Assembly: GCA_022414725.1 (NCBI GenBank) | Contig: CM039464.1 | Coordinates: forward strand, 52,346,026 to 52,410,025 | DNA length: 64,000 nt | Direction: 5' to 3' | Origin: Microglena sp. YARC | Lineage: Eukaryota; Chlorophyta; Chlorophyceae; Chlamydomonadales; Chlamydomonadaceae | The notes under the pieces: model-generated | Told to the model about the DNA's origin: nothing | What the model saw: the letters and a program-made list of their open reading frames with translations, nothing else | Databases searched by the model: none | Shown here: in pieces, positions 1 to 64,000 of the stretch | Position numbering within the stretch: position 1 is the stretch's first letter | Layout of the letters: the number at the start of each line of letters is the position of its first letter | Position numbers and translations under genes: made by a program

Positions 1-143
1 CCACTGCTGCTTGATGAACATTACACCACCCCTGGGGCCGACCTCCAGGGGACCCGCCAGGGCCCCCTTATATTTCATTTAGCATCATCTTGACTCTGCA
101 GAATTATTTACACTAGATGGGGGCTTCACTGAATACTGACTAG

Positions 144-290
144 TACAAACTCAGGGCCCCCGTCGGTAAAACAATTGTTTGGGGTTCAGTTTATGAGTGC
201 TTTTTTTAAAAGCCCTTCCTATATGGTTGGGCAAGTCCCTTGAGCCTATTTGGCCTACCCCTAGATTGTAACAAGCATACATACAATGAC
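144..290 (+). repeat. Dispersed repeat family A, copy 1
   Basis: A stretch with a 'cccgtcggtaaaacaattg' core, a 'ttggggttcag' block, a 'gttgggcaagtccctt' block and a 'ttggcctacccct' block. The same ordered blocks recur near 2812 (partial), 27823, 33239 (reverse strand) and 34836 (reverse strand, partial). No open reading frame of note is present. It behaves like a short non-autonomous interspersed element of about 150 bp; no terminal inverted repeats or target duplications were resolved. Confidence 0.7.
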
Positions 291-667
291 TGTGTTGCTG
301 CCATGGTGGCAACAAATAAGACAGCCTCCCCGCCAGGGATGTTTTTTTCAGGAATATATTCCGATTGGAATACGAGACCCCGTTTTGGCTAAAATTGCCG
401 GAGTAAGAAACCTGGAAAAAACAGTTTTTTTATACTGAAATTGACTAAACATGACCCAAATCGACCCAAATCGGAATAAGGATCCTGTTTTGGGAGGAAA
501 TAAGGGAGGAAAAAAATACAAAGAAATAATATTTCCTCTTTTTGATTTGAAAAACATATCCCTGCTCCCCGCAGCCTGCTATGAAATGTATTTTACAAAG
601 CACCGTGACGCTCTACCCCTGATATTTAAAAGCGGATGCATAATTGCGTTTAAGAAGCTAGGCACAC

Positions 668-845
668 CTGGGGCTTGATGCTCTGGCCCACCATTCTGCC
701 CCAAGCTCTTCTGCATGTTCCTATACGCGAGCTGGTAGTCTGCATTCTTCTTTCGCTTCTTGGCAGCGCTTTCTACTTTGCTACGGGCTTTCTGCGCTTT
801 CCTCTCCTTCGGGGTAGCAGCTGCAGCGCCTATTTTAGGCGGCAT
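668..845 (-). CDS. Possible 5' exon of a basic Lys/Ala-rich protein
   Basis: On the minus strand an ATG at 845 opens a reading frame starting MPPKIGAAAATP and rich in Lys, Arg and Ala, including an AAKKRKK run that could be a nuclear localisation patch. A good donor (CCCCAG|GTGTGC) lies at 668/667, so the frame may be a first exon, with later exons beyond the left edge. Without splicing the frame runs on to 579. I do not recognise the protein. The surroundings are transposon-rich, so it could also be part of a mobile element. Confidence 0.3.
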
Positions 846-1057
846 GGCAGCTAACAACGAAAGCTGCCAGCCAGATGTGTGTCCTGCAAAACATGTGCGA
901 AATCACGCGATGGGGTGGAAACGGGTCCTGGGAAAACATTTATCTTGACCGCGGTGCTGATGCTCGGCATGATCTATCTGAACAGAATATTGCCCCAGGA
1001 TAAGGGAAGGCCATTCGCTTAAAAGATAGCCGAGCTGTAGCTCGGCGAGTTCAATCT

Positions 1058-1133
1058 AGCTCGCGGACGGTGTCCACGATTTCCAACTCACCAAGGCCTC
1101 ACATGAGGAAATCGTGGACACCGACCGCGAGCT
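1058..1133. repeat. 27-bp inverted repeat (hairpin)
   Basis: Arms 1058-1084 and 1107-1133 are reverse complements over 27 bp with a single mismatch (arm position 10), separated by a 22-nt loop. The arm contains 'ggtgtccacgatttcc'. A smaller palindrome (cgagctgtagctcg) lies just upstream at 1031-1044. It could be a transposon terminus or a structured RNA stem; nothing shows that it is transcribed. Confidence 0.85.
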
Positions 1134-1317
1134 CCTGCGGTTTCGAGCGTCCACCCCTTTCAAATCTATGAATGTCAGGTACAAGCTCGCATCCTGGGGC
1201 AATAATCCTGCTATCTAGCGTCCTGTACAGTTTCGAATGCACCTCGAAATTTCGTCCGCCTGGAAAACCGAGGGCCACAAACCGGCTAAAAATAAAAATA
1301 GTTTTGTTTGCCGCTCA

Positions 1318-1660
1318 TCTGCGTGAGTAAGGAATCCGTCTATAAAAGTAAACCACGGCCCAACTTGCGCATCGACACGTCGCAGCAGTCCCAGGCAGGC
1401 GGTGAGGGCGCATGCAGGGATCCCCGTCAGGATCACACCTGAATAACTCGCGACAGGACTTCGCTAATGGAACAGCTAGACTGAAGCTCAAGGGCATTGG
1501 CCAGTTGGCCCCCCTCAGGAGCGTGATACAATTCACGGTTTCTCTCTTTGCAACCGCTGTCGGGTTCTCGACCAAACACTGAAGCCCTGTAACTCGCAAC
1601 AGCCCAAAAGACAGGCAAACCAGCATGTACAGGAAAGACTCACCAAGCGTAATCGTTTGC
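1318..1660 (+). repeat. Inverted duplication, left arm (transposon remnant)
   Basis: About 340 bp that recur, reverse-complemented and clearly diverged, at 3108-3440. Similarity is also seen at the protein level: both arms encode a degenerate frame with matching blocks such as SRQDFA and LATAQKTG followed by TGKTHQA-like residues, interrupted by stops in this arm. The two arms flank about 1.45 kb. This looks like an old mobile element or two opposed copies. The element family is not identified. Confidence 0.75.
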
Positions 1661-2026
1661 TAGGTTTTTTGGTAGTTTTTTTTGCTGTTTTTTTTGCTAG
1701 ATTTTTTTGCTATCTCTTGAGATAGTTGTATTTGCTAGTTTTTGATGTCGTAGTTTTGTTCCGACTAGATGAGCCGATAGCTGAGTTGCATTAGTTGAAG
1801 TTGGTTAACGTCACTGAGTGACTCTTTTAACAAGATTTAAGACCGACGAATCCCGAATCGTCCTGCTCAGTTGTTGCGAGAAGAGCTTTTGAATAAATTG
1901 TTAGCGAAAAAATTCTCCCTCCCATTTGCCACATATATCAAAAATGCAATTCAACTGCAACCCTAAGAGTATCTATAAAAACTAAATTTAAACTGCGCCC
2001 TCCTCCTCACATTTCGAACTTGCTTC

Positions 2027-2390
2027 CTAACGCGGGTAATCCAAGTACCGATACAAAGCAGCAGGTTTTTTTACGTGCCCCTGGAGAGAATCTCCGTCTA
2101 ACCCACTGGTAGCATAAGCATGTTGCATATAACCCTTGTGAAAGCTATCGCTAGTCTCGCCCCCTTCAGCCCCAAAGGATCCAAATCCCACTCCAACATG
2201 TGGGTAAAAGCAGAGGAGCTGTGAGAGTGTGAGGACTGAGGTGCACCTCACTGGAAGCACACTTGTTAGCCGCCATAGGTCGAAAGATAAGCTCAGATAG
2301 TCCATGCCCGGACGCAAAGCAGTAGTATAGGAAGGCCTCCAAACGTAGTCTCAAATCAAATCTAGCACACCCGACCACCCGAGTCCCCAT
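2027..2390 (-). pseudogene. Possible tyrosine-recombinase-like transposon fragment
   Basis: Two overlapping minus-strand frames read as protein-like. One holds 'EAFLYYCFASGHGLSELIF'. The other holds 'FHKGYMQHAYATSGLDGDS' followed by 'ALYRYLDYP'. The spacing of a His-Lys-Gly block, a Gly-Leu-Asp-Gly-Asp block and a terminal Tyr-rich block is reminiscent of the C-terminal part of tyrosine recombinases of the Crypton/Ndc10 type, but the catalytic Arg is not clear and the frame shifts between the two parts. It lies between the arms of the inverted duplication. The function is inference and weak. Confidence 0.3.
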
Positions 2391-2500
2391 AAGAAATCAC
2401 AATCGGATCCTGATGAATCCGTGACCGCTTGTTCGTCTTAGTACGGTGTCCTGACAAAAACCAATATTTTGATCTCGTTCTCCAGATTTTCGTGGTGGTG

Positions 2501-2541
2501 GTGGTGGTGGTTTGGGCGGGGCGGGGGGGGGGGGGGGGGGG
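2501..2541. repeat. GTG microsatellite and G homopolymer
   Basis: A (GGT)n run is followed by a G tract of about 20 bp. It is low-complexity sequence, and homopolymer length is unreliable here. The flanking region (1661-3107) otherwise shows T-rich stretches (1665-1740) and the fragment described at 2027-2390. Confidence 0.9.
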
Positions 2542-2811
2542 ATCTGAAGGACAGACCCTATCACCAACGGGAAAATGATGATGTACCTGAAGCCTGTTGC
2601 AGATATCTGACATGTATGATGTGGCTGCAAGATAAAGTTTGCAGGCAGGCAGTGAAGATGAAAAGAGTGGGAGGTGAGGAGGCCAGATTGGATCGTTACA
2701 GTTTTTTTTGTCAAGATGGATGATACCAGACATCCCAGACGTCTACGGTTCTAGCACTTAACTACCTTCATTTGATTTGATACTTACATGCCTCATTAAA
2801 TTGAAATTGTA

Positions 2812-2870
2812 GCACGAACTTAGGGTCCCCGTCGGTCAAAATATGTTTGAGGGGTTCAGTCGACTGCACT
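2812..2870 (+). repeat. Dispersed repeat family A, copy 2 (partial)
   Basis: It matches the left part of family A: a 'tccccgtcggtcaaaat' block followed by a 'ggggttcag' block. The right half (the 'gttgggcaagtccctt' and 'ggcctacccct' blocks) is missing. Confidence 0.6.
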
Positions 2871-3107
2871 CAATCTGCAAGGTAGAACGGGGTGGAATGA
2901 CTTGGCGGAGGGAACTGGTGAAGTTTTGGCACCAGGCATTGGGCATCAGATCAGGCCAAATATCAGGCATCCATCCATCCAGGCATCATGGAATCGTGGA
3001 TTCGGTTGGCCGCCCTAACCACCGCGTGAATTGCATGATCTGAAATAACCACCTCGTGCCACTAGTTGAAGCGCTCCTCTACACAGCAGCTACCTTACAG
3101 TCTTACA

Positions 3108-3440
3108 GCAAACGATTAAGCTTGGTGAGTCTTTCCCATAAATGCTGGTCTGCCTGTCTTCTGGGCTGTTGCGAGTAGGGCTTCATTGTTTGGTCGAAAC
3201 CCCGACTGCGGTTGCGACGAGAGATACTCGATAATTGTATCACGTCCCTGAGTGTGGCCACCGCCCATGAGCTTCAGGCTATCTGTTCCAATAGCGAAGT
3301 CCTGTCGCGAGGCATTCTGGTATGATCCTGACAGGGCCCCCTGCATGCGTCCTCACCGCCTGCCTGGCACTGCTTCGACGTGTCGATGCGCAAATTGGGC
3401 CTTGATTTCCGTTGATAGACGGATTCCTTACTCGCGCAGA
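3108..3440 (-). repeat. Inverted duplication, right arm (transposon remnant)
   Basis: Reverse-complement partner of 1318-1660. On the minus strand it carries a 76-codon open frame (3346 to 3116) containing 'DSLKLMGGGHTQGRD' and ending 'AQKTGRPAFMGKTHQA', better preserved than in the left arm. The conserved frame in both arms suggests the ancestor was protein-coding. The family was not recognised. Confidence 0.7.
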
Positions 3441-3959
3441 GTTATCACTTTGCCTTTGGTTGACTACTTGTACACTCACCACGCCCTGACCCGATCACGC
3501 CTGTCTGGGAATTGCGAATACCCTCCTTCTTTCTCATGGTTATCTCTCGTCACCCCGTCGATGCCGAGGTGCTAAAATGATTGCCTTCTCATCGGTCCCG
3601 TGCTTGTGCGATTACGTCAATTTCGGATTCACCCGCTACCTCCTCCTCGCACCCCCATTTCTTCGGACATGCTCACATGCGCCTGAATTACTTCTGGTGC
3701 GCTCAGAGCAATCGACCTCTTTACATTTTCCTATCGTGATCGATTCCTAGTTTTTTTTCCCCTCTGGCATGTGTTCAAGCATTGTTTACTCAGTTTTTCC
3801 ATTGCACCAGCCTGCAACCATTCATGCATTCCACCTCATCTCATGACATGCATCGTTTACCCTTCTGCAATCCATTCAATGCTGTTGCTGGTCCAAAAGA
3901 CTGACCTGTGAAACCCTTATTCAAACTGCACCTCAATCCCACATGGCCCTCATGCAATC

Positions 3960-4085
3960 AACCCCACACCCGCACAGTACCCCCACTCTACCCCCCCCAA
4001 CCCCCAACCCCCCAACCCCCCCACACACACTAACTCCCCCGCCCCCCCCCCCCCTAGCCCTCCCCCCCCCCCCCCCCCCACCGCC
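3960..4085. repeat. C-rich low-complexity tract
   Basis: Runs of C interrupted by A/CA. Long open frames across it on both strands are composition artefacts. The flanks (3441-3959 and 4086-4584) show no recognisable gene. Confidence 0.85.
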
Positions 4086-4584
4086 ACACTTAAAGTCTTA
4101 CCATACCATAGGCAGCTACAAGAACACCCACCCACCCAACCACGACCCACAGCACGCCACCGTCTTCACGCATTCAATTGTGGCATCAAACTTGACTTGC
4201 GCTCTCCTCTTATGGAACACAATCCGTAGGGAATCTGTCTAACCCCACCTAATGCAGCCAATCTGTGTAGGAATCTATTCCCGGAATCTAAGCCAGCCAA
4301 CCAATAATCTAGCCACACCAACAAATCTAAGCGCCGTGGCCAGTCACAATCTATCTACCCACACCAAAATGTAAGCTAGCCACTTAGCCTCCTTGGTTTC
4401 TCAGCTTGAGCCTGTTCCAACAGAGTTGAATTGCAGGTTATAGATACACAGTTTTCATCCAAACAATGGCTGCTCTCTGTCTTCCAATTCCAAGCCCCCC
4501 CAATTCCAGTGCGATACCCACAGAAACCAGGGAGCACACTCCTCTCCTGCAAACGAATATTCGTTGGCTATTCAGAGCTTAATC

Positions 4585-4770
4585 TTTTCAGCTTTTCTGA
4601 GCAGCTTCTGTGCAGCTCCCTGAGCCTGCCACTGTATTCCACTCACATATTTCAGCAGTTCGGCTCTGCTGATTGTGTCAGCGTTAAGGCACACTTGGTG
4701 ACGTAAGGGTTGGCTGAATAGCTAGCTAGGGGAGCTGCCGAGATGCTGCTTCTGGTAGCTGAAAAGAAAA
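4585..4770. repeat. Dispersed repeat family B/C, solo copy
   Basis: 4585-4705 matches the terminal arm of the fold-back element at 18373-18844 (blocks 'gcagctccctgagcc', 'tatttcagca', 'gctgatt'). 4711-4770 matches, in reverse, the companion block 'ctcccctgactggctattc' found at about 18100 and 18310. It is therefore a rearranged or solo terminal piece of that family. Confidence 0.6.
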
Positions 4771-4839
4771 GCCCTGTGGATGCTGATATAAGTGTTTGTT
4801 CCAACTCGGCAGTCTCAGTCCACCAATCAACCTACCAAG

Positions 4840-5335
4840 CCATAAACAAACAAACAAAGCAGAAAATGTAAACCTAACCAGATAAAATCAAACAAACAAA
4901 GCAAGACCGAACAAGACCAAACCAAACCAAACAAAAAAAACCAAGCTATACATGGCCAAACAAAACAAATCAAAACAAGCTAAGCAAGACCAAACAAAAT
5001 GAGCCAAACAAAACATAAAAACAAGCCAAACGAAACAAAACAAAAAAATAAACGAGCTAATCAAATACCATAATAAAACCCAGAAGCATACATTAACAAG
5101 CCAAACAAATGAGTCAAACAAAACCAATCAGACAAACAAAAGGCTGCAAGAAAAAACAAAACTAAAGAAAACAAAATGGAAAGCCTGATAAAAGCATACT
5201 CAACGAAACAAGCCTACCATGAAACAAGACCAAACAAAGCAAGCCAAACAGAAACAAACAAAACCAAACACAACAAAGCAGAAAAGCTAAAAAAAAGCCA
5301 AGTAAAACCAAACCAAAATAGACGCGACCACCTCT
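4840..5335. repeat. CAAAC/CAAAG-rich low-complexity region upstream of the phosphoglycerate mutase gene
   Basis: About 500 bp dominated by degenerate CAAAC, CAAAG and CCAAA words on the plus strand, ending some 40 bp before the start codon at 5374. It occupies the expected 5' UTR/promoter position, but no TATA box or other promoter element could be identified in it. Confidence 0.8.
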
Positions 5336-5373
5336 AACATGCTGTTGTGCTACAACTGTTGTGTGCAGCAACC

Positions 5374-8300
5374 ATGGACTTCACTCTCCAGCCCCACGCC
5401 ACCATCCCCAAGTGTGATGGACCTGTCATGGTCTGCATTTTGGATGGATGGGGAGATAATGAGAACAAGGATGAGTACAACGTAAGGAGCGGTGGTTGGC
5501 GTGATTAAATTTACGAGTCAAGTAATTTAATGTTTGGATACTACTCTTTAGGGACCGGTCAATATGATATCATGATGATTAAGCTAGGGAGCGGCAATAT
5601 GATATAATAAGATATCATGTTATCAAAGTACAACAGACGGAGCGGTGGTTGGTGTGGTTAGATTTATTGATCAATTAATTTAATGTTTGTATACCACATA
5701 TAGCTAGGGAGCAGCAGTATGATATCATATGATGACATGTCATCAAAGTACAATGTAAGGAGGGGTGGTTGTTGTGATTAAATTGACTAATCAAATAATG
5801 TAATGTTTGTATACGACATATATAGCTAGGGAGCAGCAATTTGATTTCATATGATATCATGTCATCATATGATATCATATGATGCCGGCAGTCTGACTAG
5901 GCCAAAGTTACCATTTAAATACAATATTACATGATGCAGTTGATATGATATCATAATCGCGTTTGGTCAACATCATATGATATGCCGGTCCTTATATTTA
6001 AATTATTGTACTGTATCAATTATTGGACAAAACATTTTGGTCGACATCGTATTTTATGCCGGTCCTTTTATGTATAATTATTGTACTGTGTCAAAAAATT
6101 GTATGCGAAGGAGCAAGTGCTTCGTGTAGATTGTATATTTGGATACTACATGTACATGTGCACTTTGTTTGCGTGGTGTGTGTGGGGGGGGAGGGAGGTC
6201 AAGAGTGTATGTGTGTGTGTGGGGGGGGGGGGAAGGTCAGGGAGTGTATGAGTTTTGTGTGTGTGTGAGGAGGGGAGGTCAGGGGAGTGCATGTCCTATG
6301 GGGGGGGCTGCACCACAGCCAAAACCCTGATACGGGGGAAGGCCGAGAGAGCGATGGTGGTGCCCCCGAAGACGTTCCGTGCCCAGCCACCCCCATGGGA
6401 GTGCATGCCCTGGCATATTCCTGCTTTGTGCCGTGCACTTCCTCTTAGCCATCACGGATGCCCTGCGCTGTCTATTTAATTTGATTTTTTTAATGTCATG
6501 AGCTGCCATTCCCCTGGAGGAGGTTTGGGCTTGAGTCACTGAGAGTTTGTTTCCCTCATGCCATTCCTTCTCAGGCCGTTCCACTCCGCCAAGACCCCAC
6601 CATGAATGCACTGGCTGCCTTTTTAACTGTAAATTCTTGTAATGTCACTGAGCTGTCATCCCCCCTGGAGAGGTTTGGCTTGGTCCACTGATGTTAGTTT
6701 CCCGCCATGCCATTCCTGCTTCAGGCCGTGTACTCCACGAAGACCAAGTCCACCATGGATGCCCTGGCTGTCTTTTTTAATTGGAAATTTGGTTAGTCAC
6801 GAGCTGTCATCCTCCTGTAGGAGGGTGGTTTGGGGGCTGTTTCTGATAGTTTGATTTCCCGCGTGCCATTCCTGCTCAGCCGGGTGCACTTGGCCAAACT
6901 CCCCACCATGGATGCCCTGGCTGACTTTTTAAATTGTAAACTTAAATTTAAAATGTAATGTCGTAGCTGTCTCCCCCTGGAGTGGAGGGCGTGGGGCTGG
7001 TCACTGATAGTTTGATTCCCGCATGCCATTCCTGCTCAGGCCGTGCATTTGGCCAACTCCCCATCCGCCTCACATCAAAACCTCTAACCGATCCTCCTAC
7101 GGGCCCTTGGTCCCGAATTGATCATGTACATCCTACATGATCTTACAGTTTTTTCCCGCATGCCATTCCTGCTCACCGTGCGCAATTTGGCCAAAGTCCC
7201 CATCGCCTCACATCGAAACCTCGAAACCGCTCCTACGGCCCTTGGCCCGCACTTGATCATGCTACACCCTACATGAATCTTACAGTTTTTCCCGCATGCC
7301 ATTCCTGCTCAGGCCGTCCACTCCGCCAAGACCCCCACCATGGATGCCCTGGCCGCTGTCAGCAACAGGTGGCGAACAGTGAAGGCCCATGGTACCGCCG
7401 TTGGTCTGCCCAGTGATGCTGACATGGGTGAGCTACAGACATATACACTTACTGATTGGTTGTCCATCAGTTGTTGATATCATGTGTAATCAGTATTATT
7501 TTACTCATTTTACCACTGCACCAATCCCCCCACCATGGTGGTGAACAGTGATCGGTCTGCCCAGTGATGCTGACATGGGTGAGCTACTGGTATATACACT
7601 TTATTGTTTTTGTGTCATCAGTTGTTTATCAGGTGTCATCAGTATCACATTTTAGTACTGCCGCCAAGCCCCCCACCATGGATACGCTTGCTGGTGTCCC
7701 CAAAAAGGATGTGCGAACATAGGAGCCCAGTTGTACCGCTGTGGGTCTGCGAAGATGCTGGCGTGGGCGAGCTACCACTACATACACCTATTGTTATTGG
7801 TGTTATTATTGTTTTTATCAGTTGTTGTTAGGTGTCATCAGCATCACACTTTACTTCTACACACTTTACTTCTACACACTTTACTTCTACACACTTTACT
7901 TCTACACACTTTACTTCTACACACTTTACTTCTTACCCCCCACCATGCGCCCGAAAAGTGGAACGGGGAACAGTGAAGCCCCATGGCACTGCCGCTGTTT
8001 GTATTACCCAGTTGATGCTAGGCGTGGGTTTTGAGCTGGATACACTTGTGGTTATTGTGTTATCAGGTGTAATCAGTTTCACATTTGACTCGTGTTGCCA
8101 AGCCCCCCACCATGGCCACGCCTGCTGGTTGTCCCCAAACAGGTGTGCGAACAGTGATGGTCTGCCCAGTGAAATGCTGGCGTGAGTGAGCTGTATGCAC
8201 TTGTTATTATTGGTGTTATCAGTATAATCAGATATCATGTGACCAGGTTGCTCGACTGTCGGCATTGGCCTGTGACCCAGCAGCATCCCTACGCATTCCC

Positions 8301-11300
8301 AGTCATTACCCCCTGCACCCCCCGCATATGTTTACTGTACCACCCTCCACCCCTTTGACCAGGCAACCCCGAGGTTGCCACAATGCCCTGGGCTCTGGCC
8401 AGGGTAAGCGTGAACCAGGTGCTCCTCTGGTCGACATTGCCCTGGAGACCAGGAGCATCCGTACGCACACCATCCAATACCCCTGCACCTGCCCTGTACC
8501 ACATGCATCCCCCCTGCACGGGCACCTGTAACTGTACTACCCTCCATTTTGACCAGTAACTCTGAGGTTGCCACAATGCCCTGGGCTCTGGCCATTTGGA
8601 CCAGGGTGTTTGACTCCGGTCATTGCCCTGGCGACAGGAGCATCCTACACACTACCATCCATCATACCCCCTGCCTCTGCACCTGTAACTGTACCCCCCT
8701 CCATCTTTGACCAGGCAACTCTGACCTGGGCCACAATGCCCTGGGCTCTGGCCAGGTTGTGGACCAGGGCGCTCCTCTGGTCGACATTGCCCTGGAGACA
8801 GCAGCATCCATAGGAACACCATCCATACCCCTGCACCTGTACCCCTGCACCCCTCTGCACCTGTAACTGTACCACCCTCCACTTTTTACCAGGCAACTCC
8901 GAGGTTGGCCACAATGCCCTGGGCTCTGGCCAGGTGGTGGACCAGGGCGCTCGTCTGGTCGACATTGCACTGGAGACAGGAGCTATGTGGAAGGGTGATG
9001 GGTGGAAGCTGATCAGCAAGGCCTTTGAGTCCAACACCACTCACTTCATCGGTCTCCTCAGTGACGGTGGTGTGCACTCCCGCACTGACCAGCTGTTTGG
9101 CTGCATCAAGGGTGCGTGTTGTTCTGGGTCGTGGTGGTGGTGGTGGTGGTGGGAGGGACTGTGTGTTGTGTGACAAGGATTGATTGTGGGAGGCCTGTAT
9201 TGGTAGAGAGAAAAGGAGAAGCAAAATCAGAGAAAAAAACTGGGATTAAACCGAGTCAAGTACAAAAACATGCAGGTGCTGTCAAGACTGGCCCCAAGAA
9301 GATCCAAGTGCACATTCTGACTGATGGACGCGATGTCCCCCAACGGCTCATTAAGCATCAAAAAACACAGTGGCAAAAGAGAGAAAAGAGAAGCTTGAGT
9401 TCAAACTGAGATAAAAACAAACCCCCTCCAAACAAAAACATGCAGGTGCTGTCAAGACTGGAGCCAAGAAGATCCGAGTGCATATTCTGACTGATGGACG
9501 CGATGTCCCCGACGGCTCATCCAAGAAGTATGTGGCTTCGCTGGAGAAGTGCTTGGAAGAGTGCAGGGCTGAAGGCTGCGATGCCCTCATTGCCTCGGGC
9601 GGTGGTCGCATGCAGGTCACCATGGACCGTTACGAGGTTGGTATAGGGTAAGGGTGGGTCCGGGTTCCGGTGGGTCGGGGTTGGTGTGTCTGGGCCAGGG
9701 GTGGGGTGGGGTAGGGAATGCCCTCATTGCCTCAGGCGGAGCTCGCATGCAGGTGACCATTAAGCGCTGCGAGCTGAGTGTAGGGGTTTGGTGGCTCCCG
9801 CTGGGTTCGGGTTGGTGTGTCTGGGCCAGGGGTTAGGTGCGATGGGGTAGGCGATGCCTTCATTGCTTCAGCTGAAGGTCGCATGCAGGTCACCATGGAC
9901 CGTAACGAGGTGAGTGTAGGGTTGGGGTTCGGGTGGGTGGGTCCGGGTTCCGGTGGGTGGGGTTGGGTGGGCAAGGGGTGGGTTAAGCGGGGTGGGCAAG
10001 GGGTGGGGTTGTGGAGGCAAGGGGTGGTTGTGGAGGTGGGTCGGTTCCGGTGGGCAAGGGTGGGGTTGTGAGTGGTCCGGGTCCGGTGGTTGGTTGGTGG
10101 GCAAGGGGTGGTCAAGCGGGGTGGTAGGGGATGCCTTCATTGTCTCAGCGGAGGCCACGTGCCTCTATGATCACCATGGACCGTACGATGGGTGTAGGGT
10201 TAGGGGTGGGTCCGGGTTCCGGTGGGTTTGGGTTTGGCGTGTCCGGGTCAGGGTTGGTTGGTGGGTAAGGGATGCCCTCATTGCCTTCAGCGGAGCCGCA
10301 TGCAGGTGACCATTTAGCGCTACGAGCTGAGTGTAGGGGTTTGGTGGCTCCTGCTGGGTTGGGTTGGTGTGTCTGGGCCAGGGGTGGGGTGGGGTGGGGG
10401 ATGCCCTCATTGCCTCAGGCGGAGCTCGCATGCAGGTGACCATTTAGCGCTACGAGCTGAGTCTAGGGTTTGGTGGCTCCTGCTGGGTTGGTGTGTGTCT
10501 GGGCCAGGGTGGGGTGGGGTGGGGATGGCCCCTCATTGCCTCAGGCGGAGCTCGCATGCAGGTGACCATTAAGCGCTGCGAGCTGAGTGTAGGAGTTTGG
10601 TGGCACCCGCTGTGTTCGGGTTGGTGTGTCTGGGCCAGGGGTTAGGTGCGATGGGGTAGGCGATGCCTTCATTGCTTCAGCTGAAGGTCGCATGCAGGTC
10701 ACCATGGACTGTAACGAGTGAGTGTAGGGTCAGAGTGGGTCCGGTTCCGGTGGTTGGGGTTGGGTGGGCAAAGGGTGGGGTTAAGCAGGGTGGGGTAGGG
10801 GATGCCTTCATTGTCTCAGGCGGAGGCCACATGCCTCTATGATCACCATGGACCGTACGAGGTGGGTGTAGGGTTAGGGGTGGCTCCGGGTTCCAGTGGG
10901 TTTGGGTTGGGTGTGTCCGGGTCAGGGGTTGGGTGGGGTGGGGTAAGGGATGCCCTCATTGCCTCAGCGAGCTCGCATGCAGGTGACCATTTAGCGCTAC
11001 GAGCTGAGTGTAGGGGTTTGGTGGCTCCTGCTGGGTTGGGTTGGTGTGTCTGGGCCAGGGGTGGGGTGGGGTAGGGGATGCCCTCATTGCCTCAGGCGGA
11101 GCTCGCATGCAGGTGACCATGGACGGTTACGAGTTGAGTGTAGGGGTGGGGTGGCTCCGGCTGGGTTGGGGTTGGTGTGTCTGGGCCAGGGTGGGGTGGC
11201 GTAGGGGATGCCTCATTGCCTCAGCGGAGCTCGCATGCAGGTGACCATTAAGCGCTGCGAGCTGAGTGAAGGGGTTGGGTGGCTCCCGCTGGGTTCGGTT

Positions 11301-13846
11301 GTGTGTCTGGCCAGGGTTAGGTGCCGATAGGGTAGGCAATGCCTTCATTGCTTCAGCTGAAGGTCGCATGCAGGTCACCATGGACTGTAACGAGGTGAGT
11401 TTAGGGTCAGAGGTGGTCCGGGTTCCGGTGGTTGGGTTGGGTGGGCAAGGGGTGGGGTTAAGCAGGTGGCGGTAGGATGCCTTCATTGTCTCAGGCGAGG
11501 CCACAAGTCTCTATGATCACCATGGACCGTACGAGGTGGGTGTAGGGTTAGGGGTGCCTCCGGGTTCTGGTGGGTTTGGGTTGGGTGTGTCCGGGTCAGG
11601 GGTTGGGTGGGGTGGGGTAGGGGATGCCCTCATTGCCTCAGGCGGAGCTCGCATGCAGGTGACCATTTAGCGCCACGAGCTGAGTGTAGGGGTTGGGTGG
11701 CTCCCGCTGGGTTCGGGTTGGTGTGTCTGGGCCAGGGGGGGTGCGTAGGGATGCCCTCATTGCCTCAGCCGGAAGTCGCATGCAGGTGACCATGGACGGT
11801 TACGAGTTGAGTGTAGGGGTGGGGTGGCTCCGGCTGGGTTCGGGTTTGTGTGTCTGGGCCAGGGGTGGGGTGGCGTAGGGGATGCCCTCATTGCCTCAGG
11901 CGGAGCTCGCAAGCAGGTGGCCATTTAGCGCCCTGAGCTGAGTGTAGGGGTTGGGTGGCTCCCGCTGGGTTCGGGTTGGTGTGTCTGGGCCAGGGGTGGG
12001 GTGGCGTAGGGGATGCCTTCATTGCCTCAGCCGGAGCTCGCATGCAGGTGGCCATTTAGCGCTACGAGCTGAGTGTAGGGTGGGGTGCTCCCGCTGGGTT
12101 CGGGTTGGTGTGTCTGGGCCAGGGTGGTGGCGTAGGGGATGCCTTCATTGCCTCAGCCGGAGCTCGCATGCAGGTCACCATGGACCGTTACGAGGTGAGT
12201 GTAGGGTTAGGGGTGGGTCCGGGTTCCGGTAGGTTTGGGTTGGGTGGGTCTGGGTCAGGAGTGGGGTGGGTGGGGGCTGAAGCTGCAATTGCTCTTGTTG
12301 CCACAGGCGGAGGTCGCATGCAGGTCACCATGGACGGACGGTTACGAGTTGGGGTCAGGGGTGTGGGTGGGAGGCTTCCAGTGAGTCCCTCGTGGCCTGA
12401 GAGTTACACACTGATACGAGATCCCGCCACACTTGTTAACCCCAACATGAACGCACACACCCTCATGCACACACATGCTCCAGACATATACACACATGCA
12501 CACACACACACATATGCTCCTAACTCATACACACATGCACACACACATATGCGCGCACACTTACACACGTACACAGTCATGCACACACACACATAAGCAC
12601 AAATGCACACAAGCACACACAAAACGAACACACACCTTTTCCAACTGATCATCTGCAGGCCGACTGGGACATCGTCAAGAAGGGATGGTATGCCCATGTC
12701 TTGGGCGAGGCCCCCAACACCTTCAAGGACGCTGGCACTGCTGTCGCAACCCTCAGGGTGCGTCCAAAACCAGGATTTTATATTACACATTTTTATCAGT
12801 ATTATCACCTTGTAAATAGAACAAACATTTTATCAATATGAATAATTTTATCTCGGAAGTTTATCAATATTATCACATTTTTTGAATACAAAAGTATTTA
12901 AAACCTTCCAGACCCAGGATTTTCTTATATATGGCATTTTTATCATTTTGACCAATATTAACTCATTTTAAAAATATTAATCAATATTTGACACTTACAT
13001 CAATTTGATCAGATCTGATCAGTCTCATCACCTTTTAATATTAAAAACATTATCAATATCAAAATTAAGAATTTTATCTAGAAATTCACCAATATTGTCA
13101 CCTTTTTTAATAAGAAAAAGTATTTTAAACACCTTCTAAGACGCTGGCACTGCTGTTGCGACCCTCAGGGTGAGTCCAGACCCAGGATTTTCATATTACG
13201 CATTTTTATTTATTTGATAACTTTTTATTATACCAGCACTTTCATGAATGTACATAAGCTCATCACGGACGTTTATCAATATTATCACATTTATAATAAA
13301 TAAAGCATTTGCCATGTTTTAATTAATTTGAACAATATTAAACTTATTAACAGTTTTTAATATTAAAAATACATTTGGCATTTTATCAATTTGATCAGAT
13401 TTGATCAATGTTATCACTTCTTTTTATTAAAAGCATTGTTAACAAAATTAGCAGTCTAATCTCTAAGTTGATCAATTTGTCGATCTGTATTTAGCATATT
13501 TGGCCATTATTTTAATAAACAATAATCACTATTTTGATCACTATTTGAATCAATATTTTACTCCGTATTGAGCTTTTTGATCAATATTGTACTCAATTTT
13601 TGAATTCACATTGAGCTTTTTTCAAACTTTGCAGGGCTCTGAGGACAAGCCTGTGTCTGACCAGAACCTGGAACCCTTTGTGATAGCGGGTGAGGACGGC
13701 AAGCCTGTGGGCACTGTTGAGGATGGCGACGCTGTGGTGCTGTTCAACTTCCGTTCTGATCGTGTGATCCAGATGAGCAAGGCCTTTGAGTATGAGGACT
13801 TCAGCTACTTCGACCGCAAGCGCTTCCCTAAGGTGTGTGTGTTTGG

Positions 13847-13878
<32 letters not shown>

Positions 13879-16800
13879 CGGTGGTTGGTTTGGGGAGAGG
13901 GGTGACTGTGTTATCCAGATGAGCAAGGCTTTTGAGTATGAGGACTTCAGCTTCTTCGACCGCAAGCGCTTCCCTAAGGTGTGTGTGGTGTGTGTGTGTG
14001 GTGGTGTAGTGGTGTGTGTGGGGGGTGGTGTGTGTGGGGGGGGGGGGGAAGGGGGTAAGGTCCATGGTCAGTGTGTGGTGGTGGCGGCGACGCCGTGGTG
14101 CTGTCCAACTTCCGCGCTGACTGTGTGATCCAGATGAGCAAGGCCTTTGAGTTTGAGGATTTCAGCTTCTTGGACCGCAAGCAATTTCCCAAGGTGTGTG
14201 GTGACAAAATGACACTCAAGTAGTCAAGTACCCTCAACCAGTCCCCCCCTCCATCCCCCTCCAACCACCACAACCCACTCCCCTACCCCCCAGACCCACT
14301 TTTTTGGCATGATGCAATATGACCGAGACCTCAAGCTGCCCGCCAACTACCTCTTCACACCTCCCACCCCCTCCACACTCCACACTCCACCTCCCTCCAT
14401 CCACCCCCCTACCCCCCAGACCCACTTCTTTGGCATGATGCAATATGACGGAGACCTCAAGCTGCCCGCCAACTACCTCTTCACACCTCCCACCCTCTCC
14501 ACCCTCCACACCCCACCCCCTCCACCCACCCTCCACCCACCCCCCTTCCCCCCAGGCCCACTTTGTTGGCATGATGCAATACGACAGAGACCTCAAGCTG
14601 CCCGCAAACTACCTTGTCTCATCCCCCACCCTCTCCACCCTCCACACCCCACCCACCCTCCACCCACCCCCTACCCCCCAGACCCACTTCGTTGGCATGA
14701 TGCATTACGATGGAGACCTCAAGCTGCCCGCCAATCAACCAACCAACCAACCAACCAAGCTGCCCGCCAATCAACTACTCAACCAAGCAACCAACCAAGC
14801 TGCCTGCCTATCAACCAACCAACCAACCAAGCTGCCTGCCTATCAAGCAACCAACCAAACAAGCTGCCCGCCAATCAACCACTCAACCAACCAACCAACC
14901 AAGCTGCCTGCCAATCAACCACTCAACCAAGCAACCAACCAAGCTGCCTGCCTATCAAGCAACCAACCAACCAACCAACCAAGCTGCCCGCCAATAAACC
15001 ACTCAACCAACCAACCAACCAAGCTGCCCGCCAATCAACCACTCAACTAACCAACCAAGCTACCCGCCAATCAACCACTCAACCAACCAACCATGCTACC
15101 CGCCAATCAACCACTCAACCAACCAACCAAGCTGCCCGCCAATTAACCACTCAACCAACCTACCAACCAACCAAGCTGCCCGCCTATCAACCACTCAACC
15201 AACCAACCAACCCTGAAAGCATGCAGAAATGATCCTCAAGTACATAACCCTCCACCAGCACACAACCTGACCGTCCCACCCTCCTTCACCTACCACCCAC
15301 CACACCCCTCCACTCCACCCTCCACCCACCCCCCTGCCCCCCAGACCCACTTTGTTGGCATGATGCAATACAACGGAGACCTCAAGCTGCCCGTCCACTA
15401 CCTCGTCACACCTCCCACCCCCTCCACCCTTCACACCCCACACCCCTCCACCCTTCATTCCACCCGCCCCACTGCCCCCAGACCCACTTCTTTGGTATGA
15501 TGCAATACGACGGAGACCTCAAGCTGCCCGCCAACCACCATAAAGGCGAACATAAATAGACTACGAAAGCATTCAGAAATGACCCTCAAGTACATTACCC
15601 TCAACCAGCACACAACCTGACTGTTCCACCCTCCACCCCCTGCCCCCAGACCCACTTTGTTGGCCACCCCCCACCCCCTCCACTCCAGCCTCCACCACCC
15701 CCCACCCCCTCCACTCCACCCTCCACCCACCCCCCACCCCCTCTACCCCACCCTCCACCTTCCTCCCTCCACACCCCACCCTCCGCCCTCCACACCCCCT
15801 TCCCCCTTGACCCACTTTGTTGGCATGATGCAATATGACCTCAAGCTGCCCGTCCACTACCTCGTCACACCTCCCACCCCCTCAACCCTCCACCTTCCTT
15901 CCTCCACGCCCCACCCCCCTCCACCCACCCCCCTACCCCCCAGACCCACTTAGTTGGCATGATGTAATACGACGGAGACCTCAAGCTGCCCGTCCACTAC
16001 CTCGTCACTCCTCCCTCCCCCTCAACCCTCCACCTTCCTCCCTCCACACCCCACCCCCCTCCACCCACCCCCCTACCCCCCAGACCCACTTAGTTGGCAT
16101 GATGTAATACGACGGAGACCTCAAGCTGCCCGTCCACTACCTCGTCACACCTCCCACCCCCTCAACCCTCCACCTTCCTCCCTCCACACCCACCCCCTCC
16201 ACCCACCCCCCTACCCCCCAGACCCACTTAGTTGGCATGATGTAATACGACGGAGACCTCAAGCTGCCCGTCCACTACCTCGTCACACCTCCCACCCCTC
16301 CACCCCCCTGCACCCTTCACTCTACCCGCCCCCCTACCCCCCAGACCCACTTCGTTGGCATGATGCAATACGACGGAGACCTCAAGCTGCCCGCCAACTA
16401 CCTGGTCACACCTCCTGCCATATTGAACGTGTCCGGAGAGTTCCTCACCAAGAACGGCATCAGCACCTTTGCCTGCTCCGAAACTCAGAAGTTTGGCCAC
16501 ATCACCTTCTTCTGGAACGGAAACCGCTCAGGTTACTTCGACAACCAGTTGGAGACTTACCTGGAGGTGTGTAACCCTGGGTGGGTCGTATTTGGGTCTG
16601 TGTTATTTGGGTTTGGGTTTGTGGGTTAGGGTGTGGTGGGGTAGGATGTGGGGGAGATTTGCCTTGAGGTTTCAAACCCTGGGTGATTTATATGTGAGGT
16701 TTGTGTGGGGGATTTTTGGGGGGGTTTGTGGGTGACGCCAAGCTGGAGACTTACCTCGAGTTGTGTAACCTTGGGTGGTTTGGGTTTGTGGGTTCGGGTG

Positions 16801-19800
16801 GGGTGGTGTGTGGGGGAGATTTGCATTGAGGTGTGTAACCCTGGGTGGTTTGTATTTGGTCTGTGGGGTTGTGTGTGGTGTGGGGGGGGGGGGGGGGGGG
16901 GGATTGCCTTGAGGTTTCAAACCCTGGGTGATTTGTATTTGGGTCTGTGGGTGGGGGTGTGTGTGTGTGTGGGGGGAGGGGGGGGGGGGGGGGGGGAGAC
17001 TTACCTTCAACCCCTGGGTGATTTGTTTTGGGGTCTGTGCGGGAATTTGTTTTGGGGTTTGTGGGTGATGCCAAGCTGGAGACTTACCTGGAGGTATGTA
17101 ACCCCGGGTGGTTAGTATTGGGGTTCTTAGGTTAGGGTGGGGTGGGGTGTGGGGGAGATTTGCATTGAGGTGTGTAACCCTGGGTGGTTTATACTTGGGG
17201 TTTGTGTGGGGTGGGGGGTGGAGGGGAGATTTGCTTTCAAACCCTGGTGATCTGCATTGGGGTCTGTGCGGGAATTTGTTTTGGGGTTTGTGGGTGACGC
17301 CAAGCTGGAGACTTACCTGGAGGTCTCTAACCCTGGGTGGTTAATACTTCGGGTTTGTGTGGGTGGGTGGAGTGGGATTTGTTTTGGGGTTTGTGGGTGA
17401 CTCCAAGCTCGAGACTTATCTTGAGGTATCTAACAATGTGTGGTTTATATGTGTGTGTGTGCCACCCTCCCACCATTACCACCCTACCCCTCCCAGATTC
17501 CCTCACCCTCCCACAACCCTCACTTATTCCCTCACCCTACCCACCACCCCCACCCTACCCCTCCCACCACCCTACCCCTCCCAGATTCCCTCGGACAAGA
17601 TCCAGTTCAATGACAAGCCCGACACGAAGGCTCATTCCATCCCCCCTAACTTACCCACCACCCCTCACCCACCAGCACCAACATCGCCGCCTCCCCCGCC
17701 CCACCACCACCACCCTCACCCTCCCACCACCCCTACCCTCTTACCCCTCCCACCACCACCACCACCCTCACCCTCCCACCACCCTACCCCTCCCAGATTC
17801 CCTCGGACAAGGTCCAGTTCAACGAGAAGCCCGACATGAAGGCCCGTGAGATCTGCGAAGCGTCCAAGGAGGCCCTGAAGAGCGGCAAGTTCAAGATGGT
17901 TCGAGTCAACTTCGCCAACCCCGATATGGTTGGCCACACCGGTGATATTGAGGCCACCATCAGGGCTTGTGAAGTAGTAGACACTTGTGTCAAGGAGCTC
18001 GTGGATATGGTCAATTCATTGAACGGAAGGTGAGCTGTCAGTTTCGGAGGGTTCAGTTTTTTCTTTTCAGCTATGAGCAGCAGCTTCTAGGCAGCTCCCC
18101 TGACTGGCTATTCTGGCAACCCGGATGTGGTTGGCCACACCGGTGATCTGGAGGCAACCATCACGGGCTGCGAAGTAGTAGACACTTGTGTGAAGGAGCT
18201 CGTGGATATGGTCTATTCATTGAACGGAAGGTGAGCTGTTAGTTTGTTGGTTTCGGAGGGTGCACTTTTTTCAGCTATGAGCAGCAGCTTCTAGGCAGCT
18301 CCCCTGACTGGCTATTCGGCCAAAGCTGGCACAACCTTGAGCAACTTGATGCAGGCATGATCAGTTGTCCATAAGTGCTGAAATAGTTCAGTGCAGCCAA
18401 GTGGCCGCCTCAGGGAGCTGCCTAGAAGCTGAGATGAAAAGTCGAAAAGACCAGTCCTATGCAGCGTCGCAAGCGACGCGGAAATTGGTGGAGTGTGTTG
18501 GCAACAGAACGAAAGGTGGCAACAATGGTGTTGACCGAAGCCAGTGAATTATGAGACAGTTGGCTGACATGTCAGGCTTCAATTTTTCGGTCGGTCGGAC
18601 GCACAGACGAGCATCGGGGTTACCCTGAGAGCTCCCAGCCAGCCAGAAGTGGGGGCTCCGCCAAACAACCTGGGAGGGGGTGGGAGGGGGTTGAATCCCT
18701 CAGACCCTCAATGGGTCTTCATTACGAATATGGGCACAAATAACCACCCATATGCATAGGACTTGCCTTTTTGACTTTTCATCTCAGCTTCTAGGCAGCT
18801 CCCTGAGCCGGCCACTGGGCTGCACTGATCTATTTCAGCACTTCTGGATAGCTGATTATGACAGCTAATCATGACAGCATCAAGCCAACTGGCGGTGGAT
18901 CAGTGCGGTCACGGTCTTTGGTACGTATATGGGCACAAATAACCACCCCAAGCCAACTGGCATTCTACCAGGGCGGTCACGGTCTTTGTCGTAATATTTA
19001 ATGTATATCTCTCCCGCCAGGTTCCTTGTGTCATGTAAAGATGTAATAATGAATATGTATCATACCCAGGAGGAGCCCGGGCCTCTAAAATGTCAGTAAG
19101 GCTGTTTGATTTTTTCTGAGAATGGATGTGTAATCGCATGTTTCATGGTGATATTTGAAGTTACTTTTCAGGTCATTCTGAGCACCTCATTTTTTGGGGG
19201 GGGGGGGGGCAGCCCTCCTCAGTTTTTTAAGCAGGGGGGGGGAGGGGGAGTGATTTTTTTTCTCCTCCCAATCATACATCGTATTTAATGTCTATCTCTC
19301 CCGCACAGGTTCCTTGTGCCATCCGACTGTGGAAAAGCAGACAACATGGCCTAGCGCGACATGAAGGGCAAGTGACCCGCCCCCCACACACACCCCACCC
19401 CACCCCTCTCAGGTTCCTTGTGTCATCCAACCACGGAAACGCAGACGACATGGTCCAGCGTGACAAGAAGGGCAAGTGACCACCACCCCTCACCCCACTC
19501 CACCCCTCACCCCTCCCAGGTTCCTTGTGTCATCCGACCACGGAAACGCAGACGACATGGTCCAGCGTGACAAGAAGGGCAAGGCCATCATGGGAGAGAA
19601 CGGAAAGCCCCTGGCCCTGACCTCCCACACTCTGGCCCCAGTGCCTGTAGCTATTGGAGGTGCTGGTCTGCCAGACACCGTCACCTTCAGGTGCGCTGTA
19701 GTATGTGTCGCTCTGTTTTGTTTTGAGTATGTAGTCTAGATAAGCCCATCATGGGAGAGAACGGAAAGCCCCTGGCCCTGACCTCCCACACACTGGCCCC

Positions 19801-20418
19801 AGTGCCTGTAACCATCGGGGGTTCTGGTATGCCATACACCATACACCATTACCTTCAGGTGCGCTGTAGTATGTGTCGCTCTGTTTTGTTTTGAGTATGT
19901 AGTCTAGGTAAGCCCCTCACAGGAGAGAATGGAAACCCCTGGCCCTGACCTCTCACACTCTGGCCCCAGTGCATATCCCTGTAACCCTTGCTTTGACCCA
20001 CATAGTTGAATTATGCTACCCCTGTCGACCTCAAAACAAACCTGACGCTCAAAGAAACAAATTGACCAACTGATGATGTTCAACGTAGGGATTATATGTC
20101 CTATGGTGGTCAGCTTGGGGAGGAGGGTTGATAAAATATTTAGGATGAGCAAGGTCTAAAGCTTTCCCTCTTACCCTTGCTTTGACCCACATAGTTGAAC
20201 CATGCTACCCCTGTCGACTACCACCACAAATGCACCTCAACCCACCTCACCCAGCTCATCCCACCCAATCTCACCCACCCCATCACCCAAAGTAACAAAC
20301 TGATGGTGTTCAACGCAGGGATGATATGCCCAATGCTGGATTGGCGAACATCACAGCCACCGCCTTGTCTCTTCTGGGATTCGAGCCCCCCTCTTTCTAC
20401 GAGGCAGCTTTGATCTAA
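5374..20418 (+). CDS. 2,3-bisphosphoglycerate-independent phosphoglycerate mutase (ten exons)
   Basis: Interconverts 3- and 2-phosphoglycerate in glycolysis and gluconeogenesis as a metal-dependent enzyme of the alkaline phosphatase superfamily. Exons: 5374-5481, 7313-7427, 8893-9111, 9446-9636, 12659-12757, 13635-13832, 16345-16566, 17797-18029, 19520-19690 and 20319-20418. All have GT-AG borders and the phases join to exactly 551 codons plus TAA, close to the plant-type enzyme length. Visible motifs: LDGWG (metal-binding Asp24), GNSEVGHNALGSG with nucleophile Ser77, SDGGVHSR, LTDGRD, NFRSDR, NPDMVGHTGD (425-434) and SDHGNADDM (from 467) with metal ligands Asp468 and His469. The C-terminus is GFEPPSFYEAALI. 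The start (gcaaccATGg) precedes the family's usual N-terminus with no transit peptide, so a cytosolic location is likely. Where exons exist in several copies I chose the copy that keeps frame and family sequence. The introns are crowded with decayed copies of exon edges. Confidence 0.96.
5482..5900 (+). repeat. Exon 1 donor-edge duplications plus dispersed family D, intron 1
   Basis: The junction 'gagtacaac|gtaaggagcgg' at 5473-5492 recurs with changes near 5627 and 5747, each followed by the same intron sequence ('ggtggttgg', then an AT-rich block). The copies are 120-150 bp apart. The distal part ('tagggagcggcaatatgat', 'gatgccggcagtctgacta') matches the repeats at 29655-29890 in another gene's intron, so a dispersed element appears to be included in the duplicated unit. 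Confidence 0.75.
6180..6310. repeat. GT/G-rich microsatellite in intron 1
   Basis: Runs of GTGTGTG and long G tracts. Open frames here are compositional artefacts. The rest of 5900-6540 holds AT-rich 'gatatcata' sequence and an unrecognised stretch. Confidence 0.8.
6540..7312 (+). repeat. Exon 2 acceptor-edge duplications (intron 1)
   Basis: The block 'gccattcctgctcag|gccgt', continuing into the first codons of exon 2 (A-V-H-S-A-K-T-P-T-M-D-A-L), occurs near 6571, 6721, 6876, 7038 and 7170 before the functional acceptor at 7311/7312. Spacing is roughly 130-160 bp. Each upstream copy is decayed, with substitutions or indels in the coding part. Confidence 0.85.
7428..8230 (+). repeat. Exon 2 donor-edge duplications (intron 2) and a 15-bp minisatellite
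   Basis: Copies of the end of exon 2 ('cccagtgatgctgacatgg|gtgagct') appear at about 7540-7580, 7675-7775, 7945-8035 and 8107-8190, progressively degraded. Between them, 7848-7932 holds six perfect or near-perfect copies of a 15-bp unit (acacactttacttct). Confidence 0.82.
8255..8892 (+). repeat. Exon 3 acceptor-edge duplications (intron 2)
   Basis: The block 'gaccaggcaactccgaggtt' followed by 'gccacaatgccctgggctc' (encoding the catalytic-serine region GNSEVGHNALGSG) recurs near 8358, 8553, 8709 and finally in the functional exon 3 at 8893. Intervening sequence is C-rich ('cccctgcacctgtaactg'). Confidence 0.85.
9268..9360 (+). repeat. Exon 4 acceptor-edge duplication (intron 3)
   Basis: The sequence 'acatgcag|gtgctgtcaag' and about 70 further bases of exon 4 occur once here before the functional copy at 9446. 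This copy has an altered 'ccccaac' in place of 'ccccgac' and diverges after the RDVP codons. Confidence 0.88.
9586..12345 (+). repeat. Exon 4 donor-edge tandem array, about 20 copies (intron 4)
   Basis: A unit of about 125-145 bp holds the last 50 or so bases of exon 4 (coding ALIASGGGRMQVTMDRYE) followed by the start of intron 4 ('gtgagtgtaggg' and G/T-rich sequence). Copies centre near 9609 (functional), 9746, 9882, 10150, 10300, 10430, 10554, 10690, 10838, 10976, 11106, 11236, 11370, 11510, 11651, 11778, 11909, 12040, 12167 and 12317. Subtypes ('tttagcgctacgag', 'cgtaacgag', 'ctctatgatcacc') recur in a fixed order, so a higher-order repeat exists. Confidence 0.92.
12420..12630 (+). repeat. 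CA-rich microsatellite before exon 5
   Basis: ACACAC/ACATAC dinucleotide-type repeats fill the end of intron 4. No exon-edge copies are seen at this acceptor. Confidence 0.85.
12720..13185 (+). repeat. Exon 5 donor-edge duplication in AT-rich intron 5
   Basis: The end of exon 5 ('gacgctggcactgctgt', then 'ccctcag|ggtg') and the following 'cagacccaggatttt' recur at about 13133-13185, with a shorter piece near 12908. The unit is about 400 bp and includes 'ttatcaatattatcac'-type AT-rich sequence, which continues to 13620 in the repeated second half. Confidence 0.8.
13845..14205 (+). repeat. Exon 6 donor-edge duplications (intron 6) with G tracts
   Basis: After the functional exon 6 end at 13832, the sequence encoding IQMSKAFEYEDFSFFDRKRFPK plus 'gtgtgtg' recurs at about 13913-13985 and again at about 14098-14200, the latter with L for F and Q for R substitutions. 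The copies are separated by long G homopolymers and GT repeats. Confidence 0.88.
14282..16344 (+). repeat. Exon 7 acceptor-edge tandem array, about 11 extra copies (intron 6)
   Basis: The block 'cccccag|acccactt' continuing into codons for HFVGMMQYDGDLKLPANYL recurs near 14291, 14417, 14553, 14680, 15343, 15479, 15646, 15811, 15943, 16083 and 16220 before the functional exon at 16345. Spacers are CCACC-rich. Several copies keep an intact AG and open frame, so cryptic splicing is conceivable. The array is interrupted by an AACC-rich expansion at 14730-15215. Confidence 0.92.
14730..15215 (+). repeat. AACC-type minisatellite derived from exon 7 sequence
   Basis: Repeats of 'caagctgcccgccaatcaac' alternating with AACC runs. 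The 'aagctgcccgccaa' core is the exon 7 codons for KLPAN, so this is a secondary expansion of one exon-edge copy. The apparent Gln/Pro/Asn-rich open frames across it are artefacts. Confidence 0.88.
16567..17440 (+). repeat. Exon 7 donor-edge duplications (intron 7)
   Basis: The block 'gagacttacctggag|gtgtg' plus 'taaccctgggtgg' recurs near 16743, 17078, 17306 and 17408, within GT/G-rich intron sequence that repeats 'gggagatttg' and 'tttgggtctgtg' motifs. Long G tracts lie at 16879-16900 and 16972-16997. Confidence 0.85.
17455..17796 (+). repeat. Exon 8 acceptor-edge duplications (intron 7)
   Basis: 'cctcccag|attccctc' occurs near 17496 and 17580. The second copy continues about 50 bp into exon 8 (IPSDKIQFNDKPDTKA) before diverging. 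The functional copy begins at 17797. The spacers are CCCACCACC-rich. Confidence 0.87.
18119..18330 (+). repeat. Exon 8 donor-edge duplication (intron 8)
   Basis: About 110 bp of exon 8 (from NPDMVGHTGD to SLNG) plus the donor and the following 'gtgagctg' intron are duplicated at about 18119-18240, with several substitutions (I to L, R to G, N to Y). No acceptor precedes the copy. Both copies are followed by a family B/C block ('gcagcagcttctaggcagct'). Confidence 0.9.
18373..18844. mobile_element. Fold-back (MITE-like) element with ~91-bp terminal inverted repeats, in intron 8
   Basis: Arms 18373-18463 and 18753-18844 are reverse complements over about 91 bp with around six mismatches. Weaker similarity extends further outwards to about 18343. 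The interior has no credible transposase frame and includes a perfect 7+7 palindrome (gcgtcgcaagcgacgc) near 18464. The same interior start recurs at the right edge of the window (63952-64000), and solo arms lie at about 4585. It is a non-autonomous element; the autonomous partner is not in view. Confidence 0.8.
18995..19519 (+). repeat. Exon 9 acceptor-edge duplications (intron 8)
   Basis: The start of exon 9, '(c)ag|gttccttgtgtcatc', occurs near 19018, 19307 and 19411 before the functional copy at 19520. The 19307 copy has an in-frame TAG and the 19411 copy stops after KKGK, so both are non-functional. A G-rich tract lies at 19195-19250. Confidence 0.88.
19691..20318 (+). repeat. Exon 9 donor-edge and exon 10 acceptor-edge duplications (intron 9)
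   Basis: About 120 bp of exon 9 (MGENGKPLALTSHTLAPVPV) with its donor and 'gtgcgctgtagtatgtg' recur at 19745-19915, and partly again at 19915-19985. Further on, 'ttgctttgacccacatag' and 'actgatgatgttcaacgtag' near 19987-20110 are a decayed copy of the exon 10 acceptor region at 20175-20330. Confidence 0.87.
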
Positions 20419-20717
20419 GCTTTGCAGTCTGAAGGAGCACACTACGTGACAAAGGGGCCTGGGTTTGGATTGAATTGTTACATGGTTTTTTAGCCAACTC
20501 TGGGCTCGGTGCTCTGGTTTGACTGCCTTGGCTCCCCTCCCCTTCCCACCCTCTTTCCCGTTTTCGTTTGTGATTGCTTTCGTGGCGTTTTATTATGCCT
20601 CTTGTTTGTTTCCAGGGATTGTTGGGGTGCCTTAAAACCCCTCCTAATCCAAATTTGATGGTCGTCAGGCTGTGCCGCTGTCCTGTCTTGACATTGTTTT
20701 ACTGAGTTTATGTAACG

Positions 20718-20719
<2 letters not shown>

Positions 20720-20775
<56 letters not shown>

Positions 20776-20778
20776 GGG
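20720..20778. repeat. CT microsatellite
   Basis: (CT)n with one interruption. The flanking 20420-21860 holds no gene that I can support. An apparent GT/TGTACTG-rich stretch occupies 21560-21770. Confidence 0.92.
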
Positions 20779-21874
20779 CTGCTCATCATCTTCCAATTCT
20801 GAGTCCCCCCCGTGCCCAACCCCCATTCGAGGGTGTCGATACCTTTGTATTGCTTTTGCTCGATCAAGTCTCTGCCGTCTACAATGTTCCAACCCTGCAT
20901 ACAATACAATGAATGAGCATCCCTTCTAAACCAATTTAAGAAAAAAAATGCCCTCCTGGAACTTGAACTTTGTTACATAGCTTCAGCAGTTCAGCCCCCC
21001 TGGAAGCATGCCAAGCCAGCACACTACCCCATGCCAAGCACACCGCCCACCCCAAACTATTACATGGTCTTCAAAATGACTAGACGTCGTTGCAGTCGGG
21101 CACGGGGTTCGGGATTTGTTATCTTCGCCTCGGTCTATAGATCTACATCCTCTCTTTCTGGGGTTGCATGTTCGATGCCGGCAGGCAGGCACAGCTTTCT
21201 GCTCGCACCTTTTTGCCCGCTTGCAGACGCTCTCTAGGGCAGCACGCACCATGGCCGCAGTGATGATCGCGATTCCCCCATTTCATGCCATGCACGTTTG
21301 GTGCTAAACAGTGGGTGCCACAGGTGGAAGTGTAGTTGGGGGCTTCAAGCGGAAGTGTAGTTTGGTATAGTGGTATTGATTACCAGATGTGCAATGACAT
21401 CAAATATGGGGAGTTAGGGAAGCGGCGGTGGTTTGTGGGTGGAAGTAGTACTGGTTCTGGTGCTTGTGGTGGTGTTGGTCGGGGTTCTGATGCTGGTGGT
21501 GGTGGGTTGATATTTCTGGCTTGGGTACTTAAGCCTGGCTTGTTTACTGCTGCCTTGCTTGTGTACTGCTGTGTGCTAAGATACTGTGCTGTGTGTACCG
21601 TTATGTGTAGTGTTGTGTACTACGTAGTGCTCTAAACTGTTTGGTGATGTGTCCTGTACTATGCTGTACTATGTACTGTACTGCGCTTTTCAGTGATGTG
21701 TCATATGTAATGAGTAATACTGTGTACTGTGCTGTTTAGTAATGTGTACTGTGTACCTTGTATAGATTCAGAATTTCCTCCTACCACCTGATAGATGGAA
21801 ACGTTCGATTGTTCCTTGTAGGATCATGTGTGTGAGTGGGAAATTAGGTTCCGACACTTTCTCCTCGAATACAG

Positions 21875-22123
21875 GAAGGCACCGTTAGCACAGCAGCCAA
21901 ATTGCTGGCTAGAGCTATGCAACCGAGTTCTAGTTCGTCAGCACATTCAGATGAAATGGTGCTCATCTTAAACGATTCCAGAATCTCAAGAGACGCACTC
22001 GAATATAATAATTCCTGTACATGTACAATGTGTACAATCCAGAAGTTGGAGGTCGAGGAGAGATCCTTCATTTCTACCATGTACGAAGAAATGTATGCAG
22101 AGATTCAATATAGTCTGTTTTGA
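21875..22123 (+). CDS. Possible terminal exon of an unrecognised protein
   Basis: A plausible acceptor (cgaatacag) at 21873/21874 opens a frame of exactly 82 codons ending in TGA at 22123, beginning EGTVSTAAKLLARAMQP. It contains a Ser-rich stretch and a CTCTMC cysteine cluster. No matching upstream exon was found in 20.5-21.8 kb. It would be convergent with the polyubiquitin gene. It may be spurious. Confidence 0.3.
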   Translation, partial: EGTVSTAAKLLARAMQPSSSSSAHSDEMVLILNDSRISRDALEYNNSCTCTMCTIQKLEVEERSFISTMYEEMYAEIQYSLF

Positions 22124-22486
22124 AAGGTGTGAGAAAACAAATGGTTTGTTAGCGTTTACATTCTCCTGGTAATAATTTGTGACAACTGCCTAAAGGCGAG
22201 TAGCCAACATGCAGGCTGAGGCTGTATATCCAAATTCAACCCCGGATTTTACTGTTACATGTACAAGCCATGTAAACAAGTTAAAGCGCCAGCATGTCTA
22301 AACAAATACTGGCCCCCTCCAATTCTGTATCATTCCAACATCCCAATCAACTTCCTCTCATGAAGACAGAGTCTTTACTGACAAGAGCTCCATTCTACCA
22401 AGTTCGCAAGCATCAACAGAAATGGGACGGGTCGGGGCAGTCAGCACATTCAAATGTGTTACAAATCGGGAAACAAGCCAAAGTGA

Positions 22487-26474
<3,988 letters not shown>

Positions 26475-27449
26475 CTTGCAGACGGTTGTTAAAGAATGGA
26501 AAGCTAGGGGATCGACGCTTCTACGGCTATTTCAAGGTAGGAGGTCTTCAGTGCGGGTGGCAAGAGAGCTTTCAAGTTATGTGGTTAGGGAAGGGTCCAC
26601 TGAGGATTTATACCGAGGCTAGGCCCTAACCTATCGAGTCACAGAAGTGTACTGCCACTCCCAGGACCTTCTCGCTACTTTCCTTCCCGCTCCCCTCAAG
26701 ACCAGCACCGAGGCCAGATCACCTAGGAGCCCTGTAGTAGCCCGTAAACTCTGTGGCCACGCCTCGGGTCATGTTTTCACGGTCGAACGCAAGGCTGCGA
26801 ATATCGATTGCATTGATCGTCTAGTTCGAGATCGTTGTAAGCTTTTTCTGCCTGAAACAGGATGCCTAACATGAATCCTCTGGGGAGAGCAATACTGCCC
26901 ACCGTCTTCCACGCCTTCGCCTGCCCCTGTCTTCCTAAATTCTCGAGGCGTGAATGCCAACCGATTCAGCTCATTAATGCCTCGAATCCTTTCCGGGTAT
27001 TGGCAATGAAGCTCTAAGTGACATCAAAGCATAACCGAGCTGACAGTCACTGAATTACTACCCGTTTCTTTTCGTACGATGTTTGCCCCCCCAGTCAGAT
27101 ACAATAATTTCCTTGCCTCCCATGCTTCCCCAACCTCGTCCAAATACTTCAGTTACAGGAAAAGCCTCTAACTCTACGATGGCTGGAGACTTTGAGAGGT
27201 GGCTCTGGCCATTATTTTATCCCCGGGGTGATGGGTGCCTCTAGGAGATCGAGGCGTTTCCAGGTTTGCGACAAATATGAAAGTTCGACTTCAATTCCAA
27301 GTTGTCGTAACCTCCTCCTGTCTTGTCAGCGCTTTCCCTGAACCAGTGACTCTCACTCCAATCCCATCCATTCGAATGCTGCTTCGATTGTGATCGATGA
27401 CTCTCAATGGCGAGCTTCTCCGATCGGAGAAGACAGGCGGACGCGGACG

Positions 27450-27751
27450 ATGCCCGAAAACACAGAGCCCCCGCTTAGTAAAGCTATCAGCACGCAGTCA
27501 TTTCCAGGCGATGCCTCTCTGCCAGCATACCTATCACTTGATCGTCAACGAAAACTGCTTTCCACCCTCGACGACTTAAATCCTGGACATATTTTAACTG
27601 TCCATACCGGTACCTACGGTACGTGATTGCGTTCTGTATACATGAGAGTGCGGTGTGGTAGCTTTTATTCTCTGTCTTCGCCCTCGCTATTGCATTACTG
27701 TATTTGCACTTAGGAAATGGCCAAATGGGACATCATCTGCGGGCATTGTAG
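27450..27751 (+). CDS. Possible small two-exon gene, unrecognised
   Basis: Exon 27450-27618 (ATG to TACG|gtacgt) joins in frame to 27714-27751 (cacttag|GA to TAG), giving a 68-aa protein that starts MPENTEPPLSKAI and contains LDDLNPGHILTVHTGTYG. Both splice borders are canonical and the intron is 95 bp. It lies divergent to polyubiquitin. It has no recognisable domain, and the frame is also open upstream to 27390. Low-to-moderate confidence. Confidence 0.35.
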
Positions 27752-27822
27752 ACATGGGTAGTCTGTACGCTACTAGACAACATTCTTAAGTTTACTTAAA
27801 TTATATTATATAGTTAAATTAT

Positions 27823-27985
27823 CACTGTAGCACGCACTCGGGCCCCCCCGTTCAGTTGGTAAAACGATTGTTTGGGGTTCAGTTCAGCCGTGCTTTTTCT
27901 TTTAATGCTCTTCCTAACTGTTGGGCAAGTCCCTTTAGCCGATTTGGCCTACCCCTGGACTGTAACACACATACATACAAGTATA
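27823..27985 (+). repeat. Dispersed repeat family A, copy 3
   Basis: The blocks 'aaaacgattgtttggggttc', 'gttgggcaagtccctt', 'gatttggcctacccct' and 'cacatacatacaa' occur in the same order as in the copy at 144-290. It is the longest intact copy in the window besides that one. 27986-28660 shows no gene. Confidence 0.75.
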
Positions 27986-28665
27986 TAATGCAATCATTTA
28001 TGTATGTTACAGTTTAGTTACCCTCAAGCACCTCTTGGGATGCATTTTTGCTTAGGCATATGCATTTGTATCCTTTGAATATGTTAGTGATACCTTTACA
28101 TGTCCTCCTATTGGTTCATCATTTGAATTTACCATTTGTTACAGTCTTGGAGGAGCCTACCACTTTTTGTTTACCACAATGCGAAATGGACTTTCCTAAC
28201 ATCGCACAATAATTGGGGGCTAATTGAAAGTACCATTAGTAATAAACTGGTCATGCTTCCTTACTTAAGGTGATCCAGAAACATGCGCAAACATAGATTT
28301 ACAGATTTGTCCAGGTCTTGCAAGGTAGGGGAGTGCTATTAGTCCTTTCCACCAAAGTGCGATTGCCCTTCACGTTGACATGATTGCTGGCTCTCCAGTC
28401 TATATGTGTCTACACCGCTTGCATCCCGTGGCTCATGGCTGTCACCCATCAAACCCGACTCCTGTCACATGCCATGAGTGTGATCACTTCATCTTCTGCG
28501 GGGCTTCTACATAAAACAAGGATATCCCACTTGCCTCGTTATTCGTTGCGCATCGTTGACAACTCGATGTAACATCAGTACCTCTTCCGATTGGACCTTA
28601 AATATTTGATTCCCATCATTGCTCCTTGATCGACTGGTTTTTTTTCTGGTTATTTAAGAACGACC

Positions 28666-31373
28666 ATGGCACCCGGACGAGTTTTCCTCCTCGCTGCTTT
28701 GCTGCTGGCCGCGCTTCCTGCTTGCATGGGAATCTCCTGTTATACCACGTCCCGCACGTATGAGTACAATTGTGGAGACGATTGCGTTCAGTGGACGCAA
28801 ATCCCAGACAACAGGAATGGAGTTAATGGAAATTTCGACACATGCTTGTCGTGGGATTTGGCTGCGTCAGTCTTCCTGGTTGACAATAATTTCAATCCTC
28901 AGGTTCTTGCTGACATCACTGGTGCGTGATCAAGAAATAACGGCACGTCTAAGGATTGAGATCATAATGGCAAATTCTTAGCTACTGATACCTAGGTAGC
29001 AGGCTGTCGTGCTTCGTGCACTCATTGTGCCTGAGAAGTGAGAACTTGTTTCCGCAAGCTAACAGACTTCAATCCAAACATAGATATATTATTGACAACT
29101 AAAGATTAGTCTGTATTCTTGCAGGCAAGGATGGAAAGGGCACCGAATTCAACTGCAGCGATCTGGTATGTTTGTCTGCTGTGTTGATCAATGTTATGTT
29201 ATCCTCGCGAAACGGATGTATATTTAGATGTGGTGATAAGATAAATTGATGGGAGTACCATTTATAGGGTGTATTCATAGCTTGTAGTATGTGCTGAGAT
29301 CTGTAGCTTCAGGGCAGCTTCGCCGATGACCTTTGTGTGAGTTGTGCCTTGGGTTACCATTTATAAAAAGAAAGAGACAACTCTAAATCACCATTTGGTC
29401 AGAGACGCAAGTACGGAGAAACCTTATCAGAAGTCCTACAGAAGTAGAGATATGAGCCCCGTGATATCTCAATTACTCTACATTTTCAATTGTAATCTCA
29501 ATTACTCTACAATTACTCTACAATTTCATCTTGTGTACCGGTGTGTACCCTGGATTTCAAGGTAGGGGCTCACACACACACACACAACTAGTATTTTGTT
29601 GACCCTGGATTTCAAGGCCGGGGCTCAAATCTGTTTTGAGAATGTTCTGGAATCATCTAAAACTAGGGAACGACAATATAATATATTATACCGGTATCAT
29701 TTTATAACATATGATGACGGCAGTCTGACTAGACTACAGCTACCATTGATATACACTCATATGATGACGGCAGTCTGACTAGACTACAGCTACCATTGAT
29801 ATACACTCATATGATGACGGCAGTCTGACTAGACTACAGCTACCATTGATATACGCTCGTATGATGGCGGCAGTTTCTATGATATCATATAATCAACATA
29901 TGTCGTTGGTTTTTAAAGACATAACTATTGAGCATGCCACCAGGTGGTTTGAAGGGGAAGCACTGACGTGCCCCTCCCCACCCCCACCCCACACCCCCAC
30001 CCATCCCCACACCCACACCCACACCCACACCCACACCCACACCCACACCCACACCCACACCCACACCCACACCCACACCCACACCCACACCCACACCCAC
30101 ACCCACACCCACACCCACACCCACACCACACCCACACCCACACCCACACCCACACCCACACCCACACCCACACCCACACCCACACCCACACCCACACCCA
30201 CACCCACACCCACACCCACACCCACACCCACACCCACACCCACACCCACACCCACACCCACACCCACACCCACACCCACACCCACACCCACACCCACACC
30301 CACACCCACACCCACACCCACATCCCCCACCCCACACCCACACCTACCCCACACCACCCTACCTCGTCCTGATCCCCAGATTGCTGCAAATGGACGACCT
30401 ACCTCTGTCGCCACCAGGCTCGCCACTAATGATTATCCTGATGGTCTGGATGCCGAGTACACATCTGACTTTGCCTGCTGCACGACCAATTACTGCAACA
30501 CCAATCTAAGTAAGTCTTCATTTCATTGGATTCTTGTGAAATGGGTGGGTGGGTGGTGGGGTAGGTGGGGTGGAGGGGGGGGGGATACTAGGATATCACC
30601 CTTGCTGCTGATAAGTACAGCATGCAAGGTCGGTGCATCAGCGGATATCTATTCTGTCGCTGTGTCATGATGTATCAAACTTGTGGTATCAAGATATGAG
30701 CAGGTCAAAACATAAATCTTGCGTATGCATACTTGCATTACATTACATTACATTACATTACATTACATTACATTACATGACATTACATTACATTACATTA
30801 CATTACATGACATTACATTACATTACATTACATTACATTACATTACATTACATTACATTACATTACATTACATTACATTACATTACATTACATTACATGT
30901 TAAAGTCTACTTGACACCGCGAGGGTGTATGAGACTCTGTGCTTTAAACAAAAAGAAAAAGCACCCACGAAGCAAAAAAAACCATTACATCAGGGGTGTG
31001 TCGAGGTCAAACAAACCAAACTCCCAACCACCGTTTTGGTGGCGAAGGTATTAAACCCCCTAGAGCAGGACCCAGATCTCAACCACTTACAGTGGCGGAG
31101 GTAAGAAGCTAACAAATGAGAAGTCACAAGAAGAAGCATGATAATTACATATCAGAATACCTTCCTGTTTGCAGAATGCTATAATGAAATGGATTTCAAA
31201 ATAGCAGGATTTATATTATGTATCCTCATAACATGCGGCCTGACTATGCTCTTACTTTCACCGATGCAGCAATCACGCTCACTGGACAATTTCTTGGCGC
31301 ATCCCCGCTCTTGGTCAACAGCATGCTTGCCACCGCTGCGCTCTCGATGGCATATGCTTTAATTGCTTTTTAG
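28666..31373 (+). CDS. Small secreted Ly6/uPAR-like protein with hydrophobic C-tail (four exons)
   Basis: Exons 28666-28921, 29125-29165, 30380-30509 and 31270-31373 join with matching phases to 176 codons plus TAG. Residues 1-22 are a clear signal peptide (FLLAALLLAALPA core). The mature part begins ISCYTTS and holds Cys at several positions. Near the end is CCTTNYCN, resembling the CCxxDxCN signature that closes Ly6/uPAR (three-finger) domains. The last exon ends in a hydrophobic stretch (LLVNSMLATAALSMAYAL) with no cytoplasmic tail, as in GPI-anchor signals, so a cell-surface anchored protein is likely. An alternative acceptor near 31174 would give a different tail with a transmembrane-like segment (GFILCILITCGLTMLLL). 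Family membership is inferred from motif only. Confidence 0.72.
29655..29890 (+). repeat. 50-bp tandem repeat (3 copies) of dispersed family D in intron 2 of the Ly6-like gene
   Basis: Units start at 29711, 29761 and 29811, with a fourth partial copy at 29861. Each starts 'atgatgacggcagtctgact', and the unit length is exactly 50 bp. The unit and the preceding 'ctagggaacgacaatataat' block resemble 5570-5900 in phosphoglycerate mutase intron 1. Confidence 0.9.
29985..30345. repeat. (CCCACA)n microsatellite, about 340 bp
   Basis: Near-perfect hexamer repeat in intron 2 of the Ly6-like gene, with a phase slip near 30125. Long Thr-Pro/His-Pro frames (+) and Gly-Val/Gly-Cys frames (-) are artefacts of it. 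The purine-rich strand (GTGGGT) could adopt G-quadruplex-like structure. Confidence 0.97.
30735..30898. repeat. (CATTA)n microsatellite
   Basis: A pentamer repeat of about 160 bp in intron 3 of the Ly6-like gene, interrupted twice by CATGA. Confidence 0.97.
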
Positions 31374-32394
31374 TCAGGCTCGGTCCATTGCTCTTTAATC
31401 GGGACCCACCCAGCCAAGCTCGCAGCGGCTCTCCCCTATTGTGTGCCAGAGCCACCCTATGCAGCTCATCATCTAAGCCTGGCCACTTATAAAGCTTGCG
31501 TCTCAGCCCAAGATAGAAACACAAACTCTGTGTGGCATGCAATATCCTACTAATATATATCGGTTTTGATAAGTTTCAGATTAACAACTAAGGTTTCAAG
31601 TTAGAACATCTAACTAGATGTAAAACTAATAAAGACTAAGAAAACAGTCAAAATCAGAACATTTGAACATTTGAAAACGCCGAATGCGAGGATTCGAGGA
31701 GGAGAGCATCGCCATATCCTACTGATATATATCGCCATAACTAGTTGAGAAAGTTCAAAATAGACAACAGTTGAAAAAGCATGTAACAATTAAATCCTAT
31801 CAAATTCATGTATCTCCAATTCGTACCATAACCCCGCCTACCTGCTGGTGTGGTCTGTCGTCCTCTGAAACCGTTCTTGTACCGGTAATTGTTTGTACAT
31901 ATAACTCACTCACTCACTCACTCACCGCATATGCGTTCATCTCTCTCATGCGGGCGCAGCTGGTGGGGAGCAACAGAGCTAGCCATTCAGCCAGCTGGGC
32001 AGCATGCAGCTTGCAAGCTAGGCGTTTATATATGTAGCTATTCATGTAGGTAGGCAGCATGCACCCAGATGGGCTAGCTCTTCATCCCAGGAACAGATAC
32101 AAACATTGAGAATCGGAATGTATCGAGCAAGTACATTCTAGAAGCAGGCCTAGGAGAGCTGTTGGGTATGTAGTAGGGTGAGAGTAGCCATGATGGGTCA
32201 AGGTGTGTGGGGAGGCTTGCCAATGGAAGCTGAATGGATCGAAACTAAGAATAGTAATGGGATGGATGGATGGTGTTGGTGGTCGAACGGGTGGCAATCG
32301 GAATAGGCGGGGCAAAATGGGAGGGAGGGGAGATGAATAGAACCGAATAGGACTGGCACCAGACAGGAAGCAATACACAAGCCAGCCAGCAGTG

Positions 32395-32640
32395 CTCAAG
32401 ACAGGCAGCAATACACAATACACAGTACACATCACAGTACACGTTACATAGTAAACAGCACAGTTTTGGTATAGTACATAGTACACATAACAGTAAACAT
32501 TACACAGTACACAAAACAGTACACAGTCCCGTACACAGTAGAGTCTGGTAAACAGACCTGGTAAACAGTACACAATACACAGCACAGGACACAGCACACA
32601 GTCAGAATTACACAGTACATCACACAATACATCCCATGAG
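32395..32640. repeat. ACAGTACACA-rich degenerate tandem repeat
   Basis: Imperfect repeats of 'cagtacaca'. The Cys/Val/Tyr-rich minus-strand frame across it is compositional. 31374-32394 holds no recognisable gene. Confidence 0.8.
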
Positions 32641-33195
32641 GACATCCAAGTCTGGTACACAGCACTCGCTTGTGATCCCGAGCTTTCATCCCTAGGGTGT
32701 GTATCTGCTGACTTGGTGCCATAGTAAGAGAAAAGATAATTGGAGAATAGGACCTCCTCCACTTTGTTCCAGTTAACTGGTTAAAGTTTCGAAGGTCCCA
32801 CACCTCCATGTAAATTGGTTGCCAGAGATTCATCCTGGGAATCTTCCAAGGAGTACAAGGCCGCTAGGGCATCATATGCATCCTTACTTGCTCCTACAGT
32901 CTTTCCTTTCTCTAGCCATACTGAGATCTGCAGGGGGTTTCCGCCTTCAGGTAGTGGGAGGAAAATTTAAATCTACCCATATTACTATCCACTTTGTGTA
33001 GTAGGTCTCATCAGAGATAAGCAGGCCTTTGAGGTTTACCATACTCATTACCTGATGAGGACATCTAGGTATTGTACACAGCATTCTTCCTCCCTTGTGC
33101 TCCAAGGCCTTCATCTCTAGGGCGTGTATCTGATAACTTGGTGCCAAGCTGTGCCGAGTAAGACAAAAATGGTTCAAGAACACTTAACCATTTCT
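32640..33195 (-). pseudogene. Two diverged copies of an unidentified coding-like segment
   Basis: Minus-strand frames at 32833-32640 and 33183-33045 share the pattern SL..APS.QIH.L.MKA..HK followed by a LCT..RCPH-type block. Both strands of evidence (length, matching frame) suggest a decayed duplicated exon or transposon protein. I could not name the family. Confidence 0.35.
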
Positions 33196-33238
33196 GGTTG
33201 AAGTTATGTAACCAAGTTCAAGTTCAAGAACTGTGTTT

Positions 33239-33365
33239 GTTGTTACAGTCCAGGGGTAGCCAAATAAGCTAGATGACATTGCCCAACTTTGATATCAGGA
33301 GGGGCTAAAATGAAACACTGTTTAACCGAACAATCGCTTTACAGTACGGTCCGTGCTACAGTAAA
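33239..33365 (-). repeat. Dispersed repeat family A, copy 4 (reverse)
   Basis: The reverse complement shows the family A blocks in order ('cgattgttcggttaaac', 'aagttgggcaatg', 'tttggctacccctgg', 'actgtaaca'), more diverged than the copies at 144 and 27823. Confidence 0.65.
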
Positions 33366-33490
33366 ATGAAGTGCCTTGGTTGCCCCCAGTGCAAGCAAAC
33401 GGACTGGCCCCCTCAACCTCACGCCTAGTAATAAGGCATATTATTTAATATTTTTTGGTTTGGCTGAATAGCCAGACAGGGGAGCTTCCG

Positions 33491-34140
33491 TTCAGATGCT
33501 ACGCATAGCGGAAAGCAAACACAGCGCACGCTCTACACATGCCCTTGTACTGCAGTACTGCCTTGAAGACGCTACATATGCATTGCGGAAAGCAAACACA
33601 GTGCACGCTGTAGACATGCCCCTGTGCTGCAGTACTGCCTACAAGACGGTACGCTACGCACCACTACGTATACCGGAAAGCAAACACAGTGCGAGCTAAA
33701 GACATGCCTCTGTACTGCAGTACTGCCTACAAGACGCTACGCTACGCATACCAGAAAGCAAACACAGTGCGCGCTGTAGACATGCCCCCTGTACTGCAGT
33801 ACTGCCTATAAGACGCTACGCTACGCATTCTGGAAAGAAAACACAGTGCGAGCTGGCCACATGCCCCCTGTACTACAGTACTGCCTATAAATGCTACATA
33901 CGCATAGCGGAAAGAAGAAACAGTGTGTGTTGTACAAATGCCTCTGTACTGCAGTACTGCCTATAAGACGCTACGCATAGCGGAATGCAAACACAGTGCG
34001 CACTTTATACATGCCCCTGTACTGCCTACAGGGGCATGTATACAGTGCCCCTGTAGGAAGTTTAGGGGCACCCTGTACTGCCTACAGGGGTACAGTATGC
34101 AGCACTGTACCCCTGCCTAGATGTCGCTACGCATAGCTCA
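33491..34140 (+). repeat. ~78-bp tandem repeat, about 8 copies
   Basis: Each unit holds 'gctacgcatagcggaaagca', 'aacacagtg' and 'gcccctgtactgcagtactg'. The core GTACTGCAGTAC is a perfect 12-bp palindrome. A further lone palindrome-bearing piece lies near 34350. A solo family C block (ggctgaatagccag) precedes the array at 33461. Confidence 0.85.
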
Positions 34141-34431
34141 AAGCAAAAACGGGGCATGTTGTAGACGTTCTCGCCTTGGAATAAAAAAACGACATAGTAA
34201 AAGACTTGAGTAATGATGACGTAGATGTCAAACACATGATTCGCTTCTGTGATAATGCATTGGGGTTGCTCAGATTGGCCACCCTTTCATTAAGCCCCCA
34301 CCTGAGGTTGGTCCCAGGGTTCTCCATAAAGTGTGTTTGTTGTGAAGGACATGCCCCGTACTGCAGTACTGCTTTGGAAGGGTTTGAAAAAAATCAAGGT
34401 CTTAAATCACGATCCTGCCCTGTACCAGACC

Positions 34432-34640
34432 CTAAGCCTCTTTACCTACCCCCATCTCCGTCTAGACAAATGGATCAATGGCAGAGCTTCTTGAACGAAG
34501 AAGATGCCAGGTTCTAATCCCCAAGGGTGTGCTTGAGTGCTTGCGGTCCCTGTCAGCAGCCGGTAGCTTTGTCCAGAGTAAAGTAGCAGCCCGTTCCCTA
34601 TCGCCGAAAGACAGGGCTCCCTTAATACCACGCCCCACCA
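34432..34640. other. Coding-like stretch, strand unresolved
   Basis: Open in frames on both strands: plus 'MAELLERRRCQVLIPKGVL', and minus 'GIKGALSFGDRERAATLLW' ending in a TAG near 34460. The flanks are C-homopolymers and a repeated 'cctctttacctacccc'. It may be another displaced exon copy. I cannot decide which strand, if either, is real. Confidence 0.25.
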
Positions 34641-34835
34641 GGCGTTATCATTACCTACCCCCCCCCCCCCCCCCCCCCCTAAACCGTAGCGTCCTTTCAA
34701 CCTAAGCCCCTTGCCTAATCCTCCCTCGTCCCAAGCCTCTTTACCTACCCCCCCCCCCCCCCCCCTCCTCAACCAAAGCCCCCCCTGAACCCCAGCTTTC
34801 CTTGCCCAACCATGGCAGGAGGGTCTACAACGAAA

Positions 34836-34900
34836 AAGCACTGATGAACTAAACCCCAAACAATCGTTTTACCGACGGGGTCCCTGAGCTGGTGCTCTAT
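34836..34900 (-). repeat. Dispersed repeat family A, copy 5 (reverse, partial)
   Basis: It contains 'aaaccccaaacaatcgtttt' followed by 'accgacggggtccctgag', the reverse complement of the left end of family A. Confidence 0.65.
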
Positions 34901-35765
34901 ATCCTATTACTATCTTTAGTTACATGCCATATCTACACAAAAATTTATTTATTTGTTTAATATTCATGTAGGCCAGGCTGAGTAGCTACTTATGCTAAGC
35001 CTGATTCCAGGATTGTTGCGAAGCAATCGCATGGCACTGCGCGAAGCGCCGAGCCCCGGGGGGTTCATGCATCACCATGCAATGACGGAATGGCGACGCG
35101 GGAAAAAAACAGTATCTACACCTGCACCTGTCTGCAATGCCCTGCTTTATCTTTTGCCACAAACCTTGCCGAATCACACATGACAGATCTACATGATATC
35201 CTATTGCTATCCTTAGTTACTTGTCATGTCTACACCCAGAGTTTTGTATATATATACACACCCAGTGGTTTGTATTTATATCTACATCCGTCCAGGGTAC
35301 TACAAAGCACGCGCGGCAGCGCGATTTTGCGCACGCTTTTTGAGCCACACTCAATTTTTTTTTCAATCCCATGTGGGCGCAGCGCGCAGTTCTTGCGCTT
35401 TTTGCACTACAAAGCGCTGACCAATTTGACGTTTGTGCGCTTTAAGCGCTGACCAATTTGACAAAATGTAGTACCCTGCACCCGTCTACACCCAGCTGTT
35501 ATCATTATTTATATCTATACCTACATCTGTAAGCCATCCCCTGCTACATCCTTTGCCACATATATGTTGCATCACATATCTACAGCTTTACCCTCATGCT
35601 ATCCCTAGCTACATGCCAAATCCATGTCTAAATCTGTACCTATATGCTATCCCTAGCTACAAGCCAAATCTATTTCTAAATCTGTACCCTCATGCTATCC
35701 CTAGCTGAATACCGAATCTACTTCTACAATCTATACCCTAATGCTATGCTTTGCTTAGCTACATC
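34900..35765 (+). repeat. Degenerate 'ctatccctagctacatgcc' repeat
   Basis: Diverged copies of a unit with 'catgctatccctagctac', 'gccaaatctat' and 'gtctaaatctgtacc' spaced roughly 45-60 bp apart, most regular at 35590-35740. It is interrupted by the MITE-like element at 35294-35477. Confidence 0.7.
35294..35477. mobile_element. MITE-like element with 11-bp terminal inverted repeats
   Basis: It starts agggtactaca and ends tgtagtaccct, a perfect 11-bp inverted pair 184 bp apart. It is inserted in the 'ctatccctagctac' repeat. The interior has a duplicated 'gcgctgaccaatttgac' and GC-rich 'gcgcgcagttcttgcgc'-type hairpins. There is no coding capacity and no clear target-site duplication. Confidence 0.7.
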
Positions 35766-35809
35766 TTTTGCAATTCAACAATTCAATTATATCTACATCC
35801 TCTCGTTCA

Positions 35810-35843
35810 GTCAGTCAGTCAGTCAGTCAGTCAGTCAGTCAGA
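35810..35843. repeat. (TCAG)n microsatellite
   Basis: About eight copies of TCAG. Confidence 0.95.
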
Positions 35844-35869
35844 CAGTCAAGGCGATCAAGAAGGTAAGA

Positions 35870-36715
35870 AAGGCGAGGCGCTCCTCCTGCCAGGCCGTAC
35901 CCCACTGGATAAAAAAGAAGTGTATACACCTGTTTCGGCGTGCCCACGGTGGTAAGGGAGAATCCCACAATCAAGTGACACTTCCCCACGTGGATCGTGT
36001 ACCTTCCTCCTCTGCCCCCTCCTGCCAGGCCATACCGCACTGGAGGTAGTTGTAAACCTGTTTTAGAATTACCCTGGTGGGGCTTGCCTAGGGGTAGAAG
36101 AAACTGACAAACACTAGGCGCTGGCCTACATGCTACTCCTCTTCCCCCTCCTCCTCCTGCCAGGCCATACCACTCTGGAAGTAGTTATACATCTGTTTTA
36201 GCTTACCCCTGGTGGGGCTTGCCTAGGGGTAGAAGGAACTGACTCAGGCAAGGCGCTGGCCTACATGCTTCTCTTCTTCCCCCTCCTCCTCCTGCCAGGC
36301 CATACCCCTCTGAAAATAGTTGTACACCTGTTTTAGCATGCCCCTGGTGGGGCTTGCCTGGAGATGGAAGGAACTGACAAACGCTAGGCGCTGGCCTACA
36401 TGCTACTCCTCTTCCCCCTCCTCCTCCTGCCAGGCCATACCCCACTTGAAGAAGTTGAACACCTGTGTCAGTATACCCCTGGTGGACGTGCCTGGGGGTA
36501 GAAGGAACTGACGAAGGCGAGGTGCTGGCGAACATGCTACTCCTCTGCCGCCCTCAGCTTTCCTTGCCCAACCATGACAGGAGGGGATAAAACATCGGCG
36601 CTCCTCCTGTCGGGCCATACTACACTGGAAGTAGTAGTACACCTGTTTTAGTATGCCTGATGGGGTATGCCTGGGGGTAGAAGGAACTGACAAAGGCGAG
36701 GCGCTGGCGTACATG
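35870..36715 (-). repeat. Tandem copies of the terminal exon of the Rit1-like gene, about 6 extra
   Basis: A unit of about 135-150 bp, read on the minus strand, encodes VRQRLAFVSSFYPQARPTRG plus MLKQVYNYFQ and the WQEEEGEEE-stop tail. It repeats downstream of the true stop at 36716, with copies near 36600, 36440, 36310, 36170, 36030 and 35890. The substitutions are mild and many copies keep recognisable codons. Confidence 0.9.
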
Positions 36716-38556
36716 CTACTCCTCTTCCCCCTCCTCCTCCTGCCAGGCCATACCACTCTGAAAATAGTTGTACACCTGTTTTAGCATGCCCCTGGTGGGG
36801 CGTGCCTGGGGGTAGAAGGAACTGACGAAGGCAAGGCGCTGGCGAACGTTCTGCTTCGTCACCACATCCAGGTTCAAATCCTCCAGGTCAGTGAACAGAT
36901 TGCGCATACGGGGGGCCTGCCAGCTGCTGGGCTGGGCCCCCCCTGTACTGCTGGACTCCACCTCGGTGGGACTGAAGCAGGCCAGCAGGAGGGCTACAGC
37001 TACACAAACACAAGTATCAGTGCCCTCTTGGTCGTGGATCAGGATCTTGTGGCCGAGGCTGAGGTGGTGGGAAAGGAAGGCCAGGGCGGGGGCTAGGCCC
37101 TCCATCAAGGCAGTACGCTGGTGCTTGGAGTCCTTTAGGTACAGCCACATGTAGGGGCCGTACACCTCCGGCTCTGGCTCCGAGACCGCTCCGGGCCCAC
37201 CAGCGGGGGTATCGATGGAGGGAGGGAATGAGGAGCTGCCCTGAAGCTGCTTTCCACCTTCCTCCCCCCCCTTGCTGGTGAATAGCTGGCGCTTGGCCTC
37301 CCTAGGGTGGAAGCGGCTCTGAGGTCGGTTCAACACGTTTTGGGTTTCGGAGCAGAGCCCCTGCTCTCTGGTAGCATTCCTCCCCCCAACCCTCGCTCCC
37401 CCCACTGCTGCCTCCACCAGGCCCCCCCCCCACCGCCATTGGGCAGCCCCCCTTGGGGTGGTTGGGATGGTTGGCTGCCAACTGACACATCTGCCAGTCC
37501 ATTAGATCCCCTCGGTGACTGCTCACCCTCCAAGGAGGTTCCATCACTTGGGCGGGTCCGTCCCGCCAGGCCCCCCACCGACCCAACGGTACTATTGCGG
37601 CTGCTGCGGCTGACAGGACAGAAGCCCCCCTTCCCGAAGGACGCGGCAGTACAGGCTCCTGGAACCATGGCCCCCCCCAACTCAGGCATAGACTCTTGGG
37701 CGGCTTTTTCAGCTACAGCCGTAGCTACAGCCGAAGCCGTGCTGATGCTGGCACCAGCGACGATGCAGTGGTAGAAGGCATCACTGCGTCTGGAGGAAAC
37801 ACGGTTCATGACGGCCTCCTTGCGAGCACAGTAGTCAGCCTGTGTTTAGAGGCGGTGTGTGTTTAGGGTTGGTGGGTGTTTAGGGTTGGTGGGTGTTTAG
37901 GATCGGTGCATGGATGGTGTAGGTGTGTGGGTGTGGTGTAGGTGCGTGGAGGTGAGTGGGTTGGGAGGTGTGTGTGTGGGGAGGGTGGGGGAACTTGCGA
38001 GCACAGTAGTCAGCATGTATGTGTGTGTGGGGGAGGTCTGTGTGGGGGGAGGTCTGTGTGGGGGGAGGTATGTATGTGGGGTAGGTGTGGGTATGTTTAG
38101 GGTCAGTGGGCGTGTGGGGTGTAGGATGGGTGGGAGGGTAGGTGTGTGTGTGGGTGGTCGTGTGCATGGGGTGTGTGGGTGTGGGGGCAAATAAAAAAAA
38201 ATCTGAGCATAGGTTTTAGAAAAAGCCCCCCCCCCTCCCATGTGTATATATATATATGGTAGATATGTGTGTGTATATATATGTACATATATCAAATGTG
38301 GTACGAAGGCTACAACCAGCTACGGCCAACATTACGTACCTGGGCCATCTGCATCTTGATCGCGTCGATCTCCAACTTGGTGCACTCCAGGGGTATACAT
38401 ATGTAATCCATGGGCGCTGGATCCACGTAATGTGCATCGAAGGTGAACGTTGGGGCAGGAGAGAGGGCAGGGCAATCGAGTTGCAGGTCCTCGGAAACTA
38501 AGCCCAGGGGAAAGGTTACATTGGGGTCCAGCCGGAAAAGCTCAGCGGAGTCTAGT
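36716..38556 (-). CDS. Rit1-like initiator-tRNA ribosylphosphate transferase, C-terminal part (partial gene)
   Basis: Exon 38556-38340 (72 codons, LDSAELFRLDPN to MAQ|gtacgt) joins in phase 0 to 37839 (cag|GCTGAC) and runs to a TAG at 36718-36716. The last ~230 residues match the C-terminal phosphatase-like domain of Rit1, which adds a 2'-O-ribosyl phosphate to initiator tRNA A64: a KILIHDQEGTDTCVCVAVAL loop in place of an active HCxxGxDRS loop, then VTKQNVRQRLAFVSSF, ARPTRG and MLKQVYNYF. Family assignment of the N-terminal exons is not evident from sequence. Length 37839-36716 is one base short of a multiple of three, and the frame changes at a C/G homopolymer near 37418-37435. I read that as a one-base assembly error, though a small intron is possible. 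An upstream exon at 53749-53846 fits in phase. Confidence 0.7.
37855..38230 (-). repeat. GT-rich minisatellite with an exon-edge copy in an intron of the Rit1-like gene
   Basis: The intron between 38339 and 37840 is filled with 'gtgtgtggg'-type repeats. At 37990-38012 it holds a copy of the following exon's first bases (tgcgagcacagtagtcagc), a short acceptor-edge duplication. Confidence 0.75.
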
Positions 38557-38589
38557 CTGTAAATTGGGTTGGGTGAGGTGGATGAAGCA

Positions 38590-39400
38590 GGGTGGGGGCG
38601 AAGGTGAAGGTGGGGGCGGGGGAGAGGGCAGGGCAATCAAGTTGCAGGTCTTCGGAAACTAAGCCCAGGGGAAAGGTTACATTGGGGTCCAGTCAGTAAA
38701 GCTCATCGGAGTCGAGTCTGTAAGTTGGGTTGGGTGAGTTTGGGGTGAGTTTGGGTGAGTTTGGGCAGGTTGGGGTGAGTTGGGGTTCGGTGAGTTGAGA
38801 TGAGTTAGGGTGAGGTTGGGTGTGTCAGGGTGAGTTGAGTTTGGGTGAGTTTGGGTGAGGTGGGTGAGGCGGGTGAGGCGGGGTGGGGGCGAAGGTGAAG
38901 GTGGGGGCGGGGGAGAGGGCAGGGCAATCGAGTTGCAGGTCCTCGGAAACTAAGCCCAGGGGAAAGGTTACATTGGGGTCGAGCCGGAAAAGCTCATCGG
39001 AGTCGAGTCTGTAAATTGGGTTGGGTGAGGTTGGGTTTGGGCTGGGCTGGGCTGGGCTGGGTGTGTTTGGGTGAGTTTTGGGTGAGTTTGGGGTGAGGTT
39101 TGGGTGTGTTTGGGTGAGTTTGGGTGAGGTGGGGTGAGTTTTGGGTGTGTTCGGGTGAGGTTGGGCAGGTTGGGGTGAGTTGGGGTGAGTTGCGGTTGAG
39201 TGAGTTGGGGTGAGGTTGACGTGAGTTGGGTGAGTTGGGGTGAGGTTGGCGTGAGTTGGGGTGAGTTGGGGTGAGTTGGGGTGAGTTGGGGTGAGTTGGG
39301 GTGAGGTGAGGTTGGGTGGATTGGGTGAGATAAGGCGGGGTGAGTTTGGTGAGTTTGGGTGAGTTTGGGTGAGTTTGGGTTGGGTCAAGTTAGCCCATAC
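38590..39400 (-). repeat. Duplicated 5' edge of the Rit1-like exon plus GGGTGAGTT-rich repeats
   Basis: The acceptor and about 120 bp of the exon at 38340-38556 (LDSDELFRLDPNVTFPLGL and onward) recur at about 38590-38735 and 38887-39030. Between and beyond them are degenerate 'ttgggtgagtttgggtgag' repeats up to 39400. The 39030 copy keeps the acceptor intact. Confidence 0.88.
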
Positions 39401-39424
39401 CATACCTACTTAGCTTTAGGTGCC

Positions 39425-42400
39425 ATAACATACATAAGATGTCAGGTTGCAAGCAAGATAAGGCAGTGCAACAAGCAGAATGAACAAAGCAGGTATGCGC
39501 CCAAGGTGCTTGTGTGTGCGCGCCCATGTAACAAACATATAGATGTCAGGTGCAAGAAAGACAAGGCAGTGCAACAAGCAGAATGAAATAAGCAGGTATG
39601 CGCCCAAGGTGCTTGTGTGTGCGCGCCCATGTAACAACATATAGATGTCAGGTGCAAGAAAGACAAGGCAGTGCAACAAGCAGAATGAACTAAGCAGGTA
39701 TGCGCCCAAGGTGCTTGTGTGTGCGCGCCCATTCTAACAAACATATAGATGTCAGGTGCAAGCAAGACAAGGCAGTGCAACAAGCAGAATGAACAAAGCA
39801 GGTATGCGCCCAAGGTGCTTGTGTGTGCGCGCCCATGTAACAAACATATAGATGTTAGGTGCAAGCAAGACAAGGCAGTGCAACAAGCAGAATGAACTAA
39901 GCAGGTATGCGCCCAAGGTGCTTGTGTGTGCGCGCCCATGTAACAAACATATAGATGTCAGGTGCAAGCAAGACAAGGCAGTGCAACAAGCAGAATGAAC
40001 AAAGCAGGTATGCGCCCAAGGTGCTTGTGTGTGCGTGCCCATGTAACAAACATATAGATGTCAGGTGAAAGAAAGACAAGGCAGTGCAACAAGCAGAATG
40101 AACAAAGCAGGTATGCGCCCAAGGTGCTGGTGTGTGTGTGCCCATGTAACAAACATATAGATGTCAGGTGCAAGCAAGACAAGGCAGTGCAACAAGCAGA
40201 ATGAACTAAGCAGGTAAACCATAGACAAGGCAGTGCAAACAAGTAGAATGAACAAAGCAGGTAGGTGCTTGTGTGTGCGTGCCCATGTAACAAACATATA
40301 GATGTCAGGGTGCAAGAAAGCAAGCAGTGCAACAAGCAGAATGAACAAAGCAGGTACAAAGTAACAGAGACAATGCAAGCCCAGGTATGCGCCCCTTTGT
40401 GTGTGCGGCCCATGTAAACAGACCAGGTGCAAGGACAAGGCAGTGCAACAAGCAGAATGAACAAAGCATATGTAACAAACTCAGGTGCAAGAAAGACAAG
40501 GCAGTGCAACAAGCAATGCAGGTAGAGGTGCTTGTGTGTGCGTGCCCATGTAACAACATATAGATGTCAGGTGCAAGAAAGACAAGGCAGTGCAACAAGC
40601 AGAATGAACAAAGCAGGTATGCGCCCAAGGTGCTTGTGTGTGCGCGCCCATGTAACAAACATATAGATGTCAGGTGCAAGAAAGACAAGGCAGTGCAACA
40701 AGCAGAATGAACAAAGCAGGTATGCGCCCAAGGTGCTTGTGTGTGCGCCCATGTAACAAACATATAGATGTCAGGTGGCAAGCAAGACAAGGCAGTGCAA
40801 CAAGCAGAATGAACTAAGCAGTATGCGCCCAAGGTGCTTGTGTGTGCGCGCCCATGTAACAAACATTATAGATGTCAGGTGCAAGCAAAGACAAGGCAGT
40901 GCAACAAGCAGAATGAACAAAGCAGGTATGCGCCCAAGGTGCTTGTGTGTGCGTGCCATGTAACAAACATATAGATGTCAGGTTGCAAGAAAGACAAGGC
41001 AGTGCAACAAGCAGAATGAACAAAGCAGGTATGCGCCCAAGGTGCTTGTGTGTGCGCGCCCATGTAACAAACATATAGATGTCAGGTGCAAGCAAGACAA
41101 GGCAGTGCAACAAGCAGAATGAACTAAGCAGGTATGCGCCCAAGGTGCTTGTGTGTGCGCGCCCATGTAACAAACATATAGATGTCAGGTGCAAGAAAGA
41201 CAAGGCAGTGCAACAAGCAGAATGAACAAAGCAGGTATGCGCCCAAGGTGCTTGTGTGTGCGCGCCCATGTAACAAACATATAGATGTCAGGTTGCAAGA
41301 AAGACAAGGCAGTGCAACAAGCAGAATGAACAAAGCAGGTATGCGCCGAAAGGTGCTTGTGTGTGCGCGCCCATGTAACAAACATATAGATGTCAGGTGC
41401 AAGCAAGACAAGGCAGTGCAACAAGCAGAATGAACTAAGCAGGTATGCGCCCAAGGTGCTTGTGTGTGCGTGCCCATTCTACAAACATATAGATGTCAGG
41501 TGCAAGCAAGACAAGGCAGTGCAACAAGCAGAATGAACAAAGCAGGTATGCGCCCAAGGTGCTTGTGTGTGCGCGCCCATGTAACAAACATATAGATCAG
41601 GTTGCAAGCAAGACAAAGTGCAACAAGCAGAGCATGGTATGCGCCCAAGGTGCTTGTGTGTGCGCGCCCATGTAACAAACATATAGATGTCAGGTGCAAG
41701 CAAGACAAGGCAGTGCAACAAGCAGAATGAACAAAGCAGGTATGCGCCCAAGGTGCTTGTGTGTGTGCGCCCATGTAACAAACATATAGATGTCAGGTGC
41801 AAGCAAGACAAGGCAGTGCAACAAGCAGAATGAACAAAGCAGGTATGCGCCCAAGGTGCTTGTGTGTGCGTGCCCATGTAACAAACATATAGATGTCAGG
41901 TGCAAGAAAGACAAGGCAGTGCAACAAGCAGAATGAACAAAGCAGGTATGCGCCCAAGGTGCTTGTGTGTGCGTGCCCATGTAACAAACATATAGATGTC
42001 AGGTGCAAGAAAGACAAGGCAGTGCAACAAGCAGAATGAACAAAGCAGGTATGCGCCCAAGGTGCTTGTGTGTGCGCGCCCATGTAACAAACATATAGAT
42101 GTCAGGTGCAAGAAAGACAAGGCAGTGCAAACAAGCAGAATGAACAAAGCAGGTATGCGCCCAAGGTGCTTGTGTGTGCGTGCCCATGTAACAAACATAT
42201 AGATGTCAGGTTGCAAGAAAGACAAGGCAGTGCAACAAGCAGAATGAACAAAGCAGGTATGCGCCCAAGGTGCTTGTGTGTGCGTGCCCATGTAACAAAC
42301 ATATAGATGTCAGGTGCAAGCAAGACAAGGCAGTGCAACAAGCAGAATGAACAAAGCAGGTATGCGCCCAAGGTGCTTGTGTGTGCGCGCCCATGTAACA

Positions 42401-45400
42401 AACATATAGATGTCAGGTGCAAGCAAGACAAGGCAGTGCAAACAAGCAGAATGAACAAAGCAGGTATGCGCCCAAGGTGCTTGTGTGTGCGCGCCCATGT
42501 AACAAACATATACATGTCAGGTGCAAGCAAGACAAGGCAGTGCAACAAGCAGAATCAACAAAGCAGGTATGCGCCCAAGGTGCTTGTGTGTGCGCGCCCA
42601 TGTAACAAACATATAGATGTCAGGTGCAAGAAAGACAAGGCAGTGCAAACAAGCAGAATGAACAAAGCAGGTATGCGCCCAAGGTGCTTGTGTGTGCGCG
42701 CCCATGTAACAAACATATAGATGTCAGGTGCAAGAAAGACAAGGCAGTGCAACAAGCAGAATGAACAAAGCAGGTATGCGCCCAAGGTGCTTGTGTGTGC
42801 GTGCCCATGTAACAAACATATAGATGTCAGGTGCAAGCAAGACAAGGCAGTGCAACAAGCAGAATGAACAAAGCAGGTATGCGCCCAAGGTGCTTGTGTG
42901 TGCGTGCCCATGTAACAAACATATAGATGTCAGGTGCAAGAAAGACAAGGCAGTGCAACAAGCAGAATGAACAAAGCAGGTATGCGCCCAAGGTGCTTGT
43001 GTGTGCGTGCCCATGTAACAAACATATAGATGTCAGGTGCTAAGAAAGACAAGGCAGTGCAACAAGCAGAATGAACAAAGCAGGTATGCGCCCAAGGTGC
43101 TTGTGTGTGCGCGCCCATGTAACAATAATGTCAATGGCAAGCAAGACAAGGCAGTGGCAACAAGCAGATGACAAAGCAGGTATGCGCCCAGGTGCTTGGT
43201 GTGTGCGGTGCAAGCAAGACAAGGCAGTGCAACAAGCAGAATGAACAAGCAGATGTCAGGGTGCAAGCAAGACAAGGCAGAACAAAGCAGGTATGCGCCC
43301 AAGGTGCTTGTGTGTGCGTGCCCATGTAACAAACATATAGATGTCAGGTGGCAAGAAAGACAAGGCAGTGCAACAAGCAGAATGAACAAAGCAGGTATGC
43401 GCCCAAGGTGCTTGTGTGTGCGCCCAGGAATGAAACATAAGATGCAGGTGCCCATGTAACAACATATAGATGTCAGGTGCAAGCAAGACAAGGCAGTGCA
43501 ACAAGCAGAATGAACAAAGCAGGTATGCGCCCAAGGTGCTTGTGTGTGCGCGCCCATGTAACAAACACTATGCAAGAAAGTTCATAGGCAGTGCAACAGG
43601 TGACTAAGCAAAAGACGAAGGCAGTAAAGCAGGTATGAACAAGCAGAATGAACAAAGCAGGTATGCGCCCAAGGTGGTGCTTAGCAGTGTGTGCGTGCCC
43701 ATGTAACAAACATGGCATAGATTGTCAGGTGCATATAAGCAAGCAACAAGGCAGTGCAACAAGCAGAATGAACAAAGCAGGTATGGTCGCCCAAGGTGCT
43801 TGTGTGTGCGTGCCCATAGTAACAAACAAACATATAGATGTCAGGCAACAAGCAGTTTGGAACAAAGCAGGTGCAAAACAAAGCAGGAAGCGCAAGGCAG
43901 CCAAATTGACATAAGGCAGTGCAAACAAGCAGAATGAACAAAGCAGGTGCGCCCAAGGTGCTTGTGTGTGCGCCCATACATGTCAGGTGCAAGAAAGACA
44001 AGGCTTGCACAGCGCAGAAATGTGTGTTGCTTGTGTGTGCCCATGTAACAAACATATAGATGTCAGGTGCAAGAAAGACAAGGCAGTGCAACAAGCAGAA
44101 TGAACAAAGCAGGTATGCGCCCAAGGTGCTTGTGTGTGCGTGCCCATTGTAACAAAACATATAGGAATGTCCATAGGTTGCAAGCAAGACAAGGCAGTGC
44201 AACAAGCAGAATGAACAAAGCAGGTATGCGCCAAGGTGCTTGTGTGTGCGCCCATTGTAACAAACATATAGATGTCAGGTGCAAGCAAAGACAAGGCAGT
44301 GCAACAAGCAGAATGAACAAAGCAGGTATGCGCCCAAGGTGCTTGTGTGTGTGCGTGCCCATGTAACAAACATATAGATGTCAGGTGCAAGAAACAAAGA
44401 CAAGGCAGTGCAACAAGCAGAATGAACAAAGCAGGTATGCGCCAAGGTGCTTGTGTGTGCGCGCCAGTAACAGAACATATAGATGTCAGGTGCAAGCAGA
44501 CAAGGCAGTGCAACAAGCAGAATGAGACAAAGCAGGTAATGCGCCCAAGGTGCTTGTGTGTGCGTGCCCATGTACAAACATTAGATGTCAGGTGCAAGCA
44601 GACAAGGTGCAGTGTAACAAGAGAACGAACTAAGCAGGTATGGCGCCCAAGGCAGGTGCTTGTGTTGTGCGCGCCCATGGTCAGGTCCAACATGCCCCAT
44701 TGCAACAAGACAAGGCAGTGCAACAAGGCAGAATGAACAAAGCAGGTATTGCGCCCAAGGTGCTTGTGTGTGCGTGCCCATGTAACAAACATATAGATGT
44801 CACTCAGGTGCAAGCAAGACAAGGCAGTGCAACAAGCAGAATGAACAAAGCAGGGTATGCGCCCAAGGTGCTTGTGGTGTGCGTGCCCATGTAAACAAAC
44901 TGTGCGCCAAGGTGCAAGAAAGACAAGGCAGTGCAACAAGCAGAATGAACTAAGCAGGTTGCGCCCAAACAACATGCTTGTGCGTGCCATGTAACAAACA
45001 TATAGCAACAATTGTCAGGTGCAAGAAAGATCCTTAAAGGCTGGCCAGCAGAGAATGTATACATGCATGTGCAGGGTGCAAGCAAAGACAAAGGCAGTGC
45101 AACAAGCAAAATGAACAAAGGCAGGTAATGCGCCCAAGGTGCTTGTGTGTGCGCGCCCATGGTAACACAACATATAGATCATAAGACAAGGGCAGTGCAA
45201 CAAGCAGATGCAGGTATCACACATATATGATACAAAGGGCAAGCAGTGCAACAAGCAGAATGAACAAAGCAGGTATGCGGCCCAAGGTGCTTGTGTGTGC
45301 GCGCCCATGTAACAAACATATAGATGTCAGGTGCAAGAAAGACAAGGCAGTGCAACAAGCAGAATGAACAAGCAAGGTATGCGCCCAAGGTGCTTGTGTG

Positions 45401-48400
45401 TGGCGTGCCATGTAACAAACATATAGATGTCAGGTGCAAGCAGACAAGGCAGTGCAACAAGCAGTGAACAAAGCAGGTATGCGCCAAGGGTGCTTGTGTG
45501 TGCGCGCCCATGTAACAAACATATAGATGTAGGTGCACTGAAAGACGCAGTGCAACAAGCAGAATGTAAGCAGGTATGCGCCCAACGGTGCTTTGTGTGT
45601 TGCGCGCCAAACATATAGATGTCAGGTGAAAGACAAGGCAGTGTGAGGTATGCAACAAGCATGTGAGCAGGTAAAGCATATGTGTGATGTGTGCAAGCAA
45701 GCAAGGCAGTGCAACAAGCTAATGAACAAAGCACGCCCCAAGGTGCTGTGTGTGCGTGCCATGTAACAAACATATAGATGTCAGGTGCAAGCAAGACAAG
45801 GCAGTGCAACAAGCAGAATAACAAAAGCAACAGAAGCAAAGGAAGGAAATGCGGAACAGGGTTGCTTGCGCCCAAGGGTGCTTGTGTGTGCGCGCCCATT
45901 GTACAAACATATAGATGTCAGGTGGCAAGAAAGACAAGGAAGTGCAACAAGCAAGAATGAACAAAGCAGGTATGCGCCCAAGGTTGCTTGTGGTGCGCGT
46001 GCATATAGATGTCAGGTGAAAGATGACAAGGCAGCAACAAGCAGTGAAAAAGCGCGCCCAGGTGCTTGTGTGTGCGTGCCCATGTAAACAAACATATAGA
46101 TGTCAGAGTTGCAGCAAGACAAGGCAAGGTGCAACAGAAATATGCACCCAAGGTGCTTGTGTGTGCGCGCCCATGCATAGATGTGCAGGTGGCAAGCAGA
46201 CCAAGGCAAGTGCAAACCAAGCAGAATGAACAAAGCAGGTATGCGCCCAAGTGCTTGTGTGTGTTGCGCCCATGTAACAACATATAGATGTGCAGAAAGC
46301 AAGGTGCAACAAGCAGAAATGACCTCAGCAGCAGGGTATGCGCCCAAGGTGCTTGTGTGTGCGGTGCCCGAGGGCAGGTGGCAAAAAGTCAGGGTGAAAG
46401 CATGACAAGGCAGTGCAAAATCAAAGTTTTGACCCCACATTCTCCGTCCTGCGCTCTGTTTAATCTGTTCGAACAAGGTTTGGCTTGTGTGTGCGTGGTA
46501 ACAACTTATTTGGGTTTCAGGTTTTTTGCAAGCAAGACAAGGCAGTGGGGGTATCGGCGCAGAAATAAACAAAGCAGCGTATGCGCCCCGGTGCTTTGTG
46601 TGTGCGCGCCCAGATGTCAGGTGCAAAGCAAGACAAGGCAGTTGCAACAGCAGAATGAAACAAAGCAGGATATGCGCCCAAGGTGCTTGTTGTGTGCGCC
46701 TCCCATGTAACAAACATATAGATGTCAGGTGCAAAAAGACAAGGCAGTGTAACAACAGAAAATAAACAAAGCAGGTATGCGCCAAGGTGCTTGTGTGTGC
46801 GCGCCCATGTAACAAACATATAGATGTCAGGTGCAGAGAAAAGACAAGGCAGTGCAACAAGCAGAATGAACAAAGCAGGTATGCGCCCAAGTGGTGCTTG
46901 TGTGTGCGCGCCCATGTAACAAACATATAGAGTTGTCAGGTGCAGAAAGACAAGGCAGTGCAAACAAGCAGAATGAACAAAGCAGGTATGCGCGCCTAAA
47001 GGTGCTTGTGTGTGCGTGCCATGTAACAAACATATAGATGTCAGGTGCAAGAAAGGCAAGGCAGTGCAACAAGCAGAATGAACAAAGCAGGTATGCGCCA
47101 AGGTGCTTGTGTGTGCGCGCCCATGTAACAAACATATAGATGTCAGGTGCAAAGAAAGACCAAGGCAGTGCAACAAGCAGAATGAACAAAGCAGGTATGC
47201 GCCCAAGGTGCTTGTGTGTCGCGTAGCCCATGTAACAAACATATAAGAGTCAGGTGCAGCAAAGGCAGTGCAACAAGTCAGAAATGAACAAAGCAGGTAT
47301 GCGCCCAAGGCTTGTGTGTGCGCGCCCATGTAAAAACATATAGATGTCAGGTGCAAGCAAGAAAGGCAGTGCAATAAACAAGCAGAATGAACAAAGCAGG
47401 TATGCGCACCCAAGGTGCTTGTGTGTGTGTCCTAATGTAAAACATATAGCATGTCAGGTGCAAGAAGACAAGAAAAACCAAGGCAGTGCAAACCAAGCAG
47501 AATGAACAAAGGCAGGTATGCGCCCAAGGTGCTTGTGTGTGCGCGCCCATGTAACAAACATAATAGCTGTCAGGTGCAAGTAAGACAAGGCAGTGCAACA
47601 AGCAGAATGAACAAAGCAGGTATGCGCCCAAGGTGCTTGTGTGTGCGTGCCCATGTAACAAACATATAGATGTCAGGTGCAAGAAGACAAGGCAGTGCAA
47701 CAAGCAGAATGAACAAAGCAGGTATGCGCCCAAGGTGCTTGTGTGTGTGCGTGCCCATGTAACAACATATAGATGTCGGTGCAAGAAAGACAAGGCAGTG
47801 CAACAAGCAGAATGAACAAAGCAGGTATGCGCACCCAAGGTGCCTGTGTGTGTGCGCGCCATGTAACAAACATATAGATGTCAGGTGCAAAGAAGACGAC
47901 AGGCAGTGGCCAACAAGCAGAATGAACAAAGCAGGTATTCGCCCCAAGGGTGCTTGTGTGTGCGTGCCCATGAACATTAGTCCACGTCAGGTTGCAAGCC
48001 AAGACAAGGCAGTGCAACAAGCGAATGAAACTAAGCAGGTAGCCAAGGTGCTGTGTTGCGTGCCCCCCCCAAAAATAAAAAAAAATTTGTAACAACATAT
48101 AGATGTCAGGTGCAAAGAAAGACAAGGCATGCCAAAGTCAGAATAAAAAGCAGGTAATGCGCCAGGTGCTTTGTGTGTGCGTGCCCAATGTAACAAACAT
48201 ATAGAATGTCAGGTGCAAGAAAGGACAAGGGCCATTTGCAAAGCAGAATGAACAAAGCATAGGTATGCGCCCAAAGGTGCTTGTGTGTGCTCGCGCCATG
48301 TAAAACATATAGTGTAGGTGCAAAGCAAGAAAGGCAGTGCAACAAGCAGAAAACGACAAGCAAGGTTTTGCGCCAGGTGTTTTCTTGTGTGTGCCGTGCC

Positions 48401-51400
48401 CATGTACAAACATATAGATTCAGGTGCAAGAGAAGACAAGGCACGTGCAAAGCAGAATGAACAAAGCAGGTATGCGCCCAAGGTGCTTGTGGGTGTGCGT
48501 GCCGCATGTAAAAACATATAGATGTCAGGTGCAAGCAAGACAAGGCAGTGCAAACAAGCAGACTGAACAGAACAAAGGGTCAGGTATGCGCCCAAGGTGT
48601 GCTTGTGTTGTGCCATGTTTAACAAACATATAGATGTCAGGGTGTGCAAGAAAGACTAAGGCAGTGCAACAAGCAGAATGAACAAAGCAGGTATGCGCCC
48701 AAGGTGCTTTGTGTGTGCGCGCCCATTGTAACAAACATATAGATGTCAGGTTGGCAAGCAAGACAAGGCAGTGCAACAAGCAGAATGAACTAAGCAGGTT
48801 AATGCGCCCAAGGTGCTTGTGTGTGCGTGCCCATGTAAGCAAACATATAGATGTCAGGTGCAAGAAGACAAGGCAGTGCAACAAGCAGAATGAACAAAGC
48901 AGGTATGCGCCCAAGGTGCTTCTGGTGTGTGCGTGGGCCCATGTAACAAACATATAGAAATGTCAGGTGCAAGCAAGACAAGGCAGTGCCAACAAGCAGA
49001 ATACCCAACGAAAAGCAGGTATGCGCCCAAGGTGCTTGTGTGTGCGTGCACGCCCATGTAACAAACATTAGATGTCAGGTGCAAGCAAGACAAGGCAGTG
49101 CAACAAGCAGAATTGACTACAAAGCAGGTATGCGCCAAGTGCTTGTGTGTTGCGTGCCGGTGTAACAAACTATAGATGTGTGTGCAAGAAAGACAAAGGC
49201 AGTGCAACAGCGTCAGAATGACAAAGCAGGTATGGCGCGCAAGATGCTTGTTGTGCGCGTGCCATGTAACATCATGGTAATAGATGTCAGGTTGCAAGCA
49301 AGACAAGGGCAGTGGCAACAAGCGCAGAATGAACTAAGCAGGTATGCGAAAAGTTTGCGCGCCCATGAACAAACATTAATAGGATGTCAGGTGCAAGAAA
49401 GAGCAAGGGCCAGTGGGCAACAGCTAGAATGAACAGAGGCAGGTAGCGCCATGACCAAGGTGCTGTGTTGTGCGTGCTCAATGTAAGCAAACATATAGAT
49501 TGTTCAGTGGTGCAAGCAGGCACAGGCAGTGCAACAAGGCAGAATGCCCAAAGCAGGTATCGTCCAAGGTGCTTGGTGTGTGCGGTCCCAAATTAACAAA
49601 CATAATAGATGTCACGGTGCAAGAAAAGACAAGGCAGTGTGAACATGCAGAATGAACAAAGCAAGCGTAATGCGCCGCCCAAGGTGCTGTTGTGTGCGTG
49701 CCCATGTCAGGTGGCAAGCAAAGACAGGCATGCAACAAGAGAATGAACAAAGCAGGTATGCGCCCAATGGTGCTTGTGTGTGCGCCATCGTAACAAACAT
49801 CTAGATGTCAGGTGAAGCAAGACAAGGCAGTTGCATAAACAAGGCCAGATGAACAAAGCAGGTATGCGCCAAGCCTTGTCCTAAGTTTGTCAGGTGCAAG
49901 CTGCAAAGCAGTGCGCCCATGCGGTAACAACAACAGAAGCAGGTAGGTATGCGCCCACCAAAGACAAGAAAGCAGTGCAACACAAAGGCGTGATGTATGT
50001 AACACATATAGTATGCAGGTAGTGGCAAGCGCAGGCAAGTGCTTGTGTGAATGCGTGCCCAAGTAAAACATAGATTGTCGTAAGGCGTTGCAAGCCCAAG
50101 CCAAGGAGTGTGCAACACAGCAGAATGCAGAAACTGGCCCATGTAAGCCAAAACATGGTCGCCTAACGGTGCTTGTTGTTTGCGCGCCCAATGTAACAAA
50201 CATATAGATGTCAGGTGCAAAGAAAGACAAGTTGCAACACTGCAGAGAACTAAGCAGGTATTGCCCAAGGGTGCGTTGTGTGTGCGGGGCGACATATCAA
50301 ACATATAGATGTTCAGGTGGCAAGAGAAAGAACAAGGCAGTGGAACAAGCAGAATGAACAAAGCAGCGGTATGCGTCCCAAGCGTGCCTTGTGTGTGCGC
50401 CGCCCATGTAACAGTATAGAGTTCAAGGTGCATAAGAAAGGCAGTGCACCAAGCAGAATGCCAAGGTTTTGGCCCCAAGGTGCTTTGTGGTGTGCGTGCC
50501 CATGTTAACAAACATAATACGATGTCAGTTTGCAAGCAAGACCATGCAACAAGAGAATGAACAACAGCAGGTAATGCCGCCCCAAGGTGCTTGTGTGTGC
50601 GGCCCATTCTACAAAATATAGTATTGTCAGGTGCAAGAAAGACAGGCAGTGCAACAAGCAGAATGAACTAAGCAGTATGCACGCGCAAGGTTTGTCTTGT
50701 GTGGTGCGTGCCCATGTAAACACACATATACGATAGTCAGCGTGCAAGCTAGACGGCAGTGCCAGCAACAAAGAATGAGACTAAGCAAGCAGAATAGCAG
50801 GTATGCGCCAAAGGTGTTTGTGTGTGCGCGCCCACATAAAGGTATGTGCAAACCCGGTGCTGCGCGCCTCATGTCAAACGATATAGATGTCAAGCGCAAG
50901 AAAGACAAGGCAGTGCAACAAGCAGAATGGAACAAAGCATGGTATGCGCCAAGGTGCTTGTGTGTGCGTGCTCATGTAACCAAACATATAGATGTCAGGT
51001 GCAAGCAAGCAGGCAGGTGCAAACAGCATGAATGACAAAGCAGGTATGCGCCCAAGGTGCTTGTGGTGTGCGGTCCAATCTACAACATGATATGATGTCA
51101 AGTGCAAAAGAAAGGCAAGGCATAATAGGGTGTATGTCAGGTGCAAGAAAAAACAAGGCAGTGCAGGACAAGCAGAAATGAACAGAGCAGCAGTTGCGCC
51201 CAAGGTGCATTGTGTGTGCGTGCCCATGTAACAAACATATAGATGTCAGGTGCAAGCAAGACCAAGGCAGGTGCAACAAGCAGAACGAGACTAAGCCAGG
51301 TATGCGCCCAGTGCTTGTGTGTGCGTGCCCATGTAACAACAGTATGATAGTCAGGTGCACGCAACAGACAGAGGCAGTGCACAAACAGAATGAACCAATG

Positions 51401-52625
51401 CAGGTACTGCACCCAAGGTGCTTGTGTGTGCGTGCCCATGTGAACAACATGTACAGATCAGGTGCAGAGCAAGACAAGGCAGTGCCATCACGCAGAATGA
51501 ACAAAGCAGGTATGCCCCAAGGTGCTTGTGTGTGCGCGCCATGTACAAAAAATATATGATTCAGGTGCAAGCAAAGACAAGGCAAGTTGCAAGAAGCAAC
51601 AAGGCAGAATGGAAGAACAAGCAAGGAGATGACTGAAGGCCCAATGGTGATGGTCGGCCCAAGGGGTGCCTTGTGTGTGCGCGCCCATTCTACAGAACAT
51701 TAGATGTCAGGTGCAAGAAGAGACAGGCCAGTTGCACAGAGCAGAAATGAACAAAGCAGGTATGCGCCAAGGTGCTTGTGTGTGCGCGCCATGTAACGAA
51801 ACATATAGATGTCAGAGTGCAAGAAAGACAAGGCAGTGGCAACAAGCAGAATGAACAAAGCAGGTATGCGCCAAGGTTGCTTTGTGTTGTGCGTGCCCAT
51901 GTAACAAACATATAGATGTCAGGTGCAAGAAAGACAAGGCAGTTGGCAACAAGCAGAATGAACAAAGCAGGTATGCGCCCAAGGTGCTTGTGTGTGGCGC
52001 GCCCATGTCTACAAACATATAGACTGTCAGAATGCAAGAAAGACAAGGCAGTGCAACAAGCAGATGAACTAAGCAGGTATGCGCCCAAGGTGGCTTGTGT
52101 GTGTGCGTGCCCATGTAACAAACATATAGATGTCAGGTGCAAGAAAGACACAAGGCAGTGCAACAAGCCAGAATGAACTAAGCAGGTATGACGCCCAAGT
52201 GCTTGTGTGTGCGCGCCCATTCTAACAAACATATAGATGTACAGGTTGCAAGAAAAGACAAGGCAGTGCAACAAGCAGAATGAACAAAGCAAGGTATGCG
52301 CCAAGGTGCTTGTGTGTGCGTGCCATGTAACAACCAGGATGTACAATATAGGTGCATAGCAAGACAAGGCAGTGCAACAAGCAGAAATGAACTACAAAGG
52401 CAGGTATGCGCCCAAGGTGCTTGTGTGTGCGCGCCCATGTAACAAACATATAGATGTCAGGTGCAAGCAAGACAAGGCAGTTGCAACAAGGCAGAATGAA
52501 CAAGCAGGTATGCGCCCAGGTGGCTTGTGTGTGCGTGCCCATGTACATACATTGGTAAACGTCAGGCTTGCAAGCAAGACGAAGGCAGTGCAAACATGCA
52601 GAATGAACTAAGCAGGTATGCGCCC
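39425..52625 (+). repeat. 103-bp satellite array, about 128 copies
   Basis: A 103-bp unit containing 'acatatagatgtcaggtgca', 'acaaggcagtgcaacaagca', 'gaatgaacaaagcaggtatg' and 'cgcccaaggtgcttgtgtg' repeats head to tail. Copies from 39425 to about 43130 (about 36) are nearly identical, with a few biallelic positions (gcaagAaag/gcaagCaag, gcgCgccc/gcgTgccc, gaacAaag/gaacTaag). From there to the gap the copies carry many random indels. The array is cut by the N gap, so its true length is unknown. Hundreds of ~96-aa frames in it arise because 103 is not divisible by three. Confidence 0.97.
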
Positions 52626-53625
52626 NNNNNNNNNNNNNNNNNNNNNNNNNNNNNNNNNNNNNNNNNNNNNNNNNNNNNNNNNNNNNNNNNNNNNNNNNNN
52701 NNNNNNNNNNNNNNNNNNNNNNNNNNNNNNNNNNNNNNNNNNNNNNNNNNNNNNNNNNNNNNNNNNNNNNNNNNNNNNNNNNNNNNNNNNNNNNNNNNNN
52801 NNNNNNNNNNNNNNNNNNNNNNNNNNNNNNNNNNNNNNNNNNNNNNNNNNNNNNNNNNNNNNNNNNNNNNNNNNNNNNNNNNNNNNNNNNNNNNNNNNNN
52901 NNNNNNNNNNNNNNNNNNNNNNNNNNNNNNNNNNNNNNNNNNNNNNNNNNNNNNNNNNNNNNNNNNNNNNNNNNNNNNNNNNNNNNNNNNNNNNNNNNNN
53001 NNNNNNNNNNNNNNNNNNNNNNNNNNNNNNNNNNNNNNNNNNNNNNNNNNNNNNNNNNNNNNNNNNNNNNNNNNNNNNNNNNNNNNNNNNNNNNNNNNNN
53101 NNNNNNNNNNNNNNNNNNNNNNNNNNNNNNNNNNNNNNNNNNNNNNNNNNNNNNNNNNNNNNNNNNNNNNNNNNNNNNNNNNNNNNNNNNNNNNNNNNNN
53201 NNNNNNNNNNNNNNNNNNNNNNNNNNNNNNNNNNNNNNNNNNNNNNNNNNNNNNNNNNNNNNNNNNNNNNNNNNNNNNNNNNNNNNNNNNNNNNNNNNNN
53301 NNNNNNNNNNNNNNNNNNNNNNNNNNNNNNNNNNNNNNNNNNNNNNNNNNNNNNNNNNNNNNNNNNNNNNNNNNNNNNNNNNNNNNNNNNNNNNNNNNNN
53401 NNNNNNNNNNNNNNNNNNNNNNNNNNNNNNNNNNNNNNNNNNNNNNNNNNNNNNNNNNNNNNNNNNNNNNNNNNNNNNNNNNNNNNNNNNNNNNNNNNNN
53501 NNNNNNNNNNNNNNNNNNNNNNNNNNNNNNNNNNNNNNNNNNNNNNNNNNNNNNNNNNNNNNNNNNNNNNNNNNNNNNNNNNNNNNNNNNNNNNNNNNNN
53601 NNNNNNNNNNNNNNNNNNNNNNNNN
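52626..53625. other. Assembly gap (1000 N)
   Basis: Exactly 1000 N, which is a conventional placeholder; the real distance is unknown. The left side is satellite sequence. The right side (53626 onward) is not, so the array ends inside the gap. Confidence 0.99.
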
Positions 53626-53748
53626 CGCGTCCTTGGTCTATCCATGGGCGCGGGACCCCACACCAAACACCACACACCCGACCACTTCACCTTGTCCCCA
53701 GGTTACTAAGTGTGGCACACAAACCCTTCCCTTTGGTAGCGATTGTAC

Positions 53749-53846
53749 CTGGTTTTGCTGCAGATCCCTTGGTATTCTTCAAGAAAGCAAACAGCCGCCT
53801 CTGCAGTGGCGACTTCCTTAGGGCCCCTTGACAGTTCCCGCAGACC
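53749..53846 (-). CDS. Likely upstream exon of the Rit1-like gene
   Basis: On the minus strand an acceptor (gctttcag) at 53847/53848 opens GLRELSRGPKEVATAEAAVC, continuing to EEYQGICSKT and a donor AG|gtacaa at 53749/53748. The exon is 98 nt and leaves two bases (AG) over. The exon at 38556 starts with a single base (A) before codon L, so the two join in phase as an Arg codon. This makes it the best candidate for the previous exon of the gene at 36716-38556, across a >=15 kb intron. I do not recognise a domain in it. Confidence 0.42.
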
Positions 53847-53859
53847 CTGAAAGCATGCA

Positions 53860-56800
53860 CATTTTGAGGCGGGTAGCGGCACAGATGGGCAAACTGTAGA
53901 GACAGCAGCTGTGGTAACGTGTAGTAGGCAGTATGTCTGAGCGCATAAGGGTTCCTTACGCTTGGTCAAGGAGCTGGCACTTGAATTGAGGGGCGTTCAG
54001 ATCGCGGTGATGTCGAGGTAATGATGAGCAGAGTTTGGAGGGATGTGTGTGGGTGCAGGCGTTGGGGGGGGACAGGTGTTATTTGTTATTATGCTGCGAG
54101 CCACGGTGTAATATTGGTGTGTCGCGGAGGGATCGCTGCACCAACATTTTCCGTGTTCTATGTCGGGTGGCGTGCGATCCTCAAGGTGTGGAACTCGGCG
54201 GCCGGCGGCCCGCCACCCCCGGGCGCCCGCCGAACAATCGGAGATGACCTGTGAGCTACAGCCCATGATTGCGCGACACACCTCGAGGTCAGCTGGATTT
54301 GGTGAGCCCTGGTCGCACCTGGGTCGCCGTGTGGTTTCCCCACCGCAGCGGCTTCGCGCTCTACAGACGGGTGCTACCCCACGCCCTCGCGTGGAGTGAA
54401 TGCTCGGCTCACGAGAATGAGCCTGTGGCTCGCGCCAAAGTGATGGTGCGATACCAATTGGAGCCTGTAAGGAAGTCTGAGATATATAATAGCGAGCCTA
54501 GACGATAAAGGGGGGGGACGAGCGAGGGAGGGTGTGGGAGGAGTGGGAGTGATGGGTGGTGAGGGAGTCAGGTGAGGCAGGGGCAAAGTGTGTGATCTCT
54601 GGAGGCTATGAGAGCTAGTATATACACACAGGTTTAATTTACACTCACAGAGAAGGGCTAAGAAGTTGGAAGCCAATTTAGAACGAGTGATTACATTTTC
54701 GATGATGTATGGTGCATTATCCCCCCCCCCCGTGTGTGTGTGTAGGTATGATGTGCCTGTGGAGCGCAGGCGCGGGGGTGGTAGTGGGCCAATCGCGGGG
54801 GCGGTCCAACGCGCAGGGAGGGGTGGAGAAATGAGCGGGTACACAGGGAGTCGGAGCCTCAGCCGGCACAAGGGTGAGCTTCTTGTGGGGGTCTGAGCAG
54901 AAAGCCTATATGGGTCACAAGATAGAAAGCCTCTTATCTATTCAAGGGGCAACTAGAATGGCAAGCGGACTAGTTAGAAGACGGAGTGTGTCTGAAGTTA
55001 GAGGGTGAATGAATAATAGTGAGGCACTAGTGGGAGATGGTGTGGTAGTGTGGTGAGGAGTGCGAGAGTTGAGCGCGTAGAGTGCATTAAGTGGTGGCTT
55101 ACTATGGGGGGCGGAGGGCCAATGGAGAGAGGTGTGTGGAAGTAATTTTGATTGTGAAGTCTCACGCGCGCCCCCCGAGTCCGCGAGGCAAGACGCGACA
55201 CAAGTGGTAGCTGGGCGCTAGAGCCTATCAAACAATTACTTCAAGGAGCTGCTGAGCGGGCCATTGCACACGCCCTGCCGTGATTGGATAAGTTATGTTG
55301 AGCATTGCGGTGCTAGTGGTGAATGGGTGAGAGGGGTAGGGAGTGGGGCGGGTATAGTGTGGAGACGAAGTTTGGCGGATGTGACGTGGAATGTGGGTAG
55401 GGGACAAGAGTCGCGAGGAGACTAAGGGACAAGAAGTGTGTGAGGAGACTGGGTGCTGGTCGCTTAGGAAGAGTACACTTACGGGTCCAAAGGAGCTGTG
55501 TTGAGAATAAAAGGCCTCTTAGCGCTATAATGGATATACCTTATGAAGGAATTACGTGAGGTGTGTGAAACTTAAAAGGTGGGTGGGTGCGATCAGAAGG
55601 TCTTGCCAGTCTCATAGGCATCTTTCTTCGATCTTCGTAAAGATCGTCCTGTCTGTCTAGGTGTTAAGGGGAGGGGGGGGGGGAGGGCCAGGGCCACGGG
55701 GCGAACGGTGGGGGAACCAGGGTATCGCTGTCACTACCGTAGTGGTGGGCTCGCAGTGTGAGGTAGGTGTGTGGTTCGCAAAGCGCGATGGTGAGATAAA
55801 GGCCCTTTGCCCATTGATTGGCATTCGAACGCCAGATGGGCCATATTCGTACTGGGCATGTCAGGGGATGGCAGATGGTCGTGCGTGTAGTAGAGAGAAG
55901 GTTGGAGTGGGGAGCCAAGTGTAGAGGCTTAAGATGAAAGTGTTAATGCTATGTTTGTATGTAATGCATTATGTATGTACAAGTAAATGAGCACAGAAGG
56001 TACTGTAATAGACCAATGTGACTGTAATAGCAATGTACACGCTACACACGACTCAATAATGCACACACTGCGTGCGTCTAGCTATGATGTCAGAGGTATA
56101 CATGCAAGCTATATCTCGAGTATCCAACACATAGCATACCAACCATAATCTCACAAACAACTAGACATCAATGCATACAGGATCACTGCTACATATATAT
56201 TTGTAGCCCGTAACCAACCCTCACCCTGTTCCACGCGCCACGAAAGCCCTCCCTGCAGTCGCACCATCGGAGTTGCCTATGACACAGAGATGCGAGGAGG
56301 TCCTGGTCCTAGGAGAGCATGAGCGCCCAAAACTCCTGACGAACAGCGTCACGAATGAGTTTGCATCACATCGAGTAATCTGTAAACACAAGCCAAACAA
56401 AGTTTTGCTAACTCCACTACCCATACGCCTCTATTCGTACCTGTGCCCAAGACTTGAAGTGAGCCTGGTCGGCAGAGCAGCAAGCACACAATCCCTGGAC
56501 ACACTCACCTTGAGGTCTATTCCAACGGCAGACAATCCCACCCTGCAAGCCAACATAGGCATTACCAATGACACTACGCCGAATACTTGAAACAGCCCGG
56601 TCACGCCCCTACGTGCGATGGTAATGAAGGCCTGGTCGTGGAATGTAAAAAAACAAGAGTAGTCTTGCCTGAGCCAAATAGCATGACATTATATTGTAGC
56701 TCAGCTATAACCATTGCACTCACACCAACCCATCAAACCACCCCACCTACCGACTTTGCGCAGGAACCAAGCCCATCTGCAGTTGAACCCAATCGCGCCA

Positions 56801-59800
56801 CTTCCTAAATGGGCGCAGAAGGAAGGCGATAATCGTGGGTCGAGCGAGATGAGCTTATGTCATGGGACGTAAAGCCTGAAGCACAGGTCCACACCCTATT
56901 GCGAGTTATGTTAACAACACAATCAACGACAAACCTGTCCATCCTATTTAATCCACTTATTTACTGTACCACAACCTCTGAGTTGCGCAGAAAGCCCTGG
57001 ACACGTACTGACATGGCATGGTAGAGACGCCCCCGACCCTCACCTCCCACCACACCCGAGCCCGGCCCTCCCCCCCCTTAGTGCCGCATGTGATGATTAC
57101 CTGGTCGGGATGTATTAGAGGCATTGAAGAACATATAGCCTACGAACGCAACAAGAACAACAATTCAGATCAGGTCCATCACACCGTACGGACCATTACA
57201 CACTTTTACTAATAACACACACTTCGCATATATTGTGGTCAGAAATAAGGCCTGCCGTGCCAGCTCCCCATGAGCAAGGAGCAAAGCTCCTTTTCCTGGA
57301 CCCGTCAGCTGGAGGTCCCCTGGGTGGAGTAGTCGTCAGTCTGTGTACAATCGGTGCAGAGCTTCGTTGACATACACTGACACAAAGTCACGCTGAGAGA
57401 ACTGGATGGTAGCGCTTTGATGATCACGTACGAGGAGCAGTGGCATGCTAGCGCTTATAACTGTGTATGTTGATGTAACAAATTACACGCTTAATAGAAT
57501 TGACCGTTGCAGACTACATAGTCGCGATACGGTAAGCTCGTATCACCACCCCTTCCCATCTTGCTAGCGGCTATTTCCAGTGAAGCATAAAAACGAACGC
57601 GACCAACCTCTCTGCAGTGATGAGTTAGCCCACTATGCGGGTCCAACACCTCAATTAGCCTATTAAGCCTGATGAGGTAACGATTAGGGCTGTCCGGTCC
57701 TCAGTATAACCGCTACAGACGTGTCGGCCTTAAAAAGATTGCCTCACGGTTTCCGTTGAGCCTGGTCCTCGGGGTACTACACCAGCAACACCATGGGCCC
57801 TGCTCAACTCCAGTAGCCCGAAACCTTTCCTGCGCGGCAGAACGAGCTCCCGGTGCAGTGACATCCAGCCGCAATGGCGAGGTCACTCCGGTGTTATCGT
57901 ATAACATGCAGACGGACACGTGAAGTGTGAGGAATGAAGCGGTTCGTTTCGCAACGTATGTTGCTTACAGGAGCACACTATCTCGGGTTTACCACAGCAT
58001 AAATGGAATTGGTATCGGTACTTGTTCTAGCCCTTGCGATTACGCAGCTGCCCATCTGGCGTGCCCACCTTCAAACCTAATCGGACACCCAGCCGACGTC
58101 GCGATAGGCGATATTGGGCCTGCGGCCGAGACCCAAGCTACGCTGCCTCGCTTAGGCGGATCGGCGGAGGGACCGCGACGCTCCTGGCCGATCGCCTATA
58201 CCGTCCCTCAGGCGCAGGGCACTGCTGACAAGGCGTATCGCTCAGTAGCATCGAGGATCGTGCTCATCGCTAATTACTGTCCCTCATGGCGAGAATTGTA
58301 AATAGGATAACCATGAGTAGTGTGACGCTGGCCAAAGTATGGAGCTTAACGACTACACCTCCTTCCCCGCACCGGCTTTACTTGTTCGGGCCCAGAATAG
58401 CCCCTGCTGAGCCAGGTGGAGTGCGGGATCATGGAGGCACATGACTGCGGATGCTGTGAATTGGAGCAACTCCAGCTTTAAGGCGGATGTGTTGAGATCC
58501 GGAATGCGCGCATGGTGGGACGCTCCCATGTTTACAAGTAGTGGGTCTGGAAAGAGATCCAAGACGCTGAGGCTGCTGGGTGCGACACCTCGCTGCTTTA
58601 AGGCCGGCCTATCACCACTGTAGATTCCTCGTTGCACTCATGGGGTGACGAAAGGAATGAGCGTGACAGGGATAGTGACCTGTTGCGCGGTGTGGCCAAC
58701 CGTACGACCCAGTCGACGACATGGGAGGCCTCAGTCCCTTGCACAACGGAAACTGCAGCCGGGCTCGAGGTTGAACGTGAAAGATTGACGTGCATGACCC
58801 GATTCTTGGTTGTTATTGTCACAGACTGGGAACGAGCAGAGTTACGCCTACTCTCCCATTATTCGGGGCCGAAGACCCACTTGAGGGTAACAAGGAGGTA
58901 CTTGTCCAGTTCACGGCAAGTGAGCTGACATATATAGAACCTGCAGAGCAATAGGAGGAGGGCAAGGGGACACGTGCGGACATTGTGGTGGGTGGGAATG
59001 GTGAGTCCGACTTTGCGAAGGCTGGAACGGCTTGAACACCTGTGGAAAAGATGACGAGGTCCTTACGCTGGTGTAGTGCGTGCTAGGTACTAGAGGAGGC
59101 TGGGGTTGAGGTGTATGGGGGATTGAGGGGGGGGAAGTCGCATGTGCTGAGAGGTGGCGGAAACTCGTGAGGAAGCACGGACATAGAAGGATGACTTGGA
59201 TGGCATCCCTGTCCAGCTAGACAGGCCTGGGACAGTATGGTGGGGCTTGTGTCTATGTAGAGTTCAAGGGCTTGCAAGCTGGTCACGCTGAATGGCCTTG
59301 AAGGATGTACGCGTGTGGGTACGTGACGGCATTCAGTCGTGTTTCTGTGCGGTAACTGTGAGTGAGTGGCCACGTCGTAGAGGTGATGTTGGGTACTGGA
59401 TGATGTGGGGTGGTTTGAGTGAGGTATCGCGGGTTCGCGCAATGGGCGCGTACAATTGGTCTGAGCCAACAGCGTACACATATCGCAGCTGCCCCTGGAC
59501 AACCATGTGCTTCACTACCACAGGTGCCGGTGACCTAGAAAAGCCATGAGCGGTGCTACTTAATTGAGGGGAGAGTATGCGTCCATAGCAGCTTTGCCTG
59601 AAGACAGGCCCTTGGCTACAAGGAGCAGCTGGAGCTGAGAGATCACTTGGCGTATAGGGTACAGATGTGCAGCTAAGCTAAGGAACCGGTTGCTTAGCGA
59701 GAGGATGAGCGCAGCAGCAGGGCAGAGCAAACTCGCCTAGAAGCCGTTGACTACACCACCAAGCAGCATGCCATGGAAACCCTTTGCTACACAGGGCCAG

Positions 59801-62280
59801 CTGCTAGAAGCCGTCGCTACAATGAGCAGTCTTACCTAGAATCGTTACTACACAGAGCAGCTGCCTAGAAGCCGCTTGCTACACAGAGCAAGGCTGCCTT
59901 AGAAGCCGCGATCTCTTACTGCGCACAAGGGTCTGGAGAATATCGCAGTCGCCTTAGAAGCGTTTGCTGGCTACAGAGCAGCTGCCTAAAAAAAACGATG
60001 GATACATCTAGAGTCAGCATGCTTAGAAGCCGTTGCATTACAGTACGGGCAGCTGCATAGAAGCGGAAAAAAAAAAAAAAAAAGAAGAAAATGCCCAGAG
60101 ACACGATGGCTACACAACAGCAGCTGCCTAACAGAGTTGCTCAAAGCTGAAAAGAAAAAACCGCATGTCCGTGCGGAGGGTATTGATAACCGTCGAGTTG
60201 TGCAATGCTGTTTACAGAACAGAAGAATAAGATTATGCAGGTATGTCTAGGCTCATAGTAGGGACCCGTGCGGGTCTGAGAAAACAAATTAGCAAATTCC
60301 ACGTGGCCAAGTGGTCTGACAGTATTCATTATATGATGGTCACGTTCTGATACTGATAACTTACTAGGCGAGGTTCAGGGCTGTTTAGATGATATTTAAA
60401 AACAAAATAAGTGGTTTGACGGATCATTATACTACGAAGTGGCGTGAGAGTGTGGAATGGAGGGCCCGGCCCAACTTTGAGTTGCAAAATGAGTCGCAGG
60501 AGCCACGCATTGACTTGTTTTATTGAGAGGTATTGCATAGGATAAAAGACTAGTAGAGATCTGTATATCTTACATGCAAAAAGGGGAATAACACGACTGA
60601 TTTCATGGAACTGGACTAGTCAGCAATGGTCGTGCGATATTGGAGATTAGTGGTCGCCGAGTGTAGATATCATGATTTTTATGCGAGTGACTATTTGTTC
60701 AGTGGGGTTCTTAAGCGTAATGTAACTTATGGGGATGGGTACATGAGCATTAGGTAGGTGATATCCATTACTATGGACGAGGTTGAGGACAATTGATGTG
60801 AGGTTCATGTAAGAACTGTCTATTCTCATGATGGCATTCCGCTGTGCGCGGTCGAGCTGAAGTCATTTGAATTGGTTAATGGTGACATTTTTCTGGGTTT
60901 TCCGGTGAATAAGTGTGCTCATCTGCCATATTATAGATTAGCGAAGGTGAAATAACCATTAACCATTAGCGGTTGTTTGGGAGCGATAACAGAATGAAGG
61001 GGTGAAGGGACTTGCGCCATATTTACTGTTGAGGTTGCTTTGTTGGAGAGGGTCCTCCATAGGAACAGACGTACTTATTAGGGTAACAGCTAGCTGATAG
61101 TAGCGCTGCGTGTGTGGGGCGTTGTGTGTGTGTGGTGGTGTGTTAGGAGGTGGAGCGGGGGTCGGGGCCGGGAGGTGGGCCGGGGGGCTTCGTGGTGTGT
61201 GCGCCCACGTCAGGGGTAAAACCGAGGAAGAGAGTGGGGCGAAGGGTCTTGTCCCACAACCGAAATGTTGATGAATTGAGGTAAATCTCTTAAGATGCCT
61301 GGAGGGTCGTGAGTTTCTGAATCCTGTATTTGAATTGTCACATATTTTTTCAGCTACCTCCGGGCGCGCTTCACCATCTTCCATTATGTAAGGGTCCCCC
61401 AGTGTGGAATCCACGAAAAATCAGGAAACGTCGATCACTCAGGGAGGTTTCACGACGCATTGATGTGTGTACTGGTCTTTCTTTTCCGATCGCTTTCTAA
61501 ATACACGGGAATTGGTACAGCTGAAGCCACATGACACTGGTAGAATGGATGGGAACCCTCGCCGTATTGACATGTACTGTTAGACCCTACTGAAGAATGG
61601 CTTTTTATGTTGGGTTCATTTTCGTTTTGGCAGGCCCCATGCTGCGCCTGAGCTTTGTGTATTGACTGCGAGAGCAGCCACGGATGGACAAGGTATCTCT
61701 TCGAAGGCGGCAATGTCTGAAATGGGTGGTTATCGTTTCTAAACCTAATTTGGCCAGCCTGTTAGGAACTTCCTGCGAGTTAGGGACCCCCTGCGCAGTT
61801 GTAACACATATCTCACCGGTACTACCATCTGCCGACATTACTGGCATGTGTGTATTTTAAGCTATATCTCCAGTTTAAGCGTTTGTCAGTGGGTGTTAGA
61901 AAGACTTGCCCAACCTCGATATTGGAAGGGCCTGATCATATACATGCTGTTTTCAGTCCCAACAACCCTAGCACCAACCCTATGAACAACCTCCTAACAA
62001 ACAACACACCAGTACACTACTCCACCAAACACCGAACAACATCAACCCCCTAACACCTATACGCCAACCAACACCCGAACACAAAAAAAATAGACAACAC
62101 ATACCATAACACTTGAATACACCGATACATTAATTTTGTAGCGCCCATTCACAATTTGTCGGGTCTAGGGGACGGAAATACCCTACCGAGACACCCTACT
62201 ATTTTACCAAAACGCCAATTTACCAATCGAGCGTACCTCAAGCGTATCTGATGCAGGCCAGCCTTTACGTCACTCAACTC
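53860..62280. other. Region without supportable genes, probably low-accuracy sequence
   Basis: About 8.4 kb with only short frames, none with family-like motifs. Composition drifts: G-rich at 54.0-55.9 kb, mixed afterwards. The one repeat that can be judged (59570-60135) is full of indels like those in the nearby satellite copies, so real exons here could be unreadable. Confidence 0.6.
59570..60135. repeat. Noisy ~30-bp tandem repeat with the 'cagctgcctagaag' core
   Basis: Degenerate units of the form 'gctacacagagcagctgcct' plus 'agaagccgtt' recur about 15-18 times with frequent insertions and deletions. The core matches the arm of the fold-back element at 18373 ('gagctgcctagaagctg'), so this array seems to have grown from a family B/C terminus. 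A poly-A tract lies at about 60065-60083. Confidence 0.7.
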
Positions 62281-62330
62281 ACATTCTTGCTCCTGTGATC
62301 TCGCTCCCGCGAGTTCCAGGTAGGGACCTT

Positions 62331-62354
62331 AGCGGTGACCCAAGGGTCACCGCT
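62331..62354. repeat. Short perfect inverted repeat
   Basis: An 11-bp arm (agcggtgaccc), a 2-nt spacer and its exact reverse complement. It sits in a GC-rich stretch (62300-62680) with repeated 'ccagcgccagcggtgg' words. No role can be assigned. Confidence 0.75.
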
Positions 62355-62921
62355 GGCGTCGGTCCGGGCGTAGAAACTGAAAAAAGCGGGGGGAAAAGCG
62401 AGGAAAGCTTGGGAAAGCTGGAGTTTCCGCTGGTCCTCGCGCAACTCGGCGCAACCCGGCGCAACCCTCGCCCTCGCCCTCGATGCTGAATTTGTCGGCG
62501 ACCTGTCGCTGACCTGTCCACTTGACTGACAGTTGGGACCAGCGCCAGCGCCAGCGGTGGGCGGTGGACCACGGGAAGACCCTACACCGCCCTAACCCGC
62601 ACCCGCCTACACCTGCTACGCCAGCGAGCTGGCCAGCGGTGGCGGTGGACCAGCGCCAGCGGTGGTCCGAGACACACCTTAGTACATTAGTAGCCACACC
62701 GAAGTGCGTTGTGTTATCCTTTCTTTGAATAGTGTTGCAGAGGTGTACAGAAAGCGTCGCGTCTGGTCGCTTGTGCGCTACACCTGTCGTCTGTGCACCA
62801 TAAGAAGATTCTGTTGATTGACTTCCTATAGTTGCATCGTTATTTTGAAACCGGAGGCGAAGTCTGCTTCTCCAGTCTCGGCTCTGATATTGCGCTAGGT
62901 GCCAGTAGCAATTCCACAGCT

Positions 62922-63545
62922 ATGAAACCCCGGTCCCGAGATGGTTCATTAGCATCCGGAATGGTTTTAAGCTTGCTTCTTATCAGCGTTCTAGGGGCAG
63001 GTGAGAGATTTTCTCGTCTTCATAATGTATGTTCCAGCCGGCATTCGTGGTTCCTCTCCTATTTTCGTCGAGTCCTACTCGTGAGCATTGATGATGATGA
63101 CGATGATGGTGATGGTGATGGTGATGAAGAGGGTGATTATGGTTTGACGGCAAATATACTGATTTGTTAACGCTGCTGCTACCTGACTGCAGCTCCAGTC
63201 GCCCACGGCAAGTTCGTCCAGAACATTCTTGCGCAACCTTCTGAAAGCGTGGCGATATTGTACCTAGGCGAATCATATGAAGGATTCGATCGACCTCTCC
63301 CCTCATGGTGGATCCTTCTCTGCTTATCGAATATGAGCGCAGCTTCAATCGAACCCAGGTGCGATTAGCGAAACCGAAGATCGCCTCCCCTAATTCTTCT
63401 TTTTCTGCCAGGCCCAACATCTGCGCCGTCTACAAATCATATTCACCTCCGACCACCACCCACGGAAATATCTGCCGAAAACTACCTTCCACTGCATCAG
63501 CATCATCACGATGGTTGGCAGGTTCCCTCGATGTCCATGTTGACA
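62922..63545 (+). CDS. Possible secreted or membrane protein, 5' exons (unrecognised)
   Basis: Exon 62922-63000 encodes MKPRSRDGSLASG followed by a hydrophobic MVLSLLLISVLGA (signal peptide or anchor) and ends in GGGGCAG|gtgaga. It joins in phase to 63193-63358, which reads APVAHGKFVQNILAQPSESV, then AILYLGESYEGFDRPLP, up to a CCCAG|gtgcga donor. A third exon from 63413 (tctgccag|gcccaac) could follow. Splice borders are good but the protein is not recognised and the later frame is ambiguous. Confidence 0.4.
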
Positions 63546-63564
63546 TTTGATGCTTGCACCCTAA

Positions 63565-63890
63565 CCCACCCTCCCGATTCCAGCCCCCCCCGTCGACCCT
63601 ACCCCCCCTCCCAAACCCTAAACTCCCAAACCCACACCCAATTCTCATGCATGCCATAAACTCACACGCCTGCATTCTCAAGCACCTCCCACACCCGCAC
63701 TCTTGCACTCCCACCCAACTCCCACACCCACACCCACACCCAATTCTCTTGCATGCCCCAAACTCGCACACCTACAATCTCACCAAACTCCCACAGCCAA
63801 CTCCCATACATGCCCCAAACTTGCACGCCTGCACTCTCACCGAACTCCAACACCTACACCTACACCCGACTCCCACACATTTGCTCACAG
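63565..63890 (+). repeat. CCCACACC/ACTCCCAC-rich minisatellite
   Basis: Degenerate repeats of 'ccccaaactcgcacacctac' and 'tctcaccaaactcccacac' with a period near 60-65 bp, probably intronic to the gene suggested at 62922. Open frames in both directions are compositional. Confidence 0.8.
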
Positions 63891-63951
63891 GCATTCAGCA
63901 TTGCTGGCAACTACTTCCAGAGAGAGGGCCAGCCATTGAGTTGCTATCTAG

Positions 63952-64000
63952 ACAAGTCCTATGCAGCGTCGCAAGCGACGCGGAAAATTGGCGGAGTGTG
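63952..64000 (+). repeat. Fold-back family B, partial copy at window edge
   Basis: It begins 'acaagtcctatgcagcgtcg' and continues through the 'caagcgacgcgg' palindrome to 'ggagtgtg'. It is nearly identical to 18450-18500 inside the element at 18373-18844. The rest is cut off by the window end. Confidence 0.85.

Follow-up and report, generated by a model that had tools for sequence, protein, structure and literature searches.

Tandem copies of exon–intron junctions at most splice edges of a phosphoglycerate mutase gene, and in other genes, of the green alga Microglena sp. YARC

In the gene for cofactor-independent phosphoglycerate mutase (iPGM) of Microglena sp. YARC, 15 of the 18 splice edges are accompanied by direct copies that span the exon–intron junction, 64 copies in total by repeated local alignment. 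Such edge copies are not peculiar to this gene, and are present in most of the genes that we sampled elsewhere in the genome. We consider it probable that they reflect local tandem duplication on a rampant scale, with selection on the coding sequence as the filter and with tolerance where exon-defined splicing ignores incomplete copies of an exon edge.

The stretch of DNA analysed here, the window, is 64,000 nt long (C3:52346026-52410025) and comes from a genome of 568 Mb in 2390 contigs. The ten exons of a GT-AG model on the + strand splice into a single uninterrupted frame of 551 aa that requires none of the copies, in agreement with the original prediction, made from the letters of this stretch, that one functional junction always remains. 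Residues 2-551 align with the solved iPGM structure 3nvl, and the closest protein matches are green algal, at no more than 81% identity. In a tree of 73 rows the window iPGM stands beside P0001 and P0002 (support 100/100), within a larger set that includes Volvox, Chlamydomonas and Dunaliella rows; P0002 (EukProt) is, by eye, the same reading as a paralog on contig C1. No tRNAs or Rfam families were found within the 64-kb window.

Two separate methods agree on the extent of the copying. In the local alignment, a copy was counted as spanning if it held at least 6 exon and at least 4 intron bases, and a stricter threshold also gave 15 of 18 edges. A 60-mer scan found direct copies within 4 kb at 15 of 18 edges, with none at the E3 donor and the E5 and E6 acceptors, exactly the exceptions that had been named beforehand. 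The same scan returned no copies at the start or stop codon of the gene, and shuffled sequence gave a copy in 0 of 8575 windows. Copy number runs from 1 (at five edges) to 19 (E4 donor), matching the predicted range of one to about nineteen. The copies do combine exon and intron bases as claimed, with the correction that those of the E1 donor carry merely about 8 exon bases each.

BLAST of exons against introns on both strands places the copies on the sense strand, in adjacent introns and nearly all anchored at the exon edge. Two short E3 matches in intron 6 depart from the adjacent-intron rule; exon 2 pieces inside intron 2, and short pieces of exon 7 copies that seeded a minisatellite, are not edge-anchored. 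No full-length exon copy occurs among these matches. Inverted copies were seen in 0 of 74 edge windows and 27 of 1254 intron windows of the gene. Direct copies within 4 kb cover 441 of 609 non-low-complexity intron 60-mers, versus 2 of 74 in the introns of the window's polyubiquitin gene, which upholds the view that duplication accounts for the bloated iPGM introns.

The duplicated units vary widely in where they break, their exon share spanning 0.07-0.68. Acceptor and donor units share an approximate end point within the exon at exon 9 alone, probably by chance. The splice dinucleotide is kept in 21 of 26 acceptor copies (AG) and 24 of 38 donor copies (GT), that is, in 45 of 64 overall. The claim that copies decay inside the intron stands for some small arrays, such as the E9 acceptor (identity 98% near the edge, 84% far from it), and fails for large ones: in the E4 donor array, one of the farthest copies ranks among the most similar. 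Serial budding from the functional edge, with the nearest copies youngest, likewise fits small arrays and was rejected because it fails at the E4 donor and the E7 acceptor.

We note three local features of these edges. By eye, the E8 donor event has a short imperfect match, TTCGCCAA / TTCGGCCAA, at both ends, a single example. The functional exon 4 donor (9637-9646) reads GTTGGTATAG and looks weaker than GTGAGTGTAG, the form found in several copies and in the C3 paralog. A 30-G run adjoins the exon 6 donor at 13848-13877.

Table 1. Positions in the window of the iPGM gene, its edge arrays and the other genes with mapped edges
Feature	Position	Strand	Basis or remark
iPGM gene, whole	5374..20418	+	551-aa frame, 3nvl alignment
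iPGM CDS exons 1-5	5374-5481, 7313-7427, 8893-9111, 9446-9636, 12659-12757	+	GT-AG model
iPGM CDS exons 6-10	13635-13832, 16345-16566, 17797-18029, 19520-19690, 20319-20418	+	GT-AG model
Exon 1 donor, 2 copies, ~8 exon nt each	5474..5867	+	alignment
Exon 2 acceptor array, 4-5 copies, exon part at most 44 nt	6417..7317	+	donor-side limit by eye
Exon 2 donor array, 4 copies, at most 108 exon nt in one alignment, without the acceptor	7400..8238	+	
Exon 3 acceptor array, 3 copies, exon part to nt 91	8241..8983	+	
Exon 4 acceptor, 1 copy, exon nt 1-75	9262..9520	+	
Exon 4 donor array, 19 copies, unit ~131 bp, exon nt 133/135 to 191	9578..12371	+	
Exon 5 donor, 1 copy, ~371 bp from source	12716..13481	+	
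Exon 6 donor, 2 copies	13725..14200	+	
Exon 7 acceptor array, 11-12 copies, at most exon nt 1-71	14231..16415	+	
Secondary 36-40 bp minisatellite within exon 7 acceptor array	14720-15212	+	
Exon 7 donor array, 4-8 copies, at most 20 exon nt	16547..17453	+	
Exon 8 acceptor, 1-2 copies, exon nt 1-47	17462..17843	+	
Exon 8 donor, 1 copy, unit 201 bp, 114 exon nt	17916..18323	+	
Exon 9 acceptor, 2 copies, exon nt 1-64	18995..19583	+	
Exon 9 donor, 1-2 copies, unit 161 bp, ~110 exon nt	19578..19972	+	
Exon 10 acceptor, 1 copy, ~21 exon nt	20058..20339	+	
Polyubiquitin gene, 8 introns, 16 edges	22494..26475	-	internal negative case
RIT1-like gene, CDS-end copies, six matches 3' of stop, unit 135 bp	35881..36718	-	
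RIT1-like gene, acceptor copies at two exons	37840..39031	-	

Genome matches reveal two further iPGM genes, a head-to-head neighbour on C3 (C3nb) and the C1 paralog. The exons of C3nb differ from those of the window gene by 11/2/30 substitutions at the three codon positions (885 sites), and the two genes have breakpoints in common at the E3 acceptor (exon base 91), the E4 donor (133/135), the E8 acceptor (47) and the E8 donor (120). In exon BLAST, three C3nb copies of the E3 acceptor end at base 91 and three E8 acceptor matches end at 47, and its three E4 donor copies start at bases 133, 121 and 135; those of the window gene start at 133 or 135, with one at 121. Copy numbers differ widely: 3 in C3nb versus 17-19 in the window gene at the E4 donor, and 9 BLAST matches versus 1 at the E4 acceptor. 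C3nb also carries arrays where the window gene has bare edges (3 copies at the E3 donor, 9 at the E6 acceptor), the E5 acceptor is bare in both, and intron 3 measures 7129 nt in C3nb versus 334 nt in the window gene. From the shared breakpoints and differing copy numbers it follows that some duplications predate the gene duplication, that others seem to be later, and that arrays have grown or shrunk. In C3nb (L029/L009), exon 7 and the last 53 nt of exon 6 are unmatched in about 9 kb of N-free sequence between exons 6 and 8, and this gene copy may be broken or misassembled.

The C1 paralog (L012+L013, reverse complement 3499-17913) shows, in protein-level matches only, extra copies upstream of E2 (3), E3 (1), E4 (2), the second part of E6 (1), E8 (2) and E9 (2), extra copies downstream of E3 (3) and E7 (1), one copy of the small split exon 7a, and one last-exon copy beyond the stop codon. 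By eye, and relative to the window gene, its intron 2 is offset by 7 nt and its intron 3 by 24 nt, intron 4 is missing and a split follows residue 14 of exon 7; these differences look like intron sliding, gain or loss between the paralogs.

Elsewhere in the window, a RIT1-like gene (assigned by Pfam PF04179) carries two acceptor copies, at 39031-38890 and 38738-38599, for its exon starting at 38556, and one weak copy with just 4 intron nt, at 38018-37994, for the exon starting at 37839. Three of its six CDS-end copies align across the stop codon. The polyubiquitin gene has edge copies at 0 of 16 edges. One of its repeats contains a TAG (22799-22810, - strand), past which ubiquitin-like sequence continues; the TAG may be a new stop codon and the units behind it may be in decay. 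One of its introns holds, by eye, a long inverted repeat (25480-25640). Long CCCACA and CATTA simple repeats lie at 29977-30355 and 30736-30898. Only 0-6% of 60-mers in the window's intergenic DNA have a direct copy, so the process is patchy. A hotspot specific to the iPGM gene, for which these duplication-poor flanks would speak, was rejected: tandem-rich DNA is common in other stretches of the genome, the fraction of 60-mers with a direct copy being 0.02-1.0 (median 0.36) in 15 evenly spaced stretches of C1 and C3.

These 15 stretches supplied 17 codon-bias candidates in 8 loci. Four candidates were dropped, three in L017, which has long open frames, few signs of introns and a virus-like look (one stretch of it is without a Pfam match), and one in L019 that was itself a copy; the remaining 13, in 7 loci, were examined. 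Edge copies occur in 4 of the 7 loci and 5 of the 13 segments, namely at a spermidine synthase (L019), an ABC1 kinase (L014), a gene that is SMC-like by eye and has no Pfam match (L025) and an unnamed gene (L023). They were not found at EF3 (L018, 5 segments), a kinase (L022, 2) or an unnamed gene (L021, 1). For a second sample, four stretches with chaperonin (CCT) genes were picked by size, before their sequence was seen, from the gene-like clusters that 64 PF00118 exon matches form. All four genes have copies, which occur at 17 of 25 HMM exons when one match that is itself a copy is omitted. These non-iPGM genes were not selected for repeats; they are few in number, and their edges are HMM limits.

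Are junctions themselves the target? A junction-directed process, in which splice sites or structures near them (donor G-runs, acceptor C-runs, R-loops) provoke the duplications, should raise coverage at the edge. We profiled coverage in the three iPGM genes, taken as the share of 40-mers that have a direct copy no more than 4 kb away. The polyubiquitin gene was set aside, its exons being repeats in their own right; coverage in its introns is 0-12% at distances over 10 nt from the edge. In the three genes, with several C1 edges off by 1-6 nt, exon 6b counted as intron and the C3nb exon 6 end not a proven splice edge, coverage is 0.70 within 10 nt of the edge (124/176), 0.58 at 10-80 nt and 0.69 at 200-350 nt intronward, and falls with exon depth through 0.63, 0.53, 0.37 and 0.18; a shuffled control gave 9 of 3582. 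Chaperonin genes show no peak either, at 0.57-0.58 for 50-200 nt into the intron, 0.40 at the HMM limit and 0.21 deep in the exon. In this sample of genes, the result comes close to no enrichment of junctions over intron positions, which, seen genome-wide, the original prediction had named as its refutation.

Some observations nevertheless lean towards the junction or otherwise depart from random placement. The window iPGM has 15 edges with arrays versus 3-4 purely intronic arrays. Random placement expects 46% of arrays at edges if ancestral intron lengths are set by eye (excess p ~0.001-0.003), and 71% if introns had polyubiquitin lengths (p ~0.16-0.28). Edge coverage is somewhat above that of the next 70 nt, introns 4 and 6 have a strong strand skew, and the exon share of units departs marginally from uniform (KS p=0.05). 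Random placement of the observed unit lengths predicts a relative exon fall of 0.90, 0.79, 0.62 and 0.42, whereas 0.90, 0.75, 0.53 and 0.25 was observed; the extra steepness deep in the exon is what exon length, together with losing the opposite splice site, would produce.

Given the roughly level profile together with the array-count excess, we therefore set strong targeting aside as unlikely and leave room for a mild junction preference. The widely spread exon shares, the duplicated stop-codon edge of the RIT1-like gene and the bare polyubiquitin edges also speak against junction-directed duplication, which we regard as unlikely. Of the predicted recurrent process at splice junctions, recurrent tandem duplication stands, and action specific to the junction is not supported. 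For random duplication, in sum, count the roughly level intron coverage, its fall with exon depth and the copies that cross a stop codon; the edge-array excess, the higher coverage at the edge itself and the over-steep exon fall count against it.

The divergence of the copies bears on whether they have a function and on whether they are real. With some copy anchors approximate, the exon parts differ from the functional exon by 0.103 substitutions and 0.015 gaps per site, and the intron parts by 0.136 substitutions and 0.064 gaps. With each column counted once, functional exon and copy majority disagree at 19/9/31 of 319/320/319 columns by codon position (p=0.0013), and this third-position excess indicates that the functional exon went on evolving under coding constraint after copying. 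Among copies of at least 40 nt, 11 of 45 have in-register stops and 15 of 45 have indels, so that at least those copies are non-coding. Variation among the copies is 35/19/32 by codon position, fewest at second positions (p=0.04), which counts against pure neutral decay. Low variation at second positions could arise if the functional exon seeded copies more than once, at different times.

The paucity of second-position variation, together with the many intact splice dinucleotides, could also suggest that selection maintains the copies as functional pseudo-exons or as decoy splice sites, for use in alternative splicing or in the control of splicing. However, the stops and indels, the lack of a full-length exon among the BLAST matches and the widely different copy numbers of close paralogs make this very improbable.

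The arrays could further be false tandem expansions of a noisy long-read assembly, and the assembly is indeed not clean. A 103-bp tandem array of about 13 kb (39400-52625) adjoins a 1000-N gap in the window, and its units differ mostly by indels: against one unit, gaps are 0.01-0.04 before 42.4 kb and 0.08-0.13 beyond, with mismatches at 0.01-0.05 throughout, a pattern as in unpolished long reads. Its position is upstream of the exons of the RIT1-like gene, and it may itself be one of the introns of that gene. The exon parts of the edge copies, by contrast, differ mostly by substitutions and bear a codon-position signature, their breakpoints recur in a separately placed paralog, and four chaperonin loci, on contigs C1, C2, C3 and C5, show the same pattern. 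We therefore find that the edge copies are true duplications and not read noise, and an assembly artefact is hardly credible. Mobile elements or introners bearing exon-like ends, which a large, repeat-rich genome might well house in its introns, are most improbable on the evidence of the genes examined here, every array being built from direct, local copies of its own gene's exon edge, with inverted copies as scarce as noted above and at no more than 0.013 of chaperonin positions.

The preferred reading, tandem duplication filtered by selection, would proceed in several steps: (I) local tandem duplications of roughly 100-400 bp would arise frequently, presumably by slippage or template switching, with breakpoints independent of splice sites; (II) those within exons would be removed by purifying selection on the coding sequence, the likely filter; (III) those within introns, or straddling an edge without the exon's other splice site, would leave the outermost edge intact and be tolerated; (IV) the first edge duplication would act as the seed of a satellite, whose copy number could rise or fall by slippage or unequal exchange as its copies decay; and (V) introns would grow out of copies of exon edges. 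Exon definition, the pairing of splice sites across a short exon, may be why intact decoy sites go ignored. More tentatively, edge-spanning duplication could in this lineage be the main genome-wide engine of intron growth, its spare edges feeding intron shifts and new introns, and exon-defined splicing alone keeping genes readable; this broader proposal is possible, and we do not lean towards it. The intron offsets, loss and split seen by eye in the C1 paralog are cited here for a pool of spare edges that feeds intron shifts.

The growth, sliding and origin of introns are an old question with few cases caught in the act. If our sample is representative, a single genome would offer very many edge-spanning duplications of varied age, plus paralogs, and rates, breakpoints and the choice of splice site among near-identical sites would be directly measurable. 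The decoy copies of one gene that retain a splice dinucleotide amount to a natural experiment on exon definition in an alga. Such genes also carry a warning for annotation, in that gene finders and short reads may mishandle them.

Intronic minisatellites and VNTRs are arrays of changing copy number. The arrays described here resemble them in this respect, and differ in having units of ~100-370 bp, seeded by an exon edge, with a separate origin at most edges. Searches of the open-licence literature turned up no description of edge copies at the majority of a gene's junctions or genome-wide. Among the BLAST matches here no copy is a whole exon, and many copies carry stops or indels, unlike mutually exclusive duplicated exons, in which an entire exon is duplicated with both splice sites and an open frame.

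Excerpts of PMC3443670 count tandem duplication among the accepted ways in which introns are gained. In the excerpted accounts of the AGGT model (Hellsten 2011), a purely exonic AGGT sequence is duplicated and the extra copy is spliced out (PMC3443670, PMC4974935); the likeness is that splicing removes an extra tandem copy and makes it tolerable, but the units here straddle existing edges and are not an exonic segment that supplies both splice sites. Similarly, in the excerpts of PMC10809524, introns of the polyubiquitin gene UBC lie in coding tandem repeats with dual-specific splice sites, and splicing renders repeat expansion harmless, as here; the UBC unit is coding, whereas each unit here is part exon and part intron. 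Closest in form is a potato gene in which, as excerpted from PMC4974935, one edge-spanning duplication took the 3' part of an intron and the 5' part of the next exon. The units here have the same make-up of exon part and adjoining intron part. However, the potato duplication is a single event in a single gene and made a new intron that is used, whereas here many edges, donor and acceptor alike, are affected and the frame of the gene is intact without the copies. As in the internal gene duplications of the same excerpts (PMC4974935, PMC3443670), the copies are direct, nearby duplicates of segments of the same gene, with consequences for its introns; unlike those, they concern most edges of a gene, reach arrays of 19 and are absorbed into existing introns. 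What is new relative to known internal gene duplication is thus its extent, which is remarkable.
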